From an uncultured Actinomycetes bacterium (lineage in GTDB: Bacteria; Actinomycetota; Actinomycetes; Nanopelagicales; Nanopelagicaceae), in NCBI GenBank assembly GCA_903874255.1, contig CAIQRN010000019.1, forward strand, positions 1-45,660: a DNA stretch of 45,660 bases, written 5' to 3'. Under the pieces are notes generated by a model that saw nothing but the letters and a program-made list of their open reading frames with translations, made no database searches and was not told the DNA's origin. The position numbers and the translations under genes were made by a program. Positions 1-45,660 of the stretch are shown one piece after another. Each line of letters starts with the position of its first letter. The first letter of the stretch is position 1.

Positions 1-2
1 AG

Positions 3-75
3 TGGGTTGTGAGGGACTCGAACCCCCGACCCGGTGATTAAGAGTCACCTGCTCTACCAACTGAGCTAACAACCC
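3..75 (-). tRNA. tRNA-Lys (anticodon CTT)
   Basis: On the minus strand this folds as a full cloverleaf. The acceptor arm is GGGTTGT paired with ACAACCC, followed by discriminator A. The anticodon stem is GGTGA/TCACC around loop CTCTTAA, which gives anticodon CTT, and the T-arm contains GGTTCGAGTCC. CCA is not encoded. Confidence 0.95.
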
Positions 76-170
76 GAGGCATCCAACCGCCGGAAACGCT
101 TGAATGCAGGTGGAAACCTATCAGCAACCGGGGCCTTGCTGCACGCACGCGACACAAGCAAAATAGGGAC

Positions 171-818
171 ATGAGTCACTGGGAAATAAGGATTGCCCTA
201 GTCCTAACCCTCGTTGTGGGCGGCATTCCGCAGGCTGCTAATGCGGCGACTCCGACAGTGACAGAAACAATTGCCAAGATTGCAGTTAAAGGTCGGGCCC
301 CAAAAACTGGCTATACCCGTGCTCAATTTGGCCCAACCTGGCATGACGTTGATGCAAATGGTTGCGATACCAGGAACGATATTTTGAATCGGGATTTATC
401 CGAAACTGTATTTAAGGATTCTTGCACGATTCTTGCTGGAGTTTTAGTTGATCCATATTCAGGTGAAACCATTAACTTTATTAGGGGAGTGGGAACAAGC
501 TCTTTCGTACAGATTGATCACGTAGTTGCGCTTTCAAATGCCTGGCAAACGGGAGCTTTCAAATTAAGCATTGATAAGCGGACTGCATTCGCAAATGATC
601 CGTTGAATTTATTGGCGGTCAAAGGTGTACTTAATTCCCAAAAAAGCGATGGCGATGCAGCAACTTGGCTGCCACCAATGAAGAGTTATCGATGTGCCTA
701 TGTTGCACGGCAGGTGGCCGTAAAAGCGAAGTATGGCCTGTGGTTAACGCCGCCAGAAAAGGCAGCGATTATGAAAATTATTGCAACGTGCCCAAAGCAG
801 TTGCTACCGACTCATTAA
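171..818 (+). CDS. Secreted HNH-type nuclease, DUF1524 (GmrSD C-terminal-like) family
   Basis: This 215-aa protein has an N-terminal hydrophobic segment (about residues 6-26, ending ANAA) that looks like a cleavable signal peptide, so it is probably exported. The core matches the DUF1524/HNH pattern: [12 protein letters not shown] at about 115-125 (D116, H117), [11 protein letters not shown] at 140-150, then N155, K158 and D160 before TWLPP. Free-standing secreted members occur in many actinobacteria and are presumed metal-dependent endonucleases, perhaps for nutrient DNA or defence; the substrate here is unknown. The start lies 6 nt after a CAAAAT hexamer, so the mRNA may be leaderless. The stop overlaps the convergent ppa stop by 4 bp. 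Confidence 0.8.
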
Positions 819-1300
819 TGTGATTCGTTATAGCGCTTGTAGGAGTTATTGATTTCAATTTCTGCGGCTTCGTGATCAACCCATTCTCCGCCATGAACTT
901 CTTTGCCTGGTTCTAGAGTTTTATAGACCTCAAAGAAATGTTTGATTTCATCGAGTTCATAGACTGGAACATCTTGAATGTCTTGCAAATTAGCTTTGCG
1001 AATATCACCGGCAGGTACGCATAACAATTTGTCGTCTCCGCCTTTTTCATCAGTCATGCGAAACATTCCGATGACTCGACATGAGACAACGCAACCAGGA
1101 AAAGTTGGCTCATCTAACATCACAAGTGCATCCAATGGATCGCCATCAAGTGAAAGTGTGTTCTTTACAAAGCCGTAATCATGAGGAAAGCGTGTTGCAG
1201 TAAAGAGCATGCGGTCCAGGCGAACCTCACCTGTTGAGTGATTGATTTCGTACTTGTTGCGAGATCCTGCTGGGATTTCTACGACTACATCGAAAATCAT
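815..1300 (-). CDS. ppa: Inorganic pyrophosphatase
   Basis: This 161-aa cytoplasmic family I soluble pyrophosphatase hydrolyses PPi to two phosphates and so drives nucleic-acid, tRNA-charging and activated-precursor synthesis. Visible family motifs are [11 protein letters not shown] at the N-terminus, FPHDYGFV at about 38-45, and DGDPLDALV with its metal-binding aspartates at about 52-60. Length is typical of actinobacterial Ppa. It lies 52 bp downstream of tRNA-His on the same strand, so the two may share a transcript. Confidence 0.96.
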
Positions 1301-1352
1301 TTTTCACACATTTCTCTACTTCGCCGCGGCTGCGACTTCCTTCAAACAAAAG

Positions 1353-1429
1353 TGGGGTGAGCGACGGGGCTCGAACCCGCGACATCTCGGACCACAACCG
1401 AGTGCTCTACCAGCTGAGCTACGCCCACC
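1353..1429 (-). tRNA. tRNA-His (anticodon GTG), CCA encoded
   Basis: The minus strand reads GTGGGCG...CGCTCAC. The anticodon stem is CTCGG/CCGAG around TTGTGGT, so the anticodon is GTG. Discriminator C73 is followed by an encoded CCA (1353-1355). The base at 1429 supplies a G at position -1 opposite C73, the identity element of tRNA-His. Confidence 0.96.
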
Positions 1430-1452
1430 ATGTGGGGCAAAGTCTACCTGCT

Positions 1453-1854
1453 CTAAGGAGTCCTCAGACCAAGGGATTTGGCCGCCTTGCGTTGGGCTTT
1501 ATCGTATGTGAGGAAATCCATCTCGCCAACGCTAAGACTCATGGCGGAAGCGATATGTATGGCGTCAAGGGTGGCAAGGCTTGTGCCATCAGATATTTCA
1601 ATGGCTAAATCCGAAACCTCTTCGTCAAAGTCCAAAATGTTAAAGGAGGCCATGTCGGTTTTAAAAAACTTGGATGCAATTGCAAATTCTCGGGTGCTCA
1701 AGCGCTTCCGCAAATTTATTACTGTTTCAGTGACGCACACTTGCGACATATAAATGTTTGAATATTGAGCGATAATTTCACGGCACTGTTCCGTAAATTC
1801 TTCGGCGATATAGACCTTGAGAAGTGCGCTCGTATCTAGATAGAGATGATTCAA
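1453..1854 (-). CDS. PIN-domain ribonuclease toxin (VapC-like)
   Basis: This 133-aa PIN-domain protein is the likely toxin of a type II toxin-antitoxin pair. VapC toxins are Mg-dependent ribonucleases that often cut tRNA or rRNA. The acidic active-site set is visible: D7 in YLDTSALLK, E43 in VTETVINL, D97 in LATLDAIHIA, and D113/D118 near the end (FLTYDKA). Its start overlaps the antitoxin stop by 4 bp (ATGA), so translation is coupled and the antitoxin is made first. It lies between tRNA-His and orn. The RNA target cannot be read from sequence. Confidence 0.88.
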   Translation of the reverse strand: MNHLYLDTSALLKVYIAEEFTEQCREIIAQYSNIYMSQVCVTETVINLRKRLSTREFAIASKFFKTDMASFNILDFDEEVSDLAIEISDGTSLATLDAIHIASAMSLSVGEMDFLTYDKAQRKAAKSLGLRTP

Positions 1855-2141
1855 AATCTGTTCGCCCTGCGCGATGCCACTAGCAATTGAGTTGAAGTCG
1901 GGCCAGCTTTTCGCGGTTTAATCGGGGTGCTTGTTGCTAAGCCGCGGCGCGTTGCCGGCTTAATTCGCCCTTGGTCAATTGCGCGCTGTAAAAAATCAGG
2001 GCGTTCGATTTCGGCATCAACAACAGGGGCCAAAATGCACAACGGCTGGCCATGATTAGTAATCGTGATCTGTTGGCCGTGGCTTGCAAGGTTAACGATT
2101 TCAGATAAACGATTCTTTAACTCCCGTATGCCAATTTCCAT
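1851..2141 (-). CDS. Antitoxin, Phd/YefM family
   Basis: This 96-aa protein opens with the Phd/YefM DNA-binding pattern (GIRELKNRLSEIV, then ITITNHGQPLCILAP to about residue 38). The rest is a variable, probably disordered tail that would wrap and inhibit the VapC partner. The antitoxin normally represses its own operon. A perfect palindrome TGTGGCCACA sits over the region just upstream of its ATG, and a near-copy lies 22 bp further upstream. The ATG is 6 nt after TAATGT, consistent with leaderless expression. Confidence 0.87.
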   Translation of the reverse strand: MEIGIRELKNRLSEIVNLASHGQQITITNHGQPLCILAPVVDAEIERPDFLQRAIDQGRIKPATRRGLATSTPIKPRKAGPTSTQLLVASRRANRF

Positions 2142-2172
2142 GTGGCCACATTAGCAGAAAATTGTGGCTACA
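2141..2172 (-). promoter_or_regulatory. Candidate operator pair and leaderless promoter of the toxin-antitoxin operon
   Basis: A perfect 10-bp palindrome TGTGGCCACA (2141-2150) touches the antitoxin start codon. A near-copy TGTGGCTACA (2163-2172) is centred 22 bp away, about two helical turns. A -10-like TAATGT (2148-2153, minus strand) lies 6 nt before the ATG. Bound antitoxin dimers would block this promoter. The distal copy overlaps the end of orn. This is inferred from sequence only. Confidence 0.5.
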
Positions 2173-2725
2173 TTTGTGGCGGTGCAAAAACTGACGTGCG
2201 GTAATACGCAAGCTCTGCAATTGAATCTTGAATATCGCCAAGTGCACGGTGATTGCCGGTTTTTGCTGGGGCATTGAAATAAGCCTTGTGATACCAGCGG
2301 CGAGCAAGTTCTTTAATAGATGAAACATCGATAGTTCGATAATGCAGATAATCATTTAACCGTGGCATATCGCGGGCGATAAATGAGCGATCAACAGAAA
2401 CTGAGTTACCGGCCAATGGAGATTTTCCAGGCACGGTGTGGGCGCTTTCTAAATATTTGATGATGGCATCTTCAGCCGCTTCAACACTGATGCCATTGGG
2501 AATCTCGGTGATTAAACCCGAGGTGGTGTGCATCTGAGTCACGAACTCATTCATGCCCGCTAATTGCTCAGCAGAGGCTTTTATAACCACATCCACGCCC
2601 TCGCCAATAACGTTGAGTTCGGAGTCGGTTACAAGGACGGCGATTTCGACGAGCACGTCTTTCTCAAGAGAAAGCCCCGTCATCTCGCAATCTATCCAGA
2701 TCAGGTTGGGTTGTTCATTGGCCAT
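2168..2725 (-). CDS. orn: Oligoribonuclease
   Basis: This 185-aa DEDDh 3'-5' exonuclease degrades 2-5-nt RNA fragments and pGpG, the last step of RNA decay. Motifs seen: WIDCEMTGL with D12 and E14, SVDRSFIARDMP in the Exo II region, and the Exo III block HRALGDIQDS with catalytic H and D. Length is typical. The ATG starts 2 nt after the discriminator base of tRNA-Arg on the same strand, with no room for a ribosome-binding site. It is therefore probably made from a tRNA-orn transcript whose tRNA processing leaves an almost leaderless mRNA. Confidence 0.95.
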   Translation of the reverse strand: MANEQPNLIWIDCEMTGLSLEKDVLVEIAVLVTDSELNVIGEGVDVVIKASAEQLAGMNEFVTQMHTTSGLITEIPNGISVEAAEDAIIKYLESAHTVPGKSPLAGNSVSVDRSFIARDMPRLNDYLHYRTIDVSSIKELARRWYHKAYFNAPAKTGNHRALGDIQDSIAELAYYRTSVFAPPQM

Positions 2726-2726
2726 G

Positions 2727-2800
2727 CGCGCCTGGCAGGAATCGAACCTGCGACAACCCGCTTAGAAGGCGGGTGCTCTATCCGACTGAGCTACAGGCGC
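2727..2800 (-). tRNA. tRNA-Arg (anticodon TCT)
   Basis: Minus-strand cloverleaf with acceptor GCGCCTG/CAGGCGC and discriminator G at 2727. The anticodon stem is CCCGC/GCGGG around CTTCTAA, giving TCT, and the T-arm has GGTTCGATTCC. No CCA is encoded; the next bases are C and then the orn ATG. Confidence 0.95.
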
Positions 2801-2854
2801 CTGTAGGGTCGTGAATGCTAAGTCTACCGACACATACCGATAAGGTTTCATACC

Positions 2855-4522
2855 ATGGCTGAGTTCATTTATACGATGAAGAAGGCGCGTAAAGCGCATG
2901 GTGACAAGGTAATTCTTGATGATGTCACCCTTATGTTTTATCCAGGCGCCAAAATTGGTGTGGTCGGTCCTAACGGTGCGGGTAAATCCACCGTTTTGCA
3001 GATCATGGCCGGGTTGCAACAACCCTCTAATGGTGAGGCGTATTTGAGTCCAGGTTTTACTGTCGGCATCTTGATGCAAGAGCCGGTTTTGGATGAAAGC
3101 AAAAATGTAATTGATAACGTAAAAGAGGGCGTAGCTGAAACTGTTGCGATGCTTGATCGTTTCAATGCAATCAGTGATGAGATGGCAAATCCAGATGCTG
3201 ACTACGACAAGTTGTTATCTGAAATGGGCGAGCTTCAAGAGCAACTTGATCATCGCAATGCGTGGGAACTTGATTCGCAGTTAGAGCAAGCGATGGATGC
3301 GTTGCGTTGTCCACCACCTGATGCCGATGTGTCAGTTTTATCTGGTGGAGAAAAACGCCGTGTTGCTTTATGTAAATTACTTTTACAAGCACCGGATTTG
3401 TTGTTGCTCGATGAACCAACAAACCACCTTGATGCAGAATCAGTTTTATGGCTTGAACAACACTTAAATAAATATGCTGGCGCAGTTGTGGCGATTACGC
3501 ACGATAGATATTTCTTGGACAACGTTGCGCAATGGATTCTCGAACTCGATCGTGGTCGTGCATATCCATATGAAGGAAATTATTCGACCTACCTTGAAAC
3601 TAAAGCTGCACGTCTTAAAGTTGAAGGACAAAAAGATGCAAAGCGAGCAAAGCGTTTAGCTGAAGAGCTTGATTGGGTTCGCCAAAATGCTAAGGGACGT
3701 CAAGCAAAATCTAAGGCCCGTCTTGCACGCTATGAAGAAATGGCGGCGGAGGCTGACAAAATGCGTAAGTTGGACTTTGAAGAGATTCAGATTCCACCTG
3801 GGCCACGTCTTGGAAATGTAGTTATTGAGGCTGAACATTTAACAAAAGGCTTTGGCGATCGTGTGTTGATTGATGATTTATCTTTCACACTGCCACGAAA
3901 TGGAATCGTTGGAATCATTGGTCCAAACGGCGCGGGTAAGACCACATTGTTTAAAACGTTAATGGGTCTAGAAACAGCTGATTCAGGTTCAGTCAAAATC
4001 GGTGAGACAGTAAAGATTTCATATGTCGATCAGTCTCGCGGTGGAATTGATCCTAAGAAAACTTTGTGGGAAGTTGTTTCAGATGGTCTTGATTTTATTA
4101 AGGTCGGCCAAGTTGAAATGCCTTCGCGTGCATATGTTTCTTGCTTTGGATTTAAAGGACCAGATCAACAAAAACCTGCAGGAATTTTATCTGGCGGAGA
4201 ACGTAACCGTTTGAACTTAGCGTTAACTCTTAAGCAGGGTGGAAATCTATTACTTCTAGATGAGCCAACTAACGACCTTGATGTTGAAACTTTGGGCTCG
4301 CTTGAAAACGCTTTGTTGGAATTTCCTGGTTGCGCTGTAGTGATTTCCCACGATCGTTGGTTCCTTGACCGTGTAGCAACACACATTCTGGCCTATGAAG
4401 GTGATTCAAAGTGGTTCTGGTTTGAAGGAAACTTCGAATCATATGAAGCCAACAAGATTCAAAGACTGGGAGCAGATGCAGCTCGTCCTCACCGAGTCAC
4501 ATATAGAAAGCTAACCCGTTAA
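2855..4522 (+). CDS. ettA: ABC-F translation factor, energy-dependent translational throttle EttA
   Basis: This 555-aa soluble ABC-F protein has two ATPase domains and no membrane segment. Domain 1 has GPNGAGKST at about 38-46, signature SGGEKRR near 162 and LLLLDEPTNHLD near 185. A basic, helical linker (about 245-305) follows. Domain 2 has GPNGAGKTT near 355, SGGERNR near 445 and LLLLDEPTNDLD. Family members bind the ribosomal E-site and gate entry into elongation according to the ATP/ADP ratio. It heads an operon: its stop and the next start overlap in TAATG. M. tuberculosis carries the same gene near its alpha-glucosidase and glbO. Confidence 0.94.
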   Translation: MAEFIYTMKKARKAHGDKVILDDVTLMFYPGAKIGVVGPNGAGKSTVLQIMAGLQQPSNGEAYLSPGFTVGILMQEPVLDESKNVIDNVKEGVAETVAMLDRFNAISDEMANPDADYDKLLSEMGELQEQLDHRNAWELDSQLEQAMDALRCPPPDADVSVLSGGEKRRVALCKLLLQAPDLLLLDEPTNHLDAESVLWLEQHLNKYAGAVVAITHDRYFLDNVAQWILELDRGRAYPYEGNYSTYLETKAARLKVEGQKDAKRAKRLAEELDWVRQNAKGRQAKSKARLARYEEMAAEADKMRKLDFEEIQIPPGPRLGNVVIEAEHLTKGFGDRVLIDDLSFTLPRNGIVGIIGPNGAGKTTLFKTLMGLETADSGSVKIGETVKISYVDQSRGGIDPKKTLWEVVSDGLDFIKVGQVEMPSRAYVSCFGFKGPDQQKPAGILSGGERNRLNLALTLKQGGNLLLLDEPTNDLDVETLGSLENALLEFPGCAVVISHDRWFLDRVATHILAYEGDSKWFWFEGNFESYEANKIQRLGADAARPHRVTYRKLTR

Positions 4523-4896
4523 TGAGATTCACAAATAAGCAGTATGTGCGTTGGGATGACTTAGATGCATTTGGCCATGTAAATAACGCTAAGTATTTAA
4601 CTTTTGCCCAAGAAGCACGTTTTGTCTGGGCCGGACTTATTGAGATGGTTGTTGCGCGCGCCGAGGTCGATTTCATGCTGCCAATCTATGAAGGCAATGT
4701 ATTTGTCGATGTTGATATTTGGGTAAGTGCAATTGGTACATCTTCATTTACTTTGGGTTATGAAATAAAGAACGGCGACCAAGTGGTTGCACGGATTAAA
4801 ACAGTCCAAGTTGTCGTGTCGATGGATACCAAGAAATCTCGACCAATTAGCCAGACCGAGCGCGAATTCTTGACCAAGTATTTAGAAACGGAGTAA
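4522..4896 (+). CDS. Acyl-CoA thioesterase, hot-dog fold (4HBT family)
   Basis: This 124-aa single-domain hot-dog protein has the 4HBT active-site segment DLDAFGHVNNAKYLTFAQEA at about 13-32. The aspartate (about D15) and the GHVNN turn are the expected catalytic and fold signatures. It probably hydrolyses an acyl-CoA in the cytoplasm; the substrate is not defined. It overlaps ettA by one base and ends 3 bp before the alpha-glucosidase gene. The pairing with ettA is common in actinobacteria. Confidence 0.88.
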   Translation: MRFTNKQYVRWDDLDAFGHVNNAKYLTFAQEARFVWAGLIEMVVARAEVDFMLPIYEGNVFVDVDIWVSAIGTSSFTLGYEIKNGDQVVARIKTVQVVVSMDTKKSRPISQTEREFLTKYLETE

Positions 4897-4899
4897 GTA

Positions 4900-6576
4900 A
4901 TGTCCTTGTTAGCATCTCGTGCAGAACGTCCTTGGTGGCGAGATGCAGTTACTTACCAAATTTATCCACGTTCATTTGCTGATTCAAATGGCGACGGTAT
5001 CGGTGATGTCGAAGGTATTCGCTCTCGTCTTCCTTACTTAAAGAAACTTGGCATCGATTCAATTTGGATTTCACCATGGTTTTCATCACCGCAACATGAT
5101 CATGGCTACGACGTTTCTGATTACATGGACATCGAACCTGATTACGGAACTCTGGCTCAGGCTGAAAAGTTAATAAACGAAGCACATGAATTTGGAATTA
5201 AATTAATTGTTGACATCGTTCCAAACCATTGTTCCAACGAACACAACTGGTTTAAGGCGGCCCTTGATGCAGCCCCTGGTTCACCAGAGCGCGATCGATT
5301 TATGTTCCGTGATGGCAAAGGCGAACATGGGCAATTGCCACCAAATAACTGGGAATCGGTTTTCGGTGGTCCGGCTTGGGAACGCGTTGTTGAGGCCGAT
5401 GGAAAACTGGGGCAGTGGTATTTGCATCTATTTGCCGTTGAACAACCTGATTTCAATTGGGAAAATCCAGAAGTCGTACAGCATTTTGAAGAGGTACTTA
5501 AGTTTTGGCTTGACCGTGGCGTAGATGGTTTCCGTATCGATGTTGCACATGCGTTATTTAAAGAAGCTGGGTTACCAGATATCAGAAATGATCCAGCGGC
5601 AGCGATGCTTGGAACAGAGCACAAGCCATATTGGGATCAAGAAGGCGTGCATGATATTTACCGTGCTTGGCGCAAAATCTTTGATTCATATGCAGGAGAT
5701 CGAATGGCGGTTGCCGAAGCTTGGATCAGTCCTGCTTCACGAATTGCCCGTTATGTTCGACATGACGAGTTGCAGAACTCTTTTAATTTTGAAATGTTGA
5801 CAACTCTTTGGGATGCCCAAGAAATCAAAAGCAAGATCAAAATCTCAATTGATGCTTTGGCCGAAGTTGGAGCACCGACTTCATGGGTATTCAATAATCA
5901 TGATGTTGTTCGCTCCGTTGATCGTTTAGATCTTGGGCTTACAAACAATGGCGAGTCAACTTTTACGCGCCAAGGTGATCCAAAGAAATTAAATATCGCC
6001 CGAGGAACGTTGCGTGCAAAAAGTGCGGCGCTAATGACGCTTGCACTTCCGGGTGGAACTTATTTGTATCAAGGCGAAGAGCTGGCCCTTCCTGAAGTTC
6101 GCGATATTCCAGAGGATCGATTAACTGATCCACGATGGAAAATGAGTGGTTATGTTGACCGCGGCCGCGATGGTTGTCGTGTTCCGCTGCCTTGGTCATC
6201 GCAACCAGATGGTGCGTTTGGTTTTTCATCAAATGATTCTTTGAAGCCAGAACAAGCTTGGTTGCCACAATCTTCATGGTGGGGAAAGTACGCAGTTGAT
6301 ACACAAGATGGCGTTGAGGGATCAACGTTAAGCATGTATCGCGAGGCGCTTGCAATTCGTAAAGCTGAAAAAGGTTTGGGCGATGGTCCAATGGAATGGA
6401 TTGAAGCGGGCAAAGATGTTGTGGCCTTCGAACGTCCTGGTGACTTTGCCTGCTACATCAATTTTGGTGCAGCAATTCAGCTTCCAACTAATTCACAAGT
6501 TTTGGTTTCAAGCGGACCGGTAACGGGTCACACATTGCCAACTGATACTGCGGTTTGGTTGCGGTTAATTCCTTAA
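4900..6576 (+). CDS. Alpha-glucosidase, glycoside hydrolase family 13
   Basis: This 558-aa GH13 enzyme has no signal peptide, so it is probably cytoplasmic and acts on imported oligosaccharides (maltose, isomaltose or similar). Conserved regions: VTYQIYPRSFADSNGDGIGD at 18-36, DIVPNHCS at 105-112, GFRIDVAHA with nucleophile D214, VAEAWIS with acid/base E273, and FNNHDVVRS with D335. This is the AglA/oligo-1,6-glucosidase pattern. Two MFS transporter genes follow directly, linked by start-stop overlaps, so sugar uptake and hydrolysis may be co-expressed. Exact linkage specificity cannot be fixed from sequence. Confidence 0.93.
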   Translation: MSLLASRAERPWWRDAVTYQIYPRSFADSNGDGIGDVEGIRSRLPYLKKLGIDSIWISPWFSSPQHDHGYDVSDYMDIEPDYGTLAQAEKLINEAHEFGIKLIVDIVPNHCSNEHNWFKAALDAAPGSPERDRFMFRDGKGEHGQLPPNNWESVFGGPAWERVVEADGKLGQWYLHLFAVEQPDFNWENPEVVQHFEEVLKFWLDRGVDGFRIDVAHALFKEAGLPDIRNDPAAAMLGTEHKPYWDQEGVHDIYRAWRKIFDSYAGDRMAVAEAWISPASRIARYVRHDELQNSFNFEMLTTLWDAQEIKSKIKISIDALAEVGAPTSWVFNNHDVVRSVDRLDLGLTNNGESTFTRQGDPKKLNIARGTLRAKSAALMTLALPGGTYLYQGEELALPEVRDIPEDRLTDPRWKMSGYVDRGRDGCRVPLPWSSQPDGAFGFSSNDSLKPEQAWLPQSSWWGKYAVDTQDGVEGSTLSMYREALAIRKAEKGLGDGPMEWIEAGKDVVAFERPGDFACYINFGAAIQLPTNSQVLVSSGPVTGHTLPTDTAVWLRLIP

Positions 6577-7790
6577 TGCCAAATTCGAAGCTGCAGAAAA
6601 AAGTTGTTCGCACCCTTGCAACTGCCCAAGTCTTAAATGGTGTCGGCGTTGCAGGAACCGTTGCGGCAGGTTCACTTCTAGTTTCATCAATAACTGATTC
6701 AGAGACATTAGCTGGGCTGGCACAAACTTTTTCAGTGTTAGGTGCAGCGGCTATGGCATTACCGCTTGCGCGTTTAACTGCCAAAGGTGGTCGCCGGTTA
6801 TCACTCTCTTTCGGCTACATCGCAGGAACCATCGGCTCAGTTAGCGCAATTCTGGGTGGGTCGCATAAAAATATTTATCTGATGTTGCTTGGAACTTTCT
6901 TAGTTGGTTCAGCATCTGCTTCGGGATACCAAGCGCGCTTTGCCGCTATTGATTTAGCAACTACTGAAACACGTGCCAAGCAGTTATCTTTTGTGGTTTG
7001 GGGTTCAACAATCGGAGCAGTTGCCGGACCGAATTTAATGGATCCTGCAGGTCGATTGGCGCATCACTTTGGTTTGCCCAACCTTGTTGGCCCGTACATG
7101 ATTTCAGCTACGACGCTAGTTTTTGCAACCGTTGTGATTCAACTTTTCTTGCGCCCGGATCCATATTTGTTAGCTGAAAAACAAGCCGCAGTTAAACAAC
7201 ATAAGGGCTCTACAAAAGCGGCCTTAACCCACATACGTTCAAATCCAAAAGCGTTATTTGCGATTAGTGCAATTGCCATCGGTCACGTAGCAATGGTTTC
7301 TGTGATGGTAATGACGCCAATCCATATGAAGCATGTTGATGTCTCACTTCGAATTATCGGTTTTGTTATTAGTGTGCACGTACTTGGAATGTATGTATTT
7401 TCTCCACTTGTTGGTTCCCTCAGCGATCGAATCGGCCGTGTACGAGTCGTTCAAATTGGTGTGACGATTTTATTGCTCTCAACTTTAATCTCGGGAACCG
7501 CAAAAGCAGATGATGCCGTGCGATTAGGGATTGGTCTGTTCTTGCTTGGTCTTGGTTGGTCCTGCACCTTGATTGCTGGTTCAGCGTTTTTATCTGAATC
7601 AGTTTCAATTGAGATGCGTCCGGCATCGCAAGGCGCAAGTGATTTGGTAATGAATTTAGCCGGCGCTGGTGGCGGTGCTTTGGCTGGCCTAATTATTGGA
7701 ACGCTTAGTTATGGTTGGCTTTGCATATTTGCCGCAATACCTGTCACCGTATTAGCAGTTGCGTCACGAAAGGTTTCAAAGATTGGCTAG
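6576..7790 (+). CDS. MFS transporter
   Basis: This 404-aa integral membrane protein has about 12 hydrophobic segments and the MFS loop motif GSLSDRIGRVRVVQIG in the second half. I chose the ATG at 6576, which overlaps the alpha-glucosidase stop in TAATG, over an upstream in-frame start at 6555 that would extend into that gene. The N-terminus then reads MPNSKLQKKVVRTL. The substrate is unknown. Position suggests a sugar or metabolite, but the family also contains drug exporters. Confidence 0.86.
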   Translation: MPNSKLQKKVVRTLATAQVLNGVGVAGTVAAGSLLVSSITDSETLAGLAQTFSVLGAAAMALPLARLTAKGGRRLSLSFGYIAGTIGSVSAILGGSHKNIYLMLLGTFLVGSASASGYQARFAAIDLATTETRAKQLSFVVWGSTIGAVAGPNLMDPAGRLAHHFGLPNLVGPYMISATTLVFATVVIQLFLRPDPYLLAEKQAAVKQHKGSTKAALTHIRSNPKALFAISAIAIGHVAMVSVMVMTPIHMKHVDVSLRIIGFVISVHVLGMYVFSPLVGSLSDRIGRVRVVQIGVTILLLSTLISGTAKADDAVRLGIGLFLLGLGWSCTLIAGSAFLSESVSIEMRPASQGASDLVMNLAGAGGGALAGLIIGTLSYGWLCIFAAIPVTVLAVASRKVSKIG

Positions 7791-9048
7791 AGATCGCAAG
7801 TTTCATCCGGCTTGGATAGCGGTAATCGTTACTTTCTTTACTCTTGTAGCTACCGCAGGTTTTAGATCTGCACCCTCGGTTTTAATCATGCCGCTGGAGA
7901 TGGCTTTTGGTTGGAGCCGCGATCAGATCTCCTTAGCGATTTCAATAAATGTTTTACTGTATGGATTAACTGCGCCATTTGCCGCCGCCCTCATGGAACG
8001 ATTCACAGTGCGAAAAGTTGTTATGTCGGCATTAACAACGGTCAGCATTGGCGCATTCTTAACTACGCAAATTAATGCTCCATGGCAGTTAGTGGCAACA
8101 TGGGGAGTCATCGTTGGAATTGGTACTGGTTCTATGGCCCTAGTTTTTGCTGCCACAGTTGCCAACCGTTGGTTTGTTAAGCGCCGTGGGTTGGTAATCG
8201 GTGCACTTACGGCGGCAGCGGCAACAGGGCAATTAATTTTCTTGCCAGGATTAACGTATTTATCTGATCACTATGGATGGAAATCAATTGGTGTAACGAT
8301 CGGCTCTGCCTCTTTGATTATGGTTCCGATGATCTTTCTTTTTTTGCGCGAAAAGCCAGCGGACTTAGGTTTGCTTCCATATGGCGCACCAGATGATTGG
8401 CAGCCACCCAAGCGTTCAGAAATGAGCGCTGGTCGATTGGCATTAGTTTCTTTGAAAGAAGCAAGTGCACATAAAGATTTTTGGTATTTAGTCGGTTCTT
8501 TTTTCGTCTGTGGACTATCAACGAGCGGATTAATTGGAACGCACTTTATTCCAGCAGCCCACGATCACGGAATGGGACAAGTTGTCGCGGCATCGCTGTT
8601 AGCACTTGTTGGAGTATTTGACGTTATCGGTACTTTGTTTTCGGGATGGCTTACTGATAAATACGATCCCAGAAAACTTCTATTTTTCTACTATGGTCTT
8701 CGTGGACTTTCACTTTTCTTGCTTCCATCAATTCTATTTTCGTCGGTGCATCCATCAACGCTAGTTTTCGTTATTTTCTACGGTCTTGATTGGGTAGCAA
8801 CAGTTCCGCCAACCGTGATGCTTTGTCGCACGGTGCTTGGGCCAGATCGCGGAACGGTTATTTATGGTTGGGTTTTTGCATCACATCAAATTGGTGGTGC
8901 GATTGCAGCTTTAGGTGCCGCGGTTATTCGAGTGAAACTAGGCGATTACGCCGCAGCGTTTTATGTGAGTGGCACCCTATGTTTAATCACTAGTTACTTC
9001 GTTTTGCAGATAGCCAAGGGTAAGGATTTGGCTAGCCTTAGCGCATGA
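7783..9048 (+). CDS. MFS transporter (monocarboxylate/oxalate-formate-like)
   Basis: This 421-aa membrane protein has about 12 predicted segments. The opening FRSAPSVLIMPLEMAFGWSR resembles MCT-like MFS proteins (compare LGVFFPPL...FGWSR in that group), and GWLTDKYDPRKLL is the central loop motif. The TTG at 7783 is preferred: GAAAGG lies 9 nt upstream and the overlap with the previous gene is only 8 bp. An in-frame start at 7759 would add 8 residues. It may carry a carboxylate; substrate unproven. It ends in an ATGA overlap with glbO. Confidence 0.85.
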   Translation: MARDRKFHPAWIAVIVTFFTLVATAGFRSAPSVLIMPLEMAFGWSRDQISLAISINVLLYGLTAPFAAALMERFTVRKVVMSALTTVSIGAFLTTQINAPWQLVATWGVIVGIGTGSMALVFAATVANRWFVKRRGLVIGALTAAAATGQLIFLPGLTYLSDHYGWKSIGVTIGSASLIMVPMIFLFLREKPADLGLLPYGAPDDWQPPKRSEMSAGRLALVSLKEASAHKDFWYLVGSFFVCGLSTSGLIGTHFIPAAHDHGMGQVVAASLLALVGVFDVIGTLFSGWLTDKYDPRKLLFFYYGLRGLSLFLLPSILFSSVHPSTLVFVIFYGLDWVATVPPTVMLCRTVLGPDRGTVIYGWVFASHQIGGAIAALGAAVIRVKLGDYAAAFYVSGTLCLITSYFVLQIAKGKDLASLSA

Positions 9049-9419
9049 GTACGCATTACGAACGCCTTGGTGGCGAAGCCTTTTTTGCTGATTTGGTGTC
9101 GCAGTTTTATGCATATGTTGCGGTGGACCCAATTTTACGTCCTATGTATCCAGATAGTGATTTGCAAGGTGCAGCAAAACGTTTGCAGTGGTTCTTAGAG
9201 CAGTATTGGGGCGGGCCAACAACGTATCAAGAAAACCGCGGCCACCCGCGCCTTCGCATGCGTCATTCGGAGTTTCATATCGATACTGCTGCGCGCGATG
9301 CTTGGCTTAATGCAATGCACGCGGTTGTAGATGGAATGGAAATAGAGGCCGAACTTCGCGCCGAATTGTGGAGCTATTTAGAGATGGCAGCAAATGCCAT
9401 GGTTAATCAACCAGATTGA
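9045..9419 (+). CDS. glbO: Truncated haemoglobin, group II (GlbO-like)
   Basis: This 124-aa 2-over-2 globin carries the group II pattern GHPRLRMRHSEFHI, with proximal haem ligand H74. Y35 is in MYP (CD1 position), an aromatic pair FY lies at 21-22 (B10 region), and W87 is at the G8 position (DAWLNAMH). Group II members bind O2 tightly and are linked to oxygen/NO handling. Translation is coupled to the upstream MFS gene (ATGA). Its 3' end overlaps the convergent channel gene by 13 bp. Confidence 0.93.
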   Translation: MSTHYERLGGEAFFADLVSQFYAYVAVDPILRPMYPDSDLQGAAKRLQWFLEQYWGGPTTYQENRGHPRLRMRHSEFHIDTAARDAWLNAMHAVVDGMEIEAELRAELWSYLEMAANAMVNQPD

Positions 9420-9955
9420 GATTCATTTCCAACTTTTAGAATTTCACCATTTCGTAAGTACCACAATGTTCCGCGTGGATCGCGTACACATGTAACGCGA
9501 AGCCCAACTTTTTCAACAACGCCAGTTACTTCTAATACATCAACGGTATCGCCAACACCATATTGATCTTCAACCAACATAAATATTCCAGACAACACGT
9601 CCCGAACTAAAGTTTGTGCACCAAGACCTAAAGCGACTCCAAGAATTCCAGCTGAAGCAATAATCGGTCCTAAGTTAAATCCCAATTCGCCGAGCGCCAT
9701 AGCAACTGCAACGACCCAAATAACTGTTTTTAAAGTGCTAGATAAAACTCCGCCAATTGTTCGTGCGCGTTCTTTTTGTCGAGCAACAATATTGCGCGGT
9801 CCGGGAACAAGATCGGCAGTTGCTAATCGATTCATGGCACGTGTAATTGCCCGTGATCCAAAGGTTTGGGTCAACATGGCCGAAATAAGGATGATCGCAA
9901 CTCGAAGGGGGGTGCCGCTAATCCAGTCGAGAATATTGCGCAGTGAGTCGCTCAT
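9407..9955 (-). CDS. Short MscS-family mechanosensitive channel
   Basis: This 182-aa protein has about two to three membrane segments and the MscS pore/beta signature (GVALGLGAQTLVRDVLSGIF, then EDQYGVGDTVDV). It ends a few residues after the RNGEILKVGN strand, so the large C-terminal cytoplasmic alpha/beta vestibule of canonical MscS (about 286 aa) is missing. No frameshift is obvious, and the stop lies inside the end of glbO. It may be a minimal channel for release under hypo-osmotic shock, as expected in fresh water, or a decaying gene. A TAAAGT hexamer lies 8 nt before the ATG. Confidence 0.82.
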   Translation of the reverse strand: MSDSLRNILDWISGTPLRVAIILISAMLTQTFGSRAITRAMNRLATADLVPGPRNIVARQKERARTIGGVLSSTLKTVIWVVAVAMALGELGFNLGPIIASAGILGVALGLGAQTLVRDVLSGIFMLVEDQYGVGDTVDVLEVTGVVEKVGLRVTCVRDPRGTLWYLRNGEILKVGNESQSG

Positions 9956-10066
9956 AAATGCAGACTTTAGCCAAAACTTTACCTAAATGTCGCTAGTCAA
10001 TACCCACGAGGTCGGGTGTTTTGAGGCAAGATAAAGCAATCGATGCGGGTCCACGAAGGGACGGAC

Positions 10067-10582
10067 ATGTCGCGAACGTTGGTTTTAAACGCCACCTATG
10101 AACCGTTGGGTGTCATAACAGAACGTCGTGCCCTGATCCTTGTACTTAATCACCGCGCAACCATGATTGAAAACTCTGGTTCGGTTCTTCATTTTTCTGG
10201 TGGAGAGATTGAACTTCCATCGGTCATTCGATTAAATAAATTTGTTCGTATTCCATATCGACATGCAGTGCCATTATCTAGGCGCGCAATTTTTGCTCGT
10301 GATGGTGGTCGATGTGTTTACTGTTCAGCCCCTGCAACATCAATCGATCACGTAATTCCACGAAGTCGTGGCGGTGGGCACAATTGGGAAAATGTTGTTT
10401 CGGCCTGTCATAAATGCAACCACTTAAAGGCCGATAAACAGCTCAAAGAAATTGGTTGGAAATTGCGCCAACTTCCGCGCGAACCCGTTGGTGCCGCGTG
10501 GCGCATTCTGGGAACGGGTCAAACAAATGCCAGATGGCTTCAATATCTTGAGCCCTTTGGTGTGGCTGCGGCAACGGCTTAG
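10067..10582 (+). CDS. HNH endonuclease domain protein (conserved actinobacterial)
   Basis: This 171-aa protein starts MSRTLVLNATYEPLG, the conserved N-terminus of a widely distributed actinobacterial family (Rv2469c-like in gene order). The ATG at 10067 is preceded by GAAGGGA at good spacing, so the upstream ATG at 10043 is rejected. An HNH module lies at about 85-135: a CVYC zinc knuckle, ATSIDHVIPRSRGG with D-H, N in WENVVSACHKCNHLK, then CxxC and the last H. Likely a chromosomal DNA-processing nuclease; its physiological role is not established. Confidence 0.88.
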   Translation: MSRTLVLNATYEPLGVITERRALILVLNHRATMIENSGSVLHFSGGEIELPSVIRLNKFVRIPYRHAVPLSRRAIFARDGGRCVYCSAPATSIDHVIPRSRGGGHNWENVVSACHKCNHLKADKQLKEIGWKLRQLPREPVGAAWRILGTGQTNARWLQYLEPFGVAAATA

Positions 10583-10588
10583 AGCATT

Positions 10589-10594
10589 TACACT
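10589..10594 (+). promoter_or_regulatory. Candidate -10 of a leaderless promoter
   Basis: TACACT is separated by 6 nt (TCACCC) from the ATG at 10601, the spacing expected when transcription starts at the start codon. There is no ribosome-binding site. No clear -35 element is visible. Confidence 0.45.
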
Positions 10595-10600
10595 TCACCC

Positions 10601-10786
10601 ATGCATTTATTTATGAACGCGGTAGAAGATGGCGTAATCGATGGTCCAGGATTATCTGTGACTGAAACAGTGATTACTTACGTTGTTATTCCAATTGCAC
10701 TCTTTGCAATCATCGCAATTGTTTCATGGATCGCAAGTGCGCCGCGTAAAGATAAATCAGAGTCATCAATTACTTCAATTAATTAA
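10601..10786 (+). CDS. Small single-pass membrane protein, function unknown
   Basis: This 61-aa protein has one strongly hydrophobic helix at about 24-46 (TVITYVVIPIALFAIIAIVS) followed by a short basic, serine-rich tail (RKDKSESS). Small membrane proteins of this type sit in this slot between the HNH gene and pepN in other actinobacteria as I recall the order; I know no function. It starts leaderless after TACACT and ends in a 4-bp convergent overlap with pepN. Composition and codon use look genuine, and it fills the gap exactly. Confidence 0.72.
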   Translation: MHLFMNAVEDGVIDGPGLSVTETVITYVVIPIALFAIIAIVSWIASAPRKDKSESSITSIN

Positions 10787-13323
10787 GAATCTAATTTCTG
10801 AACTTTTAATGCACGGATAACTCCGTCTTGAGATTCCTTAACTAATTTACGCAAAACTGCAGGGGCATCTTTTCCTTCACTGTTGAGCCATGCATTTGTT
10901 TTATCCAAAGTGCTTTGGCTAATAATCCATGATGGATACATGCCCGTTACGAACTTGGCTGCGCCTTCATAAGATTTGGAGCTCCACTCACTAAGTAAGT
11001 TAGCAAAGTAGAGATCGACAAATGATTCAAGGAGATGACGTTGGATTGGGCGCTGGAATCCGGCAACCAAGCCGGAGCGAATTGAAGTAACCACCGATTC
11101 ATCCATCACTTTGTTAAATGCATAAGCTTTGGCTTCTGAATTTGGCATCGCAGCTTTACAGGTTTCGTAGGCGATATTTCCTGAAGTAGTTGAATCGGCT
11201 GCATATTCAGCATCTATTTCGCTCTGCGTTGTTGCGCCACGTTCAGTTAAGGCAATCAAGAAATCCCAACGTCGATCTGCATCGACCTTTAAGCCAGCAA
11301 TTTCTCCGTTGAGAATTCCACGAGTTCTCTTTATTTGATCTTCTGTATGTGCATTTGCGGCAAATGCGCGCGAAAACAGAAGTTGTAAATCACTACTTGG
11401 TGCGCTGGCTTGCAACAAGTTCCAGAAACCCTCGGCCAACTTTTCGCGATATGAATTTCGATTCGCATCAACTGCATATGCTTCAATTGATGTTACGAGT
11501 TGGGCTATTACGATATTAACAATCGCATCATCACTTTCTCCTGCTAGGCCAGCTAAAGCGATATCAAGGTAATCAGCGGTAGAAATCTCGGCATCTCGAT
11601 GCATATCCCAAACAGCGCTCCAACAAAGTGCTCGCGCAAGAGGCTCATTTAATACGCCGAGGTGAGATTTCAAGGTTGCGATGGAATGATCGTCAAAGCG
11701 AAGCTTGCCGTATGAAAGATCGCGATCATTGAGCAGTAATAAATCTGCTGATTTCTCGCCAATAAGTTCAGTCACTGGCGTGCTTGCACCAGTTACATCC
11801 AGCTCTACACTCTTACGCAGAGACAATGAACCATCTTTAATATCGTACAAACCAACAGCTAGACGATGTGGGCGAAGTTCACCCGAACCTTGAGGAACAA
11901 GGGGAGCTTCTTGAGTTACTGAAATAGTTTTGTATGCACCGTTTTCGATTTCAATAGCTGGACGCAGAGTATTTACTCCTGCAGTTTGTAGCCAGGTATT
12001 TACCCATGAATCGAGTTTGCGGCCACTGGCAGCTTCTAGTTCAACTAAAAGATCATTAAGTGTTGTGTTTCCCCAAGCATGCTTAGCGAAATACTTTTGT
12101 AACCCTGCAAGAAATTCTGGGCGGCCAACATGTGCAACAAGTTGATGTAAAACCGATGCTCCCTTTGCGTATGTGATTCCATCAAAGTTTGCATTAACAG
12201 CTTCCATATCAACCATGTCGGCAATGATTGGGTGAGTAGAGGAAAGTTGATCTTGGCGATAAGCCCAGTTCTTGCGAGCAGAGTTGAATTCAGACCATGC
12301 AGCGCCTTTGAAACGAGTTGCCTCAGAGAGTGCAAGGTAGGAAGACCATTCTGCAAATGATTCATTGAGCCAAAGGTCATCCCACCAAGACATCGTGACC
12401 ATATCGCCAAACCACATGTGCGCCATTTCGTGAAGGATTGTATTTGCACGAGATAGATATGATTTTTCTGGCATATGGCTGCGGAAAACCAAAACATCTT
12501 CGCGGAAAGTTACTGCTCCTGCATTTTCCATTGCACCAAAGTTAAAATCAACCACAGCAATTTGATCATATTTTTCAAAAGGATAAGCAAGCCCAAAAAC
12601 CTTCTCGAAATATTCAAAACCTTGTTTTGTAACTTCGAAAATATCCTCTGGATCAAGGTACTGCATCATTGATTTGCGGCAATAAATTCCTAGGGGGATT
12701 TCTTTCTGGCCCTTGTATACATCATGCACATAAGAATATGGTCCGGCGATTAATGCATCCAAGTAGGTTGCGATACGAGGAGTGGTGGTGAATTTCCATT
12801 CAAGGGAATCACCCTTTACAACTTTGGATTCAACCGGGTTATTTGAAACTGCTTCCCAATGTGCAGGCGTTGTAGCGGTTAAAGTAAATGTTGCCTTTAA
12901 CGATGGTTGGTCAAAGCAAGGGAACATATTGCGAATATGAGCGGTTTCTCCCTGCGAATAGAGATAAACCTCGCCATCGGCAGGATCAACGGAGCGCTGT
13001 AAACCCTCACCTGATTTTGAATACTCGGCTTCGATTTCAATAATTAAGAGATTCTCAGCGGCTAAATTAGTAAGGAAAATACTTTCACCATCAAAGTTTG
13101 AAGTATCTACCGCATCACCATTAAGGGTTGCACTAATAACCTTTCGACCAACTGCATCAATGAAAGTTGAATATCCAGGTTTGTTGCACGTAAATGAAAC
13201 CTCAGATTTTGAGTAAAAAGTTTCGTCGCCTTTAGTGACATCCAGGGTGACCACATAACTATTTACATAAAGATGGTCGGCACGATCTTTGGCTTCTGCA
13301 CGACTCAAATTTAAACCTGGCAC
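10783..13323 (-). CDS. pepN: Aminopeptidase N (M1 zinc metallopeptidase)
   Basis: This 846-aa cytosolic M1 aminopeptidase removes N-terminal residues in the last stage of peptide breakdown. Visible features: the GAMENAG exopeptidase motif at about 263-269, zinc site HEMAH at 298-302 with the third ligand in LNESFAEW about 19 residues later, and a long C-terminal helical ERAP-like domain. The GTG start at 13323 has AGAGGAG 6 nt upstream. Length fits the actinobacterial PepN family. It diverges from trmB across a 73-bp gap. Confidence 0.95.
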   Translation of the reverse strand: MPGLNLSRAEAKDRADHLYVNSYVVTLDVTKGDETFYSKSEVSFTCNKPGYSTFIDAVGRKVISATLNGDAVDTSNFDGESIFLTNLAAENLLIIEIEAEYSKSGEGLQRSVDPADGEVYLYSQGETAHIRNMFPCFDQPSLKATFTLTATTPAHWEAVSNNPVESKVVKGDSLEWKFTTTPRIATYLDALIAGPYSYVHDVYKGQKEIPLGIYCRKSMMQYLDPEDIFEVTKQGFEYFEKVFGLAYPFEKYDQIAVVDFNFGAMENAGAVTFREDVLVFRSHMPEKSYLSRANTILHEMAHMWFGDMVTMSWWDDLWLNESFAEWSSYLALSEATRFKGAAWSEFNSARKNWAYRQDQLSSTHPIIADMVDMEAVNANFDGITYAKGASVLHQLVAHVGRPEFLAGLQKYFAKHAWGNTTLNDLLVELEAASGRKLDSWVNTWLQTAGVNTLRPAIEIENGAYKTISVTQEAPLVPQGSGELRPHRLAVGLYDIKDGSLSLRKSVELDVTGASTPVTELIGEKSADLLLLNDRDLSYGKLRFDDHSIATLKSHLGVLNEPLARALCWSAVWDMHRDAEISTADYLDIALAGLAGESDDAIVNIVIAQLVTSIEAYAVDANRNSYREKLAEGFWNLLQASAPSSDLQLLFSRAFAANAHTEDQIKRTRGILNGEIAGLKVDADRRWDFLIALTERGATTQSEIDAEYAADSTTSGNIAYETCKAAMPNSEAKAYAFNKVMDESVVTSIRSGLVAGFQRPIQRHLLESFVDLYFANLLSEWSSKSYEGAAKFVTGMYPSWIISQSTLDKTNAWLNSEGKDAPAVLRKLVKESQDGVIRALKVQKLDS

Positions 13324-13396
13324 TTGTTGCTCCTCTGGATAATGCGACGGTATGGCGCTTTTGTAAGTTCTAATCCAATCATGACAGAGTGCGCCT

Positions 13397-14059
13397 ATGG
13401 AACGCCCATCGGTACGCAGTTACAGCATCCGTGGTTCCCGTATTACTGAGGCCCAGCGAGCTGCCAAAGATGCTCTTCAGAAGGTTTATGGAATTCCTGT
13501 TTCTGCCAACAAAATTTATCTACGAGAGATATTCCCCACAGCAGAAAAAATCATCATGGAGATTGGCTTTGGCATGGGGGAAGCCACCGCAATAATCGCA
13601 AAAAATAACCCACACAATGGCTACATCGCCGTTGATGTTCACCCACCAGGAATTGGCAAACTCTTAGCTCGAATAGTCGAAAATGAACTTACGAATCTTC
13701 GAGTAATTGAAGACGACGTTCACGTAGTTTTGCCATACATGTTCGAAGATGAATCACTGGATGGAATTCATCTGTATTTCCCAGATCCTTGGCCTAAGAA
13801 AAAACATAATAAGCGCCGAATAGTAAACGCAGGATTCTTAGCTTTGATCCACCCTAAATTAAAAAGAGATGGATTCATTCACATTGCAACTGATTGGGTT
13901 CCGTACGCGATTAATATCGAAGAAGTATTTGCTGGTTCAGAGTTATTTACTGGCGGAGTAATTGCAAAACCAGATTCACGCCCGGTAACAAGATTTGAAG
14001 GTCAAGGGATCGACAAGGATCACCAAGTTACTGATTTGATGTATTTTCGTAAGCAGTAA
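13397..14059 (+). CDS. trmB: tRNA (guanine-N7-)-methyltransferase
   Basis: This 220-aa SAM-dependent enzyme makes m7G46 in tRNA variable loops. SAM-site motif MEIGFGMGEATA lies at about 52-64, the catalytic/family signature FPDPWPKKKHNKRR at about 129-142, and the conserved RPVTRFEGQG near the C-terminus. The ATG at 13397 fits the family N-terminus. It ends in a 32-bp convergent overlap with rpiB. Confidence 0.95.
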   Translation: MERPSVRSYSIRGSRITEAQRAAKDALQKVYGIPVSANKIYLREIFPTAEKIIMEIGFGMGEATAIIAKNNPHNGYIAVDVHPPGIGKLLARIVENELTNLRVIEDDVHVVLPYMFEDESLDGIHLYFPDPWPKKKHNKRRIVNAGFLALIHPKLKRDGFIHIATDWVPYAINIEEVFAGSELFTGGVIAKPDSRPVTRFEGQGIDKDHQVTDLMYFRKQ

Positions 14060-14483
14060 TTTTGTTGATGCGTCGAACATGGCGCTCATCATTTGTAAAT
14101 GGTGTCTCAATAAATGCGTCAATAATCGCTTTACATTCATCGATGGAATGCATGCGCCCACCAATTCCGACAACATTTGCATCATTATGTTCCTTGGCTA
14201 ATTTTGCAGTTTCAACGCTCCAAGCAAGCGCGGCACGAACGCCTTTAACTTTGTTGGCCGCAATCTGTTCGCCATTTCCGGAGCCACCTAAAACAATTCC
14301 TAGCGAGCCCTCATCTTTAACAGTTGCTAGCGCCGCTGGAATACAAAAATCTGGATAATCATCAAGTGCGTCATATTCATGCGGCCCATGATCTTCAACA
14401 ACGTGACCTTTTGACTGTAGATATTCAACAAGTGCGCCCTTTAGCTCGAGGCCTGCATGGTCACTGCCGATATGAATTCTCAT
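14028..14483 (-). CDS. rpiB: Ribose-5-phosphate isomerase B
   Basis: This 151-aa LacAB/RpiB protein interconverts ribose-5-P and ribulose-5-P in the pentose phosphate pathway. Landmarks: GSDHAGLELKG at 6-16 and the substrate loop GGSGNGEQIAANK at about 68-80. As in the actinobacterial type, serine stands where the E. coli enzyme has its catalytic Cys, and the Glu of NGEQ is the expected base. Further conserved are HNDANVVGIGGRM and the basic residues near the end. Convergent with trmB. Confidence 0.95.
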   Translation of the reverse strand: MRIHIGSDHAGLELKGALVEYLQSKGHVVEDHGPHEYDALDDYPDFCIPAALATVKDEGSLGIVLGGSGNGEQIAANKVKGVRAALAWSVETAKLAKEHNDANVVGIGGRMHSIDECKAIIDAFIETPFTNDERHVRRINKITAYENTSNQ

Positions 14484-14522
14484 AAGCCCATCTTGCCATC
14501 AACAAAGTAGAGAAAAAGAGAA

Positions 14523-14550
14523 CCCGCCACATGCTTGCTCATGTGGCGGG
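14523..14550 (-). terminator. Intrinsic terminator of the Ala-rich secreted protein gene
   Basis: A perfect 11-bp inverted repeat, CCCGCCACATG and CATGTGGCGGG, encloses a 6-nt loop. On the minus strand the stem is followed by a T-rich run (TTCTCTTTTTC). It lies just downstream of the 14589-15275 gene. Confidence 0.85.
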
Positions 14551-14588
14551 CGTTTTACCCTTAGGAGGTTTTCTATATGTAGAGCTAT

Positions 14589-15275
14589 TTAGTGCTTGTG
14601 ACCGCGCTTACCCATGCCGCCGCCCATTGGGCCATTCACACCTGCACCCATTGCTGGACGAACAGAATCAACCTCTGCTGTCACATGTGCTGTAAGTGTT
14701 GCCTTCTGGGTTGTTGCCTGAGCAGCAGTGATCTTCCCAGCAGTTACTGCTGCATCAATCTGCTGAGTTTCGAAAGTAATGAGTGCAGTTATTAGTGCTG
14801 CGCGATTAGCTCCAGCAACTACGCCAAGTGCCTTTCCAGTTGCAAGTTCTGCCTGAATCGCTGCAGTTGTTTTACCAATTGCTGTTGCGATTACTGCATC
14901 ACGAGCGGCACGTGTTGCTGCATCATTGACGCCATTGCCTGGGCCAGGTCTTGTACCTTCAGCTGCTTCATGTGCTGCACGTGCAGCAGTTACTGCATTA
15001 GTGATTGCAGTTGACTGTGCTTGTGTGATGGTTCCATTGGTAACAAGAGTTGCAAGGATTGTTGCTAACTGAGCTCCTTGATCATCACCCTTCATACCTG
15101 CACCGCCACCGGCCATTGGGTTTGCTATTGCATTTACAGATGTTGTCTTAGTGGTTGTCTTCTTAACAGACACTGACTTTGCTTTGCTATCTGATGCAGA
15201 TGCAATACCGACCGTACCTACAGAAAGTGCAACTGTTGTTATAAGTACAGCTGCGATCTTTTTTCTTGATGACAT
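14589..15275 (-). CDS. Secreted Ala/Thr-rich helical protein, unknown function
   Basis: This protein of 228 aa has a signal peptide (MSSRKKIAAVLITTVALSVG...ASASD), then Ala-rich amphipathic helices with motifs such as GTITQAQSTAITNAV, AIQAELATGKALGVV and AGKITAAQATTQKATL. These resemble the helical pairs common in exported Gram-positive proteins. The C-terminus is glycine/methionine-rich and ends GKRGHKH, a possible metal-binding tail. I chose the second ATG (15275): AAGGAAGG lies 7 nt upstream of it but only 1 nt from the ATG at 15281. Monocistronic with a strong terminator, so probably well expressed. No defined enzyme domain is seen. Confidence 0.82.
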   Translation of the reverse strand: MSSRKKIAAVLITTVALSVGTVGIASASDSKAKSVSVKKTTTKTTSVNAIANPMAGGGAGMKGDDQGAQLATILATLVTNGTITQAQSTAITNAVTAARAAHEAAEGTRPGPGNGVNDAATRAARDAVIATAIGKTTAAIQAELATGKALGVVAGANRAALITALITFETQQIDAAVTAGKITAAQATTQKATLTAHVTAEVDSVRPAMGAGVNGPMGGGMGKRGHKH

Positions 15276-15422
15276 TTTCATGCCTTCCTTCCATCTAGCG
15301 GAACTGTCTGTGACCCCTCGTCATCGACTACCCGTAATTAACTACGTGAATCTGAAGAAAGCGATGGTTAAGTCTTAGAACACTTTGTGAGTATTTATCT
15401 TGATTTAGATAGCCCGTTAATT

Positions 15423-15444
15423 CCTAAGCGTAAAAACGCGTAGG
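15423..15444. repeat. Imperfect inverted repeat between two divergent secreted-protein genes
   Basis: CCTAAGCGT and ACGCGTAGG pair with one mismatch around AAAA. The repeat lies in the 250-bp gap between the divergent Ala-rich and collagen-like genes. No T-run follows, so it may be an operator rather than a terminator. Nothing else clear is seen in this gap. Confidence 0.35.
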
Positions 15445-15525
15445 GGAGTCCTTATTCTTAGCAATAATTAAGGGCAACACACTTGTTCACAGGACTTTCC
15501 CAGCGTTCTAGAAACCAGGCTTCCC

Positions 15526-16962
15526 ATGAAGGGCAAAATTGCTCTCACCGTATTAACTTTGCTTGCAACATTAATCAGCAGCCCGCAAGCATTTTCTACA
15601 AATAAAGCAACAGTAAAAAAAGCAACGATAACAATTAAAAAAGCTGGAAGATCGCCAACATCAATTCCAAACACAATTCTTAGTGGCAATAGCGTGCCCG
15701 CAAAAACCATTGGTATTGATGGAGATTTTTACATCGACATTAAGAATGCAAATCTTTACGGACCAAAAACAAAAGGCATTTGGAAACTTGCAACATCACT
15801 TCGCGTTCCTGCACTGCCTGCAATTCCCGGAACGGACGGTGTTAAAGGAAATACAGGAGAGCAAGGTGTTGCAGGAGCAAAAGGTGAAGTTGGAGTTGCC
15901 GGCGCAAAAGGTGAAATTGGCGCAACAGGTTCTGCGGGAACAAATGGAATTAACGGAGTTACGGGAGCGACCGGAAGTTCTGGTGCTACTGGTGCTACTG
16001 GAGCAAAAGGAGATACAGGCAATGTTGGAACTACAGGCGCAAGAGGCGAAGTTGGAACTACAGGTGCAAAAGGTGACATCGGTGCAACTGGTGGTATTGG
16101 AAACAGTGGTGCCAGAGGAGAAACCGGATTAATTGGTTCAACCGGATCTGTTGGTTTAACAGGTGCAATTGGAACGGCAGGAACAAATGGATCTAATGGC
16201 GCTGTCGGTGCAACTGGTGCAACTGGTGCAACTGGTGCGACAGGTCCAACTGGGTCTACTGGTGCAACTGGTGCGAGTGGCGCAACAGGTCCAACAGGAT
16301 TAACTGGAAGCAATGGTGCAACAGGAAATGTTGGAACAAATGGAACGAATGGATCTAATGGCTCCGACGGAATTCAAGGAGTTAAAGGCGACACAGGAAA
16401 CACCGGAGCAACAGGAAGTAAAGGCGACACAGGAAACACTGGTGGAGTAGGTGCTGATGGCTCAAACGGAATTCAAGGAGTTAAAGGCGATACAGGAAAT
16501 ACTGGTGGAGTAGGTGCTGATGGTGCGCAAGGCAGCGCAGGAATCTCAAACTCAACGTTTATAGAAATTGGGCAAACATTTGTCTCTACTGCAGTTGCTG
16601 GAGGGGTGACAAGTTGGATGCCTGTTGCTTCGCTGACTTCTCCCGGGTCCTATACATTCGAAATAATTTATGATGGCATTTTTTCAGTAGACACTTTTGA
16701 AACAAAAATTCGATTAGGGCTCACGCTTGGCTCGACCAACAGCACGACAACGTTTGCATATCGAGTCTTTACATCAGATTCAGTCGCTTATCTTGATTCA
16801 AGCGGTGGTCGGCATTATCAATTCATTGCTATCGGGGTAATTGTTACGAATACAACAAATGTTTTGCGACTCAAAATAACTGATCAATTGGGCTCGACGG
16901 GTGGCGTCGAAATATCTTTCACCGGAAATGCCCTAATTAATAAAGTGGGGTCAATAGGCTGA
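15526..16962 (+). CDS. Secreted collagen-like (Gly-X-Y) repeat protein
   Basis: This protein of 478 aa has a signal peptide (about 1-24) and an N-terminal module with [20 protein letters not shown] (63-82), a segment often found just before bacterial collagen repeats. An uninterrupted collagen domain of 80 Gly-X-Y triplets follows (residues 102-341), rich in GAT, GNT, GDT and GAK triplets. The C-terminal domain is beta-rich and about 137 aa long, probably for trimerisation or attachment. No LPXTG or transmembrane anchor is seen, so it is released or non-covalently bound. Possible roles are adhesion, particle attachment or a phage-receptor surface. Thr and Ala dominate the Y position, suggesting stability without hydroxyproline. 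Confidence 0.9.
15829..16548 (+). repeat. Collagen-coding triplet repeat region
   Basis: A 9-bp periodic region encodes 80 consecutive Gly-X-Y triplets. It includes a near-perfect run of GGTGCAACT units around 16207-16240. Two larger duplicated blocks around 16370 and 16468 both encode [13 protein letters not shown]. Such repeats expand or contract by slippage, so length may vary among strains. Confidence 0.88.
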
Positions 16963-16971
16963 AAACTATGG

Positions 16972-17042
16972 AGCGGGTGACCGGGATCGAACCGGCATGG
17001 CCAGCTTGGAAGGCTGGGGCTCTACCATTGAGCTACACCCGC
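16972..17042 (-). tRNA. tRNA-Gly (anticodon TCC), intact copy rebuilt at the element junction
   Basis: Minus-strand cloverleaf with acceptor GCGGGTG/CACCCGC and discriminator T. Anticodon stem CCAGC/GCTGG surrounds CTTCCAA, giving TCC. No CCA is encoded. Everything from the anticodon loop to the 5' end lies in a 38-bp segment repeated at 22129-22166. Its 5' half and all upstream DNA therefore come from the integrated element. Confidence 0.95.
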
Positions 17043-17043
17043 A
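17006..17043. repeat. att core, left copy (part of the intact tRNA-Gly)
   Basis: 38 bp from TTGGAAGG to CACCCGCA, identical to 22129-22166. It covers the anticodon loop through the 5' end of tRNA-Gly plus one base. The 7-bp anticodon-loop sequence TTGGAAG is flanked in the host by the inverted stem CCAGC/GCTGG, the likely integrase core sites. Confidence 0.93.
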
Positions 17044-17074
17044 AATCGAATTTGCCCTGCGTAGATGAGCGTAA

Positions 17075-17117
17075 ATCCGTGCAAATCATAGGTTTTGAGG
17101 CTATGACCTGCACGGAT
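17075..17117. repeat. Large imperfect inverted repeat at the left end of the element
   Basis: Two 17-nt arms (17075-17091 and 17101-17117) pair with 2 mismatches around the 9-nt loop GTTTTGAGG. It lies between the end of the DUF3987 operon and tRNA-Gly, both read leftwards. It could terminate the operon, although no clear T-run follows, or be a protein-binding site. Its left arm contains GTAAATCCGT...AAATCAT, also found upstream of the Xis-like gene. Confidence 0.6.
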
Positions 17118-17162
17118 AATACACCGTTCATCACCGTAGAAATCCACTCGATGCCATCAGAT

Positions 17163-17220
17163 TAGGCACGAATTAGGCACGAAATTAATCGGCTCGATCT
17201 CAGGATTTTGTAGGCACGAA
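17163..17220 (+). repeat. Three TAGGCACGAA direct repeats, candidate integrase arm sites (left)
   Basis: Copies lie at 17163-17172, 17174-17183 and 17211-17220. The first two are 11 bp apart, about one helical turn. The same pair with the same spacing is present near the right end. This fits arm-type sites for the N-terminal domain of a tyrosine integrase. Confidence 0.65.
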
Positions 17221-17230
17221 ATCAAGCTGC

Positions 17231-18715
17231 TCACCATCGCAAGGATAAGAGATCAGCTCTGGGGTAGATGCGATCATCCTCTAGCTCAATCCAGAATCCT
17301 TGATCCAGAGTTTTCAGAGCATCCTCTATCGCTTGCATCTTGCCCTCTTTTGCCCATGCCTGTTGCTTGATTGATTGCTGCAACCCGCCATCTCCGCGAA
17401 TTGAAAATGAAATCTGCGAATTCACATCCCGAACATCCCGAATCGCTGGAATTCTCTCAGCCATCCAATCGAGAATCCGCTGCTCTGGCATCCTCTCGAT
17501 TTTTAGATGATCCGCGCATTTGCGATGGGCAAGCAAGAAATCTGCCAAGCAAATCGTTTTCTCTAAGCAATCATCATCGATTTGGGTTGCTGATGGATTA
17601 TCTGAGAGAGTAAAGAGTGCAGCTAGCGTGATGAGATTGCCAGCTAGTCGCTGACCAAATCCATCGCGTTGATTTTCTGGGTTACGCAATCGGGATTCCC
17701 AATCATCTCGAAATCTCTGAAATAGGACTCGCCCCGTATTGGTGAGATCAAGAATCCGATTCTCATTGATAGCAAGAATTGATTGCAATACTCGATTCCA
17801 ATCACCCATCAGATCAGGATCAATCGGGTATTTCTCATGCGCTCGCGTATCTCGAAATCCGACATTTGATTTGGCTACCAGAGTGATGAATCGCCCCGTC
17901 ACGCCTCGATTGCTTGCGCTCTTGTCTGCGTGTAGCTGTAACCAGACATCAGGCTGCACCGATGTGCAAATTGCCAGAAATGGATCATTGACTACACCAT
18001 CACCGCGCCCAATTCGATGAGACTTAATCTGATCGCCTGTCGTAGCTTTTAACACCGTGCCCCAGCGGGCATTTGATCCGTAGCTCTTGCCAGACATTTG
18101 ATCGAAAAAATCTCCCTCAGCATCTAACATCCCCAAATGTTTTGCAGATTGCATTTTCTCAGTAAGTGAATCGGGGGTTATGTCACCGCCTACCAGCAAC
18201 ATCGGCAGCTCATCAGGTTTTGATTCTCTGACTAGCTCTATCGCCTCGATGAGATCGGCTTGCGTTGCTGGGGTTGATTTGGATGTTTTTTTCATGCTCG
18301 ACATTGAATCCTTGATTGCTTTTAATCGTGCAAGAGCAATCTCATGCTGTTGCTGTTGCAAATCAATGTGAGCTCTAGCCTCACGCTGCATCTCAATTTC
18401 ATAATCAATCAAGGGTTGGCGCAATAGATTCATCACTTGAGATTTGCCCTCAGCCGTTGGCGCGATGTTGCAGATATAGATCGATGAGTGCTCGAGCCAA
18501 TCCGATGAAATGCGAGCGCGAATCTTGCCACGCGTTGCCGTAGCGATACATCCCAGAGCTGTACCCATAGGGATAACGGGATCAATCTGGAATTGATTAG
18601 ATAGGGATTGCACCATGTCACGCAAGAGAGTGGGCAAGAGATCAAGATCAAGCTCTGGATGTTGCGCATACTCGGTGCGAATTGGTCGGGGTGCTGGTAA
18701 TGATTTATCAATCAC
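17231..18715 (-). CDS. DUF3987 P-loop protein, probable element replication ATPase/primase-helicase-like
   Basis: This 494-aa protein matches the DUF3987 pattern: an N-terminal LDLLPTLLRDMVQSLSNQ segment, then a hydrophobic strand and Walker A APTAEGKS at 85-92. A Walker B-like LPMLLVGGD follows, and the C-terminal region is helical. Such proteins are common on phages, plasmids and satellites and are thought to act in replication; biochemical function is poorly defined. The GTG start overlaps the upstream gene stop in GTGA. It is the last gene of the element operon, so its transcript would run on toward tRNA-Gly. Confidence 0.83.
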   Translation of the reverse strand: MIDKSLPAPRPIRTEYAQHPELDLDLLPTLLRDMVQSLSNQFQIDPVIPMGTALGCIATATRGKIRARISSDWLEHSSIYICNIAPTAEGKSQVMNLLRQPLIDYEIEMQREARAHIDLQQQQHEIALARLKAIKDSMSSMKKTSKSTPATQADLIEAIELVRESKPDELPMLLVGGDITPDSLTEKMQSAKHLGMLDAEGDFFDQMSGKSYGSNARWGTVLKATTGDQIKSHRIGRGDGVVNDPFLAICTSVQPDVWLQLHADKSASNRGVTGRFITLVAKSNVGFRDTRAHEKYPIDPDLMGDWNRVLQSILAINENRILDLTNTGRVLFQRFRDDWESRLRNPENQRDGFGQRLAGNLITLAALFTLSDNPSATQIDDDCLEKTICLADFLLAHRKCADHLKIERMPEQRILDWMAERIPAIRDVRDVNSQISFSIRGDGGLQQSIKQQAWAKEGKMQAIEDALKTLDQGFWIELEDDRIYPRADLLSLRW

Positions 18716-19044
18716 GCTGCATCACCGCCCATCAGATTTGCAATTAATTTTCTGCGGTTAAATTCGGCAGCTCTTAATTGATCCTCTAGTGACCAGATGG
18801 ATTTCAATCCGTGCGCTCGCAAATGTGTATCAGCTTTCAATTTTGATTCGTACCAACCAGCATCATGCAGATAATCATTTTCCCAAATGTCGCGTTCGGT
18901 GATGATTGGCGATGACTTGCCGAATATGAATTCTTGATTCGGTTTTAGTCGGTTGATGGCTGTAATATTGTCAGTAATTGATTCGCCATCAGGATAATTG
19001 ATTTGCCCCGTGCCTAGCGTGCGGGGCTTTTCATTTGTGATCAT
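18712..19044 (-). CDS. Hypothetical protein of the element
   Basis: I do not recognise this 110-aa protein. It is soluble and charged, with a Trp-rich middle (DIWENDYLHDAGWYES at about 52-67) and a C-terminal helix (LEDQLRAAEFNRRKLIANLMG). It is translationally coupled on both sides: ATGA with the Xis-like gene and GTGA with the DUF3987 gene. That placement suggests a partner of replication or excision, such as a loader, or a regulator; this is inference. Confidence 0.72.
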   Translation of the reverse strand: MITNEKPRTLGTGQINYPDGESITDNITAINRLKPNQEFIFGKSSPIITERDIWENDYLHDAGWYESKLKADTHLRAHGLKSIWSLEDQLRAAEFNRRKLIANLMGGDAA

Positions 19045-19244
19045 TTATTTACACCCACAATTCGATTGCGTTGGATGTAGGCATCTAAATCAGTAATGAG
19101 AAACATCGTGTGCTTGCCCATTTTTACAGCTGGGATTCCATGAGCTCGATAGCGTTGCAACCATCGCTCGGATACATTGAGATGAATCGCTGCCTCTTTA
19201 GGTTTTAAGAGTGCAGATAAATGCTTTTCTTTTAATTCTTGCAT
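19041..19244 (-). CDS. Excisionase/AlpA-like helix-turn-helix DNA-binding protein
   Basis: This 67-aa protein matches the HTH_17/MerR-like excisionase fold: LLKPKEAAIHLNVSERWLQRYRAHGIPAVKMGKHTMFLITDLDAYI, split as helix-turn-helix (12-31), wing (32-46) and final helix. Such proteins act as Xis factors or activators of integrase-linked operons. It starts the xis-orf110-DUF3987 cluster. The upstream gap carries a motif repeated at the element's left end, consistent with binding at both places. Confidence 0.82.
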   Translation of the reverse strand: MQELKEKHLSALLKPKEAAIHLNVSERWLQRYRAHGIPAVKMGKHTMFLITDLDAYIQRNRIVGVNK

Positions 19245-19270
19245 GTGAATTTTGACAGCACGGGGCTGAT

Positions 19271-19287
19271 GTAAATCCGTAAATCAT
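19271..19287. promoter_or_regulatory. Candidate regulator/Xis-binding motif upstream of the Xis-like gene
   Basis: GTAAATCCGTAAATCAT matches the left-end sequence GTAAATCCGT (17071-17080) plus AAATCAT (17083-17089), differing only by a 2-bp insertion. It lies 27 bp upstream of the Xis-like start. A reverse-complement TTAGGCAC-like word lies close by (19310-19320). Function is inferred. Confidence 0.4.
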
Positions 19288-19327
19288 GCGCTGCGGGTTT
19301 TGCCCGTGTGCCTAATTTCCTATTCTG

Positions 19328-19807
19328 TTAGATAGAAATCGATTGCAGCGATGATCTTTCTTTCGCTGTCGTTGGCGCGTGCGCTGCAAGAATTGTTTTC
19401 AGCATAACTTTTATTTCGCTGGGTAATGATTGAGCCTCTACGGGGCTGCTATCGCCCTGAAATGTGTACTTGATTGGGATGTATAACTTGCGGGGCAGAT
19501 TAAGAGTGATGCGATCGATGATCCATGTACGCGCGCGCCTAATCGGATGAAATACACGATCCATCTTGAGAATTGAATTCACATAGAAATGAGATTTGAG
19601 CCGATCTCTAGCTGCGGATTCACTTGCTGCATCGCCTCGATAGATGATGATTGCCTCGGTGAATACAGGGTGCAATTCTTTCGCAGCTTGCAATCTCTCA
19701 ACCTCTGGCAAGGCTATGAGCTGTGTGAAAATCTGATTGGCATTTGATACAGCATTGAAACCCGTGCGTGAATACAGGGTTGCCAGATGCTTGCTTTTGT
19801 TCGCCAT
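19328..19807 (-). CDS. Hypothetical protein of the element
   Basis: I do not recognise this 159-aa protein. It has an Ala/Leu helical N-terminal half (LIALPEVERLQAAKELHPVF), a basic middle (DRVFHPIRRARTWIIDRITLNLPRKLYIPIKY) and a short C-terminal helix (PSEIKVMLKTILAAHAP). No membrane segment or signal peptide is seen. A TAATCT -10-like hexamer lies exactly 6 nt before the ATG, so it is probably leaderless and separately regulated, next to the gene-free region. Candidates are a replication accessory factor, a helper-phage modulator or a DNA-binding protein. Confidence 0.65.
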   Translation of the reverse strand: MANKSKHLATLYSRTGFNAVSNANQIFTQLIALPEVERLQAAKELHPVFTEAIIIYRGDAASESAARDRLKSHFYVNSILKMDRVFHPIRRARTWIIDRITLNLPRKLYIPIKYTFQGDSSPVEAQSLPSEIKVMLKTILAAHAPTTAKERSSLQSISI

Positions 19808-20185
19808 ATATCAAGATTAACCACCACCACCGACAAATTATTCCGAGCATCGGGATGTTAGGGATGCGATTCGATGATCCTCAAATGATGGATGGGGGTC
19901 TTTTTTGAGAGTACATCTAAACCCATGACATCCATTTCTTGTTATTTCCCTAGAAATCCCCACGATTGAATTGGGTTAATTCGTGCAGCTTTTGATTGAT
20001 TCTGGATGATCTCGATTGATCTGGGGGATTCTGGGCGTTTGTCGGGGATTTTGGGGAGGTACGAGACACGGATAGGGGCGGTTAATTCTGCACGGTTAAA
20101 AAACTCGCATTTCAGTACTCGATTGATGCCTCTCGGATTATCACGACACTAGCAATCAGAATCAGCGGGTTAACCCGCCAGCATC
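19808..20185. other. Gene-free region of the element, candidate replication origin
   Basis: This 378-bp stretch has no credible gene. It holds a TAATCT promoter hexamer (19814-19819, minus strand) and a G-rich tract with four runs of three or more G (20023-20056). A direct repeat GGGGATT(C/T)TGGG recurs at 20024 and 20044, 20 bp apart, and GATTGAT...CTGG words recur at 19994 and 20014. GGTTAATTC occurs twice (about 19974 and 20080). A perfect palindrome closes the region. The repeats look iteron-like, but an origin is only inferred. Confidence 0.4.
20165..20178. repeat. Perfect 14-bp palindrome GCGGGTTAACCCGC
   Basis: The palindrome lies 7 bp downstream of the HNH stop on the minus strand. 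With no central loop and no T-run it is more likely a dimeric protein-binding site than an intrinsic terminator. Confidence 0.5.
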
Positions 20186-20563
20186 TCATCCCTTAACAAA
20201 TTCCAGAGCCTCATCCAAGCTCTTAAATGCTGCGAGATATACCCGAGATGTCATTGATCCTAATTGCCTCTCTATGTATTCATCAGTAATGATCAACCCT
20301 GATTCATCGATCCTCATGTTTTGATTGCGTTGCTGGGCTGTTGGTCTCTTGCGTGAGAAATTACCAACACAATTTCTACTCTTTCGCCCGTGAGCAGGTC
20401 TCAGATTATCGAGCTCATCTCCACCGCCAAGAGAGACGGGCACGATGTGATCGATAGTGTCTGCACCCTCTTGATGACATAACCAACACTCATCACCGTA
20501 ATAATCAAACACTTGTTTTCTTAATTTCTGCAAGGTTGCGCCCCGCGTGCGTGTGTCTTTCAT
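20186..20563 (-). CDS. HNH endonuclease of the element
   Basis: This 125-aa protein has an HNH module at about 20-70: CWLC (C26, C29), DTIDHIVPVSLGGGDELDNLRPAHG with D38-H39, N53 and H58. It resembles small phage HNH proteins found beside terminase or integrase genes. A 55-aa C-terminal tail, with helix RVYLAAFKSLDEALEFV, is not recognised. Its start overlaps the integrase stop (TGATG), so it is translated with the integrase. It could act in element processing or packaging, in interference with a competing phage, or as a homing nuclease. Confidence 0.85.
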   Translation of the reverse strand: MKDTRTRGATLQKLRKQVFDYYGDECWLCHQEGADTIDHIVPVSLGGGDELDNLRPAHGRKSRNCVGNFSRKRPTAQQRNQNMRIDESGLIITDEYIERQLGSMTSRVYLAAFKSLDEALEFVKG

Positions 20564-21924
20564 CAGCTCACTCTCTTTTGATTGATTAGATTTAATGTTT
20601 TACTCACATCAGGATTCAAGGATTCTGCAACGATCTGATCGCGCTCGCTTGATCCATGTAGATACATTTGTGCAGCTTGCGCCGTTGATTGCCCTGCCCT
20701 GCGTTGCAAATCTTTAATGCTTGCACCGTTGGCGAGCGCAAGAGATTGCCCTGTATGGCGTAGATCGTGAAAATGTAGATGATCTAAATTGAGTCTGCGC
20801 TTGGCTGTAACAAACCACGATTTTCGCCCTTGATAAAGTGGCAACCCGTTGGATGTAGTAAAGATCAGAGCATCAGGATTGGGATCGGTAACAAACTTTT
20901 CTAGATGCTCATTGATCGCACCCATCAGATCATCAGGGATCGGCACGGTGCGCACGCTGGATTCTGTTTTCGGGGCAACAAACATTTGAGGATCGGTTGA
21001 GTATTTTGTGAGCTGATGTTCGATCTTGAGTGTTCGATGTAGTGGGTTGATGTGCTTGCGCTGTAATCCAAATAATTCACTCGATCTGATCGATGTAAAT
21101 GCTGCAAGGATCACCGAGAGTTTGTATCTCTCTGGCACTTCACTTGCGAGCGCAGCAAGCTGCTCAAGGGTTGCAATAGGGCGTTCAGGGTGTTTGGGCT
21201 GCCCTGCACCCTTAATTCGGCAAGGATTTTGCTCGATGATTTCATCCTCTAGAGCTACATTGAAAATGGCGTGTAGAAATGTGTACGCCTTAGCAAGCTG
21301 CACGATTCCAGAATTCTTTTCTCGATAGCTCTTAATAATTGGCGCACCTGATTTGATCCATTGATTGATGAGCTCTTGATCGATGCGCCCGTGTAACGCT
21401 GTAGGAATTCCCTCAGATCGCGCCCATGCTCGCGCTGGATGAGCTCTAGTTTTGATCTCTAATTGACCAGATACACATTGAGATTGGATCAGCTGATACC
21501 ACTTTCGCACATCGGCACGGGTGATCTCTGTAATCAACATTTCAGACAGACAGAATCCGTCTATTTGTCTAAATAAATAGTTTTTCGATAGATGCTCATA
21601 ATTGCGCACCGTTGCAGCTCTGAGAGGCTTATGGGTAAGCCGTGCCCCTGACGCTGGATCAAGATACATCTCAACCCGTTGGCGCAAGGTGTAGCTCTGG
21701 GATTTCTTTCGCGCTCGCTCTATTTCATAGGGGTTGATTCCCTTATCAAGATCAAGCTCTAATTGATTCAAGAATTTACGCGCTTGATCATAGGTTGCAA
21801 ATGTCATCGGCTTATCATCGAGAGTGCGAGCAGCTTGCTGTACCCCATCTAAGAAATACCGTGCCTGATACTTACCTGATGCGAGCTCGCGGATAGTGCC
21901 AAATTGTTTTCTGATCATAATCAT
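20563..21924 (-). CDS. int: Tyrosine site-specific integrase
   Basis: This 453-aa phage-type integrase has an N-terminal arm-binding region (about 1-75), a core-binding SAM-like domain (about 76-250) and a C-terminal catalytic domain. Catalytic residues visible: R280 (TSIRSSELFGL), K319 (APKTESSVRTVP), H386 and R389 (HFHDLRH) and nucleophile Y421 (AQMYLHGS). The usual GHSS histidine is glutamine here (AGQST, Q412). I chose the ATG at 21924; a longer reading from 22032 adds an unlikely Cys-rich leader. A TAATCT hexamer (21951-21956) is a candidate -10. Confidence 0.92.
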   Translation of the reverse strand: MIMIRKQFGTIRELASGKYQARYFLDGVQQAARTLDDKPMTFATYDQARKFLNQLELDLDKGINPYEIERARKKSQSYTLRQRVEMYLDPASGARLTHKPLRAATVRNYEHLSKNYLFRQIDGFCLSEMLITEITRADVRKWYQLIQSQCVSGQLEIKTRAHPARAWARSEGIPTALHGRIDQELINQWIKSGAPIIKSYREKNSGIVQLAKAYTFLHAIFNVALEDEIIEQNPCRIKGAGQPKHPERPIATLEQLAALASEVPERYKLSVILAAFTSIRSSELFGLQRKHINPLHRTLKIEHQLTKYSTDPQMFVAPKTESSVRTVPIPDDLMGAINEHLEKFVTDPNPDALIFTTSNGLPLYQGRKSWFVTAKRRLNLDHLHFHDLRHTGQSLALANGASIKDLQRRAGQSTAQAAQMYLHGSSERDQIVAESLNPDVSKTLNLINQKRVS

Positions 21925-22014
21925 TTCGCCATTTCGTTTGATGTATGTACAGATTAGATTTCTGCACGCACATTGATTGATTGCCATCAGGGATGTACGG
22001 GATGCGCACATTTG

Positions 22015-22035
22015 TAGGCACGAATTAGGCACGAA
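22015..22035 (+). repeat. Two TAGGCACGAA direct repeats, candidate integrase arm sites (right)
   Basis: Copies at 22015-22024 and 22026-22035, 11 bp apart, exactly mirror the left-end pair in sequence and spacing. They lie between the integrase start and the right att core. Confidence 0.65.
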
Positions 22036-22128
22036 ATTGATTTTTTACGATTTTGCGAGCGCATCACCGTAAGAAAATCGGTGCTGACCTGCGCATTTGA
22101 TGGGCGGGAATTTTCGATGTGTAGGCGG

Positions 22129-22166
22129 TTGGAAGGCTGGGGCTCTACCATTGAGCTACACCCGCA
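22129..22166 (-). repeat. att core, right copy: leftover 5' half of tRNA-Gly
   Basis: This is identical to 17006-17043 but lacks the tRNA 3' half; beyond the anticodon loop the sequence changes to element DNA. It is the original chromosomal 5' half, still joined to the host promoter region on its right, and is not a functional tRNA. Confidence 0.93.
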
Positions 22167-22242
22167 TGAGGTGCCTAGGCGCTAAAGGTACTGGGTCGGT
22201 AAGAGTTCCGTGAAATCTCGTCTAGACTCTCGCATTGCGCCT
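22167..22242. promoter_or_regulatory. Divergent promoter region of tRNA-Gly (now displaced) and tRNA-Pro
   Basis: These 76 bp once separated divergent tRNA-Gly and tRNA-Pro. Toward tRNA-Pro, TAGACT (22223-22228) lies 14 nt before the tRNA and is a plausible -10. The leftward promoter now drives the broken tRNA half and could read into the integrase gene. No strong -35 is obvious. Confidence 0.4.
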
Positions 22243-22318
22243 CGGGGCGTAGCGTAGTGGCTAGCGCGCCTGCTTTGGGAGCAGGAGACCGGGAGTTCGA
22301 ATCTCCCCGCCCCGACCA
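22243..22318 (+). tRNA. tRNA-Pro (anticodon TGG), CCA encoded
   Basis: Acceptor CGGGGCG/CGCCCCG, anticodon stem CCTGC/GCAGG around TTTGGGA giving TGG, T-arm GAGTTCGAATC. Discriminator A is followed by encoded CCA (22316-22318). Confidence 0.96.
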
Positions 22319-22352
22319 GTTCTTTTTATTCGTTACTTAATTAGGAGCATTT

Positions 22353-23648
22353 GTGAAAAGCACTATTGAGGTTCTATCACCAACTCGTGTTCGTCTAAAC
22401 ATTGAAGTTGAATACACCGAAATGAGCTCGCACGTAGCTGATGCTTATAAGAAAGTTGCAACACAAGTAAACATTCCAGGATTTCGCAAAGGCAAAGTTC
22501 CTGCATCAATGATCGATCAACGTGTTGGTCGCGGCGCAGTCGTTGAAGAAGCAATCAATGCAGCACTTCCAGATTTTTACGGCAAAGCTGCACGCGAACA
22601 TTCTGTTGCTGTTATTGGGCGACCAGAAGTTGATGTTAAAGAGTTTGTTGATAATGAGAAATTAGTTTTCACTGTTGAAGTTGATGTTCGTCCAGAAGTT
22701 AAGTTGCCAGACTTTTCAAAGATTGTTGTTGAAGTAGATGACGTAACTGTTTCTGAAGAAGATATCGACGAGCAGGTTGAATCTTTGCGCACACGATTTG
22801 GAACTTTAACAACTGTTGATCGCGCAGTTGCTAATGGTGATTTTGCAACATTAGATATGAACGCGTTTATCAATGGCGAAACTGTTGATGGTGGGCAAGC
22901 AAATGATCTTTCTTATGAAGTCGGTTCAGACAAGATGATTGATGGTCTGGATGAGATTTTGATTGGCATGAATGTTGGTGATACAAAGCGTTTTGAAACT
23001 CAACTTGTTGGCCAAGAAGAAGGCGAAAAGGGCGAAGTAGAAGCAACTGTTAAGGCAGTTAAAGAGCGAGAGCTTCCTCCAGTTGATGATGCCTTTGCAA
23101 AGCTTGCTTCAGAGTTCGATACGTTGGCAGAACTTCGCGAAGATTTCCGCGAGCGCCTTGGTCGAGTCAAGAAAATGGAACAAGGAACACAGGCGCGCGA
23201 TCGCCTAGTTGAAAAACTATTGGCAGATTTAGATATTCCAGTTCCAGATCACTTGGTTGAACTTGAAGTAAATGATCACCTTGAAGGCGAAGGTCGCATG
23301 GAAGATGCCGAGCACCGTGCCGAAGTTGATGGCCAAGTCCGTTCTTCGCTGAAATCAGATTTCCTACTTGATGCAATCGTTCAAGTTGAAGATGTTCAAA
23401 TTACTGAAATTGAACTTACCGAATACTTAGTTCGTACATCACAGCGTTATGGAATGGCACCTCAGCAGTTTGCTGAAGAACTACAAAAGGCTGGCCAGAT
23501 TTCTCAACTGGTTGCAGAAGTAACTCGCGCAAAGGCTCTGGCTTCTGTACTTGGTCGCATCACTGTTAAGGATGCATCTGGAGCAGTGGTTGACCTTGAA
23601 GCTCTTCGCCCAGCACCTTCTCCTGCCGATGTAGTTGAAGAGGCTTAA
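22353..23648 (+). CDS. tig: Trigger factor (ribosome-bound chaperone and prolyl isomerase)
   Basis: This 431-aa protein has all three domains. The N-terminal ribosome-binding domain carries the signature PGFRKGKVPASMI (about 39-51). The FKBP-type PPIase insert follows (about 160-245, with GDFATLDMNAFINGE and the acidic EEGEKGE). The helical C-terminal chaperone arms are at about 250-420. It binds L23 near the exit tunnel and shields nascent chains. The start is GTG with TTAGGAG upstream. It precedes clpP1-clpP2, the standard actinobacterial order. Confidence 0.96.
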   Translation: MKSTIEVLSPTRVRLNIEVEYTEMSSHVADAYKKVATQVNIPGFRKGKVPASMIDQRVGRGAVVEEAINAALPDFYGKAAREHSVAVIGRPEVDVKEFVDNEKLVFTVEVDVRPEVKLPDFSKIVVEVDDVTVSEEDIDEQVESLRTRFGTLTTVDRAVANGDFATLDMNAFINGETVDGGQANDLSYEVGSDKMIDGLDEILIGMNVGDTKRFETQLVGQEEGEKGEVEATVKAVKERELPPVDDAFAKLASEFDTLAELREDFRERLGRVKKMEQGTQARDRLVEKLLADLDIPVPDHLVELEVNDHLEGEGRMEDAEHRAEVDGQVRSSLKSDFLLDAIVQVEDVQITEIELTEYLVRTSQRYGMAPQQFAEELQKAGQISQLVAEVTRAKALASVLGRITVKDASGAVVDLEALRPAPSPADVVEEA

Positions 23649-23713
23649 GCCCTCTTTGAAAAAGGCTCAACGGCTTTAGCCCTGAGCGAACATCACCTAC
23701 TTCACGCTTCTTT

Positions 23714-23729
23714 TTCCCATTATTGGGAA
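23714..23729. repeat. Inverted repeat TTCCCA-TTAT-TGGGAA upstream of clpP1
   Basis: A perfect 6-bp inverted repeat with a 4-nt spacer lies about 80 bp before clpP1 in the tig-clpP1 gap. It may be an operator for the clp operon. It does not resemble the ClgR site well, so the regulator is unknown. Confidence 0.35.
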
Positions 23730-23809
23730 GCATTTGGCCCGCAACATTGTTAAGGTCACTACAGGTAATAATTCAATTAGATCGTTAGGCAACCAGGAGG
23801 AACACTCAC

Positions 23810-24388
23810 GTGGATTCAGTAGCTCGCATGGATGACCAGATATATACCCGACTGTTGCACAACCGCATCATCTTTTTAACAGGTGAAGTTCGCGATGAGA
23901 TGGCCAACATGGTCTGCGCACAACTTTTACTTTTATCTGCAGAAGATCCAAAGGCCGATATTCATTTATACATCAACTCACCTGGCGGATCCGTTACAGC
24001 TGGCATGGCCGTCTATGACACTATGCAATACATCAAGAACGATGTCGTAACAGTTGGAATGGGAATCGCTGCATCGATGGGTCAGTTCTTGTTAACTGCC
24101 GGAACAAAGGGAAAGCGTTATGCAACCCCACATGCACGCATCTTGATGCACCAACCACTTGGTGGAATCGGTGGAACTGCTACTGATATTCGTATTCAGG
24201 CAGAACAGATGGCGATTACAAAGCGCACAATGTCTGAAATTAATGCCAAGCACACAGGTCAAACTTTAGAAAAGATTCTTGCCGATTCTGATCGCGATAA
24301 CTGGTTCAATGCGCAAGATGCTAAGGAATATGGCTTCATCGATTTCGTGGCAACATCTGCCGATCAAATTCCAGGAGGCAAAGCGTAA
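23810..24388 (+). CDS. clpP1: ATP-dependent Clp protease proteolytic subunit 1
   Basis: This 192-aa ClpP serine peptidase carries S89 in GIAASMGQ, H114 in LMHQPLGG and an Asp in the later helix (about 163). In actinobacteria ClpP1 and ClpP2 form a mixed two-ring barrel that degrades substrates unfolded by ClpX or ClpC. The GTG start follows a strong AGGAGG. It overlaps clpP2 by one base (TAATG), giving coupled equal synthesis. Confidence 0.96.
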
Positions 24389-25014
24389 TGATGAATATTC
24401 AAGAAATTACTAGCCGTTACGTTCTTCCAACAATTGAAGAAAAAACTGCATATGGCTTCAAGCGTCTTGATCCATATACAAAATTATTTGAAGAGCGCAT
24501 CATTTTTATGGGTCAACCAATCGATGACACAGTCGCAAACGATGTAATGGCGCAGTTGTTAACTTTGGAATCTATGGATCCAGATCGCGACATCATGATT
24601 TACATCAACTCACCCGGTGGATCATTTACAGCGTTGACTGCAATTTATGACACGATGCAATTTGTGCGTCCAGATATCAGCACAATTTGTTTGGGTCAGG
24701 CAGCATCTGCAGCAGCCGTAATTCTTGCTGGCGGTGCAAAAGGAAAGCGTTACGCCTTAGAACATTCACGTATTTTGATTCACCAGCCATCATCTGAAGG
24801 CGGAGGACAAGCATCTGACGTTGAAATTCAGGCTAAAGAAATTGCCCGTATTGCGCGCTTGCAAGAAGAACTTCTTGCTCGTCACGTACTTAAGTCTGCG
24901 GCCGAAATCGAAAAAGATATCGAACGAGACAAGATTCTTACTGCGACAGAGGCTGTCGAATATGGAATTATCGATCAAGTATTGGCTTCGCGTAAGGCCA
25001 AGCCAGTTAAGTAA
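24388..25014 (+). CDS. clpP2: ATP-dependent Clp protease proteolytic subunit 2
   Basis: This 208-aa ClpP paralogue has catalytic S107 (GQAASAAAV), H132 ([11 protein letters not shown]) and a conserved YINSPGG strand at about 72-78. The longer N-terminal propeptide-like extension is typical of actinobacterial ClpP2. Partner of ClpP1 in the mixed tetradecamer. An MFS gene, not clpX, follows 8 bp downstream. Confidence 0.96.
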
Positions 25015-25022
25015 TAAAATTT

Positions 25023-26261
25023 ATGAAACTATTTGAGGCGGGCTCCCTTTGGTCATACAAGGGGTACCGTCTCTTTTGGTTTTCTACGACAATATTTGTT
25101 CTAGGAGCATCAGCTTTTCCAATCGCTCTGGCAGTCACTGTTCTTGATGCAGGAGGAACTGCAACTACTTTGGGGTTAATCCTTGGTGCAAGAATTTTAT
25201 CGGGCGTTGTCTTTGCACCCTTTGCCGGAGTCTGGGCTGATCGCTTACCGCGCAAGCAAGTAATGATTATTGCCGATCTATTTAGAGCAGGCATTGTTTT
25301 TACCATGGTGTTTATCTCCGCGCCATCATTGCCGCATTACTTAATCGGCTTGGCAGTATTTGCAATGGGAGTTGGTGATGCATTTGGTGCGGCTTCTGCC
25401 GGTGCAATCATGCCTTCTCTTTTGCCTGACGATAAATTGCCTGCAGGAAATGTTGCCCGCGGAGTTGTTATCAAGATGGCATCAATCATTGGCCCTGGAA
25501 TTGGTGGAGCATCGGTATTAATTCTTGGTGGCAGATTGACATTTTTATTCACCGCAGTTGCATTTGCTTTTGGAACATACTTCTTGGCTCAAGTCAAAGA
25601 AGATATCAATGCGAATAAGAAGCCACAAGAGCCTTTTTTCACTGAACTTCGCGAAGGAATGCGAACGGTATGGGAGATTAAATGGGTTGGTGCCATGATT
25701 GCAATGGCATCTGTGCAGTTAATGGTTCTTTTAGCTGCTGAAAATGTTTTGTTACCGATTATTACCAGACGAGAATTTGGCACCAACACAGTCTTTGCAC
25801 TCTCTGCCGCAGCATTTTCCTTCGGTGGAATTATTTCTGCAATCATTTGTGTGCGCCTTAAAGTCAAACATCAAGGACAATTTTCTGTCTTGGTGTGGTG
25901 CTTATTAATTATCGCGCCACTCTCATTGGCATTTCCAGTTAATGAATATGCCGTCGTCATTGCATATCTGCTTGCCGGGTTCTCTGTTGGTCCGTGGGAA
26001 GCTTTTTGGAGTTCAGCGATTCAACGCGAAATCCCACATGAGTTACAGGGTCGCGTTTTTAGTATCGATCACATGGGCTCTGCAGGTCTGATGCCGTTGG
26101 GGATGGCCCTTGTGGGTCCAGCTGTTGCCTTCTTTGGAGAGAAGGATTTATTAATCGGTGCCTCGGTATTTCATGTGATGATTTGTTTGCTTGTTTTATT
26201 AGTGCCAGGAGTGCGAGACATGAAAACTCCCGTTGATTATTCTCAGGGCGAACAGGGATAA
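25023..26261 (+). CDS. MFS transporter (MFS_3/macrolide-efflux-like)
   Basis: This 412-aa membrane protein has 11-12 hydrophobic segments and the loop motif FAGVWADRLPRKQVMIIADL at about 76-95. The charged sequence and the overall pattern fit the MFS_3/enterobactin- or macrolide-exporter-like group. Substrate unknown. It lies between clpP2 and clpX, 8 bp after clpP2, so it may be co-transcribed with the protease. M. tuberculosis, as I recall, also has an MFS gene between clpP2 and clpX. Confidence 0.85.
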   Translation: MKLFEAGSLWSYKGYRLFWFSTTIFVLGASAFPIALAVTVLDAGGTATTLGLILGARILSGVVFAPFAGVWADRLPRKQVMIIADLFRAGIVFTMVFISAPSLPHYLIGLAVFAMGVGDAFGAASAGAIMPSLLPDDKLPAGNVARGVVIKMASIIGPGIGGASVLILGGRLTFLFTAVAFAFGTYFLAQVKEDINANKKPQEPFFTELREGMRTVWEIKWVGAMIAMASVQLMVLLAAENVLLPIITRREFGTNTVFALSAAAFSFGGIISAIICVRLKVKHQGQFSVLVWCLLIIAPLSLAFPVNEYAVVIAYLLAGFSVGPWEAFWSSAIQREIPHELQGRVFSIDHMGSAGLMPLGMALVGPAVAFFGEKDLLIGASVFHVMICLLVLLVPGVRDMKTPVDYSQGEQG

Positions 26262-26296
26262 GGGTAAATACCAGCGCAAAAAAACGCTTCAGAATC

Positions 26297-26302
26297 TAAA
26301 AT
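26297..26302 (+). promoter_or_regulatory. Candidate -10 of a leaderless clpX promoter
   Basis: TAAAAT is followed by 6 nt (TTGCCC) and the clpX ATG at 26309. There is no ribosome-binding site. This suggests clpX has its own promoter in addition to the clpP operon. Confidence 0.5.
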
Positions 26303-26308
26303 TTGCCC

Positions 26309-27595
26309 ATGACCAGAATCGGCGAAACTAGCGACCTACTAAAGTGTTCTTTCTGCGGAAAGACTCAGAAGCAGGTAAAGAAACTTATTGCAGGACCTGG
26401 CGTATATATCTGCGATGAATGTATCGAGCTCTGTAATGAAATCATTGTCGAAGAACTTACCGAAGCGTCATCTTTAGGTTTAGCCGAACTTCCAAAACCA
26501 CAAGAGATTTTTGAATTCCTTGATCAATATGTAATTGGGCAAAACCGTGCAAAGAAATCTTTATCAGTTGCCGTTTATAACCACTACAAGCGCGTTCAAA
26601 GCGGAAACCGCGAAGATCAAATTGAATTAGCAAAATCAAATATCTTGCTTCTTGGTCCAACAGGTTGTGGAAAAACTTTAATGGCTCAAACTTTAGCGCG
26701 CATGCTTAATGTGCCTTTTGCAATTGCCGATGCAACTGCCCTAACCGAAGCGGGATATGTTGGCGAGGATGTTGAAAATATTTTGCTCAAGCTTTTACAA
26801 GCGGCAGATTACGATGTTAAGAAGGCCGAGACTGGAATTATCTATATCGATGAAATCGATAAGGTCGCACGCAAATCTGAAAATCCATCAATCACTCGCG
26901 ATGTTTCAGGTGAAGGTGTTCAGCAAGCGCTGTTGAAGATTTTAGAAGGAACTGTCGCTTCAGTTCCACCTCAAGGCGGGCGTAAACACCCACACCAAGA
27001 ATTTATACAGATTGATACAACCAATGTTCTATTTATCGTTGGTGGAGCATTTGCAGGCCTTGAGAAAATTATCGAAGGACGTGTTGGCAAATCTGGCGTT
27101 GGCTTTAATGCAACTTTGCAAGATGCTGCAGATAAGAATCGCAAAGATATCTTTGCCGATGTCATGCCTGAAGATCTATTAAAGTTTGGAATGATTCCAG
27201 AGTTCATCGGCCGTTTGCCTGTTCTTACAAGTGTAGAAAATCTTGACAAGCAAGCACTCATGCAGATTTTGACCGAGCCAAAGAATGCTTTGGTGAAGCA
27301 GTATCAACGTCTATTCGATCTCGATCACGTCGAACTTGAATTTGATGCTGAAGCCCTTGATGCAATCGCCGATCTCGCGCTAGATCGCGGAACCGGCGCA
27401 CGAGGCCTTCGTGCAATTATGGAATCAGTGCTGCTTGGTGTGATGTATGACGTTCCAAGTCAAAATGACATCGCTAAGGTCATTGTGACCAAAGATTGCA
27501 TCTCAAATGGGGCACAACCAACATTTACTAAACGCACGGGCGATATTCCAAAGCGCTCACGCACGCCAAAGGGTCAAGAGGAGAAGAGCGCATAA
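26309..27595 (+). CDS. clpX: ATP-dependent Clp protease ATP-binding subunit ClpX
   Basis: This 428-aa AAA+ unfoldase feeds proteins to ClpP1P2. An N-terminal zinc-binding domain (C13, C16, C35, C38) is followed by Walker A GPTGCGKT (about 116-123), Walker [10 protein letters not shown] (about 177-185), the RKHPHQEF segment near the pore/ClpP-contact loops, and a sensor-2 GARGLR near 375. The ATG at 26309 is preferred to an upstream TTG at 26303 because of the leaderless promoter spacing and family N-terminus. Confidence 0.96.
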
Positions 27596-27610
27596 TCTAG
27601 ACTGCTCCTC

Positions 27611-30187
27611 ATGTCCGGCGACCTAGCTTCCAGTTTTTCACCTGCAGATATCGAAGCATCCCTGTATAAAAAGTGGGTTGCTGCTGGCTATTTCACCGCC
27701 GATGCCGCGTCAAGTAAGCCAGCCTTTTCGATTGTTTTGCCTCCACCAAATGTGACCGGTGTTTTACATATTGGCCATGCACTCGATCAAACATTGCAAG
27801 ATTGTTTGTCACGTATGAAACGCATGAAAGGTTTTGAAGTTTTGTGGTTACCGGGAATGGATCACGCTGGAATTGCAACGCAAAATGTTGTCGAAAAACA
27901 ATTAGCACTCGGTGGCAAATCCAGACACGATCTTGGCCGTGAAGAATTTGTTAAGAAAGTTTGGGAATGGAAAGCTGAATCTGGTGGTGCGATTTTAGAT
28001 CAAATGCGCCGACTTGGTGTATCTGTTGATTGGTCACGTGAGCGCTTCACTATGGATGAAGCCATGTCTAACTCCGTTGTCACTTTGTTCAAGAAAATGC
28101 ATGATGCAGGTTTAATTTATCGCGCCGAAAGAATTATCAATTGGTGCCCACGTTGCTTAACTGCGCTTTCAGATATTGAAGTAGAACACCAGGACGATGC
28201 AGGAGAGTTTGTTTCAGTTCGATACGGTGAAGGTGAACAATCAATAACGGTTGCAACAACGCGTCCAGAAACAATGATGGGTGATGGCGCAGTTGCAGTT
28301 CACCCTGATGATCCTCGTTACAAGCACATGGTTGGAACTTGCGTATTACTGCCGCTTGTAAATCGAATGATTCCAATTATTGCTGATGAGTTAGTGGATC
28401 CAGATTTTGGAACTGGTGCAGTCAAAGTTACTGCAGCACATGACCCTAACGACTTTGAAATGGCCGTTCGTCACAATGTTCCATTCGTAGTAATCATGAA
28501 TGAACATGGCGTAATGGATGGAACTGGAACTGAGTTTGATGGCATGGATCGCTTTGAAGCACGCGTTGCCGTTGTTGAAAAACTCCGTTCGATGGGCCGC
28601 ATTGTTTCTGAAAAGCGTCCTTATATTCACGCAGTGGGCCATTGTTCACGGTGCGATACAACTGTTGAGCCACGTTTATCCAAGCAGTGGTTTGTAAAGG
28701 TTGCACCACTTGCAAAGGCATCTGCCGATGCGGTGCGCAGTGGCGCAGTAAATATCGAACCAAAAGAGTTAGAGCCTCGATATTTTGACTGGGTCGACAA
28801 TATGCATGACTGGTGTATCTCACGTCAGTTGTGGTGGGGACATCGAATTCCAGTTTGGTACGGACCAGATAATGAAGTAATTGTTGTTGGCCCAGGTGAA
28901 AGCGCTCCTGTTGGTTACACGCAAGACCCCGATGTTTTGGATACATGGTTTTCATCTGGCCAATGGGCATTTTCAACTTTCGGTTGGCCTGAAAAAACCG
29001 CTGATTTAGCAAAGTTTTACCCAACTTCGGTGCTTGTAACTGGTTATGACATTTTGTTTTTCTGGGTAGTTCGCATGATGATGATGAGTACTTTTGCAAT
29101 GGATGGAGTGCCTCCATTTAAAACAATCATGTTGCATGGCTTAGTTCGCGATCAATTTGGTAAGAAAATGTCAAAGAGTCGTGGAAACGTTGTTGATCCA
29201 ATTGAGTTTATGGATAAGTACGGTGCTGACGCGCTTCGCTTTACTTTGGCACGTGGTGCCAATCCAGGAACTGATCAGGCGTTGGCTGAAGATTGGATTG
29301 GCGGCTCACGTAATTTTGCCACCAAACTCTGGAACGCAACTCGTTTTGCCATCATGAACGGTGCAACCATCGAAGGAGATTTGCCAGCATCAGAAAATCT
29401 CAACGCCATTGATAAGTGGATTCTTAGTCGCTTGTCTCAAACAATTACCGAAGTAGATTCACTTCTAGAAAAATATGAATTTGCCCGAGCTTGCGAACTT
29501 CTCTATCACTTTGCTTGGGATGATCTCTGCGATTGGTACCTAGAACTTTCAAAGGAAGTTTTTGCAGGTTCTGACTCAGCAAATACCAAGCGAGTACTGG
29601 GTCATGTCCTAGATCAATTGCTGCGACTGCTACATCCAGTAATGCCATTTATTACTGAAGAGCTTTGGACGAAATTTACTGGGGGAGAATCGCTAGTTGT
29701 TGCGCAATGGCCATTGGCTATTGATGCTCACGTAGATCCTGCTTCTGAAAAATTGGTTTTGGAGATGCAGGAAATTATTACCGATGTTCGACGTTTCCGT
29801 AATGATCAAGGCATCAAGACTTCGGCAAAAATCCCAGCTCGTTTTATCGCAACTGGCGCAATTGCAGATTATGCAAGCGCAATGGCATTTGTACTACGCC
29901 TTGAACTTGCTGAGATTACGCCAAGTGCAAAAGTAGAAATTGGTTCGGTGAAAGTTGAGTTCGACTTAACTGGATCTATCGATGTAGTTGCTGAACGCGC
30001 AAGATTAGAAAAAGATTTAGCGTCAGCAATAAAAGATAAGCAAACTGCCGAAGTCAAAATAAATAATGAGGGCTTCATGGCTAAAGCGCCAGAGGCTGTC
30101 GTTCTCGAAATCCGTGAGCGCTTATTGAAAACAACTGCTGACATTGAGCGAATCACGGCTCAACTAGCTGCATTGCCACAGGCATGA
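27611..30187 (+). CDS. valS: Valyl-tRNA synthetase
   Basis: This 858-aa class I synthetase charges tRNA-Val. Visible features: [14 protein letters not shown] with the HIGH motif at 53-56, an editing (CP1) domain at about 190-340 ([30 protein letters not shown]), KMSKS near 519-523, an anticodon-binding domain, and a C-terminal coiled coil (about 785-858). No ribosome-binding site precedes the ATG; CTCCTC lies directly before it. It overlaps folC by 4 bp (ATGA). Confidence 0.96.
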
Positions 30188-31530
30188 TTATTTCTCCAGA
30201 TGATCAAGAGCGCGTTGACGCAATTGAAAAAGCCTTGCTTGCTCGTTGGCCAGAAACTCGCATTGCACCATCCACCGAACGTATTGCAGCTTTGGTCGAT
30301 ATTTTAGGCTCACCGCAGCTGACTTATCCCACAATTCATGTTGGTGGAACCAATGGCAAGACCACTACAACACGAATGATTGATTCACTGTTGTTTGCTC
30401 ATGGTCTTCGCACAGGCCGCTTTACCAGCCCGCATTTAGAAACATACCGTGAGCGAATCGCTATCAATGGCGAACCTATTGATCCTAAAGAGCTGATTTT
30501 TACTTTTAATGACATCGCGGCATATTTCGATTTAATGGATAGCAAATTTGAAAATCCAATTTCGTTCTTCGAAGCAGTAACGGCATTGGCCTTCGCCGCA
30601 TTTGCCGAACATCCTGTCGATGTAGCTGTAATTGAAGTCGGAATGGGCGGGGAGTGGGATGCAACAAATGTGATTGATGCAGATGTTTCAGTCATTATGC
30701 CTATTGGTTTCGACCATATGGAGTATTTGGGAAATTCATTACAAGAGATCGCTGCAACAAAAGCTGGAATCATCAAGGAAGGTGGCTTCATCGTTCTTGC
30801 AGCACAAGAGCCAGAAGCGGCGAAAGAGCTGATTAAAAAAGCGGCCGAAGTTGGAGCTGATGTCGTTCGCGAAGGAATCGAGTATTCCGTTTCATCACGC
30901 GCGGTTGCAGTGGGCGGACAGTTATTAACGATTACTGGTCTGCACGAAACTTACGATGAAATCTTTTTACCACTGCATGGTCGCCATCAAGCAGCTAATG
31001 CGGCAAGTGCGCTAGTAGCGGTCGAAGCTTTTTTCGGTGACCAACCGCTGGATATCGAAGCGGTACGTGCGGGCTTTGCTGCAGTAACTTCACCTGGACG
31101 TTGCGAAGTTGTGCACCGTGACCCCACGGTAATCTTGGATGCCGCACATAATCCTCATGGCGCTAAAGCATTGGCAGAAACTTTACGAAATGAATTTAAT
31201 TTTGATGAGATAGTCGCAGTGGTTGGCGTTTTTGGGGACAAAGATGCCGATGGAATTTTGCGCGAGTTAGAACCGATTGTCGATCACGTCATTGTTACGC
31301 AAAGTGCATCGCCTCGAGCGATGTCGTCATCAGAGTTAGAAAAAATCGCCTCCTCAATTTTCGGCAGCGATAGAGTTTTTGAAGTGAGCGATTTACCGCA
31401 AGCCCTAGATCGTGCAGTGACCGATGCCATCAGGCCTTTAAGTGAGGACACAATCGGAATAATCGTCACTGGTTCAGTTGTCACAGTTGGCGAAGCGCGC
31501 ACGTATCTTCGAATGAAATTTAGTAAATGA
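30184..31530 (+). CDS. folC: Folylpolyglutamate synthase / dihydrofolate synthase
   Basis: This 448-aa Mur-ligase-family enzyme adds glutamate to dihydropteroate and folates. P-loop [10 protein letters not shown] begins at about 54, the conserved [13 protein letters not shown] at about 79-91 and the Mg/folate-site [10 protein letters not shown] at about 153-162. The C-terminal domain has [10 protein letters not shown]. It is coupled to valS upstream and to the DUF4233 gene downstream by ATGA overlaps. Confidence 0.95.
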
Positions 31531-31862
31531 AGGTCCTAGGCGCGGCAGTTTTGGTCATGGAGAGCATGGTTTTAGGTTTTGCAATCTTGCTAGCAACGAA
31601 ATCACATTCAACTTCTGCTCTTGTCTATGGCTCTGTAATTTCCCTGCTCATGTTTCTTTGCGCCGGACTGCTTCGGATGCGCACCGGTTTCTATATTGGC
31701 TCGCTCTTGCAGGTTTTCATGATTGCTTTTGGCTTTGTAATCCCAGCCTTTTTTCTTATCGGCGCGATTTTCGTAGGGCTTTGGGCCGCGGCCATCATCG
31801 TTGGGCGCAAGGGGGAGGCCGCTCGCGCCGCCCTCGTGGCGCAGGCAGGTGCCTCGGGCTAA
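31527..31862 (+). CDS. DUF4233 membrane protein
   Basis: This 111-aa protein has three to four hydrophobic helices and a basic C-terminus (GRKGEAARAAL). It matches the DUF4233 family by its place directly after folC and its pattern (LGAAVLVMESMVLGFAILLATK, then RMRTGFYIGSLLQ). Function unknown. The conserved link with folC in actinobacteria hints at a membrane role connected with folate or cell-wall metabolism, but this is not shown. Confidence 0.85.
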   Translation: MKVLGAAVLVMESMVLGFAILLATKSHSTSALVYGSVISLLMFLCAGLLRMRTGFYIGSLLQVFMIAFGFVIPAFFLIGAIFVGLWAAAIIVGRKGEAARAALVAQAGASG

Positions 31863-31868
31863 TAGACT
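31863..31868 (+). promoter_or_regulatory. Candidate -10 of a leaderless ndk promoter
   Basis: TAGACT is followed by 6 nt (GAGCCC) and the GTG start of ndk at 31875. No ribosome-binding site is seen. Confidence 0.45.
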
Positions 31869-31874
31869 GAGCCC

Positions 31875-32294
31875 GTGAGCATAGAGAAAACCTTAATCCT
31901 GGTTAAGCCAGATGGCGTTCGTCGCGGTTTAGTTGGCGAAGTTATTTCTCGTGTTGAAACAAAAGGCTATTCCATCGATGCATTGCGAATGCTGACGGCA
32001 GATCGCGCACTTCTTGAACAGCACTACGCCGAACATGTTGGCAAAGTATTTTATGAACCGTTGGTTGAGTTCATGATGTCAGGTCCAATTGTTGCAATGG
32101 TTGCATCAGGAAATCGTGTTATCGAAGGTTTTCGTTCATTAGCTGGAGTAACAGATCCAACAGTTGCGGCACCAGGAACAATTCGTGGTGACTTAGCCCG
32201 AGATCAAGGCACCAAAGTTGTACAAAATATTGTGCACGGATCAGATTCACCAGAATCAGCGGCACGAGAAATTCAAATTTTCTTCCCTAATTAA
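31875..32294 (+). CDS. ndk: Nucleoside diphosphate kinase
   Basis: This 139-aa protein balances NTP pools through a phosphohistidine intermediate. The active-site block [16 protein letters not shown] (His near 118) is intact, as are [16 protein letters not shown] at the N-terminus and GTIRGDLA near 102-109. The GTG start is probably leaderless. mreB follows 17 bp later. Confidence 0.97.
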
Positions 32295-32311
32295 TCAAGG
32301 AGCACACCAGC

Positions 32312-33349
32312 ATGAGTTCATATAGCAGAATGTCATTCATCGGTCGCGATATGGCAATTGACCTAGGAACCGCAAACACGCTTGTCTATGTTCGCGGACG
32401 TGGAATTGTTTTGGACGAACCATCTGTTGTTGCTATCAATCAAGACACTGGTGGAATTCTGGCTGTTGGAATTGAAGCTAAGAAAATGATTGGCCGTACG
32501 CCTGGAAACATCGTTGCGATTCGTCCGCTCAAAGATGGTGTTATCGCAGACTTCGACACAACCGAGCGCATGCTCCGTTACTTTATTCAGAAAGTGCATC
32601 GCCGCCGATTCTTAGCAAAGCCACGCATCGTTGTCTGCGTACCTTCAGGTATCACTGGCGTAGAACAACGCGCAGTAAAAGATGCTGGATATGCAGCTGG
32701 CGCTCGCAAGGTTTTCATCATCGAAGAACCAATGGCCGCGGCAATTGGTGCAGGTCTTCCAATTCATGAACCAACTGGAAACATGGTTGTAGATATTGGT
32801 GGCGGAACAACTGAAGTTGCAGTTATTTCTTTAGGTGGAATCGTAACAACTGGCTCAATTCGAGTGGGTGGAGATGCTTTAGATCAAGCGATTATTAGCT
32901 GGGTAAAGCGTGAATACTCATTGCTTCTAGGAGAACGAACTGCCGAAGAGATCAAAAAGAAAATTGGTTCTGCTTATCCGCTTCCAGATGAACCAGATGC
33001 TGAAATTCCTGGACGCGATTTGGCTACTGGACTTCCGAAAACAATCATCGTTACTGCTGCTGATATCCGTAAGGCGTTAGAAGAGCCAGTTAATGCGATT
33101 ATTAATGCGGTTAAAAACACTCTCGATAAGACACCTCCAGAGCTCGCCTCAGATTTAATGACACATGGAATTGTTCTTACCGGTGGAGGTGCGCTGCTCA
33201 AGGGTCTTGATGAGCGCCTTCGCAAAGAAACTGGATTACCAATTCACGTAGCAGAAGATCCACTAAGAGCTGTTGTTGTGGGTACAGGAAAATGTATTGA
33301 AGAGTTTGAGGCCTTAGAAAAGGTCTTAATCTCTGAACCACGTCGATAG
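32312..33349 (+). CDS. mreB: Rod-shape actin homologue MreB
   Basis: This 345-aa bacterial actin polymerises under the membrane and positions the elongation wall-synthesis complex. ATP-site motifs: [12 protein letters not shown] at 16-27, [15 protein letters not shown] at about 157-171 and [15 protein letters not shown] at about 289-303. AAGGAG lies 9 nt upstream of the ATG. First gene of an mreB-mreC-mreD-mrdA-rodA run, which implies lateral, MreB-directed growth and a rod or vibrioid shape. Confidence 0.97.
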
Positions 33350-33361
33350 GTTTATTAGAGA

Positions 33362-34291
33362 ATGCGTGATGGCGGATCCGGGCGTACTCGTCTTCTCTTA
33401 ATAATCCTGATAGTCACTTCGCTATTACTCATCACGCTGGATTTGCGCGGCGTTTCAGTTCTCAACGGCGCCCGAAGTGGAACTCAAACAGTTCTATCTC
33501 CTTTCCAGCGCGCGGGAAATGTTGTTCTAACACCAATTAAGAATTTCTTTTCAGATGTGACGCATTTAGGTCGTACCAGAAATCAACTTGAAAAATTGCG
33601 GGCAGATAATGCCAAATTAAAAGCGCAACTGCTGTATCGCAAAAATGCAGATCAAGAACTCAAACAATTAAAAGGGATTTTGGATTTAGCAGGCACCGCA
33701 GGTTACAAAGTTATAAATGCCAGAGTAATTAGCCAAGGCTCAAGTCAGAGTTATTCACAAACCGTAACCATCGATATCGGTTCCAACTCTGGAATCAAAA
33801 CAAACATGACCGTATTGTCGCAAGATGGAATTGCGGGTGTAGTTAAGGCCGTGTATTCAAATACTTCACTTGTGATGCTTGCCAGCGATCCATCTTTTCG
33901 AATTGGTGTTCGCATTGCGGGTTCGCAGCAGATAGGTATTTTGGCTGGACGCGGTTCTCGTTCAGGTGTGTTGCAGCTCCTTGATAACCAAACAACCCTC
34001 AAAGTTGGCGATGTATTGCTTGCCAGAGGAAGTGTTGCTAATCGCCCCTTTGTTCCTGGCGTTCCGGTGGGATACGTGACTGCAGTTGATAACTCTGCGG
34101 GTCAAATTGCACAAAGTGGAAGCGTTCGTTTTTATACAGATTTTGAAATTCTTGGTGTTGTTGCAATAGTCGTTGGTGCATCAAGTACAAACCCTGGCGA
34201 CGCTTTAGTTCCAGCTAAACCCGTTCCAACCCCAATTCCAACTGTGACTGTGTATGCAACTGCGTCACCTTCACCTTCGACAACAAAGTAA
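33362..34291 (+). CDS. mreC: Rod-shape-determining protein MreC
   Basis: This 309-aa protein has one N-terminal membrane helix (about 10-29), a coiled coil (about 68-102, LGRTRNQLEKLRADNAKLKAQ) and the extracytoplasmic double beta-barrel (ARVISQGSSQSYSQTVTIDIGSNSGI, then GVVGIV-like turns). A Pro/Thr/Ser-rich tail ends the protein. MreC links MreB to PBP2/RodA outside the membrane. mreD begins 7 bp later. Confidence 0.93.
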   Translation: MRDGGSGRTRLLLIILIVTSLLLITLDLRGVSVLNGARSGTQTVLSPFQRAGNVVLTPIKNFFSDVTHLGRTRNQLEKLRADNAKLKAQLLYRKNADQELKQLKGILDLAGTAGYKVINARVISQGSSQSYSQTVTIDIGSNSGIKTNMTVLSQDGIAGVVKAVYSNTSLVMLASDPSFRIGVRIAGSQQIGILAGRGSRSGVLQLLDNQTTLKVGDVLLARGSVANRPFVPGVPVGYVTAVDNSAGQIAQSGSVRFYTDFEILGVVAIVVGASSTNPGDALVPAKPVPTPIPTVTVYATASPSPSTTK

Positions 34292-34298
34292 TTTAAAG

Positions 34299-34808
34299 AT
34301 GTCTACGCGTAAAGTTGCACTTTCATTAGCAGTTTTAACTATCTTCTTCGTGATTCAAGAGTCAGCCATGAGTCAATTCCGACTTCCTGGTGGGGGTTTT
34401 TCGATCTTCCTTATTCTTGTTTTTGTTTGGTCGGCAATTAGCGCCTCTGAAATCGCATTAGTTATAGGTTTTGCTGCAGGCTTCATGTTGGATTTGGTTC
34501 AAGCATCGGATTCACCCTTTGGCCAGTGGACATTAATTCTAATTTTGGTCTGCTACCTCGTTTCCTATGTTGGCTTTGGTGATACAAATCCACTTGGAGT
34601 CGTATTTATAGTTATCGCCGCAAATTTCGCAGCTCAAGTTCTTTTCTTGGCAAGCGGTGCACTTCTTGGAGTGCAAATCGGTGCGCTTGGTCAGATATTA
34701 ATTACTTTAGTTGGAACATCTATCTGGACGTTAGTTTTCACGCCGATGGTTCTTCCACTTTTTTCCAAACTACATGAATTTATCTTCGAAACCCGGGCGT
34801 CATTATGA
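34299..34808 (+). CDS. mreD: Rod-shape-determining protein MreD
   Basis: This 169-aa polytopic membrane protein has five to six hydrophobic helices. The start at 34299 (MSTRKVALSLAVL) is chosen over an upstream in-frame start at 34254, which would lie inside mreC. A typical MreD feature is the acidic residue-bearing GFAAGFMLDLVQASDSPFG helix. It overlaps mrdA by 4 bp (ATGA). Confidence 0.88.
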   Translation: MSTRKVALSLAVLTIFFVIQESAMSQFRLPGGGFSIFLILVFVWSAISASEIALVIGFAAGFMLDLVQASDSPFGQWTLILILVCYLVSYVGFGDTNPLGVVFIVIAANFAAQVLFLASGALLGVQIGALGQILITLVGTSIWTLVFTPMVLPLFSKLHEFIFETRASL

Positions 34809-36895
34809 ACCAGCGATCACGTTTGAGTCTTTTTGTTGTACAGGTATTGGTTATTTCGCTGATGTCTGCATTATTTGGTCGGCTTTTTTATCTACAAATT
34901 GCTGCAGGGCCAAAGTACCGAGAAGCTGCATTGAGCATTCAAAGTCGTGACGTGGTTTCACCGGCTACGCGAGGTTTGATAGTTGATTCATCTGGAGTGC
35001 CGTTGGCGCTTAATAAAGTCGGCTTAGCCATCACTGTGGATCGAATTGAAATCGATAAGCAAGGCGATAAAGGTGAAGCTGTATTAAAGCATTTAGCGAA
35101 ATTACTTCACTTGAAATATGCCGACGTTTATCGAAATACCCGACTGTGTGGAGAATTGCCAAAGGGTGGGCGAAAAGGATGTTGGACGGGTTCGCGCTAT
35201 CAACCTATTCCAATTACTAAAGAAGCTGATCCAGATATTGCACTTGCTATTGTTGAGCGGTCAGATCAATTTCCAGGTATTGATGCACAACCAATTGCGA
35301 TTAGAAATTATCCTGGTTTAGCCGGAGTCAATGGAGCCCATGTATTGGGATATGTAGGTCCGTTGACCGATACGGATTTAGCAAAAGGTAACGGTCACCA
35401 ATATTTTAGAAGTGAAGTAATCGGTAAAGATGGCTTAGAGATTCAATACGACTCATACTTGCGCGGTACACCAGGCATTAGAACAGTTATTGTTGACAGA
35501 AAAGAATCCGTAACGCGCGAAAGCCAAAACACTTTAGCTATTCCTGGTGATCACTTAATCACAAGTTTGGATGCACGACTTCAAGCTGCCACTGAAAAGG
35601 CTTTGGCCGATGCGGTAAGACGTGGACGTGCCGCAGGCTATACATCCGATTCTGGTGCTGCAGTAGTTATGGATGTAAAAACCGGGCAAATTTTAGCTTT
35701 GGCTTCCTATCCAACTTTTGATCCTAATATCTTTGAAAAGGGACTCACGGTTTCTCAAGCTTCAGATCTATTTAGTGAAAAGAAATCTGTTCCTGCTTTA
35801 AACCGCGCGCTGCAGGGATTATTTGCGCCGGCATCTACTTTTAAATCGGTGTCAGTTGTTGCCGCGGCTGCGGCAGGTTATAACTTGAATGGAACGTATG
35901 ACTGTCCTTCGCAAGTGCAAGTAGGAAATAGAGCATTTCAAAACTTTGATAGTAAAGATCAAGGGCGCATGAATTTGAAGAAAGCGATTGCCGTTTCATG
36001 TGACACGTTGTGGTACAAAATTGCTTTTGATGAATGGCTTCGTGATGGTGGATTACGCCCAAAATCTAATCCTAATGATTACTTTTTTAAAGCTGCGCAA
36101 GGTTTCCAAATTACAAAGAAAGTTGGAATCGATCTTCCATCAGAATCGACATCACGCTTGGCCGATCGTGATTATAAGAAGAGTTGGTTTGAACAAAACA
36201 AAGATTTCTACTGTAACTACAAAACTCGTGCGCCAAAATCTAAACAAACTCCTTTTCTCATTCAGCTCGCCGCAGAGAACTGTGTTGATGGTGACAAGAT
36301 TCGTGCGGGAGATGCAGTTAACTTCTCAATTGGGCAAGGTGACACTGTCGTTACTCCAATTAAACTGACTCAAATGTATGCGGCAATTGCCAATGGGGGA
36401 ACGATTTGGCAAGCACTTATTGGAAAGGCAATTGTTAAAACTGATGGCACAGTAGTTAAAACTATGTCTCCCAATAAATTGGGAACCGTCAATGCAGCTC
36501 CATCAACACTTTCCTTCTTGCGAACTGCCTTACGCGAGGTAGTAGTTAGCGGTACAGGTGCTGGTGCATTCTCTGGTTTCCCAATCCAAGTAAGCGGAAA
36601 AACTGGAACCGGCCAGGTCTTTGGCACAAATCCAAATGGCTCGAAAAAAGATGACACATCGTGGTTTGCATCTTTTGCTCCAAGTAATTCACCGCGCTTT
36701 GCAGTTGTAATGATGGTTGGACAAGGTGGATTTGGAGCCTCAACATCAGGTGTCGGCGTCCGCCATATTTATGAAACCCTTTTTGGAGTTAAAGGCAATA
36801 AAGTAATTCCGGGTGCAGCTATATTTCCAAATGGCGTTCCGCCGACTGCGTTACCAAAGATTTCAGCTGCAACGAAACCAAAGGGGTCGCAATGA
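34805..36895 (+). CDS. mrdA: Penicillin-binding protein 2 (elongation transpeptidase)
   Basis: This 696-aa class B PBP has an N-terminal membrane anchor (about 9-28), a pedestal domain with the RGLIVDSSGVPLA motif (about 56-68) and a transpeptidase domain. Active-site motifs: STFK with nucleophile S344, SCD near 398 in place of SxN, and KTG near 599 (VSGKTGTGQ). It cross-links peptidoglycan with RodA during side-wall growth and is a beta-lactam target. Translation is coupled to mreD and rodA by ATGA overlaps. Confidence 0.95.
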   Translation: MNQRSRLSLFVVQVLVISLMSALFGRLFYLQIAAGPKYREAALSIQSRDVVSPATRGLIVDSSGVPLALNKVGLAITVDRIEIDKQGDKGEAVLKHLAKLLHLKYADVYRNTRLCGELPKGGRKGCWTGSRYQPIPITKEADPDIALAIVERSDQFPGIDAQPIAIRNYPGLAGVNGAHVLGYVGPLTDTDLAKGNGHQYFRSEVIGKDGLEIQYDSYLRGTPGIRTVIVDRKESVTRESQNTLAIPGDHLITSLDARLQAATEKALADAVRRGRAAGYTSDSGAAVVMDVKTGQILALASYPTFDPNIFEKGLTVSQASDLFSEKKSVPALNRALQGLFAPASTFKSVSVVAAAAAGYNLNGTYDCPSQVQVGNRAFQNFDSKDQGRMNLKKAIAVSCDTLWYKIAFDEWLRDGGLRPKSNPNDYFFKAAQGFQITKKVGIDLPSESTSRLADRDYKKSWFEQNKDFYCNYKTRAPKSKQTPFLIQLAAENCVDGDKIRAGDAVNFSIGQGDTVVTPIKLTQMYAAIANGGTIWQALIGKAIVKTDGTVVKTMSPNKLGTVNAAPSTLSFLRTALREVVVSGTGAGAFSGFPIQVSGKTGTGQVFGTNPNGSKKDDTSWFASFAPSNSPRFAVVMMVGQGGFGASTSGVGVRHIYETLFGVKGNKVIPGAAIFPNGVPPTALPKISAATKPKGSQ

Positions 36896-38049
36896 GTGAG
36901 ATAGCTGCACGTCAGCGCCTATACCGCAAATCACGCGGCTCGGTCTTTCATGGTTTTGATCCAATCTTGACTGGCGCAGTTGCGCTGTTGCTAGTGATTG
37001 GGACGTTACTTGTTTATGCGGCAACCCGTGATTGGTATTCACGCAATGGAATGGATCCGCAATATTATTTGAAGCGCCACATGATTAACATTGCAATTGG
37101 TGTATTTCTTGCATATGGAACCACTGTTATTGATTATCGTTTGTTGCGTGCCTATACACCGTTTCTTTGGGGTGCAGGAGTTATCGGACTTGGAATCGTA
37201 TTAATTGGTTTTGGAAGCACAGTAAATGGTGCAAAAGCCTGGATCGCCCTTCCAGGTGGATTTCAAATTCAACCCGCCGAGCTAGCTAAGATTTCAATCA
37301 TTGTTGGAATGTCAATGATTCTCTCTGAACGATCGCACGATAAAGACGAAGCGCAATCTCGCGACGTGCTCCAAGCACTTGTAATCGCAGCAATTCCAGT
37401 TGTACTTATTTTGCTTCAGCCAGATATGGGAACAGTTTTTATTATTTCTGCCTCAGTCGTCACAATAATTGCCGTATCAGGTGCTTCATCAAAATGGGTA
37501 GTCGGACTTTTAATTGTTGCCGTGCTTGGGGCATTTACCGCAACTAAGACTGGAGTGATTAGCGATTATCAAGTGAAGCGATTGCAAACATTTGTTGATC
37601 CGACTGCTGATAGTCATGGTGCGGGTTATCAATTACGACAAGCAAGAATCACGGTTGGTTCTGGTGGTTTAATCGGAACAGGTTTATTTAATGGCCCACA
37701 AACAAATGGTCGATTTGTTCCTGAACAACAAACAGATTTTATTTTCACTGTCGCGGGTGAAGAGCTCGGTTTTCTAGGTAGTGCTCTGATTGTTTTGCTC
37801 TACCTATTAATATTGATGCGGGCTTTTTCAATTGCTCGAAGAACCAATGATCCATTTGGTCGACTCGTAACAACTGGCGTGATCGCCTGGTTCGCTTTCC
37901 AGATATTTGAAAATATCGGAATGACCTTAGGGCTGATGCCGATGACCGGCGTCCCACTTCCCTTCATCTCATACGGCGGTTCATCGATGTTTGCCACTCT
38001 CATTGGTTTTGGGCTTTTGCAGAACGTTCACGCTCGTACACGGGGCTGA
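36892..38049 (+). CDS. rodA: Peptidoglycan glycosyltransferase RodA (SEDS family)
   Basis: This 385-aa SEDS membrane protein has about ten helices. Conserved elements: GSTVNGAKAWIALPGGFQIQPAELAKI at about 103-129 and QPDMGTVFI near 175-183. FVPEQQTDFIFTVAGEELGFLG follows at about 269-290, and GVPLPFISYGGSS lies near the end. It polymerises glycan from lipid II with PBP2. Last gene of the elongasome operon. Confidence 0.95.
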   Translation: MSEIAARQRLYRKSRGSVFHGFDPILTGAVALLLVIGTLLVYAATRDWYSRNGMDPQYYLKRHMINIAIGVFLAYGTTVIDYRLLRAYTPFLWGAGVIGLGIVLIGFGSTVNGAKAWIALPGGFQIQPAELAKISIIVGMSMILSERSHDKDEAQSRDVLQALVIAAIPVVLILLQPDMGTVFIISASVVTIIAVSGASSKWVVGLLIVAVLGAFTATKTGVISDYQVKRLQTFVDPTADSHGAGYQLRQARITVGSGGLIGTGLFNGPQTNGRFVPEQQTDFIFTVAGEELGFLGSALIVLLYLLILMRAFSIARRTNDPFGRLVTTGVIAWFAFQIFENIGMTLGLMPMTGVPLPFISYGGSSMFATLIGFGLLQNVHARTRG

Positions 38050-38104
38050 AGTAGGCAAATCGGGCCGGCATCTGCCATACTTAGGCCACATAGTTCAGCG
38101 CGGC

Positions 38105-38121
38105 TCGCGAATCCTTCGCGA
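38105..38121 (+). promoter_or_regulatory. Hairpin in the 5' leader region of the RNase E/G gene
   Basis: A perfect 7-bp stem TCGCGAA/TTCGCGA has a 3-nt loop, about 100 nt before the rne start. A smaller hairpin, GCGTT/AACGC, lies at 38181-38196 just before the ribosome-binding site. RNase E controls its own mRNA through leader structures in enterobacteria, so a similar role is possible but unproven. The 164-bp gap also must hold the rne promoter. Confidence 0.4.
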
Positions 38122-38213
38122 CAACAGCCCAGCGGCGAACAGGTAAGAAAAACCTAAACGGGGATTTTTTAACGAGATAAGCGTTGTAAAAAACGCATAG
38201 AGGATTTGGTGCC

Positions 38214-40340
38214 ATGGCGATTGAGCCTAAAACACCGCGCAAGCGTGCGGTTAAGAAAACTTCAGCAAAAGCTGAGGCAACCACTACTGAGGTAGTGAGC
38301 GAAGAACCTAAAAAAGTAGCCCGCAAGAAAGCCGCGGTCCCGGTTCCTGTATTTCAGGCAGCACCCGAGAAGCCAGTAGCAAAGGCGCCGCGCAAGAAGA
38401 GTGAAGAGGCTCCAAAAGCCGAGCCAGCTCCAGTTAAGTCTGCAGAATCTGAGAGCGCCGATCGCGCCGATCGCAATCGCAGACGTCGCCGCGGTGGACG
38501 TGGCCGACGCAAACCTGGTGCAGAGCTTTCAACAAATGAAGAAGCCGTAACACAGGCAAACGAAGAAGATTCTGAAGAGACAACCGATAGTGATGGTGCA
38601 ACACATCGCCGTCGCCGCCGTCGTCGCGCTGCAGGAGATGCAGATGGCGTAACTCCAGGTGAAACAATTGAAGAAGATGGTGTTATTACCGTTGTGAAGG
38701 TTCGCGAAGTTCGCGAGCGCCCAGCACGTCCAGCACGTACCGAGCGCCCAGATCGCAATGATCGCCGTGGCGGTCGACGAGATCGCAATGACCGAAATGA
38801 TCGTGGTGGCCGCAATGAATATCGCGAGCCTTACCGCAAGCGCCCAACTGTTATTACCGATGGAGAGTTTTTAGCACGTCGCGAAAATGTAGATCGCGAA
38901 ATGTTAGTTCGCCAAATTGCTGACCGAACTCAAATCGCAGTTATTGAAGATGGCGTAATGGTCGAACATTATGTAAATCGAAATAGCAATGTTTCATACG
39001 TTGGAAACGTGTACTTAGGCCGTGTACAAAATGTTCTTCCATCTATGGAAGCGGCATTCGTAGATATTGGCAAAGGTAGAAACGCAGTTCTCTATGCAGG
39101 TGAAGTCAACTGGGATGCCGCAGGTATTTCAGAGTCAGAACATCGCAAAATTGAAACCGTGTTAAAAACCGGTCAACCAGTATTAGTGCAGGTAACTAAG
39201 GATCCAATCGGACAAAAAGGCGCTCGCTTAACTAGCCAGATTTCATTGCCAGGTCGCTATGTTGTTTATGTTCCTGGTGGCGGAATGTCTGGAATCTCGA
39301 AACGTCTTCCTGAAACTGAACGCACGCGCTTAAAAGCAATTTTGAAAAATCTTATTCCAGAAGAAGCTGGAGTTATTGTCCGAACAGCTGCTGAAGGTGT
39401 GAGCGAAGAAGATCTCACTAATGATGTCGCCCGCTTGAAAGCACAGTGGGAAGATATTTACGCAAAGAGCCAGAATCCAAATTTCCATCCACCTGCCGCG
39501 CTGTACCAAGAACCAGATCTTGCGGTTCGAGTAATTCGCGATATCTTCAATGAAGATTTCCGTAAACTTACGGTTCAAGGCGCAACTGCTTGGGATGAAG
39601 TAACAAGTTATCTTGGATTCATCGCTCCAGAGTTAACAACCAAGATTGAAAAGTACACAGGCACTGGCGATCTATTTGCAGACTTTAGAGTCGAAGAGCA
39701 GTTAGCAAAAGCATTTGATCGCAAGGTTTACTTGCCTTCAGGTGGTTCACTTGTAATTGATCGCACTGAGGCCATGATTGTTATTGATGTTAACACCGGT
39801 AAATTCATTGGTAAGGGTGGAAACCTTGAAGAGACAGTTACCAAAAATAACTTAGAAGCAGCAGAGGAAATTGCACGCCAACTTCGTCTTCGTGACTTAG
39901 GCGGAATTGTCGTAATTGACTTCATTGACATGATTCTTGAATCAAACCGCGAAATGGTGTTACGCCGCCTTGTTGAATGTTTAGGTCGAGATCGCACTAA
40001 GCATCAAGTCGCAGAAGTTACATCACTTGGTCTTGTACAGATGACTCGTAAGCGCGTTGGACAAGGTCTCATTGAAGCTTTCTCAACTACATGTGATGCT
40101 TGCAGCGGACGCGGAATTCATGTTCATATGGAGCCGGTCAAGATGAAGGCACCAATGCCACAACTTGATGTTCCATCGGCCCAACATGAAGATGCCGATG
40201 AGAGCGATGCAACAGAACATGAATTTCATGAATCCACTGACTCAGATGTAGTTCCAGAGCCAGCGCCAGAGGTTCAATCTGCTCCAACCGGTGGGCGAAA
40301 GCGCCGCCGAGCAGCATCCTCAGGCATAATTACCGCCTGA
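38214..40340 (+). CDS. rne: Ribonuclease E/G family endoribonuclease
   Basis: This 708-aa enzyme initiates mRNA decay and rRNA/tRNA processing. About 215 residues of Lys/Ala-, Glu- and Arg-rich disordered sequence (RNRRRRRGGRGRRKPG and similar) precede an S1 domain at about 245-330. The catalytic core has MIVIDVNTGKF (D near 525) and VVIDFIDM (D near 569), plus the zinc-link cysteines CDACSGRG near 626. The acidic tail is short. The N-terminal location of the disordered RNA-binding region is typical of actinobacteria. A GAGGA site lies 9 nt before the ATG. Confidence 0.94.
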   Translation: MAIEPKTPRKRAVKKTSAKAEATTTEVVSEEPKKVARKKAAVPVPVFQAAPEKPVAKAPRKKSEEAPKAEPAPVKSAESESADRADRNRRRRRGGRGRRKPGAELSTNEEAVTQANEEDSEETTDSDGATHRRRRRRRAAGDADGVTPGETIEEDGVITVVKVREVRERPARPARTERPDRNDRRGGRRDRNDRNDRGGRNEYREPYRKRPTVITDGEFLARRENVDREMLVRQIADRTQIAVIEDGVMVEHYVNRNSNVSYVGNVYLGRVQNVLPSMEAAFVDIGKGRNAVLYAGEVNWDAAGISESEHRKIETVLKTGQPVLVQVTKDPIGQKGARLTSQISLPGRYVVYVPGGGMSGISKRLPETERTRLKAILKNLIPEEAGVIVRTAAEGVSEEDLTNDVARLKAQWEDIYAKSQNPNFHPPAALYQEPDLAVRVIRDIFNEDFRKLTVQGATAWDEVTSYLGFIAPELTTKIEKYTGTGDLFADFRVEEQLAKAFDRKVYLPSGGSLVIDRTEAMIVIDVNTGKFIGKGGNLEETVTKNNLEAAEEIARQLRLRDLGGIVVIDFIDMILESNREMVLRRLVECLGRDRTKHQVAEVTSLGLVQMTRKRVGQGLIEAFSTTCDACSGRGIHVHMEPVKMKAPMPQLDVPSAQHEDADESDATEHEFHESTDSDVVPEPAPEVQSAPTGGRKRRRAASSGIITA

Positions 40341-40412
40341 TTTGAGCCTAAGGGCACTAACAGGTAACCTTTACCCCTTCACTAACCTAATAAGAGTTCG
40401 GAGTACCACAGC

Positions 40413-40682
40413 GTGGCAAATATTAAGTCTCAGATTAAGCGCATTAAGACAAATGAGAAGGCTCGCCTTCGTAACAAGTCTGTGGGCTCATCTATCAAGA
40501 CCGCTGTGCGTAAATTCAAGGATGCAGTAACTGCTGGAGATTCAGCAGTCATCACTTCTGAACTTCGCAGCGCATCAAAGGCACTTGATGTTGCAGTACA
40601 AAAAGGCGTACTTCACAAGAACGCTGCTGCAAACAAGAAGTCATCAATGGCTAAGGCAGCTGCCAAAGCCGGCGCACGTTAA
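40413..40682 (+). CDS. rpsT: 30S ribosomal protein S20
   Basis: This 89-aa, strongly basic helical protein starts [24 protein letters not shown], the S20 signature, and ends in the Lys/Ala-rich [16 protein letters not shown]. It binds 16S rRNA in the 30S body. The start is GTG at 40413 with CGGAG 9 nt upstream. It follows rne directly; rplU, rpmA and obg, which usually stand after rne in actinobacteria, are absent here. Confidence 0.96.
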
Positions 40683-40714
40683 TTTTTCTTCGATCTTAAA
40701 GCGAGGCTAGGTTC

Positions 40715-42595
40715 ATGCCTGCAATTTCACTTGCTAAGGCGCCGCAACCCGCAGCAACTAATCCGGCGCAGATACGTAACTTCTGCATCATTGCCCATAT
40801 CGATCACGGTAAATCAACTCTTGCCGATCGAATGTTGGGTATCACCGAAGTTGTAGAAGCACGAAATATGCGCGCGCAGTATTTAGATCGCATGGATATT
40901 GAACGCGAACGTGGAATCACAATTAAATCTCAAGCCGTACGTCTGCCTTGGCGCAGTGGAATCGATGGTCAGGAATACATCCTGAACATGATCGATACAC
41001 CGGGTCACGTTGACTTTACTTACGAAGTTTCGCGCTCGCTAGCTGCATGTGAAGGCGCAGTTCTATTAGTTGATTGTGCACAAGGAATTGAAGCCCAAAC
41101 TCTGGCAAATCTTTATTTAGCAATGGAAAATAATTTAACGATTATTCCGGTACTCAATAAAATTGATCTGCCTAATGCACAACCAGAAAAGTTTGCGGCT
41201 GAATTAGCCAAACTCATTGGTTGCCAACCAGAGGATTGCTTACGCGTTTCAGGAAAAACTGGCGATGGCGTTGCCGAACTTCTTGATCAAATTATTGCTC
41301 AGATTCCCGCACCAACTGGTGATGCTAATGCACCTGCGCGCGCACTTATCTTTGACTCTGTCTATGACGCATATCGCGGTGTAGTCACATATGTGCGCGT
41401 TATTGATGGTCATTTATCACCACGCGAACAAATTCAAATGTTTTCAACTGGTGTTCGACATGAAGCCCTTGAAGTTGGAGTTATTTCACCTGAACCAGTT
41501 GCATCAAAAGGATTAGGTGTTGGTGAAGTAGGTTATTTAATTACCGGTGTAAAAGATGTTCGCCAATCACGTGTGGGTGACACGATTACTACGTATAACA
41601 ATCCAACTAAGACAGCACTTGCTGGATACAAAGATCCAAAGCCAATGGTTTTCTCTGGTCTATTTCCATTAGATGGCGCAGATTTTCCTGTACTTCGCGA
41701 GGCCCTCGATAAGTTACAGCTAAACGATGCTGCTTTGGTTTACGAACCTGAAAGCTCAGCTGCTCTTGGCTTTGGTTTCCGCTGTGGTTTCTTAGGTCTG
41801 CTTCATATGGAAATCGTTCGTGAGCGTTTAGAGCGCGAACACAAACTAAATCTCATCTCCACCGCACCCAACGTTGTCTATAACGTAGTGATGGATGATG
41901 GCAAGCAAATCCGAGTTACGAATCCTTCAGAGTTTCCTGATGGCAAAGTTGCAACAGTTTTTGAACCAATTGTTAAATCGACAATTTTGGCACCATCTGA
42001 ATTTATCGGAACAATAATGGAGCTTTGCCAAGAACGCCGCGGAATCTTACTTGGAATGGATTACATCTCTGAAGACCGCGTTGAAATTCGCTATGACTTA
42101 CCTCTGGCCGAAATCGTTTTCGATTTCTTCGATCAACTTAAATCTCGTACTAAGGGTTATGCCTCACTTGATTATGAAGAAAAAGGCGACGCTGAAGGCA
42201 ATTTAGTTAAGGTAGATATCTTGCTTCAATCTGAAGCTGTCGATGCTTTTAGTGCAATCGTTCACCGCGATAAGGCTTATGCCTACGGTGTGATGATGAC
42301 TGGCAAACTTCGCGAACTCATTCCTCGCCAACAGTTCGAAGTACCAATTCAAGCTGCAATTGGATCACGCATCATTGCACGCGAAAGCATTCGAGCAATT
42401 CGTAAAGATGTTCTTGCTAAATGTTATGGTGGAGATATTTCACGTAAACGTAAACTTCTTGAAAAGCAAAAAGAGGGTAAGAAGCGTATGAAGATGGTGG
42501 GACGAGTTGAAGTTCCGCAAGAAGCCTTCGTAGCTGCCCTTGCCACCGATGCTGACATCGAAAAAGTGAAAGCCGCACGTAAAGCAGGGCAATGA
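40715..42595 (+). CDS. lepA: Elongation factor 4 (LepA), translational GTPase
   Basis: This 626-aa GTPase acts on stalled or late-assembling ribosomes. G-domain motifs: AHIDHGKST at about 27-35, RGITIKSQ (switch I), DTPGHVDF (switch II) and NKIDLP. EF-G-like domains follow, then the unique LepA C-terminal domain with [23 protein letters not shown] near 570-592. It overlaps hemW by 4 bp (ATGA). Confidence 0.97.
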
Positions 42596-43713
42596 CGCTC
42601 TCTTTTTATGTACATATCCCGTACTGCATCAAGCGCTGCGGTTACTGCGATTTCAATACCTACACTCCAACTGAACTCCAAGATGGAGCAACGCTTGAAA
42701 TCGTAAGCAATGACTACATTGATGCAGTCTTAAAAGAGTTAGATGCGGCGCCAACTGATCTGGTTCCCACAATATTTTTTGGGGGAGGAACGCCTTCACT
42801 TTTACCCGCTGATGATTTAGGCCGAGTGATTACGGCAATAAGTAAACGCAATGGCTTATCTGATGATTGTGAAATCACGCTAGAAGCTAACCCTGATTCA
42901 GTGACGAAAGAGAGGTTGGAACGATATTTAGCGGTCGGGTTTAACCGAATCTCATTTGGAATGCAATCTGCAAAACCACATGTATTGGCCGTACTTGATC
43001 GCACACACAATCCAGATAATGTGAAACGTGCCGTTGATATGGCTCGTGCTGCAGGTTTTAAAAGCATTAGCGTGGATTTAATTTACGGAACTCCAGGTGA
43101 ATCTCTAGATGACTGGCAGGAAACAGTCGCTGCTGCATTAGATCTTGATATCGACCACATAAGTGCATACGCATTAATTGTTGAGACTGGTACAAAGTTG
43201 GCAGCACAAATCAAACGTGGTGAATTAACGATGCCCGATGATGACCTTATGGCTGACATGTATTTAATGGTCGACCAACTATGTGAAGCAAAAGGTTTTT
43301 CTTGGTATGAACTTTCCAACTGGGCAAAACCTGGACATGAATGTCGGCACAACATTGCGTATTGGGAAAATAAGAATTGGTGGGGTCTTGGGCCAGGCGC
43401 GCATTCACATGTGGATGGAAAGCGCTTTTGGAATGTTAAGCATCCAACTCTCTATAAAGAAAAACTTCACATTGGCCAAACTCCAATATTGGATAGCGAG
43501 ACACTTACTTCAGAACAGATCGCCCGTGAATCGATAATGCTTGGGATTCGTATGCGCGATGGGCTACAGATTTCCTTATTGGAGCCGCACCAATTGGAGA
43601 TCCTGGCTACGTATCGCGAAAATGGCTATATCGAGCTGGCTGATGACCGTGTGTTGTTGACGCCTGTTGGGCGTTTGATTGCAGATCGAATCGTACGAGA
43701 AATAACTTTCTAG
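42592..43713 (+). CDS. hemW: Radical SAM haem chaperone HemW (HemN-like)
   Basis: This 373-aa radical SAM protein carries the 4Fe-4S cluster motif CIKRCGYC (C12, C16, C19). [10 protein letters not shown] follows at about 62-71, with the [14 protein letters not shown] and [10 protein letters not shown] segments. It is one of the proteins often annotated as oxygen-independent coproporphyrinogen oxidase but now assigned as haem-insertion chaperones. HemN-specific N-terminal residues are not seen. It sits in the usual lepA-hemW-hrcA-dnaJ order. Confidence 0.92.
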
Positions 43714-43728
43714 TAACCTAGGTTCACT

Positions 43729-44742
43729 ATGTCATCACGTCGTCTAGAAATACTTCGAGCAATTGTTGATGAGTATGTCACTACACAAGAGCCCGTTGGT
43801 TCTAAATCCATCGCCGATCGACACGGACTCGGTATTTCGCCAGCCACCATTCGCAATGAAATGGCGGTCCTTGAAGAAGAGGGCCTCATTACGCATCCGC
43901 ACACGAGTGCTGGACGAATTCCAACAGATCTCGGATATCGTGTTTTTGTAGATAAATTAGCTACGGTTAAACCGCTTTCTACTGCTGAACGCCGTGCGAT
44001 TGAAACGTTTCTTGAAGGCGCTCTTGATTTAGATGATGTTGTCATGCGCACTGTGCGCTTGTTGGCCGACGTTACAAAACAAGTAGCAGTTGTTCAATAT
44101 CCATCGATGATTAAATCTCGAGTACGCCATATTGAATTAGTAGCTCTCACCCCGTCACGCTTAATGATGATTTTGATAACTGATGCGGGCCGAGTCGAGC
44201 AGAGAATTATTGAATTATCTAGCGACGTATCTGATGGCTTTTTAAATGCCTTACGTGCTCAACTCAATAATGCCATGATGGGCTATCGACTTCCTGAAGT
44301 TGCAGATCGAATTACTGGAGTAATGGAAAGTTATGGCACCGCTGATCGTTCTATCGTTGCCATTGTCGTTTCTACCGTTATCGAAATGTCGATGGAGCGT
44401 CCAGAAGAAAAAATTGTTCTTGCAGGCACAGCAAACTTGGCGCGATTCCAAGAGGACTTTTCAACAACTATGCACCCAGTCCTTGAAGCCCTTGAAGAGC
44501 AAGTTGTTTTGCTTCGTTTATTAGGTGATGCAAACGAAACCGTAAAAGTTCGGATTGGTTCAGAGCAAAGCGATGTCAGCCTTCGCACCACTTCACTAGT
44601 TACTGTAGGTTATGGTTCTGAAAGTACGCCACTTGGTGCACTTGGAGTTATTGGACCAACACGTATGGATTACGCAGGTTCGATGGCCGCAGTTTCTGCA
44701 GTTGCCCGTTATGTCGGCCGATTCATTAATGAAGGTGCATAA
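43729..44742 (+). CDS. hrcA: Heat-inducible transcription repressor HrcA
   Basis: This 337-aa repressor has an N-terminal winged helix ([24 protein letters not shown], then [20 protein letters not shown] at about 36-56), a GAF-like middle domain and the conserved [15 protein letters not shown] near the end. It normally binds CIRCE operators of groE/dnaK operons and needs GroEL for activity. No CIRCE repeat is visible in the 15-bp gap before this gene. dnaJ follows at once. Confidence 0.95.
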
Positions 44743-44743
44743 G

Positions 44744-45660
44744 TTGAGCGATCATTATCAAACTTTAGGTGTTGCACGTGATGCATCAGCTGATGAAATC
44801 AAAAAGGCATACCGAAAATTAGCCCGCGAATTACATCCGGATGTAAATCCAGATCCAGCAGTTCAGGATAAATTCAAAGAAATTACTGCGGCATACGAAG
44901 TGCTCAGTGACTCACAAAAACGCCAGTCGTATGACATGGGTGGAAGCACATTTGGTGGCGGCGGATTTGGTGGCGGCTTCAGCGACATCATGGATGCATT
45001 CTTTGGTGGCGGTGGAACGCGCGGACCTCGTCCACGTATGCGCGCAGGTCAAGATTCTCTAATTCGTGTTCAAGTTGATCTAAATGAAGCATGTTTTGGA
45101 ACCGAACGTGAGATAACTGTAGAAAGCGCAGTTCTCTGCCCGCAATGCTCTGGAAGCGGTTGCGCCGATAGTGCTCACCCAACTACGTGTGGAGTTTGTA
45201 AAGGACGCGGAGAAACTCAACATGTAGTTCGCTCGGTAATCGGACAAGTAATGACATCCAGACCATGTAATGCATGCGGTGGATACGGAAGTATTATTCA
45301 AAACCCCTGTCGCGAATGTGCGGGTGAAGGACGAGTTCGCTCACGTCAAACTATCCAAGTAAAAATCCCGGCGGGCGTTGAAACTGGAAATCGTATTCAA
45401 CTTTCAGGTCGCGGCGAAGTTGGTCATGGCGGCGGCCCGGCAGGTGATTTATATGTCGAAATAGTTGAAGAAGATCACGACTATCTGATTCGCGAAGGCG
45501 ATACTTTGCACATGTCATTAGCGATTTCTATGACAGCAGCTGCAATTGGAACAACGGTCACTGTTGAATCACTTGATGGTCCAGTTGAAGTAAATATCAA
45601 AGCAGGTACGCAGAGTGGGACACCAATTGCTATTAAAGGCAAGGGCATGACACGTTTGCG
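44744..45660 (+). CDS. dnaJ: Chaperone protein DnaJ (partial, runs off the right edge)
   Basis: At least 305 residues are present with no stop before the window ends. The J domain carries HPD ([10 protein letters not shown]), followed by a Gly/Phe-rich linker ([14 protein letters not shown]). All four zinc-finger repeats are present ([32 protein letters not shown]), then the start of the client-binding beta domain. It stimulates DnaK. The TTG at 44744 is chosen: GAAGG lies 8 nt upstream and it gives [19 protein letters not shown] at 44735 is an alternative. The short zinc region and pairing with hrcA suggest the DnaJ2 type. Confidence 0.93.

Follow-up and report, generated by a model that had tools for sequence, protein, structure and literature searches.

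We identified a compact integrative element of 5,123 bp, occupying positions 17044–22166 of the window (the whole 45,660-nt stretch of DNA analyzed) and inserted into a tRNA-Gly gene. Its six genes, all on the minus strand, are int, an HNH gene, P159, an HTH_17/AlpA-like gene, P110 and a DUF3987 gene. We consider it about an even bet (roughly 50%) that this is an intact minimal helper-dependent integrative element of the phage-satellite type, similar to the phage-inducible chromosomal minimalist islands (PICMIs) of Vibrionaceae, which are experimentally proven phage satellites (PMC10803314). The minimalist satellite plan has so far been reported complete only in Vibrio. The host is plausibly an acI bacterium, and congener genomes measure 1.3–1.5 Mb. 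Freshwater actinobacteria of this type, which have small genomes, count among the most abundant bacteria in lakes. If our reading is right, the plan extends from Vibrio to another phylum, and a 5-kb autonomous element together with metabolic cargo islands at the same site would amount to a concrete, testable gene-transfer route in freshwater actinobacteria.

Element boundaries and integration site

The initial annotation had placed the element at 17231–20563; the genes within that range were confirmed, but it omits int and both ends. Perfect 38-nt direct repeats bound the element, at 17006–17043 and 22129–22166, and the repeated sequence is the 5′ half of tRNA-Gly. The first copy is the attachment core on the tRNA side of the junction, the second the displaced 5′ half. 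The tRNA-Gly(TCC) gene (16969–17042, minus strand; ARAGORN and Rfam RF00005) stays intact, its 5′ half being replaced by the identical one that the element brings. At empty sites in congeners the alignment crosses the joined junction without a break (in one case 90% over 363 bp), which places the integration boundary, as judged by alignment, far beyond chance. The attB and the attP junction (both element ends joined via one core copy) are exactly known. On sequence grounds, integration is exact and falls in the tRNA-Gly 5′ half instead of at the 3′ end, which is the usual one. Integration at the 3′ end was ruled out by the att data and by same-site relatives.

The left arm (17044–17230) holds a conserved promoter-like stretch for the minus-strand tRNA-Gly gene and three arm-type repeats, TAGGCACGAA, at 17163, 17174 and 17211. 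All 8 of the occupied sites that could be tested have the promoter-like motif, at +71 to +73 from the core, vs 0 of 21 empty sites, and it has 0 occurrences in 40 kb of the window. This comparative motif was the only informative promoter signal, a consensus promoter scan of the element having found fewer sites than in shuffles. A perfect GGCACG-N5-GGCACG follows at +120 to +122 in the window and in congeners G243, G246 and G207. Two more copies of the arm-type repeat, at 22015 and 22026, make up the right arm (22015–22041); their perfect tandem recurs in the right arm of G127 and also immediately precedes a homologous integrase gene in a viral contig (L188). Arm-type repeats are thus seen to flank the element on both sides, alongside the integrase.

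Element-type ends were found at the tRNA-Gly site in at least eight congeners, indicating from shared sequence that related ends have been re-used there. As for the complete element, a single genome carried it: DUF3987 was present in 1 of 251 family genomes, and Int in one plus a distant one. The elements of G243 and G605 are truncated where their contigs end. A relative of the element occurs in Ca. Nanopelagicales. The same-site relatives are empty sites or smaller islands lacking int, and these int-less islands carry metabolic cargo (phosphotriesterase, P450, SDRs, Gfo/Idh/MocA).

Gene content

The six genes matched the initial description, all being present at the sizes given there. The annotated GTG start of the tyrosine integrase gene (20563–22032, minus strand; PF00589 at 1e-13, phrog_1 at 7e-52) falls inside an arm site, which makes a true start at about 21924 (MIMIRKQFG) probable; the N-terminus was aligned with those of relatives. 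The start codon of the HNH endonuclease gene (20186–20563, minus strand; PF01844 at 3e-6, phrog_338 at 6e-11) overlaps the int stop by 1 nt at 20563 (TGATG). All viral contigs examined with PHROGs have relatives of this HNH gene directly before, or fused to, the gene for the terminase large subunit. Next comes the largest non-coding stretch of the element (19808–20185, 378 bp with no ORF of 70 aa or more), a candidate origin and/or packaging site. The AlpA/Xis-like HTH_17 protein (19041–19244, minus strand; PF12728 at 2e-10, phrog_66 excisionase at 9e-6) is predicted to act in excision and control; its match to the TIGR01764 excisionase family was below cut-off. The DUF3987 protein (17231–18715, minus strand; PF13148 at 2e-54, phrog_2373 DNA helicase at 4e-42) is a P-loop replication protein of helicase/primase type. 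It corresponds to the "prim" of PICMIs and is the partner of Prim-Pol in AICEs. Since conjugative AICEs as well as phages use DUF3987 proteins too, the carrier cannot be read from gene content alone. PDB sequence searches with the DUF3987 and HNH proteins returned nothing useful.

Two orphans complete the set: P159 (159 aa; 19328–19807, minus strand) and P110 (110 aa; 18712–19044, minus strand). P110 lies between alpA and DUF3987, the up1 position of PICMIs, with 4-nt overlaps on both sides that make the HTH_17, small-gene and DUF3987 reading frames continuous in overlap. Neither orphan matched any family, phage or viral contig, and a search of 251 genomes from the order gave two marginal, unconvincing matches to P159. 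AlphaFold models built without homologues had mean pLDDT of 48 (P159) and 57 (P110), which makes the folds unreliable. Defence models had no meaningful match in the element. Helper interference by the two orphans, as proposed at the outset, thus found no backing in homologues, defence matches or reliable folds.

Family searches of the six genes found no structural, terminase, relaxase or FtsK gene, in agreement with the initial annotation on the lack of structural and conjugation genes. Prim-Pol and PF01580 (FtsK/SpoIIIE-type Tra) were likewise absent, and no capsid-remodelling or packaging-redirecting family was found among the six.

Relatives were also searched for a larger prophage of which the element might be a degraded remnant, a possibility raised at the outset. 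The integrase, HNH and DUF3987 do have phage relatives, but congeners have no larger version at the site, and structural and terminase genes are missing both here and in the same-site relatives. The six genes are intact and close-packed with no pseudogene, the att repeats are perfect, the arm sites are intact and strong motif avoidance (see below) has been kept. The same compact build occurs in two tRNA-bounded elements of other actinobacteria: L057 spans 8.2 kb between 80-bp repeats of tRNA-Lys, and L058 spans 7.8 kb between 48-bp repeats of tRNA-Gly. In both, alpA, the small gene(s) and DUF3987 form one module and int lies at the opposite end, and this sharing therefore points to an architecture, not to prophage decay. 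Decay from a prophage is accordingly a very improbable origin.

Comparison with known elements

PICMIs are recognized by colocalized int (PF00589), alpA (PF05930/PF12728) and prim (DUF3987/DUF5906), with PF00589, PF12728 and PF13148 as the models used; they have six genes in 5–7 kb, in the order int-iolg-alpA-up1-prim, with the int-overlapping gene overlapping by 1, 4 or 13 nt, and a virulent phage induces, packages and transduces them (PMC10803314). The window element likewise has six genes, colocalized int, alpA (of the PF12728 type) and prim, a gene overlapping int (HNH, by 1 nt), and one small gene followed by the DUF3987 primase. As in PICMIs, there is no capsid, terS or packaging-redirecting gene, and any helper is probably not resident. 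The differences are that the int-overlapping gene is HNH, that P159 is an extra gene between HNH and alpA, that no up2-type defence gene was recognized, and that the host is actinobacterial; helper, induction and packaging are predictions here. Integration beside fis is called the hallmark of PICMIs, whereas the window element is in tRNA-Gly. Because fis is not used, the element is not a PICMI member. A second congeneric element, G109, which also speaks for the satellite reading, has int, a gene with a 4-nt overlap, HTH_17, an HNH of phrog_338 and a helicase of the DUF3631 type.

AICEs share with the window element a tyrosine integrase, an HTH protein, DUF3987, actinobacterial hosts and tRNA sites, and int, HTH protein and DUF3987 are common to AICE-type loci (L062, L065, L066, L185). 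The element might then be a reduced AICE that has lost tra, either mobilizable or a remnant; AICEs lacking tra or rep are on record, for example among Frankia elements (PMC3218068). We regard this as unlikely. AICEs add FtsK-type Tra and Prim-Pol, both missing here, and their order, PrimPol-DUF3987-xis-int, ends with int, whereas the window element starts with int and has alpA ahead of DUF3987. For most AICEs with tyrosine recombinases the target is the 3′ end of the tRNA (PMC3218068). In a tree, the DUF3987 proteins of the window, L057 and L058 cluster together (85/76), apart from the AICE clade. The window protein is on a long branch.

The initial comparison to tycheposons, elements of Prochlorococcus also reported in freshwater Methylophilaceae with sizes of 4–200 kb (PMC10872708), finds parallels in site and cargo among congeners. 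Shared features are a tRNA-bound position, a tyrosine recombinase, a streamlined aquatic host and int-less metabolic cargo islands at the same site in congeners, but the window copy is close to the lower limit of those sizes and has no evident metabolic cargo. The Streptomyces satellites Mulch and Flayer, also actinobacterial phage satellites, carry their own genes for encapsidation but are missing key ones for replication (PMC10690885), an economy opposite to that of the window element.

Motif avoidance and searches outside the element

Several short motifs are strongly avoided in the element (GGCC 0/13, CCGG 0/10, ACGT 0/7, CTTC+GAAG 1/43). The avoidance extends over both halves of the element, vs none in host DNA and in the cargo islands. 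Such a pattern would be expected of DNA that repeatedly enters cells unmodified, as if exposed to restriction. No host C5 methyltransferase was found that could explain the missing GGCC and CCGG.

Among 2.9 million viral contigs (IMG/VR), a collection of contigs judged viral in which a satellite could be missing, the suggested virome search found no copy of Int, DUF3987, P159 or P110, nor the exact 37-nt core. Blastn of the whole element against phage genomes gave tRNA matches only. Neither a helper phage nor a shared packaging site was found. The host genome lacks the main PHROG terminase family, phrog_9, which makes a resident helper unlikely; any helper would therefore have to arrive by infection, as with PICMIs. 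In plasmids there were three distant DUF3987 matches, one of them an AICE-like circle.

These results bear on the strongest competing explanation, a helper-independent or plasmid-assisted integrative replicon, excised by Int/Xis, replicated by DUF3987 and spread by transformation, vesicles or conjugative hitching, with no special role for phage particles. The lack of virome evidence favors it, as does DUF3987 beside Prim-Pol in a circular Streptomyces element (L185, NZ_CP107792.1) and in Streptomyces-type loci, and motif avoidance is known for small plasmids too. Against it, the six genes include no relaxase (with oriT, the mark of integrative mobilizable elements) or conjugation gene, the HNH is of the terminase-linked type, and the one function proven for this order of genes is satellite life (PMC10803314). 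We hold it possible, though less probable than the satellite reading. The original call of a replication-capable satellite candidate therefore stands as to a compact, intact integrative element with PICMI gene order, a terminase-linked HNH and no transfer genes, but not as to helper, packaging site or occurrence in particles.

Proposed satellite cycle

We infer carriage in phage particles. Infection by a helper phage would lead to production of the AlpA-like protein, which together with Int would excise a 5.1-kb circle for replication by DUF3987. Element DNA, perhaps as a concatemer, would be packaged by the helper terminase, and the HNH might help with cos/pac cleavage or with excision. Once injected, the element would be inserted at tRNA-Gly by Int, and the left arm would then supply a replacement tRNA promoter. 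If Int acts in trans, the same arms could also serve cargo islands that lack int.

A broader proposal, which we put forward tentatively, is a family of PICMI-like satellites in streamlined freshwater actinobacteria. Its members would use the 5′-half tRNA-Gly site with a new tRNA promoter and a terminase-type HNH suited to cos-type helpers, and their int would move int-less metabolic islands in trans, phage particles thereby shuttling host-useful genes.

Boundaries and genes of the element

The element, 5,123 bp in length, is bounded by a perfect 38-nt repeat (17006-17043 and 22129-22166) matching the 5' half of tRNA-Gly. Its insertion was precise, as congeners align without a break across the joined flanks, e.g. 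at 90% over 363 bp. Because it entered the 5' half of the gene, it cuts the tRNA off from the native promoter. Within the window the decamer TAGGCACGAA is confined to the two arms, with three copies in the left and two in the right, the distribution expected of integrase arm sites. The tandem arm motif turned up twice in a scan of all viral contigs, once directly upstream of a homologous integrase (locus L188). A collagen-like repeat protein (15526-16962), whose length differs among congeners, adjoins the site on the left.

All six proteins named in the initial annotation were found, all on the minus strand, though the interval it gave omitted int and both ends. They are the tyrosine integrase (20563-22032), an HNH protein (20186-20563) whose reading frame overlaps the int stop by 1 base, the 159-aa orphan P159 (19328-19807), an AlpA/Xis-like HTH_17 protein (19041-19244), the 110-aa orphan P110 (18712-19044) and a DUF3987 protein (17231-18715). 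Neighbors among the last three overlap by 4 bases each. Codon use is strongly unlike that of the host (CCC 0.31 vs 0.04, AGA 0.25 vs 0.06). Int residues 196-224 (about 21360-21450) weakly match an Lsr2-type DNA-binding domain (PF23359 0.003, phrog_1223 0.007); in alignment, Int relatives lack this segment.

Likeness to PICMIs and proposed cycle

On present evidence the element works most like the Vibrio phage-inducible chromosomal minimalist islands (PICMIs), which carry int, iolg, alpA, up1, prim (DUF3987) and up2 in 6.1 kb, with an iolg-int overlap of 1, 4 or 13 nt (PMC10803314). Gene order is the same, with HNH at the iolg position, P110 at the up1 position and P159 additional. PICMI excision requires int, iolg and alpA, and alpA alone sets it off; replication requires prim, and the DNA is packaged by a virulent phage (PMC10803314). 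Since the gene orders are equal, the element would be expected to follow the same cycle of excision, replication by DUF3987 and packaging by a phage. That helper would have to infect, as the host genome has no phrog_9 terminase. We do not class the element as a PICMI, because the authors treat integration at fis as the hallmark (PMC10803314) and it lies elsewhere.

A packaging role for its HNH protein is plausible, because in every viral contig tested with PHROGs the HNH relative either immediately precedes the terminase large subunit or is fused to it, and staphylococcal islands are known to have phage-encoded HNH proteins as partners for cos packaging (title of reference 28 in PMC5052747).

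The initial annotation had proposed a satellite, and we give this about a 50% chance, held there because no copy turned up in IMG/VR by protein or core, DUF3987 is common to actinomycete integrative conjugative elements (AICEs) and phages, and the two orphans have no relatives found and yielded no reliable predicted fold. Descent from a prophage, as a remnant, is very improbable; an intact prophage and a relaxase-bearing mobilizable element were both rejected.

Related elements

The DUF3987 gene occurs in 1/251 family genomes and Int in one genome, plus a relative at 35% identity in congener G109; some DUF3987 relative is present in 24/395 genomes across the class. The same build recurs at two of the class's DUF3987 loci, L057 (6312-14430, 8.2 kb, 80-bp tRNA-Lys repeats, sharing a contig with L126) and L058 (7.8 kb, 48-bp tRNA-Gly 3' repeats). 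In both, one strand carries int, then variable genes, HTH_17, small gene(s) and DUF3987 in that order; a few cargo genes lie opposite, and no structural genes were recognised. The gene adjoining int encodes a 482-aa zinc-ribbon protein in L057, and other genes hold that place in L058.

When 34 DUF3987 proteins were placed in a tree, those of the three int-first elements formed a group (85/76, 86% of bootstraps) separate from the AICE clade, which is suggestive only, the window copy being on a long branch. This grouping speaks against a reduced AICE, a reading we consider improbable even with the shared DUF3987. In AICE-like Streptomyces-type loci, unlike in the element, Prim-Pol comes first, followed by DUF3987 and int, and L062 and L185 also carry FtsK; the element has no FtsK and was rejected as an AICE.

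Within the genus, G109 carries another element-like cluster (L125, G109:C4, about 1270-8290) with int, a 150-aa gene overlapping it by 4 nt, HTH_17, small genes, a DUF3631 helicase, a phrog_338 HNH and a NYN protein.

Avoidance of short motifs

Against dinucleotide-preserving shuffles, the element (17044-22128) has no GGCC (13 expected), CCGG (10) or ACGT (7), and its 5.1 kb contain a single CTTC or GAAG where about 43 would be expected; CATG and ATAT are likewise low. Avoidance is present in both halves and is not seen in host DNA or three same-site cargo islands. A search of the host turned up no C5 methyltransferase. In the L057 element GATC is absent (28 expected). The pattern is consistent with DNA frequently exposed to restriction in double-stranded form, like that of phages and small plasmids, and does not tell these two carriers apart. 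A plasmid-like or hitch-hiking replicon is a possible, though less probable, alternative to the satellite.

Islands at the same site

The tRNA-Gly site is a hotspot: its end is matched in 90/135 congeneric genomes searched, and at least eight congeners besides the window have an element-type left end or second core. The G246 island (L164, G246:C18), int-less, spans 4.07 kb between cores at reverse-complement coordinates 2980 and 7054 and encodes a phosphotriesterase-family protein, a cytochrome P450 and two SDR proteins. Others hold one 386-aa gene (G127, 1.93 kb) or Gfo/Idh/MocA (G207, 1.82 kb), span 0.5 kb (G606) or less than a kilobase (G216, G200), or are interrupted by contig ends (G243, G605). 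Site use and the cargo of these islands recall tycheposons.

A promoter-like block of about 17 nt, GGTGTANNAT (GTGG-ATTT on the minus strand), is present at a distance of 71-73 nt from the core in 8/8 testable occupied sites and in 0/21 empty ones, and 40 kb of the window contain no copy; four of the eight also have a perfect GGCACG-N5-GGCACG at +120..122. Judged from sequence, the left end may be retained because it drives tRNA-Gly, and the int-less islands were probably placed by an integrase of the window Int's family. On the opposite side of tRNA-Gly, G127 encodes a 100-aa fragment like the N-terminus of the element's integrase (L166:913-1215, minus strand), possibly a relic of an older insertion.
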